Shown here one piece after another: positions 1 through 64,000 of a DNA stretch of 64,000 nt (the first letter of the stretch is position 1; each line of letters opens with the position of its first letter). A model generated the notes under the pieces. It was not told where the DNA came from. It saw only the letters and a list, made by a program, of their open reading frames with translations, and did no database searches. Source of the stretch: Thalassorhabdomicrobium marinisediminis. Lineage in GTDB: Bacteria > Pseudomonadota > Alphaproteobacteria > Rhodobacterales > Rhodobacteraceae. Location: positions 310,001 to 374,000 of the forward strand of contig NZ_QCYG01000001.1 in NCBI RefSeq assembly GCF_003072065.1. Direction: 5' to 3'. A program made the position numbers and the translations under genes.

Positions 1-117
1 TTTTGTGGTGGGAGCGCGGCGTTCGAGTTTATTTGGTCAGATGAAGGGGTCGTCGGGCGCCCTTGGCCTCTGCGGGCGGCGCCCTAGCTTGCAGGTGATC
101 GAAAAGGGGGGCGCTTC

Positions 118-1527
118 ATGGCACCAGTGATCTATTGGGTTCGGCGCGATCTGCGGCTTGCCGACAATGCGGCCTTGCTGGATGCGGTGGGGCGTGGCGT
201 GCCGGTCATACCAGTCTTTATTCTTGATGAGGTGGTCGAAGGGCAGGGTGCCGCGCCCGTGTTCCGGTTGGGTCGGGGCGTCGCGGCCTTCGCCGAAACT
301 CTGAAAGGTCTCGGGTCGCGGTTGATCCTGCGGCGGGGGCGCGCGTTGGAGGTGCTGCGCGCCCTGGTGGCCGAGACGGGTGCGGGCGCTGTCGTCTGGA
401 ACCGGCTTTACGATCCGGCGTCGAAGGCCCGGGACAGCGCGGTGAAAGCGGCGCTGAGCGACGACGGCATCGCGGTGCAGTCTTTTGCGGGACATTTGAT
501 GTTCGAGCCTTGGACGGTGGAGACAAAAACCGGCGGGTATTACAAGGTCTTCACCCCGTTCTGGAAAACCGTGCGCGGCCGGGATGTGGCGCTGCCGCTG
601 GCCGCGCCCTCCGCATTGCCCGCGCCGCAGGATTGGCCGGAGTCGGACCGTCTGGCCGATTGGGCGCTGGATGCGCCGATGCGGCGGGGGGCCGAGGTGG
701 TGGCGCGGCACATGGTCGTGGGCGAGGCCGCGGCGCAGGACCGGCTGGCGGAGTTCATCGAGACCCGGGTGGACGATTATGACAGCGCGCGCGACCGGCC
801 GGGGGTTGAGGGCACTTCGGGGCTGTCGGAAAACCTCACCTACGGAGAGATCAGCCCCGCCGTCTGCTGGCATGCGGGTCAGCGGGCCATGGCGCAGGGG
901 CGCAAGGGGGCCGAGACCTTCTGCAAGGAACTGGCCTGGCGCGAGTTTGCCTATCATCTGACGCATCACACGCCGCGCATCGTGGACCGGAACTGGAAAG
1001 AGGCCTGGGACGCTTTCCCGTGGCGCACGGAAGAGACCGACGCCGTGCGTCGTTGGAAACAGGGCCGCACCGGAGAGCCTTTCGTCGATGCCGCCATGCG
1101 CGAGATGTATGTGACCGGCACGATGCACAACCGCGGCCGGATGATCGTTGCGTCCTACCTGACCAAACACCTTATGACCCATTGGCGGATCGGGCAGGCC
1201 TGGTTCGAGGCCTGTCTGATCGACTGGGACCCGGCGAACAACGCCATGGGCTGGCAATGGGCGGCGGGGTCGGGGCCTGATGCCTCGCCTTTCTTCCGCA
1301 TTTTCAATCCCGAAACCCAGCTGGCGAAATTCGACCCCAAGGGGCGGTATCGCAGGATGTGGATCGCCGAAGGACAGGACGACCCGCCGAAGACGGCCCT
1401 GAGCTACTTCGACGCGATCCCGGAGCATTGGGCCCTGTCGCCTGCGGACAGCTATCCCGATCGGATCGTGGATCTGGCCGAAGGGCGGCAGCGCGCGCTG
1501 GCGGCCTACAAGAACCGCGATTTCTAA
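118..1527 (+). CDS. phrB: Deoxyribodipyrimidine photo-lyase (cryptochrome/photolyase family)
   Basis: Flavoprotein of 469 residues that repairs UV-induced pyrimidine dimers in DNA with light. The N-terminal antenna (Rossmann) domain begins with IYWVRRDLRLADNAAL. The C-terminal FAD-binding helical domain carries GRTGEPFVDAAMREM near residue 316 and the MGWQWAAGSGPDASPFF signature near residue 377. The length matches E. coli PhrB (about 472). The ATG follows a GGGGGG-rich ribosome site. It is followed by a Cfa-like gene; in Rhodobacter sphaeroides, phrA and cfaA are both members of the singlet-oxygen RpoE-ChrR regulon, so the pairing suggests a photo-oxidative stress locus. I did not find a convincing RpoE promoter in the 117 bases available upstream. 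The class-I CPD photolyase call is firm by motif; a (6-4) activity is not excluded. Confidence 0.96.
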   Translation: MAPVIYWVRRDLRLADNAALLDAVGRGVPVIPVFILDEVVEGQGAAPVFRLGRGVAAFAETLKGLGSRLILRRGRALEVLRALVAETGAGAVVWNRLYDPASKARDSAVKAALSDDGIAVQSFAGHLMFEPWTVETKTGGYYKVFTPFWKTVRGRDVALPLAAPSALPAPQDWPESDRLADWALDAPMRRGAEVVARHMVVGEAAAQDRLAEFIETRVDDYDSARDRPGVEGTSGLSENLTYGEISPAVCWHAGQRAMAQGRKGAETFCKELAWREFAYHLTHHTPRIVDRNWKEAWDAFPWRTEETDAVRRWKQGRTGEPFVDAAMREMYVTGTMHNRGRMIVASYLTKHLMTHWRIGQAWFEACLIDWDPANNAMGWQWAAGSGPDASPFFRIFNPETQLAKFDPKGRYRRMWIAEGQDDPPKTALSYFDAIPEHWALSPADSYPDRIVDLAEGRQRALAAYKNRDF

Positions 1528-1644
1528 CGCCCTCAGACCTTTCGGCATTTTGCGATTTTCCGGTTTGGTGTCATAGTATTCTTCGTGAAACCAAATCGCC
1601 GGGCCGCTCGTATCAACTGCAGACAGGACCAACTGGGAAGACCG

Positions 1645-2853
1645 ATGATTTTGACCTCGACCGACGGGCAAGACAACCTGCCCCGCTATTTTGCCACCGT
1701 GTTCGACATGATGGCGCATCTGCCGCGCGGGCGGGTGGACTTTGTCTTGCCGGACGGGCGGCGGTTCAGGGCGGAGGCGGAGGCGCCGGGGCATGTGGCG
1801 GAAATCGTCATTCACGACAGCGACCTTTTCGCGCGGCTGATCCGTGAGGGGGATCTGGGCTTTTCCGAGGCCTACATGGATGGCTGGTGGGCGACGCCGG
1901 ATCTGATGGCCTTCATGGATCTGGTCAGCGACGACGCCGAGGCGATCTATGACGGCTTTCCCGGCCAAGGGCTGTTGCGCGCTTATGAAAAGCTGCGCTT
2001 CTGGTGGCAGAGCAATTCCAAACGTCAGGCGAAGAAGAACATCAGCTATCACTATGATTTGGGGAACGATTTCTACGGGCTTTGGCTGGATGAGACGATG
2101 ACCTATTCCAGCGCCAAGTTCGAAACCGGCCAGGAGAGTCTGGAGACGGCGCAGCGGCAGAAATATGCGAGCATGGTCGATCAGATGGGCGTGACGGCGG
2201 GGGATCACGTGCTCGAGATCGGCTGCGGTTGGGGCGGGTTTGCCGAATATGCCGCGAAAGAGCGGGGGCTGCATGTGACCGGGCTGACGATCAGTCAAGA
2301 GCAGTTCAACTTCGCGCAGCAGCGCATTGAAAAGGCAGGGCTTTCCGACAAGGTCACCTTGAAGTTGCAGGACTACCGGGATGAGGCGGGCACCTATGAC
2401 GGGATCGCCAGCATCGAGATGTTCGAGGCCGTGGGCGAGAAATACTGGCCGACCTATTTCAACACCCTGCATCGCTGCCTCAAGCCTGGCGCCAGTGGCA
2501 CGTTGCAGATCATCATGGTGCAGGATGACCGTTGGGAGCAATATCGCAGCGGTGTGGATTTCATCCAGAAATACATCTTTCCCGGTGGCATGTTGCCCGC
2601 GCCCACGGTGCTGCGCGACCAGATTACGCGCGCTGGCCTCGACGTGGCCCATGCCATCTCGTTCGGGCAAAGCTACAGCGATACCCTGCGGCGTTGGCAT
2701 GAAACCTTCAACGAAAAGTGGGACGAGGTCGCGGCGCTTGGCTTTGACGCGCGGTTCCGGCGGATGTGGAACTTCTACCTCGCCTCTTGCGCGGGGGCGT
2801 TCCGCGGGGGTATTTGCGATGTAACGCAAATTACGGTGACCCGGCCAGCCTGA
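1645..2853 (+). CDS. cfa: Cyclopropane-fatty-acyl-phospholipid synthase family SAM methyltransferase
   Basis: SAM-dependent enzyme of 402 residues, expected to methylenate or methylate unsaturated acyl chains of membrane phospholipids. The SAM-binding motif VLEIGCGWGG lies at residues 189-198, preceded by the family's NISYHYDLGNDFYGLWLD segment, and the C-terminal half has FIQKYIFPGGMLP. The ATG at 1645 is chosen because GGGAAG lies 5-10 bases upstream; an in-frame GTG at 1585 has no ribosome site. The 117-base gap after the photolyase gene contains TTTGGT and ACCAAA half sites that could form a hairpin or operator. By context (photolyase before, tellurite genes after) it belongs to a membrane/oxidative-stress cluster, as cfaA does in R. 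sphaeroides. Whether the product is a true cyclopropane synthase or a related lipid methyltransferase cannot be told from sequence. Confidence 0.92.
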   Translation: MILTSTDGQDNLPRYFATVFDMMAHLPRGRVDFVLPDGRRFRAEAEAPGHVAEIVIHDSDLFARLIREGDLGFSEAYMDGWWATPDLMAFMDLVSDDAEAIYDGFPGQGLLRAYEKLRFWWQSNSKRQAKKNISYHYDLGNDFYGLWLDETMTYSSAKFETGQESLETAQRQKYASMVDQMGVTAGDHVLEIGCGWGGFAEYAAKERGLHVTGLTISQEQFNFAQQRIEKAGLSDKVTLKLQDYRDEAGTYDGIASIEMFEAVGEKYWPTYFNTLHRCLKPGASGTLQIIMVQDDRWEQYRSGVDFIQKYIFPGGMLPAPTVLRDQITRAGLDVAHAISFGQSYSDTLRRWHETFNEKWDEVAALGFDARFRRMWNFYLASCAGAFRGGICDVTQITVTRPA

Positions 2854-2892
2854 CGAAGCCGGGCAACGAACAGACTTTCAGGGAGCAGTGCG

Positions 2893-3333
2893 ATGCCGAC
2901 AACGGGACGTTTTGTGGGGGCTGTGCTGTTCGGCGCGCTGGCTTGGTATACCAGCCTGCTGATCATCCCTTTGTTTCCCGAAGGCACCAATCTGGGCTGG
3001 TTTCAGGAGGTGAATACCCTGTTCGGGCTGATCGCGGGCTGGTCCGTGGCCGGATCGCGCGCCGGCACCGGATATGTGTCGGCGTTCAGCTACGGGCTGA
3101 CCGCGATGGTCGCGATGGTGGTCATGGCGCTGTTCTTCAATTCCACGGTGGTGATGATTGAGCAAAGCCTGCGGCGGCGCTATGGCGGCCCCGGTAAAGC
3201 TGTGACCGCGGTCTTCGAGCTGTTCATGGAGTACGGCAGCATGATGCTGACCCCCGCCATCGTCGGCACGCTGGTCTTCGGCGGCATCGGCGCGGGCCTT
3301 GTGGTGGAATTCTTCGCCAAACGGTATCCGTGA
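2893..3333 (+). CDS. trgA: TrgA family membrane protein (tellurite resistance locus)
   Basis: Small inner-membrane protein of 146 residues with about four hydrophobic segments, running from an N-terminal FVGAVLFGALAWYTSLLIIP segment to GTLVFGGIGAGLVVEFF at the C-terminus. It matches the TrgA family, defined at the R. sphaeroides trgAB-cysK locus that gives high-level tellurite resistance. A good ribosome site (GGGAGCAG) precedes the ATG. The stop codon overlaps the ATG of the next gene by one base, so it is translationally coupled to trgB. The biochemical function of TrgA is not established; the call rests on family likeness and on the exact trgA-trgB-cysK order. Confidence 0.88.
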   Translation: MPTTGRFVGAVLFGALAWYTSLLIIPLFPEGTNLGWFQEVNTLFGLIAGWSVAGSRAGTGYVSAFSYGLTAMVAMVVMALFFNSTVVMIEQSLRRRYGGPGKAVTAVFELFMEYGSMMLTPAIVGTLVFGGIGAGLVVEFFAKRYP

Positions 3334-4451
3334 TGGAGCTGTTTTTGTTCGGCACCTTGCTGCACATGCCGCTTCTGGAAGCGGTGAGCGGCGACGCAGA
3401 CGTCGCGGGCAAGGTCTCATGGGCCAAGCGGGAGGACTACAGCGTGCGTCGGGTTGCGGGGCAGGTGTTCCCGATGATGTATCCCGACGCAGGCGCGGTG
3501 GCCGAAGGGATCATCGTCGCAGGATTGGACGATACAGCGCTTGCCCGGCTCGATTATTATGAAAAGGCCTTCGGCTATAATCGTGAGCATTTCACCGTGA
3601 TCGACGCAGACGGGCAGCCGCGCGAGGTGACCGCATATCTCCCCGAGCCGGACCGCTGGCAACCGGCCGAGCCTTGGGACCGCGAGGGGTGGATCGCCAC
3701 CATGGGCGAGGTCACGGTGATGACCGCACATGAGGCAATGTCGGTGATGGCCACTATGACCGCGCCCGAGATGGGGCAGACCTATCCGCAGATGATGGCG
3801 CGGGCGGCCTCGAAACAACGGGCGCGCAGCAGCGGGCAGGGGGCGGGATACAACAGCTCTGACGTGGATCTCATCGTCGCGCGGCAGCAGCATGTGGGGT
3901 TTTACAACGTTGAGGAGGTCGATCTGGCGTTCCGGCGCTTCGATGGCACCATGTCCGAGCCTGTCAATCGCACGGTCTTCATCGGCGTCGATTGCGCCAT
4001 GGTGCTGCCCTATGATCCGGTGCGCGACCGGGTGCTTGTGGTGGAGCAATTCCGCACCGGCGCCTATCTGCGCGGCGATCCGAACCCCTGGACGATTGAA
4101 CCCATCGCCGGACGCATCGACCCCGGCGAAGGCCCGGAAGAGGCCGCGCGGCGCGAGGCGCTGGAAGAGGCCGGGATCGAGATCGGCGCGCTCAAATGCG
4201 TCTCGGCCGCCTATCCCAGCCCCGGCACCACGACCGAACATTTCTTCGTTTATATTGGCCTGTGCGATCTGCCGGACGGGACCGCGGGCGTCGGCGGTGC
4301 CCCGCAAGAGGATGAGGATATCCGCTCTTACGTTATGGATTGGGCCGCTTTCGACACGGCGCTCAACGCCGGTGAATTCCGCCTTTTGCCGCTGCTGGTG
4401 GCCGGTCACTGGCTGGCCCGCAACCGCGACACCTTGCGTGCTTCGGCTTGA
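3333..4451 (+). CDS. trgB: TrgB-like two-domain protein: GGCT/AIG2-like + NUDIX hydrolase
   Basis: Protein of 372 residues joining two enzyme-like modules. The N-terminal about 150 residues (MELFLFGTLLHMPLL onward) look like a gamma-glutamylcyclotransferase/AIG2 fold. The C-terminal half is an ADP-ribose-pyrophosphatase-type NUDIX domain with a perfect NUDIX box (GX5EX7REUXEEXGU) at about residues 259-281. NUDIX enzymes of this type hydrolyse nucleoside-diphosphate-sugars such as ADP-ribose; the true substrate here is unknown. The ATG overlaps the trgA stop by one base, and cysK follows 60 bases later. The domain layout and neighbours match TrgB from the tellurite resistance locus of R. sphaeroides. 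An upstream in-frame GTG at 3330 is less likely as the start. Confidence 0.9.
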   Translation: MELFLFGTLLHMPLLEAVSGDADVAGKVSWAKREDYSVRRVAGQVFPMMYPDAGAVAEGIIVAGLDDTALARLDYYEKAFGYNREHFTVIDADGQPREVTAYLPEPDRWQPAEPWDREGWIATMGEVTVMTAHEAMSVMATMTAPEMGQTYPQMMARAASKQRARSSGQGAGYNSSDVDLIVARQQHVGFYNVEEVDLAFRRFDGTMSEPVNRTVFIGVDCAMVLPYDPVRDRVLVVEQFRTGAYLRGDPNPWTIEPIAGRIDPGEGPEEAARREALEEAGIEIGALKCVSAAYPSPGTTTEHFFVYIGLCDLPDGTAGVGGAPQEDEDIRSYVMDWAAFDTALNAGEFRLLPLLVAGHWLARNRDTLRASA

Positions 4452-4511
4452 AGGCGCTGGGGCACTCCCCTACACCCAAGGCAACCAAGCCCTGACGCGA
4501 AAGGCCACGAC

Positions 4512-5540
4512 ATGACGATCCGCACCGATCTTGCCGATGCTGTCGGCAACACGCCCCTTATCCGACTGACCGCCGCTTCCGAAGCCACGGGCTGCGACAT
4601 CTACGGCAAGGCCGAATTCATGAACCCCGGCCAATCAGTCAAGGACCGCGCGGCGCTGTTTATCATCCGTGACGCGATCGCCCGCGGCGCGCTGCGGCCC
4701 GGCGGCACGATCGTTGAGGGCACGGCGGGCAACACCGGCATTGGTCTGGCACTGGTGGGGGCCTCGATGGGGTTCAAGACGGTGATCGTCATCCCCGAGA
4801 CGCAGGCCCAGGAAAAGAAGGACATGATCCGGCTTGCGGGCGCGGAATTGGTCGAAGTGCCAGCGGTGCCCTATAAGAATCCCAACAACTACGTGAAATA
4901 TTCCGGGCGTCTGGCCGAGCGGCTTGCGCAGTCCGAGCCGGGCGGCGCGATCTGGGCCAACCAGTTCGACAACACCGCCAACCGGCAGGCGCACATTGAG
5001 ACGACCGGCCCGGAAATCTGGGAGCAGACCGGCGGCAAGATCGACGGGTTCACCTGCGCCGTGGGCTCGGGCGGCACGCTCGCCGGAGTTGCTGCGGTGC
5101 TGCAGCCCAAGGGTGTCAAGGTCGCGCTGTCGGACCCGGAAGGGGCGGGCATGTACAAGATCTACACCGGAGAAGAGAACCCCGGAAACTCGATCACCGA
5201 AGGCATCGGGCAGGGGCGGATCACCGCGAACCTCGAAGGGTTCACCCCTGATTTCGCCTATCGCATCCCCGACGCGGAAGCCGTGCAGGTCGTCTTCGAT
5301 CTGTTGCAGGACGAAGGGCTTTGCATGGGCGGCTCGACCGGCGTGAACATCGCGGGGGCCATGAAGCTTGCGCGTGAGCTGGGGCCGGGCAAGACCATCG
5401 TGACGATGCTGTGCGACTATGGCACACGCTACCAGTCGAAGCTCTACAACCCCGCCTTCCTGCGCGAAAAGAACCTGCCCGTGCCCCATTGGCTCGCCGC
5501 GGAACCGCGTGACCTGCCCACTGTATTCGAAGACGCCTGA
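4512..5540 (+). CDS. cysK: Cysteine synthase A (O-acetylserine sulfhydrylase)
   Basis: PLP enzyme of 342 residues that makes L-cysteine from O-acetylserine and sulfide in the cytoplasm. The PLP lysine is K44 in NPGQSVKDRAA. The phosphate-binding loop EGTAGNTGIGLA follows at about residue 72, and a second glycine-rich segment (AVGSGGTLAG) at about residue 185. Slightly longer than the usual 310-325 residues. It follows trgAB, the arrangement known from R. sphaeroides, where cysK contributes to tellurite resistance, probably through thiol supply. The stop overlaps the start of the downstream channel gene by one base, so the operon continues. Confidence 0.96.
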   Translation: MTIRTDLADAVGNTPLIRLTAASEATGCDIYGKAEFMNPGQSVKDRAALFIIRDAIARGALRPGGTIVEGTAGNTGIGLALVGASMGFKTVIVIPETQAQEKKDMIRLAGAELVEVPAVPYKNPNNYVKYSGRLAERLAQSEPGGAIWANQFDNTANRQAHIETTGPEIWEQTGGKIDGFTCAVGSGGTLAGVAAVLQPKGVKVALSDPEGAGMYKIYTGEENPGNSITEGIGQGRITANLEGFTPDFAYRIPDAEAVQVVFDLLQDEGLCMGGSTGVNIAGAMKLARELGPGKTIVTMLCDYGTRYQSKLYNPAFLREKNLPVPHWLAAEPRDLPTVFEDA

Positions 5541-8113
5541 TGAAACATTTTCTTTGCATGATTGCCCTGCTCGCCTCGGTCGCGGGCGGGCCCGCTTTTG
5601 CCCAATCCACGGGCATCCTCTCTGACGTGACCGGAGGAGAGGCCCCGGCCGAGGCAGAAAGCGCCCCGGCGGACACCGGTGCGCTGGCCCTGTCCGAGGA
5701 AGAGGAGGCCGCCGCCGAGGCGTTGCCCAAGGTCTTTGAGGATCAGGACGAGTGGCGCACTCTGGCCGACCGGGTGGGCGTCGCAGTCGAAGAGGCGCGG
5801 GCCTCAACCGCCGTGCTGGGGGACCTGCGCAGCCAGCTTGCAGCCTGGCGCGATACGTTCCTTGAACGGCAGTCCATCAACAGCGCGCGCATCGAAACGA
5901 TCCGCGCCCAGATCAACGCGTTGGGGGAGCCCCCTGCGGAAGGGGTCGAGGACCCCCGCATCACCGAACGCCGGGTGGAGCTGTCGCAAAAGCTGCAATT
6001 GCTGGAAGCGCCGGCGGTTCTGGCCACCGAAGCCTACACCCAGGCCAACGGGCTGATCGGTGAGGTGGACGACCTTATCAGCTCGCGGGAATCGGACCGG
6101 CTGTCCGAGCGGGTGCAAACGCCGCTCAACCCCGAAAGCTGGCCGCGTGCCGGGGCCGCGGCGGTGGCCGCCACCCGCGCCATGACGTCCGAAGTGCGCG
6201 CCAATCTGGCGAACCCCAGTAAGTTGAACAGCTTTTATTCTGTTCTGCCCGCGATTCTGGTCCTCGCCACCATCGGTCTGATCCTGCTGTTCCGGGGGCG
6301 GGGCTGGTATAATCGGGCGACCCGGGCGCTGGTGGACCGCAGCAAGCGCAGCCGCGACGTGCTGCGTTTCGTCCTGTCCCTTGGCCAGATCCTGATCCCC
6401 TTCATCGGCGTGCTGGCACTGGCCGAGGCGCTGACCCTGTCGGGCTTTCTGGGCCGCAGACTCTTTCAGGTGGTCGAAGCGTTGCCCATTCTGGCGCTGT
6501 TTCCCATCGTCGCCCACTGGATCGCCGGTCATCTGACACCCCTGGGCCTTGACCAGGACCGGCACCCGCTGCTGATGACGCCCGAGGTTTCGACCCAGGC
6601 GCACCGCCAGTTCATCTTTCTGGGCTACATGTTGATGATCTTCGGGGTGATGGAACGGCTGATCGCGGTCAACGGGATCGATCCTGTCCCCGCAGCGGTG
6701 CTGACCTTCCCCTTCGGTCTGGTGATCGCATGGGCGCTCTACTGGTTTGCCGATGCGCTCAAGCCCGAGTTGGACGACGCGAGCGACGATGCCTCGCGGT
6801 CATTCCGGGTGACCCTGCGGACCTTGCTCAGTCGCGGCCTCAAGATCGTCGCCGTGGTGGGCGTCGTGGCCGGGGCCGTGGGCTACATCAACGCCTTCGA
6901 AGCGGTCACCGCGCCTGCGGCCCTCACGGTCTATGTGGTGGCGGTGATGTTGTTGCTGCAACGGCTGTCAGTGGACTTCTACGCGATGGTCTCCAAGTCC
7001 GAGAACGGCGCGCAGGACGCGTTGATCCCGGTGCTGATCGGGTTCCTGCTGATCCTTATCTCGCTGCCGATTCTGGCGCTGATCTGGGGCGCACAATGGA
7101 CCGACCTGACCGAGCTTTGGGCGCGGTTCCGCGAAGGCTTCTCCATCGGAGAGACCAAGATCTCGCCCAGCAGCTTCCTGCTCTTCGCGCTGGTCTTCGT
7201 TGTCGGCTACACGGTCACCCGCCTGACCCAGGCCGCCCTGCGCACCACGGTGCTGCCGCGCACCAAGCTGGACGTGGGCGGGCAGGACGCGCTGGTGTCC
7301 GGGCTGGGCTACGTGGGAATATTCCTTGCCGCCGTGATCGCGATCACCACGGCTGGGATCGATCTGAGCGGCCTTGCCATTGTCGCCGGGGCGCTCTCGG
7401 TCGGGATCGGTTTCGGCCTGCAGAACATCGTCAGCAACTTCGTCTCGGGCATCATCCTTCTCATCGAACGTCCGATCAGCCAGGGCGACTGGATCGAGGT
7501 GGGCGACCAGATGGGCTATGTGCGCGACATCTCGGTCCGCTCTACCCGGATTGAGACGTTTGACCGCACGGATGTGATCGTGCCCAACGGTGATCTGGTC
7601 AGCAATCAGGTGATCAACTGGACCCGGGGCAACAACGTGGGCCGGGTGATCGTGCCCGTGGGCGTCGCCTATGGCACCGACACCGAATGGGTCGCCGGCA
7701 TCCTGAAAGAGATCGCCGAAGCGCACCCGATGGTCCTGATGAACCCCGCGCCGTCGGTCGTGTTCCAGGGCTTCGGGGCCGACAGCCTCGATTTCGAGAT
7801 CCGCGCCATCCTGCGGGATGTGAACTATGTGCTCAGCGTGAAGTCCGAAATGAACCACGAAATCGCCAAGCGGTTCGCACAGGAAGAGATCGAGATCCCG
7901 TTCAGCCAGCGCGACATCTGGCTGCGCAATCCCGAAGTGCTCGACTTCGGCAAAGAGGGGGACGCGGACGAGACGGATAACGACGCCGGCAAGGGGGCCT
8001 CGGCTACACACGCGGAGGACCATCCTAAGCAAGAGCGTTTCCGCGAGATCGAGGACACCGCCGAGGCCGCCGAAGAGGCGCAGGACGGGGATGGTGACGG
8101 AGACGGCCGATGA
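5540..8113 (+). CDS. DUF3772 / MscS-family mechanosensitive ion channel
   Basis: Large channel protein of 857 residues. A signal peptide (MKHFLCMIALLASVAGGPAFAQ region, residues 1-22) leads to a periplasmic coiled-coil-rich DUF3772-type region (about 60-220). About ten membrane helices follow, then the MscS core. The pore-lining glycine/alanine-rich helix (ALSVGIGFGLQNIVSNFVSG) lies near residue 617, followed by the beta domain (GDWIEVGDQMGYVRDISVRS) and cytoplasmic cage. The C-terminal tail from about residue 790 is very acidic and low-complexity. It should act as an osmotic safety valve in the inner membrane, of the large KefA/MscM-like type. It overlaps cysK by 1 base and the next gene by 4 bases. 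Confidence 0.93.
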   Translation: MKHFLCMIALLASVAGGPAFAQSTGILSDVTGGEAPAEAESAPADTGALALSEEEEAAAEALPKVFEDQDEWRTLADRVGVAVEEARASTAVLGDLRSQLAAWRDTFLERQSINSARIETIRAQINALGEPPAEGVEDPRITERRVELSQKLQLLEAPAVLATEAYTQANGLIGEVDDLISSRESDRLSERVQTPLNPESWPRAGAAAVAATRAMTSEVRANLANPSKLNSFYSVLPAILVLATIGLILLFRGRGWYNRATRALVDRSKRSRDVLRFVLSLGQILIPFIGVLALAEALTLSGFLGRRLFQVVEALPILALFPIVAHWIAGHLTPLGLDQDRHPLLMTPEVSTQAHRQFIFLGYMLMIFGVMERLIAVNGIDPVPAAVLTFPFGLVIAWALYWFADALKPELDDASDDASRSFRVTLRTLLSRGLKIVAVVGVVAGAVGYINAFEAVTAPAALTVYVVAVMLLLQRLSVDFYAMVSKSENGAQDALIPVLIGFLLILISLPILALIWGAQWTDLTELWARFREGFSIGETKISPSSFLLFALVFVVGYTVTRLTQAALRTTVLPRTKLDVGGQDALVSGLGYVGIFLAAVIAITTAGIDLSGLAIVAGALSVGIGFGLQNIVSNFVSGIILLIERPISQGDWIEVGDQMGYVRDISVRSTRIETFDRTDVIVPNGDLVSNQVINWTRGNNVGRVIVPVGVAYGTDTEWVAGILKEIAEAHPMVLMNPAPSVVFQGFGADSLDFEIRAILRDVNYVLSVKSEMNHEIAKRFAQEEIEIPFSQRDIWLRNPEVLDFGKEGDADETDNDAGKGASATHAEDHPKQERFREIEDTAEAAEEAQDGDGDGDGR

Positions 8114-8829
8114 CCAAGCCGCTGTTTCTTGATGACGCCTATCTGCGCGATGCCCGGGGCGAGGTGTTTGCTGTCACCGACGAAGGCGGCATCGTGCTCG
8201 ACCAGACGATCTTCTACCCCACCGGCGCCGGCCAGCCGGGCGATTCCGGCACCCTGTCCTGGCAAGGCGGCCAGATCGAAATCGCCACGACCGTGAAGGG
8301 CGATCGGGGCGCCATCGTTTTGGTCCCGGCCGAGCCGAACCCGCTGCCCCCCGTGGGCGCGCAGGTGACGCAGACGCTCGATTGGGAACGCCGCCACCGG
8401 CACATGCGCGTGCACACCGCGCTGCATCTGCTCTCGGTCGTGATCCCCCTGCCGGTCACCGGCGGCTCGATCGGCACCGAGAAGGGCCGGCTGGACTTCA
8501 ACATGCCCGAAGCCCCCGCCGACAAGGCCGCGCTAGAAGCGACGCTCAACCGCCTGATCGGCTGCGATTTTCCGGTGTCGATGGACTGGATCACCGACGA
8601 TGAGCTCGACGCCAATCCGGGTCTGGTGAAGACCATGTCCGTGCAACCGCCCAAAGGGGCAGGGCGCGTGCGACTGGTCCGCATCGGTGAGGGCGACGAC
8701 GTGGCTGACCTGCAGCCCTGCGGCGGCACCCACGTGCGCCGAACCTCGGAGATCGGTCGGGTGCGGCTCGGCAAGGTGGAGAAGAAGGGCAAGCAGAACC
8801 GCCGCGTCTACATGCATCTGGACGGGTGA
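8110..8829 (+). CDS. AlaX-type alanyl-tRNA editing protein
   Basis: Free-standing editing domain of 239 residues, related to the second additional domain of alanyl-tRNA synthetase. Such proteins hydrolyse mis-charged Ser-tRNA(Ala) or Gly-tRNA(Ala). All four zinc ligands of the family are visible: H102 and H106 in HTALH, and C204 and H208 in CGGTH. There is no synthetase or tRNA-binding domain, consistent with an AlaX of intermediate length. The start overlaps the channel gene's stop as ATGA. The bona fide alaS lies elsewhere in the window (51.3 kb). Confidence 0.92.
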   Translation: MTKPLFLDDAYLRDARGEVFAVTDEGGIVLDQTIFYPTGAGQPGDSGTLSWQGGQIEIATTVKGDRGAIVLVPAEPNPLPPVGAQVTQTLDWERRHRHMRVHTALHLLSVVIPLPVTGGSIGTEKGRLDFNMPEAPADKAALEATLNRLIGCDFPVSMDWITDDELDANPGLVKTMSVQPPKGAGRVRLVRIGEGDDVADLQPCGGTHVRRTSEIGRVRLGKVEKKGKQNRRVYMHLDG

Positions 8830-9206
8830 TGTATGCGGCGCTTTTCAGCCTGACAGGGGTGTTCCTGATCGCCGTGGGCGGGGTCCTCTTTGCCGCCCCC
8901 GAGGCTTATCTGTCGCTCTATGTCCCCTCGGACGTCGCCGAAGCCTCCTTCGCCGCCCGCAGGCTGGCCGCCCCGGTCTGCGGCTTGGGCGGCCTTTTGC
9001 TTCTGGCGCGCAACCTGCCAACAGGCGCGTTCGCGTCCCGCGTCGCGTGGCTCATATCCGCCGTGTGGCTGGGTGTAGCGGCGACCGGGATTTTCCATTT
9101 CTTAACCGGCGCGGCGACACGGGCCATCCTGATCGCGGCGGCCACCGAGGTGATCCTTGCCCTGCTGTTCGGCCTCGCCGCGCTTCAAAAACGCCCTCCA
9201 AGATAA
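8829..9206 (+). CDS. Small four-helix membrane protein, function unknown
   Basis: Protein of 125 residues made almost entirely of hydrophobic stretches: about four transmembrane segments (residues 2-22, 44-62, 70-92 and 95-118), then a short basic tail (ALQKRPPR). The ATG overlaps the stop of the AlaX-type gene by one base, so it is probably the last gene of the operon before tRNA-Ser. I do not recognise the family. Codon use and tight coupling argue that it is real. No catalytic motif is visible. Confidence 0.75.
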   Translation: MYAALFSLTGVFLIAVGGVLFAAPEAYLSLYVPSDVAEASFAARRLAAPVCGLGGLLLLARNLPTGAFASRVAWLISAVWLGVAATGIFHFLTGAATRAILIAAATEVILALLFGLAALQKRPPR

Positions 9207-9268
9207 TCCGGCGTTTTTGCACAAACACCTCTTGCATTCCCCCGCCGTTCGCAGGTAGACCCCGCCTC

Positions 9269-9358
9269 GGACAGGTGGCCGAGTGGTCGAAGGCGCGCGC
9301 CTGGAAAGTGCGTAGGCGGGAGACCGTCTCGAGGGTTCGAATCCCTTCCTGTCCGCCA
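9269..9358 (+). tRNA. tRNA-Ser (anticodon GGA)
   Basis: A 90-nt serine tRNA with a long variable arm. The acceptor stem GGACAGG (9269-9275) pairs with CCTGTCC (9348-9354), the discriminator is G at 9355, and CCA is encoded at 9356-9358. The anticodon GGA is at 9303-9305 in the loop CTGGAAA, with a five-pair stem around it. The T-arm has GGTTCGAATCC. The accessory island begins immediately downstream, so the 3' end of this gene is the likely integration target. Confidence 0.97.
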
Positions 9359-9728
9359 CAAACCATTCGCGAACCCGAGACGAGGCCCCAGTGAGCGCCT
9401 TTTTTCTTTTTGTTTCAAAGGGGTTTAGCGAAGCCATCCGACTTTCGGAGACTGGCGTTTCCGCCGAAATCGGTCTCTGAACGCCCCGCGTCTCTTTCTA
9501 TCCGCCCTTCATCCAAATCGAGACGGATTCAAAAAATGACGCACTTTCAGTGTGTTGGCGAAATCGAACTGCGCCGCAGTTGAGGCAGGTTCGACCGCTT
9601 TCGAAACGGTCAGAGACACCTGAAGGCGGCGTGGTTCTTCGAAAATGCGCGAATAGCTGCGAGAAGTCGCTGATGACAAACTCACTTTCCTTTCGTAGCT
9701 TTGGCGAGTGAGCTCTTAAGGGGGAGAT
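9359..9728 (+). other. Intergenic region after tRNA-Ser; no gene supported
   Basis: These 370 bases separate the tRNA from the first island gene. GC content drops here. A short inverted repeat (GGAGAC near 9449, GTCTCT near 9473) could be a weak terminator or operator. A purine-rich ribosome site for the next gene lies at the right end. Short open frames on either strand show no recognisable protein, and I found no integrase remnant. Confidence 0.5.
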
Positions 9729-10349
9729 ATGGGAAGACGTCGCCAAAGCGGAATCTTTGAAACGCTATTCAAATCAGCCTTTGGTGTCGGCACCACTGTT
9801 CACTACAAGACAGACTGGCTCGGCCGAAAGAAAAAGGTAGTCAAGCACCACGATTCCGGGAAGACCAAGACATACACACACGGCACTGGCTTCTTCGGGA
9901 ACAAGACGAGGACAAAAACCGTCAAACACGGGAGGGTTATTGAGGAAGGAACCGTCCGCGAGAACCTTTTTTGGAGCGGTGCCACCGAACACGCACGGAA
10001 GAGGGACGGTACTGAAGTTAAGCGAAATTATTCACCTGGAATATTTCGCGATCATGTCTCGACTCGGGAAAATGGGATTTGCTTCAAATGCGACGGCGCT
10101 GGACAGAAGCAGATCACTTGTAGGACTTGCAGCGGCACGGGAATGTTTACGTTCCCAGAGCGCGAATGTTGGACCTGTGGTGGAACCGGCCGCTATGGGG
10201 AAAATCAATGTCGAAGATGTTCCGGTAGCGGTATCTATGCGTCCGGGAAACAAGTCACCTGCAATCGCTGTAGCGGCACTGGGAAGCGTACGGTGACGTG
10301 CAACAAATGCGACGGCAGTGGTAAGTTTATCAATAACTCGTATCGTTAG
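9729..10349 (+). CDS. Protein with six DnaJ-type CxxCxGxG zinc repeats, no J domain
   Basis: Protein of 206 residues. The N-terminal half is basic and polar (GRKKKVVKHHDSGKTKTY region). The C-terminal half carries six CxxCxGxG-type repeats (CFKCDGAG, CRTCSGTG, CWTCGGTG, CRRCSGSG, CNRCSGTG, CNKCDGSG), enough ligands for three zinc ions. DnaJ itself has four such repeats and a J domain; no J domain is seen here. A strong ribosome site (GGGGGAG) sits before the ATG. It is convergent with the coiled-coil nuclease-like gene and lies first in the island. The zinc repeats suggest protein or nucleic-acid binding; the function is unknown. Base composition is lower in GC than the core genes. Confidence 0.8.
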   Translation: MGRRRQSGIFETLFKSAFGVGTTVHYKTDWLGRKKKVVKHHDSGKTKTYTHGTGFFGNKTRTKTVKHGRVIEEGTVRENLFWSGATEHARKRDGTEVKRNYSPGIFRDHVSTRENGICFKCDGAGQKQITCRTCSGTGMFTFPERECWTCGGTGRYGENQCRRCSGSGIYASGKQVTCNRCSGTGKRTVTCNKCDGSGKFINNSYR

Positions 10350-10415
10350 CAGAGTGGGTATTAATGCTTGGTGTATAAGTTATCGGCACGTTACAGTCGT
10401 TATTTCATTTTTTGG

Positions 10416-11648
10416 TCAAATTCTTATGGAGATATCTAGTTCATTTGCCATGAACATACCGTCTGCAATTAGGAACCTCAGCACGCGGCGTGATTTCACG
10501 ACATCATAGTCGTGATATTCCGCAAAACGATCATTACTTAGTACGAAGGCGTTCTTACCCTTCCCGGCTAGCTTCATCAAATACTCGTCTGCTGCTGTCT
10601 TGGTCGGCGCGACGTGTGTGGCGACCTTGGCGCCAAGTAATTTTTCAACGCCTTGGTTGTCTGTCTTCAGCATGGCGCGAATTGACGCATCGAAAACGAT
10701 AGTGACCTTGAAGCGATCACCCAGCGCCCCAAGCAGCGCGGAAATCCCTCGCAACCCAATAAATGATTGCCCTTCGTAGCAGGCATTGTTTCCATCGATC
10801 ACGAGATGCGAAATTGTTCGATCAAGTTTTTTCAACTCGTCTCGAATACGGCGCTCGACTTTTGGAATGTTATTTTCAAGCCGTCGAATTTTTCCTCTTC
10901 GATCATTGATGACATGCCTAGGGCTGCCAGAGCCAAATTTCTCTTCGCATTCCTGGTGAATCATTGCCCGCTCGTAACTATTCTCCGCAGCGGTCAAGTC
11001 TCGATCGAAACGATCTGCCTTTGCGATGTCAGAGTTAAAAGTTTCTAACTCAGATTCTAGCCGATCAAGCTCCTGCGAATGGGGCCGGATCTTTTCCTCA
11101 ATCCTTTTAAGTTCGGCTTTTGCCGCAGCCAAGTCGCTATCAATCTGTCGGGTTTTTTGTTGAATGGCCGCAAGCTGCGTTTCTGCTTCATTGAGGTTGA
11201 AGCACTCGTGTTCAGAAATACGCTTTTGCGTCGAGCTTAAGTCTGATCGCGCCTTAGATAGCGCCTCATTGTCACTCATCAAGTGCTCATTTACTGAGGA
11301 TATTTCTTTACGAAGCCGACTGGCTTCTACGCGTAGGCGTTTCTGTTCCGCTGTAAAAAACTTCCAGAACACAAGCGGATTGGTCTGGGCCGCTCGGGTA
11401 TCCTTAAGGCGATTCTCAAGGTTTGCCTTGTAAACTTCCTCGTCCGCTATCTTTTGTGAAAGGCCAACTGAGGTGCTTTCGAAACGCTTTATTTTTCCTA
11501 GTTCGACTTCCGGTTCGAACGCTTTATGGCTCTCGATAGAATCCCGGAGAGCTCTTTGTGTCTCCTGCATGGCTCGGTGCTGTTCGGTCAGCCTTTTTAT
11601 GCGAGAGCGTCGACGCTGGAGAGGTTCAAGAGGGCTGATCGCGTTCAT
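10416..11648 (-). CDS. Coiled-coil protein with C-terminal NYN/PIN-like nuclease domain
   Basis: Protein of about 410 residues. Residues 10-270 are mostly charged heptad-rich helix, a long coiled coil. The C-terminal 130 residues resemble a NYN (PIN-like) ribonuclease: HLVIDGNN (D285), the VTIVFD strand (D320), TAADEYL (D354) and LSNDRF (D373) supply the expected acidic residues. Such domains cleave RNA with Mg2+; tethering to a coiled coil suggests an oligomeric or target-sensing effector. The ATG at 11648 is chosen; an in-frame TTG at 11678 is also open, and neither has a strong ribosome site. It is AT-richer than the core genes and convergent with the zinc-repeat protein, consistent with acquired cargo. 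The NYN call is motif-based and unverified. Confidence 0.72.
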   Translation of the reverse strand: MNAISPLEPLQRRRSRIKRLTEQHRAMQETQRALRDSIESHKAFEPEVELGKIKRFESTSVGLSQKIADEEVYKANLENRLKDTRAAQTNPLVFWKFFTAEQKRLRVEASRLRKEISSVNEHLMSDNEALSKARSDLSSTQKRISEHECFNLNEAETQLAAIQQKTRQIDSDLAAAKAELKRIEEKIRPHSQELDRLESELETFNSDIAKADRFDRDLTAAENSYERAMIHQECEEKFGSGSPRHVINDRRGKIRRLENNIPKVERRIRDELKKLDRTISHLVIDGNNACYEGQSFIGLRGISALLGALGDRFKVTIVFDASIRAMLKTDNQGVEKLLGAKVATHVAPTKTAADEYLMKLAGKGKNAFVLSNDRFAEYHDYDVVKSRRVLRFLIADGMFMANELDISIRI

Positions 11649-11949
11649 TCGCTCGCTCGCAAGTCTAGGAAACGTCAAGCATTATATGTGGATGGGGGGC
11701 ATTGGCAACACGATGGGCGCTTGTGTCGGCCTGGAATTGTGGGCATCGGTGCAAGTCACCCCAATGGCATATTATCATCGCTCAGCTCTTCTATGGCAAT
11801 CAAACAAACACTGATTTCGTAATTGTGCCGAAGGATTGGGTTCCTGACCGCACAGAGCGCACCCTTGCTCAAGTTAAGTCCGAGTTGGGGCGAAACCACA
11901 GACTCGGAAGAAAATTAAGCACGCTACCTGTCTAGGCGGATAGCTTGGC
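11649..11949. other. Intergenic region; no gene supported
   Basis: About 300 bases upstream of the minus-strand coiled-coil gene and downstream of the next minus-strand gene. Short plus-strand open frames exist (for example 11702-11935) with no recognisable family and no clear ribosome site; they may be debris of an older gene. The promoter of the coiled-coil gene should lie here. Confidence 0.4.
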
Positions 11950-12663
11950 TTACGCGGGAAAACCTTCTGGCTCGGGCGCGCGCTTTACCTGCAGTACTCT
12001 TTTCTTTCGACCTGTTCGGGTGACAAACACTAGTTCTTCGGAACCGTCCTTATTAACCACATACTTCAGCCGGTGGAGTGAGAACACCTGACCATCCACG
12101 GTCAAATCCTTGTGGTCATCCGAAAGCGAAACATTGTCCAACTCGGCATCGAGCCGCGCGAGGATCGTTTCGAGGGAGTGCGCTTCCAGAAGTCGCACTT
12201 CCCTAATGATACCCGTCAGAGTTGTCGGTTCGAGCCCGCCCTTTGCACGCTCTTCATTGATCTTACGCATCGTTTTGCGTGTTACATATAATCCAAGCGT
12301 GGCCGCGACAGTCGCAGCGGTGCCAGCAATCGCCCATCCAATGGGCGTCAGACCCAAAAAGGTTACCGTGGGGGCAATTCCGAGCGAACTGGCGACGCCG
12401 CCCAGGCCGACGGCTGTCAGTGCAGATCCCACACCGAGAGCAGCACTAGAAGAGAGCGCCGCGAGACCACCAGTTGCACCGAAAATGCCCGCCGCTGATA
12501 CTAGCCCTAGACTGCCGAGTAGGGAGCTGTTTCCGAGAACGAATGCACCGATCCAAGTGCTCGATAGCGTACCTGCGATATAGCCCGAAGCAGCAGTTGA
12601 GGCGATCCAAGCGCCTGATGAATGCAATACTGGAATTGAAATGGCGAGAAAAGGCAGTGGCAT
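11950..12663 (-). CDS. Membrane protein with Gly/Ala-rich hydrophobic N-terminal half, function unknown
   Basis: Protein of 237 residues. The first about 130 residues are hydrophobic and rich in Gly, Ala and Ser, with four or more possible membrane helices. The last about 100 residues are soluble and charged, ending in a small beta-rich segment (GQVFSLHRLKYVV, EELVFVTRTGRKKRVLQV). A GGAG ribosome site lies about nine bases upstream of the ATG. No family recognised. The architecture (membrane pore-like region plus soluble head) is seen in some phage-defence effectors, but nothing here proves that. It lies between the coiled-coil nuclease-like gene and a recombinase relic. Confidence 0.62.
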   Translation of the reverse strand: MPLPFLAISIPVLHSSGAWIASTAASGYIAGTLSSTWIGAFVLGNSSLLGSLGLVSAAGIFGATGGLAALSSSAALGVGSALTAVGLGGVASSLGIAPTVTFLGLTPIGWAIAGTAATVAATLGLYVTRKTMRKINEERAKGGLEPTTLTGIIREVRLLEAHSLETILARLDAELDNVSLSDDHKDLTVDGQVFSLHRLKYVVNKDGSEELVFVTRTGRKKRVLQVKRAPEPEGFPA

Positions 12664-12848
12664 GAGCGGGCTCCGACGAAATATTATTCCTTAAACTTGG
12701 GCGCTCTACCGACCTTGTTCAAGAGTTTGTGAGGTTTTCGCGCAAGCGATGCCACATCACCTGTGAAAAAGGTTGGAGATGGCCTTGGAGCTTTGGTTGA
12801 GCTGCTGCAAACGCAGTTGGGCGTAAATGAATCGCTGACCCCGCATTG

Positions 12849-13005
12849 TCATTGGCTGGCAGGGAACACCCGGCCCATTTGCTTCTCCCATGCCTCTCCT
12901 GCCGTAAAACAAAGATCTTAGAGGCTGACCGCTGAAGTCTCCCGCCCGCAGGTCAGCCGCTTCAACACCTCCGGCGCGAGATAGGCCAACCGCGGCGAAT
13001 TGGGT
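12849..13005 (-). pseudogene. Relic of the C-terminal end of a site-specific recombinase-like protein
   Basis: One minus-strand frame reads RLAYLAPEVLKRLTCGRE..., then AVSL, a TAA stop (complement at 12918-12920), and then, still in frame, DLCFTAGEAWEKQMGRVFP and a final stop at 12849-12851. This resembles the conserved C-terminal end of recombinase/resolvase-type proteins common on alphaproteobacterial mobile elements, with a Tyr codon changed to TAA. No upstream catalytic domain remains; the right edge (about 13005) is approximate. It marks a past insertion event in the island. The family call is from memory of such C-termini and should be treated as tentative. Confidence 0.5.
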
Positions 13006-13081
13006 GGATGGGCGGCTCTGACGCAATTGAGCTCTCTCTGCTAAATGGAGATGCGATCGCTTCTCGACATTGCTGCCGCCA

Positions 13082-13957
13082 TCATTGGCGCTGGACCGTC
13101 GCCAACTTGGTCAGAACCTCCATCGGATCAAGGTCGACGTAAACTTCGTTGTTATTCGGTTCCGTCCGATGTTTTGCGAACGCCTCACCCAGATATTTCT
13201 CCACATCAATGGCGTCCTGCACAGAGCCGATGGCTTGGTCTGTGTTCAACACCCATTGCGGTTCACATGACAGCCGGAACTTGTTGAATTCGGTCACGCG
13301 CTTCATCGCATCCTGTGCATGACCGATTTTCACAACGCGACCACCTTTCCCAAGAGTGGCGACATAAATGCTGTTCATGGCTTCAGCGTTCGGCTCGACA
13401 GCATATCCATTTATCGCGAAGGGATGCTTCTGCCGCAGCTGCCGCACTCGATTTTCCATGGTCTGGAAGCGCGGTGTCATAACTTCCAGCTCTTTACCGT
13501 TCGTGACGAGAAGGTCTCTGAGAGCCGCAGCCAACTCGCCACCGACTTCCTGCAAAGTCGTGATTGCGCGTTGGGTATGGGTAGAGGGACCGTATCCCGG
13601 AAGCTCACGAAACTCTGGAGCATCTCGGATGATCCAAGTGCGTATGGGTTGGAGCGCGTAAGGCCAACGATAGCTGCCATCTTCCAGCTTGTCCCAGGTG
13701 TTCGCCGCTTCAACTCCGAATTCGGAGGTGTCCGCAGTGCTGTGGCTTATCTGCCAGACATTTAGAACGCGACCTTTCCATTCGTCGGGGATCTGTACCT
13801 TTGGATCGCCGGGGTTTCGGCTGACAACACCAAAAGCGAAGTCTCCTTCCTGTGTACTGCGAACGGCGACGGTTCTGTTTTGTTTGCTGGTAAAGGTAAG
13901 TGGGCCGCCACTTTTGCCGTGGCTCCCCCAAACATAGGTAAAAAATACTCCGCTCAT
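13082..13957 (-). CDS. GIY-YIG (T5orf172-like) nuclease-domain protein with novel N-terminal domain
   Basis: Protein of 291 residues. The C-terminal third has features of a GIY-YIG nuclease of the T5orf172 class: SIYVATL at about 196-202, VVKIGHAQDAMKRV at 208-221 with a candidate catalytic Arg (R220), and a candidate metal-binding Glu in VEKYLGEAF (E253 or E258). The N-terminal about 110 residues (FFTYVWGSHGKSGGPLTF onward) form a separate domain that I cannot name; it may be a nucleic-acid-binding barrel. A GGGGG stretch serves as ribosome site. It stands alone on the minus strand between the recombinase relic and the phage tail genes. It could be phage cargo or a stand-alone defence/homing nuclease. 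Confidence 0.65.
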   Translation of the reverse strand: MSGVFFTYVWGSHGKSGGPLTFTSKQNRTVAVRSTQEGDFAFGVVSRNPGDPKVQIPDEWKGRVLNVWQISHSTADTSEFGVEAANTWDKLEDGSYRWPYALQPIRTWIIRDAPEFRELPGYGPSTHTQRAITTLQEVGGELAAALRDLLVTNGKELEVMTPRFQTMENRVRQLRQKHPFAINGYAVEPNAEAMNSIYVATLGKGGRVVKIGHAQDAMKRVTEFNKFRLSCEPQWVLNTDQAIGSVQDAIDVEKYLGEAFAKHRTEPNNNEVYVDLDPMEVLTKLATVQRQ

Positions 13958-14060
13958 GAAACCCCCGTCACTTCTCTTTTCTCAAGCGTAACATCGAAAT
14001 CAAACAATCCACATAGAACCTAATCCCGTTCCTTGATTGTGTCGCTAGGAAAGCAATCTC

Positions 14061-14480
14061 ATGCCCACCCCACGTGAAGCCATCCTCACCGCGCTGCAAG
14101 CGCGGCTTTCAACGCTGCCCGGCACGGTCCTTCGCGGTGAGGTGCTACCCGAGCGCGTGCCGGCCGACGGCCTGCTGATCCTGCGCGATGGCGAGCCAGG
14201 CGATCCAGAGGTAACCCTGTCGCCGCTGCGCTACCACTACCAGCACCGCGCCGAGATCGAGGCCGTCATGCAGGGCACCGACCGTGATCCCGCCTTCGAT
14301 ACGCTGACCGCCAGCATTGGCTCCGAACTCGCCGCCGACCGCACGCTGGGCGGCCTCTGCGACTGAGTCGAGGCGGAAGCGCCCCGTCCGGTCGATATGC
14401 CGGTTGAGGGCGCCGCCAGTCTGAAGGCGGCCGTCATTCCGGTGGTGCTACACTATTCCACGGCCGACCCGCTCGGCTGA
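14061..14480 (+). pseudogene. Phage tail completion/terminator-like protein, interrupted by TGA
   Basis: The reading frame starts at ATG 14061 and is stopped by TGA at 14364-14366 after 101 residues. The same frame then continues for 37 more codons to a TGA at 14478-14480, with sensible protein (VEAEAPRPVDMPVEGAAS, then LKAAVIPVVLHYSTADPLG). The full-length 139-residue product would fit the small protein that lies just before the tail tube gene in lambda-like phages. The stop most simply reflects Trp TGG changed to TGA. It is the first gene of the tail module; no upstream head genes exist. Homologues are often annotated misleadingly as acyl-CoA transferases. Confidence 0.75.
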
Positions 14481-14504
14481 TCCCGACAATCTGAGGAGAA
14501 CACG

Positions 14505-15443
14505 ATGGCACGAGCCCAAGGGGCGCGGGCGCAAATGGCGCTTGCGTTCGAGACGACCTATGGAACGCCCCCCGTGGGCGGTTTCACGAAGATGCCCTTC
14601 GCCAGCACCTCGCTGGGGGCAGAGCAGCCGCTGCTCAATTCTGAACTCTTAGGCTACGGCCGCGATCCACTGGCGCCGATCAAGGATGCCGTGACGGCCG
14701 ATGGCGATGTCGTTGTGCCGCTCGACGCTGAGGCCTTCGGATTTTGGCTGAAGGCGGCCTTTGGTGATCCAACCACGACCAGCACAGGGCCATGTACGCA
14801 TGAGTTTCAGTCGGGGTCCTGGACGCTGCCCAGCATGTCGATCGAGACCGGCATGCCCGAAGTGCCGCGCTTTGCGATGTATTCGGGTTGCGTGCTGGAC
14901 CAGATCAACTGGCAAATGCAGCGATCTGGCCTGCTGACCGCAACGGCCCGGCTGGTGGCGCAGGGCGAGACGGTGGACACAACCACCAGCGCCGGGACGC
15001 CAGAATCACTCGAATTGCAGCGCTTCGGCCATTTCAACGGGGCGATCACGCGGAACGGCTCCGCCCTCGGCAACGTGGTCTCGGCCGACATCACCTATGT
15101 CAACAACCTCGACCGGATCGAGACCATTCGCTCGGACGGCCGCATCGACGGCGCAGACCCGTCCATTGCGGCGCTGACTGGCTCCATCGAGGTTCGGTTT
15201 GCCGATCAGACGCTTGTGACGCAGGCGATCAATGGCGATCCCTGCGAGTTGGAATTCGCCTATGTGCTGCCCTCCGGCGAGAGTTTCAGCCTCACTGTGC
15301 ATGCCGTCTACCTGCCGCGCCCACGCATCGAGATTTCCGGGCCGCAGGGCGTTCAGGCCACCTTCGACTGGCAGGCCGCGCGCGACAGCACGGTCGGCCG
15401 GATGTGCAAGGCAACGCTGATCAACGACATTGAGGTATACTGA
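14505..15443 (+). CDS. Phage major tail tube protein
   Basis: Protein of 312 residues with a strong ribosome site (GAGGAGAA). It begins MARAQGARAQMALAFETTYG, a start common in Rhodobacterales prophage tail tube proteins, and is beta-rich without membrane segments or cysteine clusters. Tail tube subunits stack as hexameric rings around the tape measure protein. Position between the tail completion gene and the chaperone/tape measure genes agrees. The frame is intact. The stop overlaps the next ATG (TGATG). Confidence 0.82.
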   Translation: MARAQGARAQMALAFETTYGTPPVGGFTKMPFASTSLGAEQPLLNSELLGYGRDPLAPIKDAVTADGDVVVPLDAEAFGFWLKAAFGDPTTTSTGPCTHEFQSGSWTLPSMSIETGMPEVPRFAMYSGCVLDQINWQMQRSGLLTATARLVAQGETVDTTTSAGTPESLELQRFGHFNGAITRNGSALGNVVSADITYVNNLDRIETIRSDGRIDGADPSIAALTGSIEVRFADQTLVTQAINGDPCELEFAYVLPSGESFSLTVHAVYLPRPRIEISGPQGVQATFDWQAARDSTVGRMCKATLINDIEVY

Positions 15444-16124
15444 TGCTGACTCTCGACCTGACGAACACGCCGCGCTGGCATGATCTCGTGACAGGTGTGC
15501 GGGCGGAGCTGCGTCCACTGACCACGGCCCTGATGGTTGCGACGCGGAGCGATCCGGCCGTCGAGGCGGTCGCCGACGAGGCCTCCGACGAGGAACGCGG
15601 TGTCGCCTTCGCCAAGGCGCTGGCGCGGCGTGCCGTGCTTGCATGGGAGGGTATCGGTGATGCGGATGGCAACGCAATCGAGCCGACCCCGGAGGCCATC
15701 GACGCGCTGCTTGATATCTGGCCGATCTTCGAGGCCTTCCAGCTAACCTACGTCTCCAAAGGCCTGCTGCTGGAACAGGAAAAAACGCATCCGCGCCCTC
15801 GCCGAGTGGTCCTTCGGCGGGGGCGAGCGATACTGCGAGGGTTGCGAACCCAGCGAGCCCGGCCAAACGGCGTGCGAAGACTGCCCGGCGCGGCTGAACC
15901 AACCCATCACATTTGAGGGCTGGCAGGTCTGGGACCTCGTCGGCCGTCTCGGCGGACAGCTGCGCGTGCTGCCGGGCGCGGTGATCGGCTGGGACATGTC
16001 CGCCGCGCTAGCGCTCGGTGACGCGCTCGGCGTCCCGCCGCTCGCCATGGCCGAACTGTTGCCCGTCATCGAAGCGGTGATGGTGGCCAAACTCAACGAA
16101 CAGATGGAACGCCCCAATGGCTGA
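15443..16124 (+). CDS. Tail assembly chaperone, split in two frames at a run of six A (recoding or lesion)
   Basis: The zero frame encodes a helical 112-residue N-terminal part up to EQE/K and then hits a run of six A at 15780-15785. Reading on in the zero frame gives an arginine-rich tail ending at 15916 that looks like out-of-frame translation. The +1 (equivalently -2) frame gives good protein: RIRALAEWSFGGGERYC, a CxxC...CxxC stretch, then a helical end finishing at 16124, eight bases inside the tape measure gene. Tail chaperones of lambda-like phages are classically made in two forms by ribosomal frameshifting just before the tape measure gene, so programmed slippage on the A run is possible. 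Because neighbouring genes are broken, an A insertion is equally possible. The frameshift product would be about 226 residues. Confidence 0.65.
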
Positions 16125-18534
16125 AAAACGCGTCAGCGTCCGCCTCGCTGCGGTCGGCGGGCGACAGGTGCGCGCCGAACTGGAAGGCGTCGGCGAGGCG
16201 GGGTCGCGCGGCTTCGGACGGCTCAGCCGCGAAATGGAGGCGGCGAACGCCCGGCTTGCGGCCTTCTCGCGGCGGGTCCGGGTCGCGGCAGCCGCCGCCG
16301 TGGCAGCTGCTGCCGCCGCGGGCGTGGCGATGATCCGCTCCGGCCTCCAGACCGTCGATGCGCAGGCGAAGCTCGCGCAGTCCCTCGGGACCACAGTCGC
16401 GTCAATCCAGACGCTGGAGCGCGCAGGTGAACTGGCGGGCGTCTCGATGTCCGGCATCGAGCAGGCCACCAAGGATCTGACGCGGCGGCTCAGCCAGGCA
16501 GCCGCCGGGACCGGTCCCGCCGCCGACGCGCTGGATCGGTTGGGCCTCACCGCCAACGACTTGATCGCCCTGCCGCTGGACCAGCGCGTCGGCGCGATCA
16601 ACGCGGCCATCGAGGAGTTCGTGCCGGTGGCCGAACGCGCGGCGGTCGCGGGGCAGCTCTTCGGTGAAGAAGGCTCCATCGCGATGTCGCGGATCGACAC
16701 CGCGACGCTGCGCCAGGCGACCGAAGACGTCCTTGCGTTCGGTGTCGCCGTCTCGGAACAGGATGCCGACCAGATCGAACGCACCAATGATGCAATCTCG
16801 CGCCTTGGCCTCGTCTGGCGCGGGCTGTCGAACCAGCTGGCGGTTGCAGCGGCACCGGCGCTCGAAGCTGTTGCAGACGCCATGGCGGCGGTCGCCAGCC
16901 GCACCGGGCTGCTGGGCATTGCCATCCGCGATCTCTTCGACAACATCGGCCGTCTGACGACCTATGCAGCGACCTTCGCGGCGTTTCTTGCGGGCCGCTG
17001 GGTCGCTGGGATAGCTGTCGCAGCGCTGTCGGTCCGTGGGCTCGCCACGGCGCTGGTCCTGCTGCGAGGGGCCCTGATCCGCACTGGCATCGGGGCGTTG
17101 ATCGTTGGCGCGGGCGAGCTCGTCTATCAGTTTACCCGCCTCGTGTCCGGCGCCGGCGGTTTCGGCGAGGCAATGTCGCTGCTGAAGGACCTCGCCGTCG
17201 AGGTCTGGGAGCGGATCAAGATGGGCGCTGCTGCGGCGGGCGCGGCCGCCACGGCGATGTTCTTCGACCTGAAGGCCGACGCCGCATCGGGCATGCAGAG
17301 TGCCATCGAGAGCGTCGTGGCTTTTGGCAACACCGCCGCGAACGCCTTCGAGGGCGCCTACGAGGCGATCAAGGCGATCTGGGGGCTTCTCCCGGCGGCC
17401 ATCGGTGATCTGGCGTTTCAGGCGGCGAACAGCCTGATCGACGGCGTCGAGGCTATGCTTAACGGTGTCGTCTCGCGCATCAATGGCTTCATCGGCGGGA
17501 TCAACCAAGGGCTGGAAGCGCTCGGCTCTGAACGGCGCATCTCGATCATCCCCGATCTTGAGCTGGGCCAGATCGAGAACCGGTTTGAGGGCGCCGCGAC
17601 GGCTGCGACCACCGCAGCACAGGCTGCTTTCGACCGGGCCTTCGACGACAATCCGCTCACCGCGCCCGATTTCGGGCTCACCCAGGCGGCCAATGCTGCA
17701 CTGGCCAAGGCCAATACGTATCGCGGGGCGGCACGCGATCTGGCTGAAGGCGCGCGTGCGCCACTCGCCAGCTGGCAGGCCCTGCGTGACGCGGTGCAGG
17801 GCAGCAATCAGGCTAGCGCGGACGCGCTGACCGAGGCGACCGACGCGGCTGAGCGGTCCGAGACACCCCTTGGCGATGCGGGACGGGCGGCCACCGGCGC
17901 TGGTGCTGCGGTCGGGGCTGCTGCCGCTGCCGCCGGACCCGACACCGAAGCCGCCGTCACCGGCTGGCAGGCGGTCACCGCAGCGCTCAGCGACTATGCC
18001 AGCAAGGCGCGCGAGATCGGTGGCGATATCGGCCAGAGCCTTGTCGGTGCCTTCCAGTCGGCCGAGAACGCCGTCGGCCAGTTCGTCAGGACCGGCAAGC
18101 TGGACTTCCGCAGTCTGGTCACCTCGCTGCTGGCTGATCTCGCCAAGCTGGCGGCGCGGCGGTTCATCCTCGGGCCGATCGCCAATGCGCTTTCCGGCGC
18201 GCTTGGGGGTGCGGGCGGGATCTTCGCGAACATCTTGCATGCAGGCGGCATGGTAGGTGCCTCCGCGCCAGGCCGGATGGTCCCGGCCATGGCGTTCGCG
18301 GCGGCACCCCGAATGCATTCCGGCGGCGTAGCCGGTCTCCGCCACGATGAAGTCCCGGCCATCTTGCAACGCGGCGAGCGCGTGCTGTCGCGGCGTGAGG
18401 GGCAGAGCTACGGCGGTGGCGGCGGGGTCAACGTCACCATCATGGCCCGTGACGCCGAGAGCTTTCGGCAGTCACGCACCCAGGTCGCGGCGGATATCGC
18501 CCGTGCTGTGTCTCTCGGTCGGAGGGGCATGTGA
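16117..18534 (+). CDS. Phage tail tape measure protein
   Basis: Protein of 805 residues, the length ruler of the tail. It has an N-terminal coiled-coil/alanine-rich region, a central hydrophobic segment (about 270-345) as in lambda GpH-type proteins, many Ala/Gly repeats, and the end VNVTIMARDAESFRQSRTQ that recurs in Rhodobacterales tape measure proteins. It starts eight bases inside the chaperone's shifted frame. The frame appears intact. At about 3 residues per nm-scale turn it would specify a short siphovirus-type tail of roughly 120 nm; that estimate is inference from length only. Confidence 0.85.
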   Translation: MAEKRVSVRLAAVGGRQVRAELEGVGEAGSRGFGRLSREMEAANARLAAFSRRVRVAAAAAVAAAAAAGVAMIRSGLQTVDAQAKLAQSLGTTVASIQTLERAGELAGVSMSGIEQATKDLTRRLSQAAAGTGPAADALDRLGLTANDLIALPLDQRVGAINAAIEEFVPVAERAAVAGQLFGEEGSIAMSRIDTATLRQATEDVLAFGVAVSEQDADQIERTNDAISRLGLVWRGLSNQLAVAAAPALEAVADAMAAVASRTGLLGIAIRDLFDNIGRLTTYAATFAAFLAGRWVAGIAVAALSVRGLATALVLLRGALIRTGIGALIVGAGELVYQFTRLVSGAGGFGEAMSLLKDLAVEVWERIKMGAAAAGAAATAMFFDLKADAASGMQSAIESVVAFGNTAANAFEGAYEAIKAIWGLLPAAIGDLAFQAANSLIDGVEAMLNGVVSRINGFIGGINQGLEALGSERRISIIPDLELGQIENRFEGAATAATTAAQAAFDRAFDDNPLTAPDFGLTQAANAALAKANTYRGAARDLAEGARAPLASWQALRDAVQGSNQASADALTEATDAAERSETPLGDAGRAATGAGAAVGAAAAAAGPDTEAAVTGWQAVTAALSDYASKAREIGGDIGQSLVGAFQSAENAVGQFVRTGKLDFRSLVTSLLADLAKLAARRFILGPIANALSGALGGAGGIFANILHAGGMVGASAPGRMVPAMAFAAAPRMHSGGVAGLRHDEVPAILQRGERVLSRREGQSYGGGGGVNVTIMARDAESFRQSRTQVAADIARAVSLGRRGM

Positions 18535-19160
18535 TGGCGTTTCACGAGGTCAGGTTTCCCGACAACATCAGCCGGGGCGCGCGGGGCGGGCCGGAGCGGC
18601 GGACGCAGATAGTCGAACTTGCCTCGGGCGACGAGGAGCGTAATGCGAGCTGGGCCAATTCGCGCCGCCGCTACGACGTCGCCTATGGCATCCGCCGCGC
18701 GGACGATCTGGCGGCCGTCGTCGCCTTCTTTGAGGCCCGAAACGGTCGCCTGCACGGCTTCCGGTTCAAGGACTGGGGCGACCACAAGTCCTGTCTGCCC
18801 TCGGGCGCGCCATCGCCGAGCGACCAGGCGATTGGCACCGGCGACGGGACGACAACCGCCTTCCAGTTGGTGAAGCGCTACACGTCCGGGGCTCAATCCT
18901 GGACGCGCGACATCGCCAAGCCGGTGACGGCAACCGTGCGCATTGCACTCGGCGGGGTGGAGCAGCTCTCCGGATGGTCGGTCGATACCACGACCGGGAC
19001 CGTGACCTTCAACGCTGCGCCCGGGGCGGGCGTTGCGATCACCGCAGGCTTCGAATTCGACGTGGCCGTCCGCTTCGACACTGACGCGCTCGACGTGACG
19101 CTTGATCTCGAGCGGCTGGGCTCGATTACCTCCATACCCTTGCTAGAACTCCGCCAATGA
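18534..19160 (+). CDS. DUF2460 / TIGR02217-type tail protein (GTA gp12-like)
   Basis: Protein of 208 residues with the typical opening FHEVRFPDNISRGARGGPER and the segment GRLHGFRFKDWGDH (about 62-75). It corresponds to RcGTA gene 12, the distal tail protein at the tail tip. The ATG at 18534 overlaps the tape measure stop by one base; an in-frame GTG at 18531 is less likely. The stop overlaps the next gene (ATGA). No lesion seen. Confidence 0.88.
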   Translation: MAFHEVRFPDNISRGARGGPERRTQIVELASGDEERNASWANSRRRYDVAYGIRRADDLAAVVAFFEARNGRLHGFRFKDWGDHKSCLPSGAPSPSDQAIGTGDGTTTAFQLVKRYTSGAQSWTRDIAKPVTATVRIALGGVEQLSGWSVDTTTGTVTFNAAPGAGVAITAGFEFDVAVRFDTDALDVTLDLERLGSITSIPLLELRQ

Positions 19161-20041
19161 AGAGCATCACCCCTAACCTGCAGGCGCATCTGGACGACGG
19201 GACAACAACTCTGGCCTGGTGCTGGCGCATCCACCGCGCCGACGGCGCGAGTTTCGGCTTCACCGATCATGACCGGACGCTGAGCTTTGACGGCACGGAC
19301 TTCGAGCCCGAGAGCGGGCTGACAGCCGCCGAGGTCCGGTCCGGCTCCGATCTCTCTGTTGATGCCCAAGATGCCGAAGGTGTGCTCACCTCTGACCGCA
19401 TCACCGAGACCGACATTCTCGACGGCCGCTGGGACAACGCCGAGGTCGAGGTCTGGCGGGTGAACTGGGCCGATACCGGCCAGCGCGTCCTGATGCGGCG
19501 CGGCGCCATCGGCCAGATCCGGCGCGGGCGGCTGGCCTTCGTCGCCGAGGTCCGCTCCCTCGCGCATGTACTCGGCCAGACGGTTGGCCGGACGTTTCAG
19601 GCGACCTGCGATGCGGCACTCGGCGATGCCCGCTGCGGCGCCGATCTCGAGGATCCCGCCTTCAAGGGCATTGGCGCTGTCATCGATCTTCTGCGTGATC
19701 GGGCTTTCACCGCCTCGGGGCTTGGCAGTTTCGCATCTGGCTGGTTCACCTTTGGCACCGCCGAATGGACCAGCGGCGCAAATGTGGGGCGGCAGGCAGA
19801 GATCATCGCGCATGACCTGACTGACAGTATTGCAGTGCTGACGCTGCTCGAAGCACCAGTGCGATCTATCGCTGAGGCCGATGCCTTTACCATCCGCGCG
19901 GGATGCGACAAGCGTATCGAGACCTGTGGGGCGAAGTTCGCCAACACCGCCAATTTCCGAGGCTTCCCGCACATCCCGGGTCAGGATGCGGTGCTGCGCT
20001 ACGCGACGAAGGACGGCGGGCACGAGGGGGCGGTGTTGTGA
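19157..20041 (+). CDS. DUF2163 / TIGR02218-type tail hub protein (GTA gp13-like)
   Basis: Protein of 294 residues. It starts MKSITPNLQAHLDDGTTTLA and has the family's FTDHDRTLSFDG segment near residue 36. The C-terminal region contains several cysteines (CDAALGDARCG; CDKRIETCGAKF), as in RcGTA gp13, whose homologue binds an iron-sulfur cluster in the hub; the cluster here is inference. ATGA overlap with the upstream gene and overlap with the downstream GTG start indicate a translationally coupled tail-tip operon. The frame is intact. Confidence 0.88.
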   Translation: MKSITPNLQAHLDDGTTTLAWCWRIHRADGASFGFTDHDRTLSFDGTDFEPESGLTAAEVRSGSDLSVDAQDAEGVLTSDRITETDILDGRWDNAEVEVWRVNWADTGQRVLMRRGAIGQIRRGRLAFVAEVRSLAHVLGQTVGRTFQATCDAALGDARCGADLEDPAFKGIGAVIDLLRDRAFTASGLGSFASGWFTFGTAEWTSGANVGRQAEIIAHDLTDSIAVLTLLEAPVRSIAEADAFTIRAGCDKRIETCGAKFANTANFRGFPHIPGQDAVLRYATKDGGHEGAVL

Positions 20042-20472
20042 ACGCCGCCGATCCCGAGCGCGTCATCGCCATCGCGCGCTCCTGGCTCGGCACGCCCTAC
20101 CACGACCAGGCGAGCCTGTGCGGTGTCGGCTGCGACTGCCTCGGGCTGGCGCGCGGCGTCTGGCGCGAGGTCGTAGGTCCCGAGCCGTTCGCGATCCCGC
20201 CCTATAGCCGCGATTGGGGCGAGACCGGGCCATGCGAGGTTCTGGCCGAAGGCGCGCGCGCCAGGATGATCGAGTTACCTATAACTGAGGCCTGTCCCGG
20301 CGCGCTGGTGCTGTTCCGGATGACGCCCCGCGCCATCGCCAAGCATGTCGGGATCCTCACTGGGCCCGACAGCTTCCTCCACTCCTATGAGCGCCTTGGC
20401 GTCATTGAGGAACCGCTCACCCCATCCTGGCGGCGGCGGATCGCCTTCGCTTTCCTGTTCCCGCAACGCTGA
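20038..20472 (+). CDS. NlpC/P60-family tail peptidase (GTA gp14-like)
   Basis: Cell-wall peptidase of 144 residues. The catalytic Cys lies in GVGCDCLGLARG (about 27-38) and the His in AKHVGIL (about 101-107). Tail-tip NlpC/P60 enzymes cut peptidoglycan peptides during DNA entry. The GTG start at 20038 is set by overlap with the upstream stop (GTGTTGTGA context); no ATG is available nearby. It lies between the DUF2163 gene and the tail-tip protein exactly as in RcGTA. No lesion seen. Confidence 0.88.
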   Translation: MNAADPERVIAIARSWLGTPYHDQASLCGVGCDCLGLARGVWREVVGPEPFAIPPYSRDWGETGPCEVLAEGARARMIELPITEACPGALVLFRMTPRAIAKHVGILTGPDSFLHSYERLGVIEEPLTPSWRRRIAFAFLFPQR

Positions 20473-20481
20473 GACCCCGAC

Positions 20482-23400
20482 ATGGCCACCCTCGTTCTCG
20501 GTGCCGCTGGCGCCGCCATTGGCGGTTCGATCGGCGGTGCAATCCTCGGCGTGAGTGCCGCGACAATTGGTGGCTTCATCGGCTCCACCATTGGCTCGGT
20601 CGTCGATAGCTGGATCATCTCGTCACTGGCACCAACCCAGCGGATCGAGGGCGCGCGGATGGACAACCTGCGCATCACCTCGGCCACCGAAGGGGCGGTG
20701 ATCCCGCGCCTCTATGGCCGCATGCGGATCGGCGGCAACATCATCTGGGCCACGGATTTCCGCGAGGAGTCCAAGACCACCACGCAGGGCGGCGGCAAGG
20801 GTGGTGGCGGGGGCGGCAAGGTCAAGACTACCGAGTATTTCTACTATGCGAGCTTCGCGGTCGCGCTGTGCGAAGGGCCGATCACCGGCATTGGCCGCAT
20901 CTGGGCCGACGGCAAGCTGCTAGACACCGCCGGGATCACCTGGCGCTGGTATCCGGGTGACGAGGCCCAGACAGCGGATCCATTCATCGCCGCAAAGATG
21001 GGCGCTGCCGACACGCCGGCCTATCGCGGCACCGCTTATGTGGTCTTCGAGGACCTGCCGCTCGGCAATTACGGCAACCGCCTGCCGCAGCTCTCCTTCG
21101 AGGTATTCCGCCCGATCGCCGATCCCCACACCGCCGAGGGGCTGACGCAGGCGGTCACGATGATCCCGGCTTCGGGCGAGTTCACTACGCGACGCAGGGC
21201 ATCCGCAAGGGCAGCGGCGGCGCGCAGACGCCGGAGAACCTGAACGCGCTCTCGGACACCGCCGACATGGTCGTGGCGCTGGACCGGCTGCAGGCCATGG
21301 CGCCGAAGGTGGAGAGCGTCAGCCTCGTCGTCGCTTGGTTCGGGAACGACCTGCGTGCGGGCGACTGCACCATCCGACCTGGCGTAGAGGTCTCGGAGAA
21401 GACAACGAGTCCGCAGACATGGAGCGTGAACGGCGTCTCCCGCGCCGGCGCCCATCTCGTCAGCCGTGATGACCAGGACCGACCCGTCTACGGCGGCACG
21501 CCGGCAGATTTCGCCGTGGTGCAGGCGATCAAGGAAATGAAGGCGCGCGGGCTGCGTGTCACCTTCTATCCCTTCATCCTTATGGACGTGCCGCCCGGCA
21601 ACAGCCTGCCCAGCCCTTATTCCGACAACGCCGCCGACATGGGCCAGCCCGCCTTCCCGTGGCGCGGTCGGATCACCTGTTCGCCCGCGGCTGGTTTCGC
21701 CGGGACCGTGGACAAGACCGCCACGGCGGCAAGTCAGGTCGCGGCCTTCTTCGACAGTGCTGGACCGGAGCGGCGGGCGACTGGGGCCTGCGGCGCATGG
21801 TGCTGCATTACGCCCATCTCTGCGCAGCGGCGGGCGGGGTCGATGCCTTCCTGATCGGGACGGAGATGCGCGGGCTGACCACGATCCGCTCGGGCGCCAG
21901 CGCCTATCCGGCAGTGCAGGCTTTCCGCGATCTGGCGGCCGACGTGCGGAGCATCCTAGGGTTCGGCACGGCGATCAGCTATGCTGCCGACTGGTCGGAA
22001 TACTTCGGTCACCAGCCAGGCGACGATGAGGCGGGGAACGCCACCGGTTCGAGTGACCCGCCGAATGGCGACGTATTTTTCCACCTCGATCCGCTCTGGG
22101 CGGATGCCGAGATCGATTTCGTCGGGATCGACAACTACATGCCGCTCTCCGACTGGCGCGACGGCTTTGAGCATGCCGATGCGCAGGAGGGCTGGCCCGC
22201 GATCTACGACCGCGCCTATCTGTAGGAGAATATCGCAGGCGGGGAAGGCTTCGAGTGGTTCTATGCCAGCGCCGCCGACCGCTCCGCGCAGGTGCGCACG
22301 CCCATCAGCGACGGTGCCGCCAGCAAGCCGTGGGTTTTCCGCTACAAGGATCTGCGAGCCTGGTGGTCGAATCCGCACTACGACCGCCCGGGCGGGGTGG
22401 AGAGCGCTACGCCGACGGCGTGGGCGCCGCAGTCGAAGCCGATCTGGTTCACCGAGCTCGGCTGCCCGGCCATCGACCGGGGCACCAACCAGCCGAACGT
22501 CTTCTTCGACCCGAAGTCGTCGGAGAGCTTCACGCCGCATTTCTCGCGGGGCTGGCGGGATGACGCGATCCAGCGGGCATATCTGGAGGCGACGTATCTC
22601 TGGTGGGGTGAGGCTACGAACAACCCGCTGTCCTCGGTCTATGGCGGCCGGATGGTGCATGTGCCGGAATGCGCGGCCTGGACCTGGGATGCGCGGCCGT
22701 ACCCGTCCTTTCCGGCGCTGACCGACGTCTGGACGGACGGCGCGAACTGGCGGCTCGGCCACTGGCTGACTGGGCGGCTCGGCGCGGTGTCGCTGGCGGC
22801 CCTCGTGCGGCATCTCTGCCTGCGCGCCGGAATGCCCGAGGCAAGGATCGACGTCACCGGCCTTTGGGGCGCGGTCGAGGGCTACGCCATTGGTGCGTTG
22901 GAAAGCCCGCGCGCCTCGATCACCGCGCTGTCGCGACACTTTGGCTTCGACGCCGTTGAGACCGAAGGCATGATCCGTTTTGTCAGGCGTGGCCGGGCGT
23001 CCATCACCAGCATCGCGCACGACGATCTTGTCGCAGCCCGCGAGGGCGACGTGCTAGAGCTCACGCGCGCGCAGGAGACGGAACTGCCGCAGGCCCTCAA
23101 ATGGCAGGTAGCCCGCGCCGACGAAGATTACGATGCCGCTCTCGTCGAGGCGCGACGCATCACCGTGGACACAACCCGGATTGCCTCTGAGAGCTTTCCG
23201 ATGGCGGTCCCGCCCGAGGAAGCCGAACGGCGTTGCCGCCGCGCGCTTATGGAAGCATGGACCGGGCGGGAGACAGCTGCATTCCGCCTGCCGGCCTCGC
23301 GGCTGGCGCTCGACCCGGCGGACGTCGTCACGCTGGAACATGACGGGCGGCACATCCCGCTGCGGCTTGTCTCCATCGCGGAAGCCGAATCTCGCGGGAT

Positions 23401-24445
23401 CGAAGCTGTTCGTCAGGACCGCGAAGCCCATGATCTACCGCCGGGATCGCCACGACCGTCGTCCCTGTCGAAAGCTGTGGCATTCGGCGCACCTGAGGCG
23501 GTGCTGATGGACCTGCCTCAACTTACCGAGGATCAGCCCGCGCATCGGCCGTTCATTGCTGCCCATGCCGTTCCCTGGCCAGGCGAGATGGCAGTGTTTC
23601 GCAGCCCCTCGACCGATGGCTTCGAGCTGCTGACGACCTTCGGCAGCCGCGCCCGGATCGGGGCGCTCGTCTCGGACCTCTATGAGGGGCCCACGTTGCG
23701 CTTCGACCTCGGCAATGCGCTGGTGGTCGATCTGCTGACCGGCACGCTTGAAAGCGTCACCGACCTGACTCTGTTCGGCGGCGCCAATGCGCTGGCCATC
23801 GAGAGCGCGCCGGGTATCGGGGAGATCGTGCAGGCGGGCTCGGCCGAGCTGCTGGCGCCCGGCCGGTATCGGCTGACCCGGCTGTTGCGGGGCCAGCGTG
23901 GCACCGAGGCCGCCATGGGCAACCCGGCGCCTGCAGGCGCGCGTGTCGTCGTGCTGGACACTGCGCTAGCATCGCTGCCGATCGCCGAGGCCGACCTGGG
24001 CATCCCGTGGAACTGGCGCATCGGCCCCGCGAGCCGTCCTGTCAGCGACGAGACCTATGTGGCGCGGGTCTTCACGCCCGAGGGCGTCGGTCTGCGGCCG
24101 TTCTCGGGCGCCCATGTCGAGCAGCCATGGCGCAGACCGCGTGCGTCCGGCGATCTCACGATCCGCTGGACGCGCCGGTCCCGCGCACTCGCGGCCGACA
24201 GCTGGGGAGGGCTCGAGGTGTCGCTAGCCGAGGAGCTCGAAGCCTACGAGGTGGAGATCCTAGACGGCGCCACCGTGAAGCGGGTGCTGAGCACCGCCAC
24301 CACGAGCGCGGTTTACACGGCCGCCCAGCAGACCGCCGATTGGGGCGCTCCGCTCGCCCCCGGTGACACGCTCGACATCCGCATCTTCCAGCTCTCCGCC
24401 CTCGTGGGGCGGGGCTCGCCCAAGACCGTCATGCTCACGTTCTGA
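20482..24445 (+). pseudogene. Large tail-tip/host-specificity protein (GTA gp15-like, TIM-barrel), broken by two frame changes and a TAG
   Basis: Homology runs through three reading frames. The first frame (from ATG 20482) reads correctly to GEF and loses one C at about 21183; the next frame continues HYATQGIRKGSGGAQ. Near 21750-21770 the frame changes again, restoring AGDWGLRRMVLHYAHLC. At 22223-22225 a TAG interrupts DRAYL and ENIAGGEGFEWFY. The remainder is open to 24445. An intact protein would be about 1,310 residues with an N-terminal glycine-rich membrane-like segment, the GTA TIM-barrel region, and a C-terminal receptor-binding part. Without this baseplate hub protein no functional tail tip could be made. 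Confidence 0.88.
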
Positions 24446-24455
24446 AGGCCATCCC

Positions 24456-25532
24456 ATGTCCGACGCCACGACCCATCTCCTGCTGCCCTACATCCTGGCG
24501 GCGCAGGCCCAGAAGCATGTCACCCACAACGAGGCGCTGCGGATCCTCGACGGGCTCGTCCATCTCTCGGTCCTCGACCGCGATCTGGCAGCACCCCCAG
24601 CGAGCCCCGCCGACGGCGACCGATACATCGTCGCTTCGGGCGCGACGGGCGACTGGGCGGGCTGGGACCTGAACGTCGCGCTCTGGACCGATGGCGCTTG
24701 GCTCCGCTTGCCACCCGGCACCGGCTGGCGGGCGTGGATCGAGGATGAGGGCCTGCTGCTGGTCTACGATGGCGCGGGCTGGGTCGGCACCACGCCCAGC
24801 GAGTTGCAGAATATGGCGCTGCTCGGGCTCGGCACAACGGCGGACGCCTCGAACCCGTTCTCGGCCAAGCTGAACGCCGCGCTCTGGACGGCGAAGACCG
24901 TGGCCGAGGGCGGCACCGGCGATCTGTTCTACACCTTGAACAAGGAGGCAGCGGGCGACGATCTCGGCCTGACCCTGCAGACCAACTTCGTGACCAAGGC
25001 GCTGGTCGGGCTCTTCGGCTCCGACCGCTTCCGCCTCGCGGTCTCGGCCGACGGCAGCACCTTCTTCGACGGCCTCAACGTCGACAACGCCACCGGCAGC
25101 GTCGACCAGCCCCGGCTGCCGCGGTTCAAGGCTTACACGAACTACGACAACTATGTCGGCGTTGGAGCCTGGAAAAAGATCGGCCTGAACAACACCGACT
25201 ACAACGATCAGGGCGCCTTCGACGCGGCGAACAACCATTTCGTGGCGCCCGTCGACGGCACCTACCTCTTCGGCGCGTCGCTCATGTACAAGGTCAATGC
25301 CAGCACGACCGCGCGCATGCGGGGGCGGCTCGTTCTGAACGGCACAACCGAAATCCGCGGCTCCCTCGGCGAAATCTCCGCCACCCACGTCTCGCTCGCC
25401 ACCGCGATCTGGCTTCAGACCATGGTGCCGCTGACGGCGGGCGATACCATTGAGCTTCAGGGGTATTTCCGGGTCGCGGACGGCTACTTTGCCGCCGACC
25501 ACACGTCCTTCTGGGGCTGCAAGGTCGGCTGA
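24456..25532 (+). CDS. DUF2793 protein with C-terminal C1q-like beta domain (tail fibre-like)
   Basis: Protein of 358 residues. The N-terminal about 115 residues are DUF2793-type (LPYILAAQAQKHVTHNEALR; DGDRYIVASGATGDWAG), found beside phage and GTA tail genes. The C-terminal 135 residues (from FKAYTNYDNYVGVGAWKKIG) look like a C1q/TNF-like jelly roll: aromatic and glycine-rich strands with YLFGASLMYKVN and a final FWGCKVG. Such trimeric heads usually bind receptors, so this is probably the tail's adhesin. The frame is intact despite the broken upstream gene. The C1q assignment is by pattern only. Confidence 0.75.
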   Translation: MSDATTHLLLPYILAAQAQKHVTHNEALRILDGLVHLSVLDRDLAAPPASPADGDRYIVASGATGDWAGWDLNVALWTDGAWLRLPPGTGWRAWIEDEGLLLVYDGAGWVGTTPSELQNMALLGLGTTADASNPFSAKLNAALWTAKTVAEGGTGDLFYTLNKEAAGDDLGLTLQTNFVTKALVGLFGSDRFRLAVSADGSTFFDGLNVDNATGSVDQPRLPRFKAYTNYDNYVGVGAWKKIGLNNTDYNDQGAFDAANNHFVAPVDGTYLFGASLMYKVNASTTARMRGRLVLNGTTEIRGSLGEISATHVSLATAIWLQTMVPLTAGDTIELQGYFRVADGYFAADHTSFWGCKVG

Positions 25533-25551
25533 GCGGCGGGAGGAGGATCCG

Positions 25552-25842
25552 ATGACACCACCCCGATCTGATCAGGGCTTTGACCGCATGCCCGATGCCG
25601 AGTTCGAGGCCATGCTGGCACGCGCGGCCGAGAAAGGCGCCAAACGCGCGCTCGCCGATGTCGGCCTCGATGGTGAAGAGGCTGCGCTCGACATCCGCGA
25701 CCTGCGATCCTTGCTCGACTGCGTGCGGCTGGTGCGGCGCACCGCGATGCAGACCGCCGTCCGCATGGTCACCACCGGCGTCATGCTGGCGCTGCTGGCT
25801 GGGATCGCGATCAAGCTGAAGATCTTTGGCGGCGGTCCGTAG
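25552..25842 (+). CDS. Small phage protein with C-terminal membrane segment (DUF6127-like)
   Basis: Protein of 96 residues with a ribosome site (GGAGGA). Residues 1-60 are acidic and helical; residues 68-90 form one membrane helix (MVTTGVMLALLAGIAIKLKI). It lies between the fibre-like gene and the M15 endolysin-like gene. Position and single membrane helix would allow a holin-associated role, but this is inference; the DUF6127 likeness is from memory. An intrinsic terminator follows. Confidence 0.6.
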   Translation: MTPPRSDQGFDRMPDAEFEAMLARAAEKGAKRALADVGLDGEEAALDIRDLRSLLDCVRLVRRTAMQTAVRMVTTGVMLALLAGIAIKLKIFGGGP

Positions 25843-25875
25843 CCGCCCGTCGCGACAATTCCCGCACCAACCGGA

Positions 25876-25905
25876 ACCCGCCCATGTGGCGGGTCTTTTC
25901 GTTTC
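25876..25905 (+). terminator. Intrinsic terminator between tail and lysis genes
   Basis: ACCCGCC (25876-25882), five-base loop, GGCGGGT (25888-25894), then a T-rich run. A seven-pair G/C-rich hairpin followed by CTTTTCGTTT. It separates the tail transcript from the M15 peptidase/spanin cassette, whose ribosome site lies just after it. Confidence 0.7.
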
Positions 25906-25918
25906 TGGAGGACTCCCA

Positions 25919-26593
25919 ATGACCACGACTTTTTACGACCACTGGCGCGAGGTGCCCGAGAGTGCCTGGCGCTGGCCGAACTTCAGCCCGGCCGAGATCG
26001 CTTGTCGGGGCACCGGTAAGCTGCTCGTCAACAAACCCGCGCTCGACAAGCTTCAGGCGCTGCGTGACCGACTGGGCAAGCCGCTGATCGTCCGCTCGGC
26101 CTATCGCAGCCCCGAGCACAACCGCGCTGTCGGCGGCGCGACCCAGTCGAAGCACATGGATGGCGCCGCCTTCGACATCGCCATGGCGAACCACGACCCC
26201 GTGACCTTCGAGGCTGCGGCGCGCGAGGTCGGGTTCCTCGGCTTCGGGTTCTACCCGCGCTCCGGTTTTATGCATGTCGATCTCGGGCCCGCGCGGCAGT
26301 GGGGCGAGCGGTTCCTAGTCCGGGCGACGGCCATTGCGTCGGAGACGCCGCCAGCGCGCGAGGTGCTGACTGACAGCCGCAAAATGAAGGGTGGAGGGGC
26401 GGCCGGAGTGGCGACGCTGGGTGCCGCGGGTGTCGAGGTGGCGCAGAGCGTCCTGGCGGAGACCCAATCCTCGATCCTGCCGCTTGTGCCGTATCTCGAT
26501 ACGCTCCGCTGGCTGTTCATCGCAGTCGCGCTCGGGGGCATCGCGGTCACGATCTACGCCCGCCTCGACGATTGGAAGCGGGGGCGTCGGTGA
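25919..26593 (+). CDS. M15-family D-Ala-D-Ala carboxypeptidase-like endolysin with C-terminal membrane helix
   Basis: Protein of 224 residues. The peptidase_M15 domain (about 20-125) shows RSAYRSPEHNRAVGGA, the zinc-site segment SKHMDGAAFDI (His and Asp ligands) and FMHVDLG (third ligand His). A second region ends in a membrane helix (LRWLFIAVALGGIAVTIYA, about 197-215) and a basic tail. It should cleave peptidoglycan stem peptides, probably as the endolysin of the lysis cassette; the C-terminal anchor recurs in alphaproteobacterial phage versions. The GGAGGA ribosome site selects ATG 25919. The stop overlaps the next GTG start. Confidence 0.85.
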   Translation: MTTTFYDHWREVPESAWRWPNFSPAEIACRGTGKLLVNKPALDKLQALRDRLGKPLIVRSAYRSPEHNRAVGGATQSKHMDGAAFDIAMANHDPVTFEAAAREVGFLGFGFYPRSGFMHVDLGPARQWGERFLVRATAIASETPPAREVLTDSRKMKGGGAAGVATLGAAGVEVAQSVLAETQSSILPLVPYLDTLRWLFIAVALGGIAVTIYARLDDWKRGRR

Positions 26594-26847
26594 TCGGCGG
26601 ACTCGTCGTCACGCTCGCCGGATCGGAATGGGCGCGCATAGCGCTCCGTTCCGCCGTCACAGCCTTCGCGATCCTTCTGTTCCTGCTGGCCCTGCGCCGT
26701 TCCGGCGAGCGCGTCGGTCGCTTGGCCGAGCAGCTCGAGACCATGGAGAAAACCAATGAGGTTCAGCGGAGGATGCTGGAAGCGGCGGCTCGCCGTCCTC
26801 GTAGTCGCGACGAGTTGGTTGACCGGCTGCGCGACGGCAGGTTTTGA
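26590..26847 (+). CDS. Probable inner-membrane spanin (Rz-like)
   Basis: Protein of 85 residues from GTG 26590, overlapping the endolysin stop. One N-terminal membrane helix (IALRSAVTAFAILLFLLAL) is followed by a charged helical periplasmic region (RSGERVGRLAEQLETME...). This is the layout of an i-spanin: an inner-membrane anchor and a coiled-coil arm. The next gene starts inside it in another frame and encodes a lipoprotein, the usual Rz/Rz1 arrangement. Sequence similarity to known Rz is not evident to me, so the call rests on architecture and position. Confidence 0.65.
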   Translation: MIGGLVVTLAGSEWARIALRSAVTAFAILLFLLALRRSGERVGRLAEQLETMEKTNEVQRRMLEAAARRPRSRDELVDRLRDGRF

Positions 26848-27013
26848 AGCTGGCGGCGTGGCAGCGTGTCCGCCGGTCGTCGAATACAGCAGGGAGTTTC
26901 AGGCACAGGCTGCCGAGGAACTGGCGACGCTGCCAGACGGATCGGCTGTTGTCGAGATGATGGCGGACTATGCTGTTATGAGAGACCAAGCTCGGGCGTG
27001 CGTATCCAGTTGA
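26756..27013 (+). CDS. Probable outer-membrane spanin lipoprotein (Rz1-like)
   Basis: Protein of 85 residues whose ATG lies inside the Rz-like gene in the +1 frame. It opens with a lipoprotein signal: basic start (MRFSGGCWKRR), a hydrophobic stretch (LAVLVVATSW) and the lipobox LTGC with Cys at residue 25. The mature part is about 61 residues. The pairing of a membrane-anchored coil with an overlapping small lipoprotein after an endolysin gene is the hallmark of two-component spanins that disrupt the outer membrane at lysis. It ends the phage module; the defence-like genes start 28 bases later on the other strand. Confidence 0.68.
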   Translation: MRFSGGCWKRRLAVLVVATSWLTGCATAGFEAGGVAACPPVVEYSREFQAQAAEELATLPDGSAVVEMMADYAVMRDQARACVSS

Positions 27014-27041
27014 AACGTGATGATCATAGGCCGTTTCGAAC

Positions 27042-27707
27042 CTATTCGACGACGGGATAAAACGGCTTGCCCCAGTTTTCATTTGGGTTGTCCATCATGA
27101 TGTCGATGAAAACAGGCATCAGAAACCCAAGGATCTCAGCGCCGTCCCGAACCTGCGATCGATTCACGCCGCTGTTCCAGGTCGATCCTCCGTGGACGAG
27201 TTGATTTCGCAGGACGTACAATCGGTCGAAGACGAAGCTCAGGACGCGTGCGGTGTCACCCGCTTGGAATGATGTTGCGAATAATTGGGCTGAGGTCTTG
27301 AAGCGTTCCTCCCAATCCTCGAAGCCGTCAATCCCATTGTGGTATTGCCAGAAGGGATTGAAGACGTACCGGTTTTCCATGAGCATCCGAACAGGACCGG
27401 AAAACTGCTGCCACAGTGCCTTGTAGATGCGTTGGTCTTGATCAAGGGCGACCAGTCGACCGAAGTACTCGACGAAAGCAGCGCGTTCTCCCGGGGCGAC
27501 AGCCTGAAACTCCTGCTCGTCGGCGTATGCCGCGTTGAATGCGATCCAAAGGAAAATGAAACGCGCATCATCATCCTCGCCACAAGCTTCTGCACGGCCG
27601 ATCCAACTGATGGCGCGGTGAGCGCGCAGCCCCATGGTTTCGGGGAAGCCTTCGCGAATGGCGCGTTGTTTTGCTTTTAGAGCTGTATGGTCAAGGCCGT
27701 TTGTCAT
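27042..27707 (-). CDS. HEPN-like domain protein
   Basis: All-helical protein of 221 residues. Near the C-terminus is RNQLVHGG (about residue 178), matching the R-x4-H motif of HEPN ribonucleases and Apea-like HEPN proteins, followed by NRSQVRDGAEIL. HEPN proteins often act as RNA-cutting toxins in defence and toxin-antitoxin systems. The ATG at 27707 has a CAGGAAT site upstream; an open extension beyond it lacks support. It follows the WYL regulator by 22 bases on the same strand, so both probably share a transcript. Catalytic activity is inferred from the motif only. Confidence 0.7.
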   Translation of the reverse strand: MTNGLDHTALKAKQRAIREGFPETMGLRAHRAISWIGRAEACGEDDDARFIFLWIAFNAAYADEQEFQAVAPGERAAFVEYFGRLVALDQDQRIYKALWQQFSGPVRMLMENRYVFNPFWQYHNGIDGFEDWEERFKTSAQLFATSFQAGDTARVLSFVFDRLYVLRNQLVHGGSTWNSGVNRSQVRDGAEILGFLMPVFIDIMMDNPNENWGKPFYPVVE

Positions 27708-27729
27708 AGTAAATTCCTGTTCAATATTT

Positions 27730-28713
27730 TCATGGTAAAGCGTCGAAATCCGACCTCTGGTGGCCCGCAATCAATTCGCGCAATCCTGCTGGCGCCAATA
27801 CGTCTACCTTGTCGCCCCATTGATAGAGGTGCCAAGCCATTTCCAACCAACCCGCTGCCTTGAACCTGACGATCAGGCTGCCATCGTCCTGAGGCTCGAC
27901 AACTTGGGTGGGATGAAAACGGAATTCGGCGGCGCGCTCCGCGGCTTCAGGTGTGAAGCGCCACACGACTTCGCCGTATTGTTCGGGGTCTTGATAGACA
28001 CCAAACGCCTGAGCGGCATAGGCCTCTAGAGAGAAACCCGAGGCCGGCTGAAAGCTCTCGTTCAGAACCTCCGCTTCATGAATCCGATCCATGCGGAAGT
28101 TCAGGATGTCTTCTCCACGCGCGGGTTGGCGTGCCACAAGATAGGTGCGGTGCCCCAGCAACATGCCATGCGGTTCGATCACACGCGGCGCAGCGCCCTG
28201 AGCGCCATAGCAGACGCGCAGCCTGAAGGGACCGCGGAGCGCTTCGATGACAGCATCCGTCACGGCAGGCTTCAGTGTGACGGTAGGGCCTGGGCGCGTG
28301 ACTTGTCCCAATCCAGCCAGCACTGCCTCTGCATCGGCTTCCGACCGCAGCGCGTCCCTTGGATTCAATCGCGCCAGCAACCCGTCGCGGAGATCCTCCA
28401 GAGCGCGTGAGTGCCGTATTCGCCCTTCATCGCGCGCGGTGCGTGCCGCGATTTCCAGCGCCTCGATCGCCGTTTCCTGCCGGGGCTGCAGTCGGTCTGG
28501 CAAGGGTGCGTCCATCCGCCAGTATCGCCGTCGTTCGGCGTCGTCTACGGTCGAAACGTTCACGAAAGTTGCTTCGAGAGCCTCGGTCATCCGTTGAGCA
28601 GTGCGATGCGAAACATCGAACTCAGCGGAGATGTCCTCAAGGCTGACGCCTCCTCGGCGGGAAGCCGCCATCTGGGCAAGGCGAAGCAAGTCCTGCGCTT
28701 TTGCAAAAGACAT
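27730..28713 (-). CDS. WYL-domain transcriptional regulator (winged HTH)
   Basis: Protein of 327 residues. The N-terminal winged helix-turn-helix (VSLEDISAEFDVSHRTAQRM, about 23-42) is followed by a WYL domain (about 160-215; MLLGHRTYLVARQPARGED and ILNFRMDRI) and a C-terminal WCX-like extension. WYL proteins bind nucleic-acid ligands and typically repress phage-defence loci (BrxR and CapW are examples). The ATG at 28713 is chosen because the HTH starts soon after it. It is divergent from the nuclease-helicase gene with a 105-base shared control region, consistent with controlling it. Downstream lies the HEPN gene. Confidence 0.85.
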   Translation of the reverse strand: MSFAKAQDLLRLAQMAASRRGGVSLEDISAEFDVSHRTAQRMTEALEATFVNVSTVDDAERRRYWRMDAPLPDRLQPRQETAIEALEIAARTARDEGRIRHSRALEDLRDGLLARLNPRDALRSEADAEAVLAGLGQVTRPGPTVTLKPAVTDAVIEALRGPFRLRVCYGAQGAAPRVIEPHGMLLGHRTYLVARQPARGEDILNFRMDRIHEAEVLNESFQPASGFSLEAYAAQAFGVYQDPEQYGEVVWRFTPEAAERAAEFRFHPTQVVEPQDDGSLIVRFKAAGWLEMAWHLYQWGDKVDVLAPAGLRELIAGHQRSDFDALP

Positions 28714-28732
28714 TTGAACTCCATGCCAGAAA

Positions 28733-28764
28733 TTGACACCCTTGCAAGATATTGATGAGCTTGC
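28733..28764. promoter_or_regulatory. Candidate WYL operator/promoter in the divergent region
   Basis: Between the WYL gene and the nuclease-helicase gene lie TTGACA (28733-28738), the self-palindrome CTTGCAAG (28741-28748) and a second CTTGC half site (28760-28764), the half sites being 11 bases apart. TTGACA is a good -35 for rightward transcription, although no clear -10 is seen. Overlap of palindromes with a promoter suggests autoregulation by the WYL protein. Confidence 0.4.
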
Positions 28765-28818
28765 GGTCTGTCGAGGTGATTCCCTCGGAGGTTGATTTTT
28801 AAAGGTATTGGAGCAGCC

Positions 28819-31800
28819 ATGAGGGATTTCGACGGTCGCATATTCTTGTCCGCTACGGATCTCATGCGCTTCACAGGCTGCGCACATGCGACCACCCTTG
28901 ATCTGGCACATATGCGCGGAACGGGCCCGGAGCCGGGCGACGACAGCGAGGACGCAGCGCTTTTGAAAAAGCAGGGCGATGCCCATGAGGCGGCGCATCT
29001 CGCACATCTCAAGGAGGCCGGGCGCACGGTCATTGAAATCGAGCGCGGCAAGCTTGGCGAAAACGCCGAAGCCACGCGCGCGGCGCTCGCCGCTGGTCCG
29101 GATGTGGTGTTTCAGGGCGCGTTTCTGTCGGGAAACTGGGGCGGCTGGTCTGACTTCCTGGAGCGTGTCGAGACACCTTCGGCGCTTGGATCGTTCAGCT
29201 ATGAAGTGGCCGACACCAAGCTGAAACGTCGGGCTGATCCCAAACATGTGCTTCAGCTGGTTCTGTATTCCGACCTGTTGGCGGAAATTCAGGGGGTGGT
29301 GCCCGAGTTCGCGCATGTCGAATTGGGAGACGGTACCCGCGCGACGCTGCGCCTGGCAGACTACTCTTCCTATGCACGGATGGCGCGACAACGGCTGGAA
29401 GCCTTTGTCGCCGATCCGCAGCCCACACGCCCGGTGCCATGTGCTGATTGCGGTCTGTGCCGCTGGGCCGAACATTGCAACAGCGTCTGGCACGCCGAAG
29501 ACAGCTTGTTCAATGTCGCCAACATCAGTCGCGGTCAGGTGAAAAAGCTAGAAGCCGCAGGCATTCACACATTGGAGGCTCTCTCGACGCTGGATCACCC
29601 AGTGCGCGGAATGGCCGAAAACACCCAGGCCCGTTTGGTCACTCAAGCCCGCCTGCAGCAGGCTCGCAAAACCGGGGAGCCAGATTTCGAACTACGGGCA
29701 CCCGAGCCTGGCAAAGGCTTCGACCTGTTGCCGGAACCGCAGCCGGGCGACCTGTTCTATGACATCGAAGGCGACCCGCACTACGAGGGCGGCCTCGAAT
29801 ACCTGCATGGCATCTGGTTCGACGGGGCGTTCAAGGCGTTCTGGGCCCATGACCACGATGCCGAAGCGCGGGCATTGTCCGACTTGCTGACGTTCTTTCG
29901 CGCGCGGATTTCGCAGTACCCCACTGCGCGTATCTATCACTACGCGCCATATGAGATCACAGCGCTCAAACGCCTGACCACGAAATATGGGATCGGAGAG
30001 GCTTTTCTTGACCGCCTGCTTAGGGAACGGCGCTTCGTCGATCTGTTCGCCGTGGTCCGTGGCGGACTGATCGGATCGGAACCGAACTATTCCATCAAAT
30101 CGATGGAGGCCTTTTACGACCGCAAGCGCGACGGTGAAGTCAAGACGGCGGGTGGCTCGGTCGTGGCATATGAGCGCTGGCGCGAAACGCAGGACCAGCA
30201 GATCCTGGACGAGATCGAGGATTACAACCGCGTCGACTGTGTCTCGACCGAGGAATTGCGCGACTGGCTGGTCGGCATCCGACCTGCTGGCCCTTGGCCG
30301 ACACTTGCCCCGGATGCAGGTGATAAAGAGGTCGAAGAGGACGCCGATACGCAAGCTCTGCGCAACCTGCTGGCAGCATCAGGTTTGCCGGAAGCGCGGC
30401 AGGATATGTTGTTCAACCTCGGCGTTTTTCACAGCCGCGAAGTGAAGCCCGCGCAATGGGCCGTATTCGATAGCGCTGCGAAGGACGAAGATGATCTGCT
30501 CGACGATCTCGAAGCGCTTGGCGGGCTTGAGGCAGCGGGTCCTGTCGAACCCGTCAAGCGATCCTTTGCGCGCCGATACACCTATCCCGAACAGGAAACG
30601 AAACTGCGTAGCGGTAAGAAGGCGACGGTTCCGGTGTTCGACAGTCCCCCGACAACGGTCGGAATCGAGACCATGGATCGCCGCGCCCGCCAGATCACAG
30701 TCAAAGCAGGTCCAGGCAAGGCCGAACTTCTGGCGGATCAGCTGACGTTGCATCCGGACTGGCCGATCCAGACAGGTGTCATTGCCGGTGCTTTGCGCGA
30801 TATGATCGCCGATCAGTGCGGCGCGCGCAGGTACACGGCGGTGGATGACCTACTGTCGCGCGCTGCGCCGCGTCTGGGTTCTGGCCCACGGGGCGATCTT
30901 TTGGGCGGGGCAGACCCAGTAACGGGCACTATTGCCGTAGTGAATGACATGGATGGAACGGTCCTGTCGATTCAGGGGCCACCTGGTACCGGCAAGACCT
31001 ATGTGAGTGCACGCGCGATCCTGTCTTTGGTGCGCAAGGGCCATCGCGTCGGCGTCGCATCCAACAGCCACGAGGCTATCAGGAACGTGCTGATGGGCTG
31101 TCTTTCAGCGTTGGAAGACGAAGACCTGCCGATCAATCTCGAACTCGTGCACAAGGTTTCTGGCAGCGAGGATGGTTATCCCGAAGATTGCGATGTTCAT
31201 CGTACGACCGACAACGCAGAGGCCGCCAACGGCGGGCATGTCGTGGGCGGCACCGCGTGGTTCTTCTCGCGCGACGAAAATGTTCAGGCATTTGATTGGC
31301 TGTTCGTGGACGAGGCAGGCCAGGTCGGACTTGCCAACATGGCCGCCATGGGGCGTGCCGCGCGAAACATCGTGCTTGTGGGCGACCCACGCCAGTTGCC
31401 GCAGGTCATTCAAGGAGCGCATCCCGAGCCTGCGAACCTGTCGTGCCTGGATTGGATGCTCGGTGAGCATGCGACAGTTCCAGCCGAGCGGGGCATCTTC
31501 CTTCACACATCCCGGCGCATGCATCCGGAGGTCTGTCGGTTTGTCTCGGAACAGGTGTATGAGCGCCGACTGACCAGCCACCCTGATACGGCTAACCAGT
31601 GCGTGACAGGCACGGCGCTCCCCGAAGCCGGAGCTTTCTGGGTGCCGGTCCCGCATGAGGGTAATGCACAGATCGCACAGGAAGAAGTCGCCGCTATTGG
31701 CAAAACCGTCACTGACCTCCTCGACGGCAGCTGGACGGAGAAGGACGGCAGCACGCGGCCGATGCGCGAGACGGACATCATCGTCGTCGCCCCATACAAC

Positions 31801-32106
31801 GCACAGGTAAACGCTTTGCGGGATGCCCTTCCTTCAGGCGTCCGCGTCGGAACCGTGGACAAGTTTCAGGGGCAAGAGGCGCCGGTCTGCCTGGTTTCCA
31901 TGACCGCATCTTCCGCCGAAGAAACCTCGCGCGGGATGGAGTTTCTGTTTTCCCTGAACCGCATCAATGTCGCGGTCTCCCGCGCCAAGGGACTCGCATT
32001 GGTATTTGGAGCCCCGCGATTGCGTGAGGCGAAGTGTAATACTGTTGAGCAAATGCAGCTGGTGAATACGCTGTGTGCTTTGGCTCTTGTACAAAGTGCT
32101 AAATGA
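28819..32106 (+). CDS. TM0106-family RecB-like nuclease fused to DEDD-type nuclease and SF1 (DNA2/NAM7-like) helicase
   Basis: Protein of 1,095 residues with three enzyme modules. (1) N-terminal RecB/Cas4-like PD-(D/E)xK nuclease, about 1-230: E129 and D132-T-K134 form the active-site core, and C208, C211, C214 and C220 look like an iron-sulfur cluster site. (2) RNase H-like/DEDD exonuclease region, about 310-500: D315-x-E317 in YDIEGDP and a C-terminal DYNRVDCVST. (3) SF1 helicase, about 690-1095: Walker A GPPGTGKT at 720-727, Walker B DEAG at 831-834, GDPRQLPQV, and TVDKFQGQE plus NVAVSRAKG near the end. It should process DNA ends or structures with ATP-driven translocation. The ATG follows a GGAGCAG site; the next gene overlaps as ATGA. 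Confidence 0.88.
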   Translation: MRDFDGRIFLSATDLMRFTGCAHATTLDLAHMRGTGPEPGDDSEDAALLKKQGDAHEAAHLAHLKEAGRTVIEIERGKLGENAEATRAALAAGPDVVFQGAFLSGNWGGWSDFLERVETPSALGSFSYEVADTKLKRRADPKHVLQLVLYSDLLAEIQGVVPEFAHVELGDGTRATLRLADYSSYARMARQRLEAFVADPQPTRPVPCADCGLCRWAEHCNSVWHAEDSLFNVANISRGQVKKLEAAGIHTLEALSTLDHPVRGMAENTQARLVTQARLQQARKTGEPDFELRAPEPGKGFDLLPEPQPGDLFYDIEGDPHYEGGLEYLHGIWFDGAFKAFWAHDHDAEARALSDLLTFFRARISQYPTARIYHYAPYEITALKRLTTKYGIGEAFLDRLLRERRFVDLFAVVRGGLIGSEPNYSIKSMEAFYDRKRDGEVKTAGGSVVAYERWRETQDQQILDEIEDYNRVDCVSTEELRDWLVGIRPAGPWPTLAPDAGDKEVEEDADTQALRNLLAASGLPEARQDMLFNLGVFHSREVKPAQWAVFDSAAKDEDDLLDDLEALGGLEAAGPVEPVKRSFARRYTYPEQETKLRSGKKATVPVFDSPPTTVGIETMDRRARQITVKAGPGKAELLADQLTLHPDWPIQTGVIAGALRDMIADQCGARRYTAVDDLLSRAAPRLGSGPRGDLLGGADPVTGTIAVVNDMDGTVLSIQGPPGTGKTYVSARAILSLVRKGHRVGVASNSHEAIRNVLMGCLSALEDEDLPINLELVHKVSGSEDGYPEDCDVHRTTDNAEAANGGHVVGGTAWFFSRDENVQAFDWLFVDEAGQVGLANMAAMGRAARNIVLVGDPRQLPQVIQGAHPEPANLSCLDWMLGEHATVPAERGIFLHTSRRMHPEVCRFVSEQVYERRLTSHPDTANQCVTGTALPEAGAFWVPVPHEGNAQIAQEEVAAIGKTVTDLLDGSWTEKDGSTRPMRETDIIVVAPYNAQVNALRDALPSGVRVGTVDKFQGQEAPVCLVSMTASSAEETSRGMEFLFSLNRINVAVSRAKGLALVFGAPRLREAKCNTVEQMQLVNTLCALALVQSAK

Positions 32107-33533
32107 TGAAGGGTCTTTTTTCTAAATTTAGGCGAAAACTGGCTGGCTCCTCGGATGCGTCCGCGCATCCAGATTTGAAGCCACTGTCCAATTCTGATTT
32201 CCCCGATGGTGATTACTTGCCGGAAGCCACACAGGCTAAGGTCAGCTCGGTGCCTGACGAACCCGCGGCCGCTCCCCCGGATGTAATCGAGAGCAGTCTT
32301 CATCCGGACCTGCTTGTTTTCGAGCGTGAGTTTTTCGCGACGGATATTCCTGCCAATCCACGCGGCGAAGACCCAATGCGAGTGAATACTCCTGCTTCCG
32401 GGCAAAATCCTTCAACAACTGAGACATTCACAAAACTTGAAGTGGAGAATGAAGTTTCGGGTAAAGAGGAGTCCGATCCGGATCCCGGCTTGGCTCCACC
32501 AAGTCCCCTTCCGTCGAGCTTGAGTAGCGAAGTCGAGCTTTTGGAGGCGGATGACAAATATGATGAACTCATTGATGAAGACGATGAGTTCGCTGAACCG
32601 GCCGACGAGCTCTGGGAGGTTGCGCTTCCATACAAGTTCGGTGAGGAAATTGAAGGCGACAGCACCCATGACGCTTCGTTTGACGTTACTGATTTCAGAG
32701 CGTTTCCGGAGTTTGGTTCACGAGAGGTCGAGAAGGAAACCGAGAACGCCCAGTGGGAAGACCTTTTGGATCTGGATCTATTTGAGGAAGATCCAGATCT
32801 ATCTTCTCAGATTGTTGAAGAAGAGACTATCACCGATAGTCACCTATTGGATGAATACGCCGCAAGGCTGGTCAGCCAGATGCGGATCATAAAGCTTGCC
32901 GAGCGTGCCCTGCTTCAAGGTCGCTGGAAAGCAGTCTTGGAGGAGTTCCCGTTCTCGTCAAGTTTCAGAGCGCTTTCGAGGCTGGTGCAAGCTGGCATCA
33001 GTCTCGGAGAGCTGGAAGATGCATGCGAACTGAAATGTCTTTGGCGGGAATCTCCTTGGCTTTGGTCTCACCGTAAGTTCAACAGAATGCAGCGTGCTTG
33101 GGAGATTGATGAACGATCGAGCTATCGCAGCGCTCTTTCTTGGAAACTTGCATTGGCATTGGTCCATCGTGTTGGCCGTGCAGAGGCCGAGCGAAAGATT
33201 TTCGATGATTGGCGAAACGAATGGCTTCAAATGCAGCCAGAGCAATTGAGCGACGGTGTTCGCATGGACGCACGGTTCTGGAGCTATCCTGCTTTCCTTA
33301 ATCTCGATGCCGAATGCATTGAACTGATTGATACTGAAACTTGGTATTATGAGGAGCCTATCGATATTCAACCGTCGAGTTCCTTCCGCCTCGAGGATAG
33401 CGAGGGCCAGATTTGGCGTTTCGAACCGAAAAATGGACGCTGGGACACTGGCTTTCTGTCATTGCTACCACACGCCAAACGGGTAGCAGCAAAAGAGGAA
33501 GCCGAGGCAAAAGAGGCAGGCAAGAATGCATAG
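32103..33533 (+). CDS. Protein of unknown function with long acidic N-terminal half
   Basis: Protein of 476 residues, locked between two helicase genes by a 4-base overlap at each edge (8 bases with the downstream gene). A basic start (KGLFSKFRRK) leads into about 220 residues of acidic, Ser/Pro-rich, probably disordered sequence with many Asp/Glu. The C-terminal about 250 residues are helical and Trp-rich (ELKCLWRESPWLWSHRKF; WRNEWLQMQPEQL; IWRFEPKNGRWDTGFLSL), ending in a charged helix. No motif recognised. The gene is clearly lower in GC than the core genome. Conserved placement between the helicases suggests a structural or adaptor role; this is inference. Confidence 0.78.
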   Translation: MMKGLFSKFRRKLAGSSDASAHPDLKPLSNSDFPDGDYLPEATQAKVSSVPDEPAAAPPDVIESSLHPDLLVFEREFFATDIPANPRGEDPMRVNTPASGQNPSTTETFTKLEVENEVSGKEESDPDPGLAPPSPLPSSLSSEVELLEADDKYDELIDEDDEFAEPADELWEVALPYKFGEEIEGDSTHDASFDVTDFRAFPEFGSREVEKETENAQWEDLLDLDLFEEDPDLSSQIVEEETITDSHLLDEYAARLVSQMRIIKLAERALLQGRWKAVLEEFPFSSSFRALSRLVQAGISLGELEDACELKCLWRESPWLWSHRKFNRMQRAWEIDERSSYRSALSWKLALALVHRVGRAEAERKIFDDWRNEWLQMQPEQLSDGVRMDARFWSYPAFLNLDAECIELIDTETWYYEEPIDIQPSSSFRLEDSEGQIWRFEPKNGRWDTGFLSLLPHAKRVAAKEEAEAKEAGKNA

Positions 33534-36354
33534 ATTGTTATTTCCATCAAAGGGCGCTCTCGTGAAATTGAAAGACGGCGCGCGTGGGGTGATCCATGAT
33601 CTGAGGCCGAAAGCAGAGCCGAACGAGGCTCAAATCGCCATGGCTGGCAATCGCCGCGTATGGTTGGCGCTATCAGATCTGAAGCCCGCATATGCGCCTG
33701 GACAGCAAGTACAGCACAAGCCACCGCGAGGTCGCGGAGCTAGCCTTGGGACCGGGGTTGTACTTGCTACGCGCCCGCTGGGAGGCTTCGAGCAGGTTCT
33801 CGTTCAGTTTGCAGAGACTGGAGAAACCAGGTGGCTGGACTGGCGTGTTCTCGCACAGGCGATGCCTGTCGAGTTGCGGATCGCAAAACGACAAACTGGC
33901 CAGCATTTGGACCATGCGGAGCGCTTCCGGCTCCGTATTCTGTCCAAGGCACTTCAGATATGGAATTCGAACACCGGAGCATTCGGTCGTCTCGACATCG
34001 ACCCTCTGCCGCATCAACTTGATGTGGCACGGAAGGTCGTAACTTCCCCTCAGGCACGTTGGCTGATCGCCGACGATGTTGGGCTTGGCAAGACCATTGA
34101 GGTTGGTCTAATTCTTCACGCCCTCTCGCAGCGTAACCGCTGCAGGCGCGTCTTAATCGTCTGTCCTTCTTCGCTGACCAAGCAGTGGAAGGATGAGATG
34201 CGCGTCAAGTTCGGGCGTGCCTTCGAGATCTATCAGCGCGACTTCCGCCCCGAATACGCGGACGAAATGCGCCTAAGGGAGAATGTCATAATCTCACTCG
34301 ATCTCGCCAAACGCGACGAGCATTTGGCAAGGCTCATCGAAGCTGGCTTCTGGGATGTAATTGTGTTTGATGAGGCGCATCGGCTCGGGCGGTCTGAAAC
34401 CGGCGAGCAGACGGAACGCTATGCGCTCGCTCACAAGCTTCGCGACCGGACCCACTCTTTGCTGTTGCTTACCGCAACGCCGCACCAAGGCAAAACCCGT
34501 CGCTTTGCGGCTCTATTGGAGTTGGTGCGCCCGGACCTCCTGCCCGAAATCCGAACACTGGAGATGAACCCAGAGGTGGTTGGAGATATCATCATTCGTA
34601 ACCGGAAGACCCGCGTCACGGATGCTGAAGGTACGCTGATTTTTCGCGGCCACGACACGCTTCGCCACATGGTGATCCCGTCGCCCGAAATGCGCACTGC
34701 GGACAAGGCGCTTCGGAGGTATTTGAGCGAGGGGTATCGCGCCAGTGCAGACGCACAGGATAGAATGATCGGCCGCGCCATCGGGTTTGTCATGACGACG
34801 TATCGCAAGCTCGCTTCATCTTCCGTGGCGGCAATCGAGCGCGCGCTGGAACGTCGCTTAGAACGACTTCGAGATTTCGATGCCGCTTCGGCACTGGCGA
34901 TACCTTCTGACGACCAGCTCGAAGGCGACGACAATCTTGCGGAAGCTGGGCCCATCGGTGAGGTCGGCGCCTTCTTCGCCGATGAAGCAAGCGAGGTTCA
35001 GGCCGTTCTGAAACTCATCCGCGTGGCTCGGCAATCGGATGCGAAACTGCAGACATTCCTTAATGACGTGGTTTCGCCGCTTCTAACGCAGGGCCAAAAT
35101 CTGTTGGTGTTTACTGAGTACAGGGCTACACAGAGTTACCTAGCAGAGGCAATCGCAAACGCATGTCCGGGGGTCCAGGTCGCCGCGATCAACGGCTCAA
35201 TGCCTCTGGATGAAAAAATGAGGAACGTCCGCGCTTTCAACCGCCGAGAGGCTCAGATCATGGTTTCGACTGAAGCAGGCGGCGAAGGCTTAAACCTACA
35301 AGACGCCTGTCATATCATGGTAAATTACGATCTGCCATGGAACCCGGCACGCCTAGTGCAACGGATCGGCCGTTTGTACCGCTATGGTCAGACGCGACGC
35401 GTTCAAGTCATTAATTTGCAGTCGGATGACGGCTTCGACAACAGCGCCATCATCTTGTTGTTGGACCGTGTCAGCACGATTGCACAAGACATGGCCAGTG
35501 TTGCCGGCGAAATGAAGGACGCCTTGGCCGCGGAAGTGCTCGGTGAGCTGATGTCCTATATCGACATGGAAAGCATCCTGGAACGAGCGACGAGCATGAA
35601 GATGGACCAGACCGAAGAGGAAATCGCGGAAGCCATACGCGAAGCACAGAAGGCGAGGGCGGCCGAGGATGATATTTTGCAGTTCGCATCCGCACAACAG
35701 ACACGCGTTTCGGGCGGCTTCGACTTTCGGCATATCGTCAGCTTCGTGAAAGGGATGGCGCCAATCGCCGGGTATAATGTGCGAGCCGAGATGCATGGCG
35801 GAAAGACGCTAGAGCTTGAGCTTGCCGAAGAGGATATCGGCCGTTGGCCGGAATTCGGCCGTCGTAGCATTGTGCGCCTGACCGCAGACCACACTAGGGC
35901 GACATCCGATCCCTCACTAATCCCAATGGACTTCGAAGCTGGCTTTGTGCGCGATCTGTCAGAGCTTGCCAACGATAGGCTGCTCTTCGATGGATTGTAC
36001 GCAGAAGCGGAAACGAGAACCGACAATGACGAGGAAGACGACGTAGTTGCTGTCCATCAGATCCGCTGGCAGGGTCTATCCGGCGAGTTGCTAGAGGAAG
36101 AGCTGATTGCCCTTTCGGGCAAAAAGGACGGTGCCGCGGAGCTAGCGCATGACGAGTTTGCGGACCTGCTGCTGAGGCGGCTGGACAGTGTGCCGGCATC
36201 GATGGCCAGCGATGAGGACCGGTTGATCGCTAAAGCCTTTGCACCGACAGTTGAAAGTATTGTCACGCGCTCGGCCGAAGCCGACCGCATGCCCTCGTCC
36301 GTGTTCATGGCTGCAGGTCTTAAAAGAAGGCGTCGGCGCACTCTGTCGGAGTAG
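33526..36354 (+). CDS. SNF2/RapA-like DEAD/DEAH-box helicase
   Basis: Superfamily 2 ATPase of 942 residues. A small N-terminal beta domain (1-110) is followed by the SNF2 ATPase core: Walker A GLGKT at 186-190, DEAH at 282-285, LLTATPHQGK near 318, and the helicase C domain with EAGGEGLNLQ and LVQRIGRLYRYGQ near 583-625. The C-terminal about 270 residues are charged. It is the kind of helicase found in DISARM (DrmD), Dpd (DpdE) and Zorya (ZorD) loci, but the partner genes of those systems are absent here. The ATG is eight bases inside the preceding gene. The island's cargo ends with it. Confidence 0.88.
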   Translation: MHRLLFPSKGALVKLKDGARGVIHDLRPKAEPNEAQIAMAGNRRVWLALSDLKPAYAPGQQVQHKPPRGRGASLGTGVVLATRPLGGFEQVLVQFAETGETRWLDWRVLAQAMPVELRIAKRQTGQHLDHAERFRLRILSKALQIWNSNTGAFGRLDIDPLPHQLDVARKVVTSPQARWLIADDVGLGKTIEVGLILHALSQRNRCRRVLIVCPSSLTKQWKDEMRVKFGRAFEIYQRDFRPEYADEMRLRENVIISLDLAKRDEHLARLIEAGFWDVIVFDEAHRLGRSETGEQTERYALAHKLRDRTHSLLLLTATPHQGKTRRFAALLELVRPDLLPEIRTLEMNPEVVGDIIIRNRKTRVTDAEGTLIFRGHDTLRHMVIPSPEMRTADKALRRYLSEGYRASADAQDRMIGRAIGFVMTTYRKLASSSVAAIERALERRLERLRDFDAASALAIPSDDQLEGDDNLAEAGPIGEVGAFFADEASEVQAVLKLIRVARQSDAKLQTFLNDVVSPLLTQGQNLLVFTEYRATQSYLAEAIANACPGVQVAAINGSMPLDEKMRNVRAFNRREAQIMVSTEAGGEGLNLQDACHIMVNYDLPWNPARLVQRIGRLYRYGQTRRVQVINLQSDDGFDNSAIILLLDRVSTIAQDMASVAGEMKDALAAEVLGELMSYIDMESILERATSMKMDQTEEEIAEAIREAQKARAAEDDILQFASAQQTRVSGGFDFRHIVSFVKGMAPIAGYNVRAEMHGGKTLELELAEEDIGRWPEFGRRSIVRLTADHTRATSDPSLIPMDFEAGFVRDLSELANDRLLFDGLYAEAETRTDNDEEDDVVAVHQIRWQGLSGELLEEELIALSGKKDGAAELAHDEFADLLLRRLDSVPASMASDEDRLIAKAFAPTVESIVTRSAEADRMPSSVFMAAGLKRRRRRTLSE

Positions 36355-36591
36355 GCCGAAAACAGTTGGGGCAGAGAAGGTTCGACGCTAGACCCATCCC
36401 CTCCGCCACTTGCCCCATTAAGAACCGGTAGTGAAGTCCAAGTTAAGCATTCTCCGGCGTAACACGGGTTTGACGATACTTTCGGATTTCTAGCGTCAGG
36501 TAGTCAGGCACGCTTGGATTTTCCGGACCTGATGCGTGTTAAGGTCAGACCAACGACTCTTCGCTACGGATCAGGCGCACGGTGAGCACAA
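36355..36591. other. Right edge of the accessory island; no gene supported
   Basis: These 237 bases lie between the convergent SNF2 helicase and KefB-like genes. They are AT-richer than the core. GGTTCGA (36379-36385) and CTCCGCCAC (36401-36409) recall the 3' end of a tRNA gene but do not form an exact repeat of the tRNA-Ser at 9.3 kb, so no attachment site can be claimed. Confidence 0.4.
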
Positions 36592-38484
36592 TCAGGCCCG
36601 CCCGCTACCTGAGGCCTCGTCCCGCCGCACGGGTTCCGGTGCGATGGCGGAGACGATGGCGTCGCGGTCGGTCTTGTCCCGGGCGGAGGTCACCTGTTGT
36701 GCCAGCCTGTCAGCGTCCTGTTTCTTAACCCGTGCGACAATCTCTTCGGCGTTATCGTCCGCGTAGCCCAGTGCCCGCAGGGTCTGTGCGCCCAGCGCGA
36801 GACCGGACAGCCATGTTTCGCGCAGGATGGCGCTGGCGGGAACGCCTTCGCCCGCCAGCCGGACCGCATGGATGCGGTCGTGGGCGCGGACCTGCAGGGC
36901 CGCGGCGGGGAATTTTCGCTGCACGGTGCGCACGATCTCCAGCGTGGTGTCCGGATCATCGGTGGCCACAACGATCACCTTCGCAGTCCCGGCCCCCGCG
37001 GCGGTCAGCACATCGGCCCGCGTGCCATCGCCGAAATGCACCCGCACGTTGAAGCGCTTCGCCTCGCGGATGCGGTCGGCGTCGTGGTCGAGAAGCGTCA
37101 CGGAAATTCCTTCCGAGATCAACGGCTGCGCCACCAGTTGACCCACACGGCCGAAACCGACGATCAGGACCGATCCCTCGGCATCGGTGTAATCCTCATC
37201 AAGGGTTTCCCGCTCGGGCCGCCCCATGATCCAGCGATAGGCGCGGTCGGATTGCGATGACAGGGCCATGGACAGGGTCACGATCGCCACCACGATTGAT
37301 GAGACCTCGGGGGGCAGGATCAGCGCGGAGCTCGCCGCGGCGAACAGCACGAAACCGAATTCGCCGTGCTGGCCCATGGCAAAGGCGATGCGCAGCGCGG
37401 TCGGGTGGGGGGTGCCGAAAGCGCGGTTAACGCCATAGGCCCCGATGCCTTTCAGCGCCACGGTGACCGGCACCGCAAGGGCGATGATCAGCCAGTTGTC
37501 CGCGACGGCGGCCAGATCAAGGGAAAGGCCGACCGCAACGAAGAACAGGCCCAGAAACAGGCCACGGAAGGGTTCGATATCCGCTTCGACCTCATGCCGG
37601 TATGAGGATTCCGCCAACATCACCCCGGCGATGAACGCGCCCATGGCATAGGACAGGCCCGCCGCGGCCATGATCAACGCGGCGAGAACCACCACGCCAA
37701 GGGCGGCGGCCGTCATCAATTCGGGCGTGCGGGTGCGGGCGACGATGCGGAAGATCGGGTCAAGCGCGTAGCGCCCGATCAGGATCAGAAGGACGATAGC
37801 GCCGATGCCGATGGCCGTGGCCTGAAGGTTTTCGGCCAGCGTCGCCTCATCCCCCGACGGTGCCAGCAGCGTAACAAGCAACAGGAACGGCACGATGGCC
37901 AGATCCTCGAACAGCAGCACCGCGATGGCGGTCTGTCCGAAGGCGGAATTGCGCTCGCCCCCTTCGTCGATGCCGCGCATCACCAGCGCGGTCGAAGACA
38001 GGGCCAGCCCCAGCCCGACGATCAACGCCGCGCGCCAGTCCAGCCCCGTCAGTAAGGCCGCCGCCGTCAGCAAGACCGCGCAGACCATGACCTGCGCCAG
38101 CCCCCGACCGAAGATCGTGCCGCGCATGTCCCACAGGCGGGCGGGGCGGAACTCGAGCCCGATGACAAACAGGAACAATACGACGCCGAACTCGGCGAAA
38201 TGCAGCAAGGCCTCCGGATCGCGGGTGAACGAGATCGACAGAACCCCGCCCGCGACGACCCCCGCCACGAGATAGCCGATCACCGTGCCCAACCCCATCG
38301 CACGCGACAGGGGCACGAAGATACAGGCCAGCACGATCAGCGCCAGCGCTTCGAGGAACGCGAGCTCCATGCCGACAAGGCCGAACATCGAGCGTGCGTC
38401 CTCGGCTCCAGCGGCGACTGCGGGCGCGGCTGCCAAGGCGGTGACGACCGTCAGTGCGGCGCAACGGGCTGGCCAACCCCTCAC
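36592..38484 (-). CDS. CPA2-family cation:proton antiporter with RCK/TrkA-N domain (KefB-like)
   Basis: Inner-membrane transporter of 630 residues, from GTG 38484 overlapping the upstream pirin stop (GTGA). An N-terminal signal-like segment leads to about twelve membrane helices of the Na+/H+ exchanger fold (about 45-430), with GLALSSTALVMRGIDE and LFEDLAIVPFLLL. A cytoplasmic RCK/TrkA-N domain follows (from about 455; VLIVGFGRVGQLVAQ with a GxGxxG nucleotide site). KefB/KefC-type systems export K+ during electrophile stress under glutathione control, which fits the adjacent electrophile-related genes. The glutathione-gating of this one is inferred only. Confidence 0.9.
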   Translation of the reverse strand: MRGWPARCAALTVVTALAAAPAVAAGAEDARSMFGLVGMELAFLEALALIVLACIFVPLSRAMGLGTVIGYLVAGVVAGGVLSISFTRDPEALLHFAEFGVVLFLFVIGLEFRPARLWDMRGTIFGRGLAQVMVCAVLLTAAALLTGLDWRAALIVGLGLALSSTALVMRGIDEGGERNSAFGQTAIAVLLFEDLAIVPFLLLVTLLAPSGDEATLAENLQATAIGIGAIVLLILIGRYALDPIFRIVARTRTPELMTAAALGVVVLAALIMAAAGLSYAMGAFIAGVMLAESSYRHEVEADIEPFRGLFLGLFFVAVGLSLDLAAVADNWLIIALAVPVTVALKGIGAYGVNRAFGTPHPTALRIAFAMGQHGEFGFVLFAAASSALILPPEVSSIVVAIVTLSMALSSQSDRAYRWIMGRPERETLDEDYTDAEGSVLIVGFGRVGQLVAQPLISEGISVTLLDHDADRIREAKRFNVRVHFGDGTRADVLTAAGAGTAKVIVVATDDPDTTLEIVRTVQRKFPAAALQVRAHDRIHAVRLAGEGVPASAILRETWLSGLALGAQTLRALGYADDNAEEIVARVKKQDADRLAQQVTSARDKTDRDAIVSAIAPEPVRRDEASGSGRA

Positions 38485-39458
38485 GGGTAATGCACCCCGC
38501 CTTCGGCGCGCATGATCTCGCGTTGGTCCTCGGGCAGCGGGATGAACTCCTCTTCGTCCCCCGGCACGGTCTCGAACCGCCCGCGCCGCCATTCATCCTT
38601 GGCCTGTTCAATCCGCTCGCGCCGCGAGGAGACGAAGTTCCACCAGATGTAGCGCGGCCCGTCCATCGGCGCGCCCCCGAACAACATGAAGCGCGCGTGA
38701 TCGCCGGTGCCGTCGGGCACACCGGTGACAGTGATCTCGTCCCCCGGGCGCAAAACCAGCAGTTGACCGGGCTCGAAGGTCGCCCCGGCGATCTCGATCT
38801 TGCCGCGGATCGTGTAGAGCGCACGTTCTTCCGCGTTGGGCCGGATCGGGGCCTTTGCACCGGGGGCCAGTGTGACATCGGCATAAAGCGTGTCCGACGC
38901 GGTCTTGAGGGGCGAAGTCGCGCCGAAGGCGGACCCCGCGATCAGCCGCGCGGTCAGCCCCTCGGCCTCAACCGTGGGCAGATCGGACTTGCCGTGGTGC
39001 ATGAAGGCCGGATCGGATTCCTCTTCATTCTCGGGCAGCGCCATCCAGGTCTGCAAGCCGAACAGGCGCTGCCCGCTTTCCTTGCGCTCTTCCGAGGTGC
39101 GCTCGGAATGCACGATGCCTTTTCCCGCTTTCATCCAGTTCACCGCGCCCGGTTCAATCGCAAGATCCGAGCCCAGTGAATCCCGGTGCAGGATCTGGCC
39201 CTCGAACAGGTAGGTGAGCGTGGCAAGGTTGATGTGCGGATGGGGACGCACGTCGATCCCCTGATCGGTGAGGAACTCCGCCGGTCCCATCTGGTCGAAG
39301 AAGATGAACGGCCCCACCATCTGGCGCTTGTCCGAGGGCAGGGCGCGGCGCACCTCCATCTCGCCCAGATCGACCGCGCGGGGCACGATCAGGGTTTCTA
39401 CCGCATCGACGCTGCGCGCGTCACCGGGAACGGGGTCGGGGCAGGGGCTCCAGCTCAT
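38481..39458 (-). CDS. Pirin family protein
   Basis: Bicupin protein of 325 residues. The N-terminal pirin cupin shows PHPHINLATLTYLFEG with the metal-binding histidines (about 72-76) and GIVHSERT; the C-terminal cupin carries ALYTIRGKIEIAGATF. Pirins bind iron; some dioxygenate quercetin, others act in redox signalling. The gene overlaps the KefB-like gene by 4 bases and lies 13 bases from the GNAT gene, so the five minus-strand genes from 41.4 to 36.6 kb look like one operon. Function beyond the fold is not settled. Confidence 0.88.
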   Translation of the reverse strand: MSWSPCPDPVPGDARSVDAVETLIVPRAVDLGEMEVRRALPSDKRQMVGPFIFFDQMGPAEFLTDQGIDVRPHPHINLATLTYLFEGQILHRDSLGSDLAIEPGAVNWMKAGKGIVHSERTSEERKESGQRLFGLQTWMALPENEEESDPAFMHHGKSDLPTVEAEGLTARLIAGSAFGATSPLKTASDTLYADVTLAPGAKAPIRPNAEERALYTIRGKIEIAGATFEPGQLLVLRPGDEITVTGVPDGTGDHARFMLFGGAPMDGPRYIWWNFVSSRRERIEQAKDEWRRGRFETVPGDEEEFIPLPEDQREIMRAEGGVHYP

Positions 39459-39470
39459 CTTGCGTCTCCT

Positions 39471-39773
39471 TTACTGGTTTTTCTTTTCTAGCACATCCTG
39501 CCACTCGGCGTGTCGCTCGATCTGCGCCTTGGCGAAGGGGCACAGCGGCACGATCTTGCGGCCCTCGGCGCGGGCATCCTCGACCCCGCGTTTGACCAGC
39601 GCCTGACCGACGCCGCGCCCACGCAGCGCGTCCGGCACCCCGGTGTGGTCGATGATGATCGTGCTCTCGCCCATGCGCGAATAGGTCATCTCGGCTTCAT
39701 GGCCATCGACGACCGCCACGTAACGGCCCTTGCTGTCGGTTTCCTCGCGGGTGATGTCGAAGTCAGTGCTCAT
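39471..39773 (-). CDS. GNAT-family N-acetyltransferase (YjdJ/GTP1-like small type)
   Basis: Short acetyltransferase-fold protein of 100 residues. It contains MTYSRMGESTIIIDHTGVP, then the acetyl-CoA pyrophosphate-binding loop RGRGVGQALVKRGVEDAR (about 55-72) and the VPLCPFAKAQI C-terminus typical of the small N-acetyltransferase-14-like family. The substrate is unknown. The start at 39773 overlaps the esterase gene by 11 bases. Confidence 0.85.
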   Translation of the reverse strand: MSTDFDITREETDSKGRYVAVVDGHEAEMTYSRMGESTIIIDHTGVPDALRGRGVGQALVKRGVEDARAEGRKIVPLCPFAKAQIERHAEWQDVLEKKNQ

Positions 39774-40485
39774 GGGTCTCTCCCTTGTCATTGAGGTGTT
39801 TGCGCAGCCACGCCGCTTCATCCGCGACGATCCCGTGACCGGCGCCGGGCATGATGATCGTCTCGACCGCCGCGCCCATCGCATCCAGAACCTTGGCGCT
39901 TTCGCGTACGCGGGCAAGGGGGATGTGCGGGTCCTGTTCGTGGCACCCCAGCAGGATGGGCACGTCCGGCAGTTGTCCGGCGTAGTCAAAGGCCTTGGCT
40001 GTGCGGCCATAGAGATCATCGCGGGCCGCGCCGCCACCCTCGCCGGTGCCGACAAGCGCGCCGGACAGGGCCGCGACCGCGTGGTAGGGCGCCGCCTGTC
40101 GCGCCGCCGCCTCAACCGCGAGGCAGGCACCTTGGGAAAACCCGACCAGCGCCACACGCTCAGGCCCGAAGCCTTGCGCGTTCAGGTCGTCCAGCAGATG
40201 TGCCACAACGCTCAGCCCGCTGCTCAAGCCCGGCTCATTTGCCTCCAACGGCGCAAGAAAACTGTCCGGCCACCAGGACCGCCCGGCCGCTTGCGGTGCC
40301 AGTACCGCAAGCTCCGGCAGGGCAAGGTGGTCGGCCAGACCGATCATATCCTCGGGGCTGCCGCCCCGTCCGTGGATCATCACCAAGGCCAGCGCCGCCC
40401 GGTCCAGCGGGGCCCCGGCCGTCACCAGCCGTTGCCCCGCATGCGGACCGGTGCCGCGGGTTGTGGTCTGGGGGGCGCCGCTCAT
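39763..40485 (-). CDS. Alpha/beta-hydrolase, phospholipase/carboxylesterase family
   Basis: Serine hydrolase of 240 residues. The nucleophile elbow is GFSQGACLAVE (about 121-131), with a conserved Asp in ILLGCHEQDPHIPL and a His in PGAGHGI. It resembles the MhqD-type esterase that accompanies ring-cleaving dioxygenases in quinone and electrophile response operons. It overlaps the dioxygenase gene by 4 bases (ATGA) and is therefore co-transcribed with it. Substrate not known. Confidence 0.85.
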   Translation of the reverse strand: MSGAPQTTTRGTGPHAGQRLVTAGAPLDRAALALVMIHGRGGSPEDMIGLADHLALPELAVLAPQAAGRSWWPDSFLAPLEANEPGLSSGLSVVAHLLDDLNAQGFGPERVALVGFSQGACLAVEAAARQAAPYHAVAALSGALVGTGEGGGAARDDLYGRTAKAFDYAGQLPDVPILLGCHEQDPHIPLARVRESAKVLDAMGAAVETIIMPGAGHGIVADEAAWLRKHLNDKGETHEH

Positions 40486-41411
40486 GACGGCACCCGGATG
40501 TTCGGCAGAATCTGCTCGATCCGGTCGCGGTGCGCCTCGTATTTCTCGGGCAGTTTCAGCGCTTCACCCAGATGGGCGGGGTCTTCATCCACGGCAAATC
40601 CCGGTGGATCGGTGGCGATTTCAAACAGCACCCCGCCGGGCGTGCGGAAATAGATCGCATCGAAATACTGCCGGTCGATCACCGGTGTCACCTGTTGCCC
40701 GATCGCCGACAGCCGCTCGCGCCACGCGAGCTGTTCTGCCTCATCACGCGCGCGGAAGGCCACGTGGTGGATGCTGCCCGCGCCCTGCCGCCCGATGGAC
40801 CGCGCCTGCGAGGTCATCAAATCCACCGCAGAACCGCGCCCGGGATCGGTCGAGCGATAGCGCAGGCGCGTTTCTTCCGCGTCGGTGCCGCCGGTCGCGG
40901 TGGTCTCTTCCGCCTCGCGCTCATAGCCCATGGCTTCGAGGATGCTGGCGGTCGAGGCGACATCCTCAAGCCAGAGGGTCACGGAGTGAAAGCCTTCGTC
41001 CTTCTTGCCGCCTTCGATCAACTCCACCCGCAGGCCGTCGGGATCGCGCAGCGCGATGGCCCGTTCGCCGAACCGTTCGAAGGGGCCGTCGAAGTCGATG
41101 GCCGCCTCAGCCAGGTCGTTCATGCGGCGGTCCAGATCGGGGATCGCATAGGCCACGGCCGAGGCCATCCCCGGACCTGCGCGACCGGGGCCCGCATCCA
41201 CGAAGGGAAAGAAGGTCATGATCGAGCCGGGTTCTGCATTCTTGTCGCCATAATACAGGTGATAGGTGCCCGGATCGTCGAAATTCACGGTGCGTTTCAC
41301 CAACCGCTGGCCCAACGTGCCAACCCAGAAATCAAGGTTGTCCTGTGGTGGGCCGGAAATCGCGGTGACGTGGTGCAGGCCGGCAATGGCCGGTTTTTGC
41401 GCTTGAGACAT
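40482..41411 (-). CDS. Ring-cleaving dioxygenase, VOC superfamily (MhqO/LinE-like)
   Basis: Protein of 309 residues with two glyoxalase/VOC modules. The metal ligands are seen in GLHHVTAISG (N-terminal, about 10-19), GSIHHVAFRARD (C-terminal, about 200-211) and the Glu in GGVLFEIATDPPG (about 255). Such enzymes open hydroquinone or catechol rings. The ATG at 41411 is chosen because the family begins with a short tail before HHVTAI; an extension to 41501 has no ribosome site. It heads a minus-strand operon with the esterase, GNAT, pirin and KefB-like genes, divergent from an HxlR regulator, consistent with electrophile detoxification. Confidence 0.9.
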   Translation of the reverse strand: MSQAQKPAIAGLHHVTAISGPPQDNLDFWVGTLGQRLVKRTVNFDDPGTYHLYYGDKNAEPGSIMTFFPFVDAGPGRAGPGMASAVAYAIPDLDRRMNDLAEAAIDFDGPFERFGERAIALRDPDGLRVELIEGGKKDEGFHSVTLWLEDVASTASILEAMGYEREAEETTATGGTDAEETRLRYRSTDPGRGSAVDLMTSQARSIGRQGAGSIHHVAFRARDEAEQLAWRERLSAIGQQVTPVIDRQYFDAIYFRTPGGVLFEIATDPPGFAVDEDPAHLGEALKLPEKYEAHRDRIEQILPNIRVPS

Positions 41412-41518
41412 GGTGTTCTCCTTTTGGATGGCGGGGCCGGAGGGGGCCCCGCGTCTGTTGTGTTTGTGTGTTGAGGGCTTATCTAGGGCGCAAGGCACCA
41501 AGTGAAAGTCGTTACCAA

Positions 41519-41884
41519 ATGGAAACCACCCCTGAAACCCGCGCGACCGCCAGCCACGACGGCGGGCATGGCGCCGCGGACGTGGTTGACAATGCCATGC
41601 CCTGCGGCGCGGACCGGCTGTTGCGCATGCTTTGGGGGCAGTGGAAGACTCACGTTATCTATGTGCTGGGCGAGCAGCAGGCCTGCCGCTTCGGCGTCTT
41701 GCGCCGGCGGATCGCGGGGATCTCGCCCAAGGTGCTGACGACCCGTTTGCGCGAGTTGGAGGCCGATGGTCTGGTCTGGCGCGAACAGGACAACACGATC
41801 CCGCCCAAGGTGACCTATGGGCTGACCGAAACCGGGCGGGCGGTGCACCACGTGCTGCGGGACATCGAGAAGATCGAAGTCTAG
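41519..41884 (+). CDS. HxlR-family transcriptional regulator
   Basis: Winged-helix protein of 121 residues with the HxlR core: CGADRLLRMLWGQWKTHVIY, RFGVLRRRIAGISPKVLTTR, LRELEADGLVWREQ and VTYGLTETGRAV. HxlR proteins sense electrophiles or metabolites and often act as repressors of a divergent operon; here the divergent operon begins with the ring-cleaving dioxygenase. An in-frame ATG at 41597 would still leave the core. It is convergent with, and overlaps by 4 bases, the LysR gene. Confidence 0.88.
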   Translation: METTPETRATASHDGGHGAADVVDNAMPCGADRLLRMLWGQWKTHVIYVLGEQQACRFGVLRRRIAGISPKVLTTRLRELEADGLVWREQDNTIPPKVTYGLTETGRAVHHVLRDIEKIEV

Positions 41885-42789
41885 CCCCGCTCCCACGGGA
41901 AATCGGCGGCGGTGTGGACCAGATGATCCACGAAAAGCCGCAGCCGCGCGGGCTGGTAGCGGCTGGGCTGGAACAGCACGTGAATGTCCCGCTCGGGCCA
42001 TGTCCGGTGGTCGGGCAACAATTGCTCCAGATGCCCCGCCTTCAAGTGATCGGCAACGTAGAACACCGGCAGGATCGCGATGCCGATCCCGTCGAGCGCG
42101 GCGCGGCACAGCATCTCACCCGCGTCCGAACGGAAGGCCCCGCCGAGCGTGACCCGCCCGACTTGTCCCGCGCCGTCGCGGTAGCGCCATTCGTGCAGGG
42201 TCTGGTTGCCCGAATAGGCCAGCATCTCATGCCGGGTGAGGTCTTCGGGCGTCTCGGGCGTGCCGTGCCGCGCGAGGTAATCCGGACTGGCGCAGAGCAT
42301 GAACGGGCAAGAGGCGAGCCGCCGCGTCATCAACGACGAATCCGACAGCGTGCCGATCCGCACCACCACGTCATAGCCGTCGTTCATAGGATCAATGAAC
42401 CGGTCGCTCAGACTCACGTCCAGCGCCACACGGGGGTGCGTGCGGGCGAACGCCGCGATGCTCCCCGTGAGATAGGTCGCGCCCAGACCGTGCGGCACGC
42501 TGACCCGCAACGGCCCGCGCGGTTGCGCCTTGAGCGCGTGCAGCTCTTCCTCGGCCTCTTGCAGATCAAGCAGGGCCCGTTTCGCCCGTTCGGAATAGAT
42601 CGCCCCCTCTTCGGTCACGGCGACATGGCGGGTGGTGCGGTTCAGCAGCTTGACCCCAAGATCCTGCTCAAGATTCTGGACCTGTTTCGAGACGGCGGAA
42701 CTCGTCATGCCAAGGCTACGCGCGGCGCCGGCGAAACTTTGCGCTTTGACCACGGCGAGGAAGATGCCGATGCGGGTGACTTGGTCCAT
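41881..42789 (-). CDS. LysR-family transcriptional regulator
   Basis: Protein of 302 residues: an N-terminal HTH (AAARSLGMTSSAVSKQVQNL-like, about 18-40) and a C-terminal type-2 periplasmic-binding-like effector domain. It stands divergent from the DoxX gene with 111 bases between them and a TTGGAA-N9-TTCCAA palindrome in that gap, suggesting it controls DoxX and itself. The effector ligand is unknown. Confidence 0.92.
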   Translation of the reverse strand: MDQVTRIGIFLAVVKAQSFAGAARSLGMTSSAVSKQVQNLEQDLGVKLLNRTTRHVAVTEEGAIYSERAKRALLDLQEAEEELHALKAQPRGPLRVSVPHGLGATYLTGSIAAFARTHPRVALDVSLSDRFIDPMNDGYDVVVRIGTLSDSSLMTRRLASCPFMLCASPDYLARHGTPETPEDLTRHEMLAYSGNQTLHEWRYRDGAGQVGRVTLGGAFRSDAGEMLCRAALDGIGIAILPVFYVADHLKAGHLEQLLPDHRTWPERDIHVLFQPSRYQPARLRLFVDHLVHTAADFPWERG

Positions 42790-42803
42790 GGATTATCAAC
42801 TCT

Positions 42804-42824
42804 TTGGAATGAGTGAGCTTCCAA
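42804..42824. promoter_or_regulatory. Candidate LysR operator between LysR and DoxX genes
   Basis: TTGGAA (42804-42809) and TTCCAA (42819-42824) form a six-base inverted repeat around nine bases, the size of a LysR dimer site with T...A ends. The octamer ATTATCAA occurs twice in direct orientation (42792-42799 and 42833-42840), flanking the palindrome, and may hold further half sites. Confidence 0.5.
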
Positions 42825-42900
42825 TTCTTCATATTATCAATCACGGCGCAATGGTCGATATGGGGGGCAGACACGATCAGCCCCTATCAGGAGATAAACC

Positions 42901-43332
42901 ATGACTTTCGAAACCAACACCAACGTCGGTGCCACGCTCGCCCGCCTCTCGCTCGGCGTTATCCTTTTGGCCCACGGCCTGCTCAAACTGTTTGTTTTCA
43001 CGCTGCCCGGCACCGTCGCCTTCTTCGACAGCCTCGGCTATCCCGCGATCATCGCCTATCTGACCGTTTTCGCCGAAGTCGTGGGGGGCGCGGCCCTTAT
43101 CGCGGGCCTGTATTCGCGCCTTGTGGCCGTTCTGTCCCTGCCGGTCCTCATCGGGTCGTTCTGGGTGCATGCGGGCAACGGCTGGCTGTTCAGTAACGAA
43201 GGTGGCGGCTGGGAATTCCCAGCGTTGCTGGTCGCGCTGGCGGTCATCGTCGCCATTCAGGGCGGCGGCGCCTTCGCCCTGCGCCGGTTGCCAGTGGTCG
43301 ACGGCTTCGTGCCACAGGCGTTGAAGGCTTGA
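42901..43332 (+). CDS. DoxX family membrane protein
   Basis: Membrane protein of 143 residues with four helices. The DoxX signature runs from LARLSLGVILLAHGLLKLF (about 11-29) through VAFFDSLGYPAIIAYLTVF to VGGAALIAGLYSRLVAV. DoxX-like proteins have roles in thiol oxidation and membrane redox chemistry in some bacteria, but most members are uncharacterised. A GGAG ribosome site precedes the ATG. Divergent LysR gene upstream; an intrinsic terminator follows. Confidence 0.9.
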   Translation: MTFETNTNVGATLARLSLGVILLAHGLLKLFVFTLPGTVAFFDSLGYPAIIAYLTVFAEVVGGAALIAGLYSRLVAVLSLPVLIGSFWVHAGNGWLFSNEGGGWEFPALLVALAVIVAIQGGGAFALRRLPVVDGFVPQALKA

Positions 43333-43355
43333 ACCATCACGTTACCTTTCTCATC

Positions 43356-43389
43356 AGGGGCGCCGCCGTCGCGGTGCCCCTTTTTGTTT
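43356..43389 (+). terminator. Intrinsic terminator after the DoxX gene
   Basis: AGGGGCGCC (43356-43364) pairs with GGTGCCCCT (43373-43381) around an eight-base loop, then TTTTGTTTA. A nine-pair hairpin and U-run on the plus strand; it should stop DoxX transcription before the broken FMN reductase gene. Confidence 0.8.
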
Positions 43390-43435
43390 ATTCACGTAAA
43401 GCGCGCGCAGGCGCACCGTTCGGAAAGGACCATCG

Positions 43436-43996
43436 ATGACACAGATACTTGGTATTTCGTGAAGCCTCAGACAGGGGTCGTTCAACACGGCGTTGCTGCA
43501 CGCGGCGCAGGATCTGATGCCCGAGGGCAGCGAACTTATCCGGGGCAGCATTGACGGCATTCCGCTCTACAACGCTGATGAGGAGCAGGCAGAGGGCATT
43601 CCGCCCGCGGTGCAGCGCCTCAAAGAGCAGATCATCGACGCCGACGGCGTGCTGCTGTTCTCGCCGGAATACAACAATTCGATGCCGGGCGTGTTCAAGA
43701 ACGCCATCGACTGGACAAGCCGCCCGGCCAGCGACATCGCGCAGGTGTTCGGCGGCAAGCCTTTCGCGGTCATCGGCGCCTCGCCCGGGGGATTTGGAAC
43801 CATACTGGCGCAGGACAGTTGGCTTTCTGTGCTGCGAACGCTCGGGACACGCCCGTGGTGGTCGGGGCGGCTGATGGTGGCCCGGGCCGGCAATGTTTTC
43901 GACGATGCGGGCCAGATGACCGACGCGCAGATGCGCGACCGACTTGAGCGTTTCCTGCAAGGGTTTGTGGCCTTTGCCGCCTCGGACGCAGGTTGA
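43436..43996 (+). pseudogene. NADPH-dependent FMN reductase, interrupted by an in-frame TGA at codon 9
   Basis: The frame reads MTQILGIS, then TGA at 43460-43462, then SLRQGSFNTALLHAAQ and on without further stops to 43996. Flavodoxin-like NADPH:FMN reductases carry GxSGSLRxxSxN here, so the TGA replaces the Gly codon (GGA to TGA by one G-to-T change) in the FMN phosphate loop. The rest looks intact: FSPEYNNSMPGVFKNAIDW near residue 80 and GGKPFAVIGASPGGFGT near 105. With the stop read as such, no functional enzyme is made unless translation restarts downstream, which would lose the FMN loop. Either a very recent loss or a sequencing error. Confidence 0.85.
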
Positions 43997-44083
43997 CACA
44001 GGGCGCCCCTGTCCTCACCGCAGGGGGACCCGCACTGCTGACTGACCCCGACGCCCTCGGACACCTCTGAAAGGATATTCCAT

Positions 44084-44710
44084 ATGCCAACGCTTTATAC
44101 CATGCCCGGAACCTGTTCGCTGTCGCCCAATATCGCGGTGGCCTGGCTTGATGCACCTGTCGAGGTGCACACGATGGCCTACGGCGACCACAAGAAGGAC
44201 GCCTATCTGGCGATCAACGACAAGGGGAAGGTGCCTGCGTTGCAGTTCGCGGATGGCGACGTGCTGACAGAAGCGGCGGCGATCCTCGCGTGGCTGGGTG
44301 CTGCCCATGGCGGCGACAGCTTCGCCCGCGACACGGTGTTGGGGCGCAAGGAAGCCGAGGCGCTGTCCTACATGACCTCGGAGGTGCACGCGGCCTATGG
44401 CGGCCATTTCGGCCCGCAGAACTTCGCCGACAGCGACAGCGCCATCGAAGAGGTCAAGCGCAAGACCTACGACAAGCTCGACGGCCACTACAAACGTCTG
44501 AACGACACGCTGCGCGACGCCGGCGGCGACTGGTATCTGGGCAAACGCAGTTTTGCGGATACGTTCCTGTATGTCCTGACCCGCTGGATTGACCAGACCC
44601 CGCTGGCCTATGACGACTACCCCGAATTGAAGCAGCACATGTCACGGATGGAAGCGGACGCCGGCGTGCAGCTGGCCCTGACGCGTCAGAACATGGAGCC
44701 GATCGGATGA
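44084..44710 (+). CDS. Glutathione S-transferase
   Basis: Two-domain protein of 208 residues: an N-terminal thioredoxin fold (LYTMPGTCSLSPNIAVAWL, with KGKVPALQFADGDVLTEA carrying the cis-Pro and glutathione-binding Glu) and a C-terminal helical domain (YLGKRSFADTFLYVLTRW). It most resembles beta-class bacterial GSTs, with Cys at residue 11 in the active-site position. It conjugates or reduces electrophiles with glutathione. The stop overlaps the following DUF5996 gene as ATGA. Confidence 0.92.
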   Translation: MPTLYTMPGTCSLSPNIAVAWLDAPVEVHTMAYGDHKKDAYLAINDKGKVPALQFADGDVLTEAAAILAWLGAAHGGDSFARDTVLGRKEAEALSYMTSEVHAAYGGHFGPQNFADSDSAIEEVKRKTYDKLDGHYKRLNDTLRDAGGDWYLGKRSFADTFLYVLTRWIDQTPLAYDDYPELKQHMSRMEADAGVQLALTRQNMEPIG

Positions 44711-45675
44711 GCGACGTGGCAAAGGAGCCGGGCTGGCCGTCCCTTGGCTACGGGGACTGGTCGGACACCTGCGCGGCGCTTCATCTCTGGACGCAGATCC
44801 TCAGGAAATACCGGGTGGCCCATACGCCCTGGGTCAACCATTCTTGGCATTCGACCTTGTATGTGACGCCCCGTGGCCTGACGACGGGCCCGGTGCATGA
44901 GCGCGGCGGTTGCGTCAGCCTGAGCCTTGATTTGACCGAGCACCGGCTTGTCGCCGAAGCGGATGGCGGCGCCCGTGAAGGGTTTGCCCTGACCGAGATG
45001 AGCGTGGCAGAGTTCCATGAGAGGACGCGACAGGCAGTGGAGGCCGTCGGCGGCACCTTCGATATTCACGGCGCGCCCAATGAGCTGCCCGATCCGGTGC
45101 CCTTTGCGAAAGACCACGCGCATCGCCCCTACGACGCGGCCGCCGTTGCGCGGTATCATCGGGCGTTGCTGCACATCGTGCCGGTGTTCGAGCATTTCCG
45201 CACCAGCTTTCTGGGCAAGGTTTCGCCCGTGCACCTGTTCTGGGGGGCGCTCGATCTGGCAGTCACCCGGTTCTCGGGGCGGCGCGCCCCTTTGCACCCG
45301 GCGGGCATCCCGAACCTGCCGGACACCGTCGCGCAAGAGGCGTATAGCCACGAGGTGTCATCGGCGGGCTTCTGGCCGGGCGGTGGTGGCGTCGATGAGC
45401 CGATGTTCTACGCCTATGCCTACCCCGAGCCGGATGGCTTCGCCAAGCAACCCGTCTCACCGAAAGAGGCCTATTACGATACCACCTTGGGCGAGTTCCT
45501 GTTGCCCTATGCCGCCGTGCGGGACAGCGAGACGCCCGCAGAAACGCTCATGGCGTTCCTGCAATCGACCTATGACGCCGCCGCAAACGCCGGCGGCTGG
45601 GATCGCGCGGCGTTGGACTGCAGCTTGGGCAGGCCGGGCGAGCCGCGACCGATACATCGCCAAGGCGAGTCCTGA
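44707..45675 (+). CDS. DUF5996 family protein
   Basis: Protein of 322 residues with the family hallmarks WPSLGYGDWSDTCAALHLWTQ (start; split here for length) and VNHSWHSTLYVTPRGLTTG, and C-terminal FWPGGGGVDEPMFYAYAYPEP. No enzymatic function is established for the family. It overlaps the GST gene by four bases, so they are co-transcribed; a glutathione-linked role is possible but unproven. Confidence 0.88.
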   Translation: MSDVAKEPGWPSLGYGDWSDTCAALHLWTQILRKYRVAHTPWVNHSWHSTLYVTPRGLTTGPVHERGGCVSLSLDLTEHRLVAEADGGAREGFALTEMSVAEFHERTRQAVEAVGGTFDIHGAPNELPDPVPFAKDHAHRPYDAAAVARYHRALLHIVPVFEHFRTSFLGKVSPVHLFWGALDLAVTRFSGRRAPLHPAGIPNLPDTVAQEAYSHEVSSAGFWPGGGGVDEPMFYAYAYPEPDGFAKQPVSPKEAYYDTTLGEFLLPYAAVRDSETPAETLMAFLQSTYDAAANAGGWDRAALDCSLGRPGEPRPIHRQGES

Positions 45676-45740
45676 CCGGCACGCGCGGCTCTGCCACGGG
45701 CCGCGCGGGTAGGCCTGCGCAGGTGGTTTTTGTCCCCGGG

Positions 45741-45992
45741 TCAGCGCACTACGCGGCGTGGACCGGCAAGGGATTGGCCAAGGGCGGCGACCGCCATGGC
45801 GCTGGCGGCCCAGCCTATCGGCGGCCAGTGGGCCGCGTCTGCACTCTCGGCCCGCGCCGTGTGCGGGGATCGCTCCGGCTGGCCGCCATCGTCTTCCCAT
45901 CGGGCGATGCAGGCCGCGTTCGGGTCTTCGGCGGACGACGTGGGGAAAACATCGGGCAACAGGTCTTCGAAATCGGCTTTGGACAGCATCAT
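45741..45992 (-). CDS. Small protein of unknown function downstream of DUF1127 gene
   Basis: Predicted 83-residue protein starting MMLSKADFEDLLPDVFPTS, with one weakly hydrophobic stretch (WAASAMAVAALGQSLAG). The start is supported by a good GGAG ribosome site seven to ten bases upstream on the minus strand. It lies 83 bases after the DUF1127 gene on the same strand, with a strong G/C hairpin in the gap. No family recognised. Confidence 0.55.
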   Translation of the reverse strand: MMLSKADFEDLLPDVFPTSSAEDPNAACIARWEDDGGQPERSPHTARAESADAAHWPPIGWAASAMAVAALGQSLAGPRRVVR

Positions 45993-46020
45993 GGTGTTTC
46001 TCCTTCAGTGACGGTGGACA

Positions 46021-46066
46021 GGGCGCGCGGCGATTGGCGCGCGGGATGGATTGGCCCCGCGCGCCC
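46021..46066 (-). promoter_or_regulatory. Three-arm G/C hairpin with mutually exclusive pairings
   Basis: GGGCGCGCGG (46021-46030) is perfectly complementary to CCGCGCGCCC (46057-46066). A near copy of the first arm, GGCGCGCGGG (46036-46045), can pair with the same third arm over nine bases. In the minus-strand transcript between the DUF1127 gene and the small gene below it, the two hairpins exclude each other. It may be a partial terminator, processing site or attenuator. Confidence 0.45.
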
Positions 46067-46075
46067 GGATCAGTG

Positions 46076-46378
46076 CTATCGCAGCGTCGCCTGATCCAGC
46101 GGGCCAGAGGCCGCGCCGGGCGTCGGTGTCATTCCGAGCTCGAGGTCGTCATAGCCATAGACGACGCCGTGGATTTCACCCCGGGTAAGGCCTATGTCGC
46201 GCAGGATCCGGTCGTCCAGCGCGTCCAGTGCGGCCACCATGCGCTTGTTCTGGTAGGACTGCGTTGCCGCCTTCACCCAACGGCCAAGGGTGCGCCGCAG
46301 CGAAGACTTGTCGCGCAGGGGCGATTTTTCGGGGAACAGGGAAATCTTGTAGTCGTGATGAGTCATGTAAGGATGCAT
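46076..46378 (-). CDS. DUF1127 domain-containing small protein
   Basis: Protein of 100 residues with the arginine/hydrophobic DUF1127 motif at its core: ALDALDDRILRDIGLTRGEI (about 52-71), preceded by LGRWVKAATQSYQN. DUF1127 proteins of alphaproteobacteria bind RNA and affect RNA turnover (CcaF1 of R. sphaeroides is one, transcribed with the CcsR sRNAs). The ATG at 46378 is selected by TTGGAGAG upstream. The DUF1127 core is flanked by extra N- and C-terminal residues, so it is longer than the usual 50-70. Confidence 0.85.
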   Translation of the reverse strand: MHPYMTHHDYKISLFPEKSPLRDKSSLRRTLGRWVKAATQSYQNKRMVAALDALDDRILRDIGLTRGEIHGVVYGYDDLELGMTPTPGAASGPLDQATLR

Positions 46379-47158
46379 GCCACTCTCCAATTCGGGGGGG
46401 GGAACCCTGATCAGCCGTATCAGGGCGGGCAGCCACGGGGCCGCACCGCGCCAACAGACGTTTCAGGACAGACAAAGAGATTGGATAACGCCCCGAGGCG
46501 TGGCCCGCCCAAAGGACGGTGCCGCGCCCGGGGTTACAGGCGGTTCAGCAGTTTTCCCGCAAACAGCAGGAACCTCTTATGGCGCAGGAATATCATCATG
46601 ACCTTCATGTCGGCTTTCCACCGCCGGGTTTCAAGGCCGGGCGACACGGTGCGACATTATGGCCAAGTCCCTTGTTTTTAACGGTTTTTGCCGAGGTGAC
46701 CGGGCGTCACAAGGGGGGGCGGTTTCGGGGGCGTTTTGCCAGCTGCATCCGGGGTGGGGCATCCGTGTCAACGTTTTCGTGATCGCGATGCCGAACGGCA
46801 GGCCGTCGCGGGGCGTCTCGTCGCGTTGCAAGGGTTTTAGCTTCGGTAAATCAGCGGCTTAGCAAGGACTTCCGCGGTGGATCGCTGTCTCGAATTAGGT
46901 GCTGACATTGCCACGGGCTTTGTCATATGGTCCCGCCGTGATGATGGCGCATGCCGCGAACACCGGTTCGCGCGGCCTAAGTGCAGGTCGTGTGGCGACG
47001 TGGGACCGGGATGAGCTATCAGTTGTTCAATGCTGTCGGGCTGGCTGCCGCGGCGGTTCGAAATGTCGATCCGCACCTCGGGCGGTCGGCTGGCGCGACG
47101 TCGCCCTATGCGACCGATGCGCGTTCAGACAAAATTGATTGATGTCAGGGAGACAGCA
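46379..47158. other. 780-base intergenic region; no gene supported
   Basis: Between the minus-strand DUF1127 gene and the plus-strand ProX gene. It must hold both promoters. Short open frames on either strand have no ribosome site or recognisable family. No tRNA-like or strong terminator structure was seen. A small RNA is possible but nothing in the sequence singles one out. Confidence 0.5.
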
Positions 47159-48133
47159 ATGAAAACCAAACAGACGCTCTTGAAAGGTGCGGCCATCGCC
47201 GCATTGATGACCTCGGCCTCAGCGGCGCAGGCCGACTGCGGCGAGGTGACGATCACCGAAATGGACTGGGCCTCCTCTGCGGTGGTGACCTCGGTCGCCA
47301 GTTTCCTGATGACCACCGGCTACGAATGCGAGGTGAAGGTGGTGCCGACGACGACCGTTCCGGCCATGACCTCGGTCGCCGAAACCGGTCAGCCGGATAT
47401 CCTCACCGAACTCTGGACCTCCTACACCGAAGTTTACGAAGACCTTGTCGAGGAAGGCAAACTAATCGAATTGTCGAAGGTCCTTTCGGACGGGGGCGTT
47501 GAAGCCTGGTGGGTGCCCGAGTATCTGGTCGAAGAGCATCCCGAACTGGCCACGCTCGAAGGTATCCGCAACAACCCCGAGCTTGTGGGCGGCCGGTTCC
47601 ATGATTGCCCCTCGGGCTGGGGCTGCGACGTGACCAACTTTAACATCTTCAAGGCCGCCGGTCTGGACGATGCCGGAATCGAACGCTTCCAGCATGGCTC
47701 GGGTGAGACGCTGGCCGCAGCAATCGCGGCCGCCTATGCCAATGAAGAGCCATGGTTCGGCTACTACTGGGCGCCGACCTCGGTGCTGGGCAAATACCCC
47801 ATGGTCGAGGTTGATCTGGGCGAGTACGACGAAGAAACCCACACCTGCAACGGTCTGGAAGACTGCCCGACGCCCGGCGTCTCTGCCTATCCGGCGTCGA
47901 ACGTCGTCACCGCCGTCACGCCGTCTTTCGTCGAGCGCGAGCCGGAGGTTGCCGCCATGCTTGAGAAGTTGAGCTTCACCAACCAGCAAATGGGCGAGGT
48001 TCTGGCTTGGCAGTCCGACAACAACGCCTCTTACGAGGAAGCGGCCGTCTTCTTCCTGTCGAACTACGAAGAGGTCTGGTCTGACTGGATCAACGACGCC
48101 GCGCGCGAAAACCTTTCGGCGTTGCTGCAGTAA
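47159..48133 (+). CDS. ABC transporter substrate-binding protein, glycine-betaine/choline (ProX-like) type
   Basis: Periplasmic protein of 324 residues. The signal peptide ends at about AQA-DC (residues 1-23). The mature protein shows the OpuAC/ProX-type fold: ITEMDWASSAVVTSVASFL, GQPDILTELWTSYTEVYEDL with aromatic cage residues, and the paired-Cys segment DCPSGWGCD. It should bind a quaternary-ammonium osmolyte or a similar ligand. A GGGAGACAG ribosome site selects ATG 47159. The permease gene follows after 84 bases. Confidence 0.9.
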   Translation: MKTKQTLLKGAAIAALMTSASAAQADCGEVTITEMDWASSAVVTSVASFLMTTGYECEVKVVPTTTVPAMTSVAETGQPDILTELWTSYTEVYEDLVEEGKLIELSKVLSDGGVEAWWVPEYLVEEHPELATLEGIRNNPELVGGRFHDCPSGWGCDVTNFNIFKAAGLDDAGIERFQHGSGETLAAAIAAAYANEEPWFGYYWAPTSVLGKYPMVEVDLGEYDEETHTCNGLEDCPTPGVSAYPASNVVTAVTPSFVEREPEVAAMLEKLSFTNQQMGEVLAWQSDNNASYEEAAVFFLSNYEEVWSDWINDAARENLSALLQ

Positions 48134-48217
48134 ACCTGCTCTGAGAAGAACTTTAGCATGAAGTGACAAGGCCCTTCGCCCGGTGCGGCGGGGGGCATTG
48201 GACGGGGCGGGGGTCTC

Positions 48218-49246
48218 ATGGCGTTCTACGACAAGGTTTTCGATGCCCTTGGGCTGCGCGGCTGGTGCGGTGAAAATGCCGCCGATGCGCCGCTCTCCAT
48301 GGCCGATCTGATGGCGCAATCGGCGGGCACGTCCGAGCCGGGCGGCAAGTTTCCGTTCCCCTCGCTCGACACGCTGCACGAAAGCTGCAACCGGATCGTA
48401 CAGTCGCGCGACGTCACCAAGGGCATCGAATCCGGCTTCCTTTCCGTGCGGCCGGTGCTCAAGTCGGTGCTGGACCCGATCACCCAACCGCTCAGCTGGA
48501 TGCTGGATGGCGCGCTGTGGCTCTTCGTGGTGACGCCGTGGTATGTGATGGTGCCGATCCTTGTGGGCCTGTCGTGGCTTGCGTCGCGCTCCAAGGGGGT
48601 GACGCTGTTCGTGCTGCTGTCGATCTTCGCGCTGAGCCTGGTGGACCACTACGGCGTCGCCATGCAGACCCTGTCGATCATCTTCGTCTGCACCACCATC
48701 TCGGTGCTCTTCGGGGTGCCCATCGGCATCGCCATGTCGAAATCCGACAAGTTGCAAAAGGCGCTGGTGCCGGTGCTGGACCTGCTGCAGACCCTGCCAA
48801 CCTTCGTCTATCTCATCCCGCTGATCTTCCTGTTCGCGGTCACGGAATCAAAGCTCTACGGGATCGCGATCATCCTCTATGCCATCGTGCCGGTGATCCG
48901 GCTCACCGATCTGGGCATCCGTCTGGTGGACCGTGACGTGATCGAGGCGGCGGACGCCTTCGGCATGAGCAACCGCCAGAAGCTGTGGCGCGTGCAACTC
49001 CCGCTGGCGTTACCGAACATCATGGCGGGGGTGAACCAGACGATCATGATGAGCCTTGCGATGGTGGTGATCGCCTCGCTCGTCTCGGCGCCGGGGTTGG
49101 GCGTGAACGTGCTGCGCGGCATCCGCAATCTTGAGCTTGGCGTGGGCATCGTCGCGGGGATCGGCATCGTGCTTCTGGCGGTGATCCTTGACCGGGTGTC
49201 GAAAGCCGCGCTGACCCGGGTCGATGTCACCCGGATGAAACGCTAG
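48218..49246 (+). CDS. ABC transporter permease, ProW/OpuAB-type
   Basis: Inner-membrane protein of 342 residues with an N-terminal cytoplasmic segment and six or so membrane helices. The EAA loop that contacts the ATPase is VIEAADAFGMSNRQKLWRV (about 243-261). C-terminal helices include MAMVVIASLVSAPGLGVNVL-like sequence. The binding-protein gene is upstream. No ATPase gene (ProV) follows: the next gene is on the other strand. Such gene pairs may use an ATPase encoded elsewhere. Confidence 0.9.
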   Translation: MAFYDKVFDALGLRGWCGENAADAPLSMADLMAQSAGTSEPGGKFPFPSLDTLHESCNRIVQSRDVTKGIESGFLSVRPVLKSVLDPITQPLSWMLDGALWLFVVTPWYVMVPILVGLSWLASRSKGVTLFVLLSIFALSLVDHYGVAMQTLSIIFVCTTISVLFGVPIGIAMSKSDKLQKALVPVLDLLQTLPTFVYLIPLIFLFAVTESKLYGIAIILYAIVPVIRLTDLGIRLVDRDVIEAADAFGMSNRQKLWRVQLPLALPNIMAGVNQTIMMSLAMVVIASLVSAPGLGVNVLRGIRNLELGVGIVAGIGIVLLAVILDRVSKAALTRVDVTRMKR

Positions 49247-49249
49247 CGG

Positions 49250-49846
49250 TCAGCGCCGCGCGGCCTCCCAATCCTCGAACATCTGCGCGTGTTTGCGCTC
49301 CAGCCGGGCGCGGGTTGCGGCGCTCAGCGTCAGGTCGGCCGCGGGGGAGACGTTGCGCGTGGGCAGGTTGATGATCTTGTCGAGCCGCTGGCCGAGAAAC
49401 GCCACCAGAAGGTCCATCTGTTCGTATTGAAACAGATGATCGACCATCACCCGCCCGTCGTTGTCGCGAATAAAGCGCGGCGGATAGCCGACCCGCGCGG
49501 CGGGGCCGGGATCGTCCGAGGCATAATCCGCCACGAAAGCATCGAAGCTCATCGCTTCGGTGCTGTTCGCCGCGCCCTGCTTTTCGGGCCGGCTGCGGTA
49601 GCGATACCAGCTGCCCAGCCAATCGACCGGATGGCGCAGGACGCAGACGGTCTCGGGCTCCTTCACCCCGCATTTGCCCAGATAGGTCTTGAGATACTTG
49701 TCGTAGCGATACCCCGGCGTGTGCTTGAGATTCGGCGAATAGCGCAGCACCATCGCCGCCATCGGCTCCAACGCCGCTTCAAGTGCTGTGGTCCCGGTCT
49801 TGGGCAAGGCCAGAAAGACCAGTTTTTCTTTCGCGAATACAAGCAT
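49250..49846 (-). CDS. Sulfotransferase-like protein
   Basis: Protein of 198 residues with a PAPS-binding 5' loop [15 protein letters not shown] (about 11-26) and a 3'-phosphate-binding segment [18 protein letters not shown] (about 67-84). It is short for a sulfotransferase, as are many bacterial family-2-like versions. The acceptor is unknown. It is convergent with the permease gene by only 3 bases and is divergent from recA with about 190 bases between. Confidence 0.85.
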
Positions 49847-49963
49847 TTCCGGTCCGTTCCTACGTCAGTTCCCCGTGTAAACTACTCATTAACCCCTCTG
49901 CGCGAAAGCTGGGTTACGCATAATTTTAGTTGTAATGTTCACACTTTGGTCCCATATAGACAA

Positions 49964-49978
49964 GAACAAGAGGTGAAC
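49964..49978 (+). promoter_or_regulatory. LexA (SOS) box upstream of recA
   Basis: GAAC (49964-49967), seven bases, GAAC (49975-49978), the direct-repeat GTTC-N7-GTTC SOS operator of alphaproteobacteria read on the other strand. It ends 60 bases before the recA ATG, the expected operator position. A nearby GTTC at 49937 without a matching partner is not counted. Confidence 0.88.
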
Positions 49979-50038
49979 GAAGCAAATGATCAGCCCCGAT
50001 TGAAGCATCCTCTCGGGCGTGGAATAAGGATCAGAAGA

Positions 50039-51118
50039 ATGGCAACGGCAGAAGTTTTGAAAATGACAGACAAGAAAGCTGCGGATAAGCAAAAGGCGCT
50101 GGATTCCGCATTGGCCCAGATTGAGCGGCAGTTCGGCAAGGGGTCGATCATGACGCTGGGCGGCAATGCCGTGCAGGAAATCGCAAGCACCTCCACCGGA
50201 TCGCTCGGGCTTGATATCGCGCTTGGCATCGGCGGCATTCCCAAAGGCCGCATTGTTGAGATTTATGGCCCCGAAAGCTCGGGCAAGACGACGCTGACGC
50301 TGCATTGCGTGGCGGAAGAGCAGAAAAAAGGCGGCGTTTGCGCCTTCGTTGACGCGGAACACGCGCTTGATCCGACCTATGCCAAGAAACTGGGCGTCAA
50401 TCTCGATGAGCTGCTGATCTCGCAGCCCGACACTGGCGAACAGGCGCTTGAGATCGTGGATACACTGGTGCGTTCGGGCGCGGTGTCGATGATCGTGGTC
50501 GACTCGGTTGCGGCCCTTACCCCCAAGTCCGAGCTTGAGGGCGACATGGGCGACAGCTCCGTCGGTGTGCACGCGCGCCTGATGTCACAGGCCATGCGCA
50601 AGCTGACCGGTTCGATCAACCGCACCCATTGCACGGTGATCTTCATCAACCAGATACGCATGAAGATCGGCGTCATGTTCGGCTCGCCCGAGACGACGAC
50701 GGGCGGCAACGCGCTCAAGTTCTATTCCTCCGTGCGTCTCGACATCCGCCGCATCGGTGCCCTGAAGGACCGCGATGAGGTTGTCGGCAACGCCACCCGT
50801 GTCAAGGTCGTCAAGAACAAGGTCGCCCCGCCGTTCAAACAGGTGGAATTCGACATCATGTATGGCGAAGGCATCTCCAAGATGGGCGAATTGTTGGATC
50901 TTGGCGTCAAGGCCGGCGTGGTCGAGAAGTCGGGCTCGTGGTTCAGTTACGGCGACGAACGGATCGGGCAGGGACGTGAGAACGCCAAGAACTTCCTGAA
51001 AGAGAATGAGCGGTTCGCGCTCGAGATCGAAGACAAGATCCGCGCAGCCCACGGCCTCGATTTCGATTTCCAGCCCGGAAACGACGACAAGGACGATGGC
51101 GCACTGCTTGAGGATTGA
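50039..51118 (+). CDS. recA: Recombinase RecA
   Basis: Homologous recombination and SOS co-protease of 359 residues. Walker A GPESSGKT is at 77-84, and the classic segments [42 protein letters not shown] and [14 protein letters not shown] are present, ending in an acidic C-terminal tail. The ATG at 50039 follows AAGGATCAGAAG; the frame is open further upstream but without support. A GAAC-N7-GAAC LexA box lies 60 bases upstream. An intrinsic terminator follows, separating it from alaS. Confidence 0.98.
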
Positions 51119-51172
51119 TCCCCCACGCGGGCGTATCGTCGCTCTGGTCGTGCTCCCGTGACGTCAGCATTC

Positions 51173-51200
51173 AAAGGGTCGCAGTCCTGCGGCCCTTTTT
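51173..51200 (+). terminator. Intrinsic terminator after recA
   Basis: AAAGGGTCGCAG (51173-51184), a two-base turn, then CTGCGGCCC (51187-51195) with one G-T pair, and TTTTT. A strong hairpin and U-run, about 55 bases after the recA stop. Confidence 0.88.
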
Positions 51201-51278
51201 CGTTGCGCCCTGTGGACTTGCCGCAGGGCGACAGCTATTTCTGCGCAAACGTTTCACACCCCGATGAAAGCATCTGCA

Positions 51279-53930
51279 ATGACCAGCCTCAGCGACATCC
51301 GCTCGACCTTTCTTGACTATTTCGCTCGGCAGGACCACGCGGTCGTCCCCTCGGGGCCGCTTGTGCCGCGCAACGATCCCACGTTGATGTTCACTAACTC
51401 TGGCATGGTGCAGTTCAAGAACCGCTTCACCGGCGTTGAACAGGGCGACTACCAACGCGCCACGACCAGTCAGAAATGCGTCCGCGCCGGTGGCAAGCAC
51501 AATGATCTCGACAATGTCGGCTATACCGCGCGGCACCATACGTTCTTCGAAATGCTCGGGAATTTCAGCTTCGGAGATTACTTCAAGGCCGAAGCCATCC
51601 CTTTCGCGTGGGAACTTCTGACCCGCGAATTTGGCATCGATGCCTCGCGTCTGCTGACCACCGTCTATCACACGGACGACGAAGCCTTCGAGATGTGGAA
51701 GAAGATCGGCGTGCCCGAAGATCGCATCATCCGCATCGCCACGGACGACAATTTCTGGCGCATGGGCCCGACCGGCCCCTGCGGCCCCTGCACGGAGATT
51801 TTCTACGACCACGGCGATCACATCTGGGGCGGACCGCCCGGATCCCCCGAGGAGGATGGCGATCGCTTCATTGAGATCTGGAACATCGTTTTCATGCAAA
51901 ACGAACAGTTCGAGGATGGCACCATGAAGCCGCTCGAGATGCAAAGCATCGACACCGGAATGGGGCTGGAACGGATCGGCGCGCTGCTGCAGGGCCATCA
52001 CGACAACTATGAAACGGACCTGTTTCGCGCCCTGATCGAAGCCTCGGCCACCGTGACGGGGACCGATCCTTTCGGGGACAAGAACGTCCACCACCGGGTG
52101 ATCGCGGACCATCTGCGCTCAACCTCTTTCCTGATCGCCGAAGGGGTTCTGCCCTCGAACGAAGGGCGCGGCTACGTGCTGCGCCGGATCATGCGCCGCG
52201 CCATGCGCCACGCCCATCTGCTGGGCGCCAAGGACCCGGTGATGCACCAACTGGTGCCGGCGCTGGTGCGCGAGATGGGCGCTGCCTATCCGGAATTGGG
52301 GCAGGGCCAGACGCTCATCAAAGACACCCTTCTGAACGAGGAAGTGCGCTTCAAGTCCACACTGGACCGTGGCCTGAAACTACTGGACGAGGCTCTGGTG
52401 GATGTCCCCGAGGGTGAGGATCTCCCCGGCGAGACGGCGTTCAAGCTTTATGACACCTATGGCTTCCCCCTCGACCTCACCCAAGACGCGCTGCGCGAGA
52501 AGGGCCGGGGTGTGAACACCGAAGGCTTCACCTCGGCCATGGACGCGCAAAAGGCTAAGGCGCGCGCCGCATGGTCCGGCACCGGTGCCTCCGCCGACGC
52601 CGCAATCTGGTTCGACCTGTTGGACCAGCACGGCGTGACCGAATTTCTTGGCTACGAGACCGAAACCGCTGAAGGTCAGCTTCTGGCCATCGTAGCCGAG
52701 GGCGACGCCTGCGACACCGCCAAGGCCGGCGACACGGTGACGCTGGTCTTCAACCAGACCCCGTTCTACGCCGAAAGCGGCGGTCAAGTCGGCGACGCGG
52801 GTCGCATGAAGACCGACACCGGTGTCGCGGAGATCACCGACACCAAAAAGGTAGGCGGGCTGTTCTTGCACATGGCGACCGTCACCGAGGGCACGCTCCA
52901 GCGCGGTCAGGGGGCCGAGCTTGCGGTGGACCACGACCGCCGGACGAACATCCGCGCCAACCACTCCGCGACCCACCTGCTGCACGAGGCGTTGCGCGAA
53001 CGGCTGGGCGATCACGTCGCACAACGCGGCTCGCTCAACGCGCCCGACCGACTGCGTTTCGACTTCAGCCACAACGCCGCGCTCTCGCTCGAGGACCTGC
53101 GCGAGATCGAGGCACAGGTAAACCGGATGATCCGCCAGAACTCGACTGTGGACACCCGGCTGATGACCCCCGACGATGCCCGCGCGCTTGGCGCCCAAGC
53201 CCTGTTCGGCGAGAAATACGGCGATGAGGTGCGCGTCGTCTCCATGGGCCGCGCGGACACTGGCAAGGGGACCGACGGCAAGACCTGGTCCATCGAGCTG
53301 TGCGGCGGCACCCATGTGCGTCAGACCGGCGACATCGGCGCCTTCGTCACCTTGGGCGATGCAGCCTCTTCGGCGGGTGTGCGCCGCATCGAAGCGCTGA
53401 CCGGTGATGCTGCGTTGGCCTATCTGCGCGCGCAGGATCAGCGTCTGGCCGAAGCCGCACTGGCGCTGAAAGCGCAAGCGGCGGATGTGCCGGACCGGAT
53501 CAAGACGCTGCTGGACGAACGCAAGGCGCTGAGCAATGAGGTTGCCCAACTGCGACGCGAGCTGGCTTTGGGCGGTGGCGCAAAGGGCGACGATTCCGCG
53601 GCCGAGACGATCAACGGCATCCCGTTCAAGGCGCAGGTGATGCAGGGTATCTCCGGCAAAGACCTGCCCGCCATGATCGACGAGATGAAGGCCGCTCTGT
53701 CCAGCGGCGCGGTGCTTCTGATCGCCGACAGCGGCGGCAAGGCCGCGGTGGCCGCCGGCGTGACGCAGGATCTGACCGACCGGATCAGCGCCGTCGATCT
53801 GGTGCGCGCGGCGGTGGCGGAACTGGGCGGCAAGGGCGGCGGTGGCCGGCCCGACATGGCGCAAGGCGGCGGCAAGGACGCAAGCAAAGCCGACGCCGCC
53901 ATCGCAGCCGCAAAATCGCTCCTCTCGTAA
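51279..53930 (+). CDS. alaS: Alanyl-tRNA synthetase
   Basis: Essential aminoacyl-tRNA synthetase of 883 residues that charges tRNA-Ala. The class II catalytic domain opens with [16 protein letters not shown] and [20 protein letters not shown]. The editing domain carries [11 protein letters not shown] (HxxxH) and [15 protein letters not shown], and the C-terminal oligomerisation/C-Ala region ends in a Gly/Lys-rich tail. ATG 51279 is chosen because the family begins MTSL-like; ATG 51264, five codons earlier, is also possible. Followed by an intrinsic terminator. Confidence 0.97.
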
Positions 53931-53936
53931 CAAAAA

Positions 53937-53972
53937 AAGCCCGGGCCATGAAACAGCCCGGGCTTCTTCTTT
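53937..53972 (+). terminator. Intrinsic terminator after alaS
   Basis: AAGCCCGGGC (53937-53946) pairs perfectly with GCCCGGGCTT (53956-53965) around a nine-base loop, followed by CTTCTTT on the plus strand and preceded by an A run (53932-53938) that serves the opposite strand. Likely bidirectional between the convergent alaS and typA genes. Confidence 0.85.
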
Positions 53973-53996
53973 GGTTCAAAAATACCTCAGGGGGGT

Positions 53997-54042
53997 CCGG
54001 GGGACGGGTCCCCCGGCAGGTCCCATGGGCGCAAGCCCATGG
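53997..54042. repeat. Roseobacter-type G/C intergenic hairpin pair
   Basis: Two perfect hairpins in tandem: CCGGGGGAC/GTCCCCCGG with a two-base loop (53997-54016) and CCATGGGC/GCCCATGG around GCAA (54023-54042), preceded by AAATACCTC. Similar G/C-rich elements (GGGGGC...GCCCCC next to ATATTT) recur between genes in this family; another copy lies near 61150. They may be transcription-end or interspersed repeat elements. Confidence 0.65.
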
Positions 54043-54063
54043 AAACCCTTTAATACCAAATAA

Positions 54064-55881
54064 TTAGCTGTCGGTCTTCGCGTGGCGCTTACGCTCATGC
54101 GGATCGAGGTAGCGCTTGCGCAGGCGGATGGCGTTCGGCGTCACTTCGACAAGCTCATCGTTGTCGATATAGGCGATCGCCTCTTCCAGCGACATCCGCA
54201 CGGGCGTCGTCAGGCGCACCGCATCATCGGTGCCCGAGGCCCGCACGTTGGTCAGTTTCTTGCCCTTCAGCGGGTTCACTTCAAGATCGTTCTCGCGGCT
54301 GTGCTCGCCGATGATCATGCCCTGATAGACCGCTTCCTGCGCGCCGATGAAGAACTTGCCGCGATCTTCAAGGTTCCAGATCGCATAGGCGACCGAGGTG
54401 CCGTTCTCCATGGAGATCAACACACCGGCCCGGCGGCCCGGAATCGAACCCTTGTGCGGGGCCCATTCGTGGAACACGCGGTTCATCACGCCGGTGCCGC
54501 GCGTATCGGTCAGGAATTCCCCGTGATAGCCGATCAACCCGCGCGAGGGCACATGTGCGATGATCCGGGTCTTGCCCGCGTTCTGTTTCATCTCGACCAG
54601 ATCGCCCTTGCGCGCGCCGGTCAACTTTTCGATCACTGCGCCGGAATATTCGTCATCCACGTCGATGGTGACTTCCTCGACTGGCTCGTGCTTGACGCCG
54701 TCGATCTCCTGAAACAGCACCTGCGGGCGCGAGACGGAGAGTTCGAACCCTTCGCGGCGCATGTTCTCGATCAGCACGCCCATCTGCAATTCGCCGCGTC
54801 CGGCCACTTCGAAGGCGTCGCCGCCCGGCGTGTCGGTGATCTTGATCGCGACGTTCGATTCGGCCTCTTTCATCAACCGCTCACGGATGACGCGGGATTG
54901 CACTTTCTTGCCGTCGCGCCCGGCGAGCGGGCTGTCGTTGATGCCGAAGGTCACGGTGATCGTGGGCGGATCGATGGGCTGCGCGGGCAGGGGCTCATCC
55001 ACCGATGGTGCCACAAGGCTGTCGGCCACGGTCGCCTTGGTCATCCCCGCGATGGTCACGATGTCCCCCGCTTCCGCCAGATCGATGGGCTGCTGGCCCA
55101 GACCGCGGAAGGCAAGGATTTTGGAGGCGCGGAAGGTCTCGATCAGGTCGCCTTCGCGGCTGAGCGCCTTGACCGTCTCACCGGCTTTCAGGGTGCCGCT
55201 TTCGACCCGCCCGGTCAGGATGCGCCCGATGAAGGGATCGGAGCCCAGCGTGGTTGCCAGCATGCGGAACGGCTCATCCCGAGCGTTGACCTGCTCGGGT
55301 GCCGGTACGTGTGACAGGATCAGATCGAAAAGCGCGTCGAGGTTTTCGCGCGGCCCGTCGAGTTCCGTATCGCACCAGCCGGAGCGGCCCGAGGCATAAA
55401 GGTGTGGGAAATCAAGCTGTTCTTCCGTCGCATCCAAGGAGGCGAACAGGTCGAAACATTCATCCAGCGCGCGATCGGGCTCTGCGTCGGGCTTGTCGAC
55501 CTTGTTGAGCACCACGATGGGGCGCAGCCCCAGAGCCAGCGCTTTCGAGGTCACGAACTTGGTCTGTGGCATCGGCCCCTCGGCGGCGTCGACCAGCAGC
55601 ACGACACCGTCCACCATCGACAGAATCCGCTCAACCTCACCGCCGAAATCGGCGTGGCCGGGGGTGTCGACGATGTTGATGCGGTGGTCTTTCCACTCAA
55701 CCGAGGTCGCCTTGGCCAGAATGGTGATCCCGCGTTCCCGCTCAAGGTCATTGCTGTCCATGGCCCGTTCGGTCGTCGCCTGATTGTCGCGGTAGGTGCC
55801 CGATTGCTTGAGCAATTCGTCCACAAGGGTGGTTTTGCCATGGTCAACGTGGGCGATGATGGCGATGTTGCGCAGGTCCAT
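54064..55881 (-). CDS. typA: Translational GTPase TypA/BipA
   Basis: Ribosome-binding GTPase of 605 residues. G1 [15 protein letters not shown] is at about 10-24, followed by ERGITILAK (switch 1), [13 protein letters not shown] (G3) and NKVDKPDA (G4). Then come the EF-G-like domains II, III and V and the TypA-specific C-terminal domain ([28 protein letters not shown] end). TypA acts in 50S assembly and in stress and cold adaptation. The gene is convergent with alaS. Single-gene transcript likely. Confidence 0.97.
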
Positions 55882-55989
55882 TAAGACTCCTCAAGGTGTT
55901 CGACCCCGCCTGCAGCGGGCAGGCGGGAATATCCGTTGCGCGGGCCATACCGCGCCGCGCTGCAAAAGGCAAAGGGTTATGCCGCGGCG

Positions 55990-56325
55990 TCAGTGGGTGG
56001 CGGTTTTGGAATACAGCTGGATGACCACGATGCCCGCAAGGATCATTGCCATGCCGATGATTGCCGGCAGGTCCAGCGTCTGGCGGAAGACCACCCAGCC
56101 GATGATCGCGATCAGCACGATCCCCGAGCCGGACCAGATCGCATACATCACCCCCACGGGCAGCACCTTGAGCGTCAGGGTCAGAAGATAAAACGAGATG
56201 CCATAGGCGACAATCGCCGTGACCGACGGGCCGAGGCGGGTGAACTGCTGGCTGGCTTGCAACGCGGTGGTGCCGATGGTTTCGGCGATCACGGCCACGA
56301 AAAGATAGATGAAGTGCATCGGCAT
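55990..56325 (-). CDS. Small multidrug resistance (SMR/EmrE-like) exporter
   Basis: Membrane protein of 111 residues with four helices. The essential proton/substrate-coupling Glu is E15 in VAVIAETIGTTAL, and the family segment LTLKVLPVGVMYAIWSGSGI is present. EmrE-type proteins act as antiparallel dimers that exchange toxic cations or guanidinium for protons; the exact subtype is not clear. It follows the YitT-like gene by one base, suggesting co-transcription. Confidence 0.92.
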   Translation of the reverse strand: MPMHFIYLFVAVIAETIGTTALQASQQFTRLGPSVTAIVAYGISFYLLTLTLKVLPVGVMYAIWSGSGIVLIAIIGWVVFRQTLDLPAIIGMAMILAGIVVIQLYSKTATH

Positions 56326-56326
56326 A

Positions 56327-56935
56327 TCAGCGTCCTGTATAACGGTCCGCGCGGTGGTTCGTGGCGATGATCAGGTTCGCCACCACCGCGCCAAGCAAGG
56401 AATATATCACCATCATCGGAGCCAGCACGAAGAAGGCCGCGGCGAACAGCACCAGATCGAAGACCAGTTGCGTGTAGCCCGCGCGAAAGCCGGTCCGATC
56501 CTGCAGGTAGAGCGCCAGAACGCCGACACCCCCCAGTGAGGCCCCGTGCCGGAACAGTACGATCAGCCCCAGCCCGGTGATGCCGCCGATCAGCAGCGCG
56601 CCAAGGATGGGATCGAGGGTGTCGAACGTGATCAGCTGGGGGAACAGCTCGGTCATGGCGGAAACCATCGCCACGCAGACGAAGCTTTTCAGCGTGAAGG
56701 CAGGTCCCATGCGCACCCAGGCGAGCAGGTAGAACGGCAGGTTCACCATGAAGAACACCGCGCCGAAGGACCAGCCGGTGACATAGGACAGCAGCACCGC
56801 AAGCCCCGCCGTCTGGCCGGTGATCAGCCCCAGATGGGTGAGCATGGTCACCGCGAAGGCCGCGAGCGCCGTGCCTAGAACAAAGGCCTGCGCATCCTCG
56901 GTCGGAGAGTGTTTGCTGATCGGGGTCTCGGTCAT
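56327..56935 (-). CDS. YitT-family membrane protein
   Basis: Membrane protein of 202 residues with about five helices, including VTMLTHLGLITGQTAGLAVLL-like and GASLGGVGVLALYLQDRTGF segments typical of the DUF161/YitT family. The function of the family is unknown. The ATG at 56935 (MTETPISKH) is preferred over an open extension starting at 56971. It is linked to the SMR gene on the same strand. Confidence 0.8.
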   Translation of the reverse strand: MTETPISKHSPTEDAQAFVLGTALAAFAVTMLTHLGLITGQTAGLAVLLSYVTGWSFGAVFFMVNLPFYLLAWVRMGPAFTLKSFVCVAMVSAMTELFPQLITFDTLDPILGALLIGGITGLGLIVLFRHGASLGGVGVLALYLQDRTGFRAGYTQLVFDLVLFAAAFFVLAPMMVIYSLLGAVVANLIIATNHRADRYTGR

Positions 56936-56974
56936 GCCCCAAGCCCTAAGCGAGCCCGCGTCGGGGGGCAATAC

Positions 56975-57008
56975 GAAAGGCCGCCCCGGGGTGGAGCGGC
57001 CTTCAAAT
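56975..57008 (-). terminator. Intrinsic terminator after icd
   Basis: AAGGCCGC (56977-56984 on the plus strand) pairs with GCGGCCTT (56996-57003) around a G/C-rich loop; on the minus strand it is followed by T-rich sequence. It lies just past the icd stop and before the YitT-like gene. Confidence 0.72.
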
Positions 57009-57027
57009 TCAAAGCGATGCCAAGTGT

Positions 57028-58239
57028 TTAGCCCAGGGCTTTCTGCAAGTTCTCGTCGATCTTCTCAAGGAAGCCTTCGGTGGTCAGCCACTTTTGATCG
57101 GGGCCGACCAGCAGGGCGAGATCCTTGGTCATGAAGCCGGATTCCACGGTCTCGACGATCACCCGCTCAAGCGTTTCCGCGAAGTGCATCAGCTTGTCGT
57201 TCCCGTCCAGCTTGGCACGGTGACGCAGGCCGCCGGTCCAAGCGAAGATCGACGCGATAGAGTTGGTCGACGTTGCTTCGCCCTTCTGGTGCTGGCGGTA
57301 GTGGCGCGTCACGGTGCCGTGGGCGGCCTCCGCCTCGACGATCTTGCCGTCGGGCGTCATCAGTTGCGAGGTCATGAGGCCCAGCGAGCCAAAGCCCTGC
57401 GCCACAGTGTCGGACTGCACGTCACCGTCGTAGTTCTTACAGGCCCAGACGTAGCCGCCGGACCACTTCATGGCCGAGGCGACCATGTCGTCGATCAGGC
57501 GGTGCTCATAGGTCAGGCCGGCTTCGGCGAATTTCTCGGCATATTCGTCGTCGAAAATGCGCTGGAAGATCTGCATGAACTGGCCATCATATTTCTTCAT
57601 GATGGTGTTCTTGGTGGACAGATAGACCGGATAGTTGCGCTTGAGGCCGTATTCGAAGGACGCGCGGGCGAAATCCTCGATGGATTTGTCGAGGTTGTAC
57701 ATCGCCATGTAAACGCCGGACGAGGGCGCATCGAAGACTTCTTCTTCCATCACGGTGCCGTCTTCCCCGACGAACTTCATCGACAGCTTGCCCGGTCCGG
57801 GGAATTTCATGTCCGTGGCACGATACTGGTCACCAAAAGCGTGGCGGCCGATCACGATAGGCTGGGTCCAACCGGGCACAAGACGGGGCACGTTCTTGCA
57901 GATGATCGGCTCGCGGAAGACCACGCCGCCCAGAATGTTGCGGATCGTGCCGTTGGGGGATTTCCACATCTTCTTGAGGCCGAATTCCTCAACCCGCGCC
58001 TCATCCGGGGTGATGGTCGCACATTTGACCGCACAGCCGACTTCCTTGGTCTTTTCCGCCGCGTCGATGGTGACCTGATCGTCGGTCGCATCGCGGTTTT
58101 CCATGCCCAGATCGTAGTAGAGCAGGTCAATGTCGAGGTACGGCAGGATCAGTTTGTCCTTGATGAACTGCCAGATGATGCGGGTCATCTCATCGCCGTC
58201 CATCTCGACGATGGGATTGTCGACTTTGATCTTATCCAT
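57028..58239 (-). CDS. icd: NADP-dependent isocitrate dehydrogenase
   Basis: TCA-cycle enzyme of 403 residues that converts isocitrate to 2-oxoglutarate with NADPH production. It begins [20 protein letters not shown], the eukaryote-like/mitochondrial-type homodimeric IDH common in alphaproteobacteria, with [19 protein letters not shown] (substrate-binding Ser/Arg region), [19 protein letters not shown] and [12 protein letters not shown] (NADP region). The length is normal. The start is set by the conserved N-terminus and a GGACCGACC site. A terminator hairpin follows. Confidence 0.96.
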
Positions 58240-58358
58240 GGGTCGGTCCTTTGTGCTGTGGCTGATTTGGCGACCGGATAGCGCATGTCCGCGCCTATTG
58301 GAACCCCTGTATGCCATTGTATACGGATTTGTCGCGACGGCTGCGCGGGCGGGCGGGA

Positions 58359-59522
58359 TCAGGCTGGGGCGTCCGCTTCGGGGTCGGGGCGGTGGGCGGC
58401 GAACCAGGCGTCGATGCGCGGGGCGAGCGCGGCCCATAGGGCCGGCGCGCCGCGTTTGACCTTGTCGCCCACGCGGGTCTGCAATTGCGCCCGGCGCACG
58501 GGATAGTCATGCCATGAGCCGCCATCGGTCTCCAAATTGCAGATCAAGGGCTGGGCGCGGTCGACGGCTTTGGCAAAGATCGCATCGGGGGTCTGGCTGG
58601 CCTCGAAGGTCTCCCAGATGGCGCGCAGGGCAATCCGCTGGTGGGCGGGCAGCATCCCGAACAGCCGCGCCGCCGCCGCCTGTTCCTGAGCTTCCACCGC
58701 GGCGGCGTCGAAGTCGCCGTGGATCGGATTATCGCCTGCGTCGATCTCGACCAGATCGTGCAGCAGCAACATCTGCAACACCAGATCCAGCCGCACCGGT
58801 GCGGCGCTGTGCTCTTCCAGCGTCCAGGCCCAGAGCATGATATGCCACGAATGTTCGGCCGAATTCTCGCGCCGGGACCCGTCGCAGAGCGTGGTGCCAC
58901 GGATGACGGATTTCAGACGGTCCGCCTCCATCACGAAGCGCAGCCGGGCGGCGAGCGGCTCCATTGCGATGGGGTTGCGACGCGACAGCAGCGCGTCGGC
59001 GTAGTCATAGAGATCGGGCCAGTCGTCGTGCAGCGCCGCGAAGGCCCCGGTGTCGAGTTCCGCGCGCAGGGCGTCGAACTCCTCCCCCCGCAGGCTTGTG
59101 CTGGAGAGATCAAGGAAAACAGGCAGGGCCGCGACGAGGGCGCGAGCGAAACGCGCATCGGTCGTCCGCCCGACGTGATACTCCTGCCAGAGACTGCCAT
59201 AGGCCACCGCCTGATCGGCGGGCAGACGGGAGAACAGGGCCTGAATGGCGGCGCTCTCGGCAAGCGCATCGGCCTCGCTGTCGCCGGTGGGCCGCGTCGT
59301 CAACGTGGGTAGGGCGTGCAACAGCAGCATCTGGATCACGCGGCTGAGGTTCGCGCCACTGGATTGGTCGGCAAAAACCAGCGCCCAGAGACACAGATGC
59401 CACGCATGTTCGGCGGCGTTCTCGGGGCGCGACCCATCGGCGAGCGTCGTCGGCCGCTGGACCGATTTCAGACGGTCCGCCGCCACCAGAAAGTCGAGCT
59501 GTCGTTCAAGACGTGTGGGCAT
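58359..59522 (-). CDS. Tandem HD-domain protein (HDDC2/YfbR-like), N-terminal half degenerate
   Basis: Protein of 387 residues formed by an internal duplication of an HD_3 domain. Both halves contain DRLKSV, DGSR, EN-AEH and LLLH blocks: copy 1 at about 16-72, copy 2 at about 201-260. Copy 2 has the metal-binding pair H255-D256 in [10 protein letters not shown], copy 1 has H69-A70 in LLLHALP, so the first half lacks the catalytic Asp. HDDC2-type proteins are 5'-deoxynucleotidases or related phosphohydrolases. It lies upstream of icd on the same strand, separated by 119 bases. The role of the dead half is unknown; it may be structural. Confidence 0.85.
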
Positions 59523-59588
59523 AGGGCGGCCTTGCTGCGACGGTTGTGAGGCGGGGCGCGCACGCGGGACGCCCCGCCGGGGGGTGCG

Positions 59589-59798
59589 TCAGCCGCGGGC
59601 GCGGCTGGCCAGCAGGTCGCGGGCGCGCTTTTCCGCACGCCGCACCCGGATCGCGGTCAGATACGCTTCTTGCAGGGTCTGCGAAGAAGAGCCGAGGATC
59701 TCGCCCACCTCTTTGACGATGGTTTCCGACCCGGTGCGGGCCTCATCCTCAAGCGCAAGCTGGGCGATCTCGTCCGCCATGTCGTCCAGCAGGGCCAT
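59589..59798 (-). CDS. Small helical protein of unknown function, coupled to hydrolase gene
   Basis: Protein of 69 residues (MALLDDMADEIAQLALEDE...), wholly helical and charged, with LQEAYLTAIRVRRAEKRARD. No family recognised. The ATG overlaps the stop of the upstream alpha/beta hydrolase by one base, so it is translationally coupled. Coding by its position and lack of better frames. Confidence 0.7.
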   Translation of the reverse strand: MALLDDMADEIAQLALEDEARTGSETIVKEVGEILGSSSQTLQEAYLTAIRVRRAEKRARDLLASRARG

Positions 59799-60451
59799 CA
59801 GCGGGTGCTTTCAGTCAGACGGCGTTTGACGTAGCTTTGCACGGTCTCGATCATCGGCTCCATGTGCGGCTCCTCGAAGAAGTGGCCTGCGCCTTCAACC
59901 TCTTCGTGGGTGATCGTGATGCCCTTCTGCTCATGCAGCTTGCTGACCAGATTGGTCGTGTCCGCGGGCGGGGCCACACGGTCCGCTGCGCCGTTGATGA
60001 TGAGCCCCGAGGAGGGGCAGGGCGCAAGGAAGCTGAAGTCATACATGTTGGCCGGCGGCGAGACGCTGATGAAGCCCGTGATCTCGGGCCGGCGCATCAG
60101 AAGCTGCATGCCGATCCAGGCGCCGAAGGAGAAGCCCGCAACCCAGCAATGCTTGGAGTTGTTGTTCATCGACTGCAGATAGTCGAGCGCGCTTGCGGCA
60201 TCGCTCAGCTCACCCACGCCCTGGTCGTATTCGCCCTGGCTGCGGCCCACGCCACGGAAATTGAACCGCAGAACGGTGAAGCCCATGTTGTAGAAGGCAT
60301 AGTGCAGGTTATAGACGACCTTGTTGTTCATCGTCCCGCCGAACTGCGGATGCGGATGCAGCACAATGGCGATCGGCGCGTCGCGTTCTTTTTGCGGGTG
60401 GTAGCGGCCTTCAAGGCGGCCTTCTGGTCCGGGGAAAATAACTTCGGGCAT
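59798..60451 (-). CDS. Alpha/beta hydrolase
   Basis: Protein of 217 residues with a serine nucleophile elbow GFSFGAWIG (about 105-113), an oxyanion region HPHPQFGGTMNNKVVYN (about 32-48) and a late catalytic His in EGAGHFFEEPHMEP. It belongs to the small group close to YdeN/CocE-like hydrolases of alphaproteobacteria. The substrate is not known. It is divergent from iscR with 167 bases between; the shared gap has an Irr-type palindrome. Confidence 0.88.
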   Translation of the reverse strand: MPEVIFPGPEGRLEGRYHPQKERDAPIAIVLHPHPQFGGTMNNKVVYNLHYAFYNMGFTVLRFNFRGVGRSQGEYDQGVGELSDAASALDYLQSMNNNSKHCWVAGFSFGAWIGMQLLMRRPEITGFISVSPPANMYDFSFLAPCPSSGLIINGAADRVAPPADTTNLVSKLHEQKGITITHEEVEGAGHFFEEPHMEPMIETVQSYVKRRLTESTR

Positions 60452-60510
60452 GGGCGTCCGTTCGTTGCTGGGGTGGCTGCGCGCATTGTTGACGAAAACG
60501 CTCAGGCACC

Positions 60511-60525
60511 TTAGAAAGATTCTAA
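60511..60525. promoter_or_regulatory. Irr-type ICE palindrome upstream of the suf operon
   Basis: TTAGAA (60511-60516), AGA, TTCTAA (60520-60525): a perfect inverted repeat matching the iron control element bound by Irr in alphaproteobacteria. It lies about 95 bases before the iscR start in the divergent region with the hydrolase gene. Irr is a haem-dependent regulator of iron use, so the site probably adjusts suf expression to iron and haem. Confidence 0.8.
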
Positions 60526-60618
60526 ACCGAGGGGCGTGGCCCTCGCGGTCAAGATGAAGTAATCGGCTGCTGCGGCAAGGTCAACGCATAAGCCACGGCA
60601 GGCAAGGGGGCGAGGTCC

Positions 60619-61077
60619 ATGAAATTAAGCACGAAAGGCCGGTATGCAATGGTCGCGCTGGCCGATATCGCGCTGCAGCCCGAAGGGGCGCTTGTCAGTC
60701 TGGGCGAGTTGAGCAAGCGGCAGGATGTGTCGCTGCCCTATCTGGAGCAGTTGTTTGTGAAGCTGCGCCGGGCGGGGCTTGTGGAGTCCGTGCGGGGGCC
60801 GGGGGGCGGCTACCGGCTGGCGCGGCCCGCTTCGGAGATCCGCGTGGTGGACATCCTCTCGGCCGTGGATGAGACGGTGAGCGCCCTGCATCAAGGCGCC
60901 GGCGCCTCGGGCGGGCTGTCGGGGAGCCGCGCGCAGAGCATGACGAACCGGCTGTGGGAGGGGTTGAGCGCCCACGTTTACGTCTTCCTGCACCAGACGC
61001 GGCTGAGCGACGTGGTGGGCAACACGCTGGCCCCCTGTCCGGCGGTGCCCAGCCTGTTCGAGGTGGTGGACGAATGA
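60619..61077 (+). CDS. iscR: Rrf2-family iron-sulfur regulator IscR (single-cysteine type)
   Basis: Transcription factor of 152 residues. An N-terminal winged helix (MKLSTKGRYAMVALADIAL; ELSKRQDVSLPYLEQLFVKL; VRGPGGGYRLARPASEI) precedes a C-terminal helix. The three clustered Cys of E. coli IscR are missing; the only Cys is C140 near the C-terminus. Alphaproteobacterial IscRs (R. sphaeroides) also have one Cys and ligate their cluster differently. It should repress or regulate the suf genes that follow. The gene is divergent from the alpha/beta hydrolase with an Irr-type palindrome between. Confidence 0.92.
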   Translation: MKLSTKGRYAMVALADIALQPEGALVSLGELSKRQDVSLPYLEQLFVKLRRAGLVESVRGPGGGYRLARPASEIRVVDILSAVDETVSALHQGAGASGGLSGSRAQSMTNRLWEGLSAHVYVFLHQTRLSDVVGNTLAPCPAVPSLFEVVDE

Positions 61078-61139
61078 GGTGCGAGACGGCTGTGGGAGTG
61101 AGGTGTCCCGGCCCTTGTGGCGGGGCGATGACCGTGGCT

Positions 61140-61205
61140 GGGGCAGGGGGCGCTGCCCCCGGTGCTGCGCACCTCCCCCGGGATATTTGTGAAGCAAAGA
61201 TGATG
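61140..61205. repeat. Roseobacter-type G/C intergenic hairpin with ATATTT motif
   Basis: GGGGGC/GCCCCC around GCT near 61146-61160, then CTCCCCCGGGATATTT and AAGCAAAGATGATGA. This resembles a common intergenic element of the family; a related copy lies at 53.99 kb. It sits between iscR and the cysteine desulfurase gene and may pause or attenuate transcription. Confidence 0.55.
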
Positions 61206-61237
61206 AGGCGGGACTTTAAGTTGAAGGGGCCGCGCTT

Positions 61238-62284
61238 GTGACGGGGCGGGTGTATCTGGACCACAACGCGACCACGCCCCTGCGGGACGAGGCGCGGGCG
61301 GCGATGCTGGCGGCGATGGATGTCGTGGGCAATCCCTCGTCGGTGCATTCCGAAGGGCGGGCCGCGAAAGCCTTGATCGAGCGCGCGCGGGGGCAGGTGG
61401 CCGAGGCCATCGGGGCCTCGGGGGCCGATGTGGTCTTTGTCTCGGGCGCGACGGAAGCGGCGGCGTTGGCCTGCAAAGGGCGCGAGCTTCTGGGTGCCGA
61501 GGTTGAGCATGATGCGGTGATGGGCTGGATTGATCCGGTCTTGCCGGTGACACCGGATGGGCAGGTCACGGTGACGGAGCCGGAGCGCAGCGTGTTGCAA
61601 TGGGCCAATTCCGAGACCGGCGTGGTCCAGGACCTGCCGCAAGGTTTGGCGGTGTCGGACATCACTCAAGGGGTTGGGCGGATGCCGTTTGCGTTTTCCT
61701 GGTCCGGGATCGGCATGGCCTTCCTGTCGGCGCACAAATTCGGCGGGCCGAAAGGCGTGGGCGCGCTGGTCTTTCCCCAAGGCACCGATGTGGCCGCCCA
61801 GATCACCGGCGGCGGGCAGGAAATGGGGCGCCGTTCCGGCACCGAGAACATCATCGGCATCGCCGGTATGGGCGCCGCGATCACCGCCGCCATGGGCGAC
61901 CTTGAGGCCGGGGTTTGGGAGCGGATCGAGAAACTTAGAAATATTCTAGAAACTGGGATTGTGTCTGCGTCAAAGGAGACTATTTTAGTCGGGAATAAGA
62001 GTCGTCGCTTGCCGAACACCTCTTGTCTGCTCACGCCCGGGTGGACCGGAGAGCGGCAGGTGATGGTGATGGACCTTGCCGGTTTTGCGATTTCCGCAGG
62101 GTCGGCCTGTTCCAGTGGCAAGGTTCGGCCCAGTCGCGTGTTGCAGGCGATGGGCTTTGGTGAGACAGACGCGGCGAGCGCCATCCGGGTCTCGCTCGGG
62201 CCGCAGACGACACAAGAGGACGTCACACGCTTCGTGGACGTCTGGACGGATAAACTGGCCCGGCACCGCACCCGACACGGGTAG
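61238..62284 (+). CDS. Cysteine desulfurase (IscS/NifS class)
   Basis: PLP enzyme of 348 residues that releases sulfur from cysteine for Fe-S cluster building. The PLP lysine is K167 in LSAHKFGGPKG; the active-site cysteine is C291 in SAGSACSSGKV, on the long class I loop. It is shorter than E. coli IscS (404). The GTG at 61238 is used because the family start (VYLDHNATTPLRDEA) comes three codons later. It lies between iscR and sufB, the usual alphaproteobacterial suf order. An AT-rich stretch at about 61930-62010 is unlike the rest of the gene and contains an ICE-like palindrome. Confidence 0.93.
   Translation: MTGRVYLDHNATTPLRDEARAAMLAAMDVVGNPSSVHSEGRAAKALIERARGQVAEAIGASGADVVFVSGATEAAALACKGRELLGAEVEHDAVMGWIDPVLPVTPDGQVTVTEPERSVLQWANSETGVVQDLPQGLAVSDITQGVGRMPFAFSWSGIGMAFLSAHKFGGPKGVGALVFPQGTDVAAQITGGGQEMGRRSGTENIIGIAGMGAAITAAMGDLEAGVWERIEKLRNILETGIVSASKETILVGNKSRRLPNTSCLLTPGWTGERQVMVMDLAGFAISAGSACSSGKVRPSRVLQAMGFGETDAASAIRVSLGPQTTQEDVTRFVDVWTDKLARHRTRHG
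61935..61949. promoter_or_regulatory. ICE-like palindrome inside the cysteine desulfurase gene
   Basis: TTAGAA (61935-61940), ATA, TTCTAG (61944-61949): one base off the TTAGAA-N3-TTCTAA element present before iscR. It falls in an AT-rich patch of a G/C-rich coding sequence, 366 bases upstream of sufB. Possible internal Irr site or chance. Confidence 0.35.
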
Positions 62285-62314
62285 GACGCAAGGCACGAGA
62301 GAGAGGTGAATGAG

Positions 62315-63838
62315 ATGGATGTTGTGGATCAGGTAGAGGTCAAGGAAGGTGTCGATCAGGAAACGGTCGACGCGGTCCAGAAGCTTTCGGGCACCTATAA
62401 ATACGGCTGGGAGACGGACATCGAGACCGATTTCGCGCCGCTGGGCCTGTCCGAGGATATCGTGCGGCTGATTTCGGAGAAGAACGAAGAGCCCGAATGG
62501 ATGCTCGAGTGGCGGCTTGCGGCCTATCGCCGGTGGTTGCAGATGGAAGAGCCGGACTGGGCGATGGTCGATTATCCCAAGATCGACTTTCAGGACCAGT
62601 ATTACTACGCCCGCCCGAAAAGCATGGCGGTCAAGCCGAAGTCGCTGGACGAGGTCGATCCCAAGCTGCTGGCGACCTATGACAAGCTGGGCATCCCGCT
62701 TAAAGAGCAGGCCATCCTCGCCGGTGTCGAAGGCGCGGAAGAGCTGACCGACGCGCCGCGCAAGGTGGCTGTCGATGCGGTGTTCGACTCCGTCTCCGTC
62801 GGCACCACCTTTCAGGATGAGCTGAAGAAGGCCGGCGTGATCTTCTGTTCGATCTCGGACGCGATCCGCGATCACCCAGAGCTGGTGCAGAAATACCTTG
62901 GTTCGGTTGTGCCCATGCAGGACAACTTCTACGCCACGCTCAACAGCGCGGTCTTCTCTGACGGCTCGTTCGTCTACATCCCCAAAGGCACGAAATGCCC
63001 GATGGAGCTGTCGACCTATTTCCGTATCAACGCGGAAAACACCGGCCAGTTCGAGCGCACGTTGATCATCGCGGAAGAGGGGTCCTATGTCTCCTATCTC
63101 GAAGGGTGCACCGCACCCAAGCGCGACGTGGCCCAGTTGCACGCGGCGGTGGTTGAGATTGTCATCCTCGACGATGCGGAGGTGAAATATTCCACCGTGC
63201 AGAACTGGTATCCGGGCGATGAGGACGGCAAGGGCGGGATCTACAACTTCGTGACCAAACGCGCCGATTGCCGGGGCGACCGCTCCAAGGTGATGTGGAC
63301 GCAGGTGGAAACCGGCTCGGCCGTGACGTGGAAATACCCAAGCTGCATCCTGCGCGGTGACGACAGCCAGGGCGAGTTCTATTCCATCGCCATCGCCAAC
63401 AACCACCAGCAGGCGGACACCGGCACGAAAATGGTGCATTTGGGCAAGAACACCAAGTCGCGGATCGTCTCCAAGGGGATTTCCGCGGGTGTTGCGCAGA
63501 ACACCTATCGCGGGCTGGTGTCGATGCACCCGAAAGCCAAGAACAGCCGCAACTATACCCAGTGTGACAGTTTGCTGATCGGCGACAAATGCGGGGCGCA
63601 CACGGTGCCCTATATCGAGGTGAAGAACAATTCGTCGCGCGTGGAGCATGAGGCGACCACGTCAAAGATCGACGACGACCAGATGTTCTACTGCCAATCC
63701 CGCGGCATGGACGAGGAAGAGGCCGTGGCACTGATCGTCAACGGCTTCGCCAAGGAAGTGCTGCAGGCGCTGCCGATGGAGTTTGCCATGGAAGCGCAAG
63801 CGCTGGTGGCGATCTCGCTGGAAGGCTCGGTTGGCTGA
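62315..63838 (+). CDS. sufB: Fe-S cluster assembly scaffold SufB
   Basis: SUF scaffold subunit of 507 residues. It starts [21 protein letters not shown]; the start at 62315 follows GAGAGAGG, while an in-frame GTG at 62306 is possible. Core segments include [55 protein letters not shown] and the C-terminal beta-helix with [19 protein letters not shown] and [18 protein letters not shown]. It acts with SufC and SufD, probably encoded downstream beyond the window. Preceded by iscR and a cysteine desulfurase. Confidence 0.97.
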
Positions 63839-63844
63839 CACCCG

Positions 63845-64000
63845 ATGACTTACTCCGCCCCCCTCAGGCTGTTCTGGTACAACAAGGAACAGAACTTCGG
63901 TGACGCGATCAGCGCCACCATCGTCGCCCATGTGGCGGGGCGGGATGTCGTCTGGGCCGGTCATGGCCGCTGTGAACTCTATGCTCTTGGCAGTCTGATG
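63845..64000 (+). CDS. Polysaccharide pyruvyl transferase/ExoV-like protein, partial (runs off the window)
   Basis: Only the first 52 codons are present (MTYSAPLRLFWYNKEQNFGDA...). The start LRLFWYNKEQNFGDAISATIV matches the opening of ExoV-like polysaccharide pyruvyl transferases, which modify exopolysaccharides with pyruvate. It begins six bases after the sufB stop and so looks co-transcribed with the suf genes, an unexpected neighbour. The identification is from a short stretch. Confidence 0.55.
   Translation, partial: MTYSAPLRLFWYNKEQNFGDAISATIVAHVAGRDVVWAGHGRCELYALGSLM

Follow-up and report, generated by a model that had tools for sequence, protein, structure and literature searches.

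Several described immune systems share parts with the locus reported here. As reported, ARMADA and class 1 DISARM combine a BrxHII/RapA-like helicase with a PglX-like methylase and a YprA helicase (PMC12458937), type 3 BREX and BREX-related (BR) systems have a Swi2/Snf2 helicase (PMC12839542), UvrD-Cas4 fusions sit beside Type III restriction-modification (RM) genes and WYL regulators (PMC5704561), type II and III CoCoNuT systems couple an McrB-like GTPase with the UPF1-like helicase CnuH (PMC11090510), and CapK/CapS and other WYL or HTH regulators precede diverse immune operons (PMC13373217, PMC9122601, PMC9122588). No named system that we tested fits the present locus, and shared regulatory chassis already have precedents.

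The locus lies in a window of 64,000 nucleotides from Thalassorhabdomicrobium marinisediminis, on a contig of at least 374 kb. Its five open reading frames (Table 1) were all verified in the sequence, with the placement, strands and overlapping frames given in a preliminary description; the overlaps are 4 bases (nuclease-helicase and P0002) and 8 bases (P0002 and P0003). The WYL frame as listed reaches 29493; alignment with most homologues, however, begins only near residue 260, and the shorter interval is tabulated. Similarly, since most homologues of the nuclease-helicase align from residue 10, ATG 28819 is the likelier start than the listed 28792. The arrangement is not a chance pattern, because the genes are intact, the motifs are conserved and the gene order recurs elsewhere. 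To the left, matches to GTA_TIM, Phage-tail_3, Rcc01698_C, DUF2793 and Peptidase_M15_3 identify the 'phage relic' described there as a gene-transfer-agent or prophage tail cluster. The locus was also considered as prophage cargo, an idea set aside because the stretches 8-16 kb and 26-40 kb have in common no exact direct repeat as long as 15 bases. A tRNA-Ser gene is located at 9269-9358, within the first of these stretches. No clean empty site was found in the genus, where the flanks are unconserved (matches in 1 of 19 genomes, the window's own, and in 2 of 19).

Table 1. Features of the locus, numbered from the first base of the window.
Feature	Position	Strand	Description
HEPN-like protein	27042..27707	-	221 aa; all-helical model; Rx4H motif R168-H173 (P0004 numbering)
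WYL/WCX regulator	27730..28716	-	Divergent from nuclease-helicase; HTH sub-threshold only
Divergent intergenic region	28717..28818		Short; presumed shared operator/promoter, putative regulatory role
TM0106-family nuclease-helicase	28819..32106	+	PD-(D/E)XK nuclease with four conserved cysteines, DEDD-type exonuclease (RNase_H_2), UPF1/Dna2-like SF1 helicase
Cargo junction	32045..32106	+	3' end of TM0106 gene; identity switches donor here
P0002 partner protein	32103..33533	+	Acidic N-terminal half, conserved C-terminal domain
P0003 SNF2 ATPase	33526..36354	+	RapA/BrxHII/DrmD-like; domain and profile matches

A PADLOC 2.0 scan of 19 window proteins gave only partial or distant matches for the five among the matches listed (for the SNF2 protein, 25 of 51 matching families), and no NCBIfam model of a named defence system reaches its cut-off for any of them. 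The best listed matches of P0003 are BrxHI/BrxHII and DrmD, and its NCBIfam scores fall below the cut-offs for DrmD (317 against 610), DpdE (229 bits against 500) and RapA (198 against 576). The locus shares a RapA-like SNF2 ATPase with ARMADA and class 1 DISARM, and P0003 matches the DrmD and DrmA profiles as an SNF2/helicase; however, no other Drm protein, methylase or YprA occurs among the 19 proteins, and the window's SNF2 falls in a clade with its own partner protein. A degraded ARMADA/DISARM was dropped, as the genome has no MZB domain (PF09369) and the proteins scanned include no methylase. Likewise, a single SNF2 helicase as motor recalls type 3 BREX and BR systems, but PglZ, the BrxC/DUF499 ATPase and the DUF1156 methylase are absent from the window proteins scanned. 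The preliminary description had set DISARM and BREX aside for want of their signature partners, and the scan agrees. Resemblance to Dpd is otherwise limited to the SF1 helicase, which overlaps weakly with DpdJ, and although P0003 matches ZorD as an SNF2 protein, the listed matches contain no ZorAB, HamA or GajA partner of Zorya, Hachiman or Gabija. Among the other published systems, UvrD-Cas4 resembles the locus in fusing a RecB/Cas4-like nuclease to an SF1 helicase and, in the case of a relative, L047, in its WYL and Mod/Res context; TM0106 differs in its DEDD-type domain and UPF1-like helicase, and the window has no adjacent Mod/Res. The CoCoNuT likeness is a UPF1-like SF1 helicase in an operon with McrBC, seen in several relatives of the chassis, whereas the window's genome lacks McrC and its helicase is fused to two nuclease domains; the main text of PMC11090510 contains neither 'TM0106' nor 'RecB'. 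Like CapK/CapS, the locus places a constant regulatory unit ahead of variable immune genes, but here that unit includes an effector-like nuclease-helicase. Combined-term searches of the open-access literature, which constitute weak evidence, returned no title or displayed abstract describing the P0002-SNF2 pair or the WYL-TM0106 chassis, and 'TM0106' appears in that literature only in two papers, both on corrosion.

We find that the locus is a mosaic of two modules and not one fixed five-gene system. The first consists of a WYL regulator facing TM0106, often with HEPN, and the second, a widespread pair that has as yet no name, of P0002 and its SNF2 ATPase. The earlier proposal of a single undescribed five-gene module is not supported, as just 4 of 80 pair loci have TM0106 nearby and the WYL-TM0106 half occurs elsewhere with McrBC, Tiamat or SbcCD-like genes. 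Across the 17 loci of the window's TM0106 clade, the slot behind TM0106 holds McrBC in eight, Tiamat/TmtA in two, SbcCD-like genes in two and this pair alone in one; nothing is recognised in three, and one runs into a contig end. The join is still visible at the nucleotide level: positions 27598-32082 are 90.2% identical to a Roseovarius plasmid carrying Tiamat, while 32045-36429 are 87.3% identical to Salinihabitans; the TM0106 gene of Salinihabitans itself reaches only 73%. In the same pair of loci dS is 0.39 for SNF2 and 1.77 for TM0106. L011 and L013 each retain, between McrC and the P0002-SNF2 pair, a relic of the TM0106 tail that is likely the scar of a cassette exchange. The L013 relic scores 57, whereas none of 17,596 control peptides from that locus exceeds 21; tblastn recovers only this one and its duplicate L114, the L011 relic being below the tblastn limit and found by translating the corresponding place. 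Two further tblastn matches, with E values of 0.54 and 1.4, were judged to be chance; one of them falls in a control region. TM0106 and the pair also share a strand, with WYL divergent, in L011, L013 and L047; the last is from another proteobacterial class, has a WYL protein of another subfamily and comprises WYL, TM0106, the pair, Mod and Res.

P0002 is the specific partner of the SNF2 clade to which P0003 belongs. P0003 was rightly named an SNF2 helicase (SNF2-rel_dom and Helicase_C), and its nearest solved sequences are RapA. The N-terminal half of P0002 is acidic and evolves faster, whereas its C-terminal domain (residues 222-406 in the profile match) is conserved and mostly helical; the protein matches nothing in Pfam, NCBIfam or PADLOC. 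Direct searches of 147 other genomes (E≤0.001) and of plasmids yielded no relative, so relatives were reached through their SNF2 neighbours. A homologue of the C-terminal domain lies directly upstream of SNF2 in 78 of 80 loci (the best 80 of 170 relatives), and the two exceptions are both at contig starts. Among SNF2 frames of at least 700 aa, the 79 with a P0002 partner all have E≤2e-167, and the 12 without comprise 2 at contig starts and 10 distant paralogues (E≥8e-64); the partner profile was iterated on the frames later counted, giving 67 matches before and 82 after. The model of the C-terminal domain (pLDDT 78.8) has no structural match in PDB or BFVD at E≤0.001. Two glycosidases among PDB sequences (E about 0.002 over an 80-position stretch) were dismissed as chance.

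The chassis proteins are largely as first described. The nuclease/DEDD/SF1 helicase fusion is borne out by a TIGR03491 score of 262 bits (NCBIfam cut-off 97) with the nuclease motifs of this RecB-like family, by RNase_H_2 and by AAA_11/AAA_12. Residues D121, D141, K143, Q155, Y159, D324, E326, D482, K735, D840 and E841 are present in all 31 of 31 homologues, and cysteines C30, C220, C223 and C229 in 30 of 31 each. The regulator was also correctly named: WYL (34 bits, cut-off 21.8) and WCX (54 bits, cut-off 23.9) both pass in Pfam, with HTH_23 and HTH_11 below cut-off, so that the HTH-plus-WYL architecture is present with its HTH sub-threshold; the protein is 92.7% identical to its Roseovarius plasmid homologue. 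The HEPN assignment stands less firmly, on annotation and motif. HEPN proteins are helical bundles with an Rx4-6H motif, and here the AF2 model (pLDDT 79) consists of helices, R168 and H173 are each retained in 12 of 13 homologues, and homologues near TM0106 are annotated HEPN in five plasmid records; the Pfam match, however, is sub-threshold (E 0.14), and neither sequence nor Foldseek (E≤0.001) finds a PDB match. HEPN and TM0106 co-occur in 3 of 385 genomes where chance predicts 0.15 (p 2e-4; p 0.004 once the window's own genome is excluded), and HEPN-like homologues also occur near P0002-SNF2 pairs.

We consider it probable that this is a mobile anti-invader locus, with a regulated chassis and an exchangeable cargo, with a putative function in phage defence. 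Restriction genes are enriched around the pairs: they lie close to 27 of the 80 but to none of the 45 control regions (p 8e-7). This is an upper estimate, since the queries were themselves proteins of the test loci and only alphaproteobacterial regions served as controls. In 49 of 80 pair loci no RM, HEPN, WYL or TM0106 query has a match. Mechanistically, the WYL protein would control the divergent promoter in response to nucleic acids that signal infection or damage, and TM0106 would act as a Dna2-like enzyme, unwinding DNA from ends or gaps and degrading it. P0002 and P0003 could form a two-protein machine in which the ATPase moves along double-stranded DNA or dislodges polymerase from it, and P0002, judging from synteny, docks on SNF2 through its conserved C-terminal domain and uses its variable N-terminal half to choose the target or escape phage inhibitors. 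Containing no recognised nuclease, this machine might pass opened or stalled DNA to an adjacent one, TM0106 here and restriction enzymes in some other loci. The HEPN-like protein may add an RNase as a second, abortive layer, and recombination at the 3' end of the TM0106 gene presumably brought in the cargo.

With TM0106 so scarce at pair loci, any cooperation between the two halves may be incidental. There is some chance, though we do not favour it, that two independent, non-cooperating defence systems lie side by side, WYL-TM0106(-HEPN) having lost a former partner and P0002-SNF2 having moved in behind to use its promoter. Such an origin would accommodate the donor switch at the junction, the pair without TM0106 in Deinococcus and Nitrosococcus plasmids, and WYL-TM0106 without recognised cargo in L097, L098 and L102, but the overlapping start and stop codons (ATGA) suggest that translation of the pair is coupled to that of TM0106, and the co-stranded arrangement behind a divergent WYL gene recurs in the three relatives described above.

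It seems improbable that the target is plasmids or other mobile elements, or that the locus serves plasmid-plasmid competition, rather than acting on phages. TM0106 relatives do occur on 65 plasmid records (E≤1e-40), several beside conjugation genes, and none of 50,697 phage records matches P0003 at E≤1e-60, which gives no direct sign of phage conflict; yet the slot is common to Tiamat, an anti-phage system, and to McrBC. Viral contigs contain P0003 relatives at 29 loci, all at 35% identity or less, and TM0106 matches in three contigs. A stress or DNA-repair operon, with a damage-sensing WYL protein, a Dna2-like resection enzyme and a RapA-like RNA polymerase recycler, is likewise unlikely in our estimation. 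The resemblances of the TM0106 helicase to UPF1/DNA2 and of P0003 to RapA, the L102 TM0106 near dinB and error-prone polymerase genes, and the existence of WYL regulators of DNA damage (PMC12340889, PMC11804915) would all suit it, whereas the patchy spread (at E≤1e-200, 8 of 385 alphaproteobacterial genomes have TM0106; at E≤1e-120, 4 of 295 genomes of the family have P0003), the cargo exchange and the restriction-gene neighbours argue against it.

More speculatively, the mobile anti-invader locus might exemplify something wider, a joint proposal that we hold only tentatively. WYL-TM0106 could be a general immune platform, one sensor-regulator with one DNA-degrading engine, that accepts McrBC, Tiamat, SbcCD-like or P0002-SNF2 as interchangeable target-recognition cassettes, with the 3' end of its nuclease-helicase gene as the fixed acceptor, through recombination between conserved tails. 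P0002-SNF2, for its part, could be a cross-phylum motor whose partner protein swaps TPR, ankyrin, zinc ribbon and acidic disordered sensor domains on a constant docking domain, and which serves type I, IIG, III and IV restriction systems. If so, the locus would be an instance of immune operons being built by whole-cassette exchange behind a constant regulator-nuclease unit, with a junction still visible and a fossil of an earlier join, and a partner family and a testable function would be at hand for a cross-phylum RapA-like SNF2 clade, recognised by the defence libraries searched only as distant BrxH/DrmD.

All five ORFs claimed in the preliminary description are present and match it (see the table), and the three plus-strand genes overlap by 4 and 8 bases. 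P0001, the nuclease-helicase, combines a TM0106 RecB-like nuclease domain (TIGR03491, 262 bits; the single match to this model in the whole 3.43 Mb, 35-contig assembly) with a DEDD-type RNase_H_2 domain and an SF1 helicase whose nearest solved sequences are SMUBP-2, UPF1 and DNA2. Its nuclease (D121, D141, K143, Q155, Y159), DEDD-type (D324, E326, D482) and Walker-motif (K735, D840, E841) residues are found in 31/31 homologues of at least 1000 aa, and four cysteines are each kept in 30 of these 31; their placement is like that in Cas4/AddB/Dna2-type Fe-S nucleases. The SNF2 ATPase P0003 has RapA as its nearest solved relatives and scores well below the cut-offs of the NCBIfam DrmD, DpdE and RapA models. 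P0004 gives only a sub-threshold HEPN match; five plasmid records have homologues named HEPN, and in its Rx4H motif R and H are each conserved in 12 of 13 homologues. P0002 has no match in Pfam, NCBIfam or PADLOC, and its residues 1-245 comprise 64 D/E vs 17 K/R. The McrC family and the MZB domain of YprA-type helicases have no matches in the 35-contig assembly.

Genes of the locus and their positions in the window
Feature	Coordinates	Strand	Outcome
HEPN-like protein P0004	27042-27707	-	ORF present
WYL regulator	27730-28716	-	ORF present
Nuclease-helicase P0001	28819 or 28792 to 32106	+	ORF present
Unknown protein P0002	32103-33533	+	ORF present
SNF2 ATPase P0003	33526-36354	+	ORF present

The P0002-SNF2 pair is, in our view, the part of the locus most deserving of experiment. 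As a query, P0002 matched nothing in plasmids or in 147 other genomes from relatives. A match is reached by way of the SNF2 gene: in Nitrosococcus, the ORF upstream of SNF2 resembles the C-terminal part of P0002 (E 5e-11 in pairwise BLASTP). Scanning genome contigs with a four-sequence SNF2 alignment gave 170 confirmed relatives, the best 80 of which were analysed and belong, by record title, to Alpha-, Beta-, Gamma- and Deltaproteobacteria, Chloroflexi, Gemmatimonadota and others. A P0002 C-terminal-domain profile with four seed sequences matched 67 ORFs in round one and 82 after four rounds (93 loci), and none in 45 control regions. Such a homologue lies immediately upstream of SNF2 in 78 of these best 80 loci: 74 on the same strand and directly upstream under a distance rule, three (L018, L051, L077) in which long start calls make the partner overlap SNF2 further, and one (L054) whose SNF2 ORF was missing from the ORF calls. 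The remaining two (L046, L060) have SNF2 at the contig start. Among SNF2 ORFs with a minimum length of 700 aa in the collected loci, 79 have the partner (all E<=2e-167), and the 12 without it are the two contig-edge cases and 10 distant paralogues (E>=8e-64), which makes the P0002-type partner specific to this SNF2 clade.

Between the window and Salinihabitans (L013), P0002 residues 1-200 diverge fast (dN, dS 0.24, 0.30), compared with 0.097, 0.353 for residues 201-476, and the Rhodovulum (L011) and Hoeflea MAG (L012) loci trend alike; SNF2 is strongly conserved among the window's closest relatives (dN, dS 0.033, 0.387). A Pfam scan of 37 P0002-type partners found TPR_19 in 7 (weakly), a zinc ribbon in 2 and ankyrin repeats in 1, domains that we infer to lie in the variable N-terminal part, the output giving positions for P0002 only. 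Two Deinococcus partners (L002 6057-10004, L004 6096-9998) are ~1300 aa long, with long N-terminal regions that look internally repetitive preceding the shared C-terminal domain.

Within up to 10 kb, the pair is found with Type III Mod/Res, Type I HsdM/S/R and Type IIG-like proteins, McrBC, SbcCD-like genes and the P0004 family. The preliminary description had presented the five genes as one candidate defence module. The survey of P0002 homologues supports the nearness to defence genes, with a restriction gene in 27/80 pair loci vs 0/45 control regions (p 8e-7), but not a single module of five genes, as TM0106 is near only 4/80. HEPN, WYL or TM0106 occurs in 16/80 vs 0/45 (p 4e-4), and 31/80 have a restriction gene and/or one of these three; the enrichment is an upper estimate because the test loci themselves supplied the query proteins and every control is alphaproteobacterial. 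The Nitrosococcus pair (L003 1636-5442) is within a few kb of dsr1, a sirtuin defence gene, and of genes for HNH and restriction endonucleases. In three loci (L039, L059, L084) the pair has another, distant SNF2 nearby together with a methylase that is Type IIG-like (in L039 also DrmMI-like), surroundings that are ARMADA- or DISARM-like.

TM0106 relatives were found in 65 plasmid records (E<=1e-40; loci examined in 19), 8/385 alphaproteobacterial genomes (E<=1e-200) and three viral contigs. In a tree of 32 full-length proteins from 34 distinct loci (leaving out the fragmentary L012 and L093, cut by its contig), the window protein belongs to a clade of 17 (support 100/100), which a 31-protein tree without L109 also recovers (support 100/99). 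A divergent WYL gene lies upstream of TM0106 in 16/17 clade loci (13 by protein search, L006 and L097 by record annotation, the window by domain match) and is lacking in L092; several loci have a small ORF between the two. Protein search detects HEPN in 7/17, and a DNA match (L114) shows it in the L013 genome as well. At E<=1e-25, HEPN occurs in 7/385 genomes and shares three with the 8 TM0106 genomes, including the window's own, vs 0.15 expected (p 2e-4; own genome omitted, p 0.004); the two genes are at one locus in two of these, and the third has them on separate contigs.

The slot behind TM0106 is filled differently across the clade. McrBC occupies it in 8 loci, two of which continue with the P0002-SNF2 pair; 2 loci have TmtA/Tiamat, an anti-phage system that has been tested experimentally, 2 have SbcCD-like genes, and 1, the window, has only the pair. 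In 3 loci the slot has nothing recognised, and in 1 the contig ends there. PADLOC scores TmtA at 1804 bits over full length in L005, a Roseovarius indicus plasmid, at 794 bits in L006 and, more weakly, at 159 bits in L099, which lies outside the clade. In L005 and L095 a short McrB-matching ORF immediately behind TM0106 is possibly a leftover of earlier cargo; that of L005 is annotated DUF4357, the N-terminal domain of the L011 McrB. On a Phenylobacterium plasmid (L100 4609-11342), a TM0106 relative lies directly behind a multiubiquitin/E2/ThiF/DUF6527 operon, a possible link to ubiquitin-like bacterial immunity. On a Vibrio plasmid (L105), a divergent relative is followed by a TrlF ATPase beside the BREX type 1 genes pglZ and brxL.

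Comparison by blastn with the collected loci reveals two donors. Window 27598-32082 (start of HEPN, WYL, TM0106) is 90.2% identical to L005, whose cargo is Tiamat, and 32045-36429 is 87.3% identical to L013 (32045-36334, 85.5% to L011), the TM0106 genes of L013 and L011 matching the window at only 73-74% identity. Against L013, the window has a synonymous divergence of 0.39 in SNF2 and of 1.77 in TM0106; against L005, the TM0106 value is 0.38. L013 and L011 share the order WYL, TM0106, McrB, McrC, P0002-like, SNF2, and in both the TM0106 tail recurs as a 19-residue copy between McrC and P0002, in a frame ending in the window's ATGA overlap. The L013 relic scores 57 (maximum 21 among 17,596 control peptides) and that of L011 37, with one of 32,122 control peptides higher (52; we take this to be the TM0106 gene's own tail) and the next at 22; tblastn recovers the former at E 0.03 and the latter is absent from its matches. 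L012 has just the final third of TM0106 before the pair, split over two ORF fragments. On the simplest reading of these sequences, the pair formerly sat directly behind a TM0106 gene, like that of the window, and recombination in the tail of TM0106 would have exchanged chassis (WYL and TM0106, often with HEPN) and cargo.

In the mechanism that we propose, WYL would control the operon on a nucleic-acid cue (WYL proteins binding ssDNA are reported in PMC12340889 and PMC11804915), P0003 would move along DNA with P0002 as target adaptor, TM0106 would degrade the DNA once opened and HEPN would provide a second layer. The strongest alternative reading treats chassis and pair as separate systems with a common promoter. 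In the portions of the literature consulted, RapA-like SNF2 proteins, the feature in common with P0003, are components of DISARM, ARMADA, BREX type 3 and BREX-related systems (PMC12839542, PMC12458937). These portions also describe, for UvrD-Cas4, the fusion of a nuclease to an SF1 helicase alongside WYL and Type III RM (PMC5704561), McrBC with UPF1-like helicases in CoCoNuTs (PMC11090510), HEPN proteins adjoining restriction systems (PMC3710099), WYL domains in defence (PMC4012209) and an SNF2-nuclease/DUF499/methylase operon (PMC7641849); we found in them no description of the P0002 family, the fixed P0002-SNF2 pair or the TM0106 cargo slot.

Elsewhere in the window, 14505-26847 borders the candidate defence locus and is a tail-gene cluster (GTA_TIM, Rcc01698_C, Phage-tail_3, DUF2793, M15 peptidase; three proteins scanned) resembling the tail module of a gene-transfer agent or prophage. 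The stretch 9729-13957, which adjoins tRNA-Ser, may be another small island: it has low GC (0.49-0.55 in 10-14 kb vs 0.62-0.70 around) and encodes an NYN-type RNase domain (PF11977), a T5orf172 protein and a DnaJ-zinc-finger-like protein.
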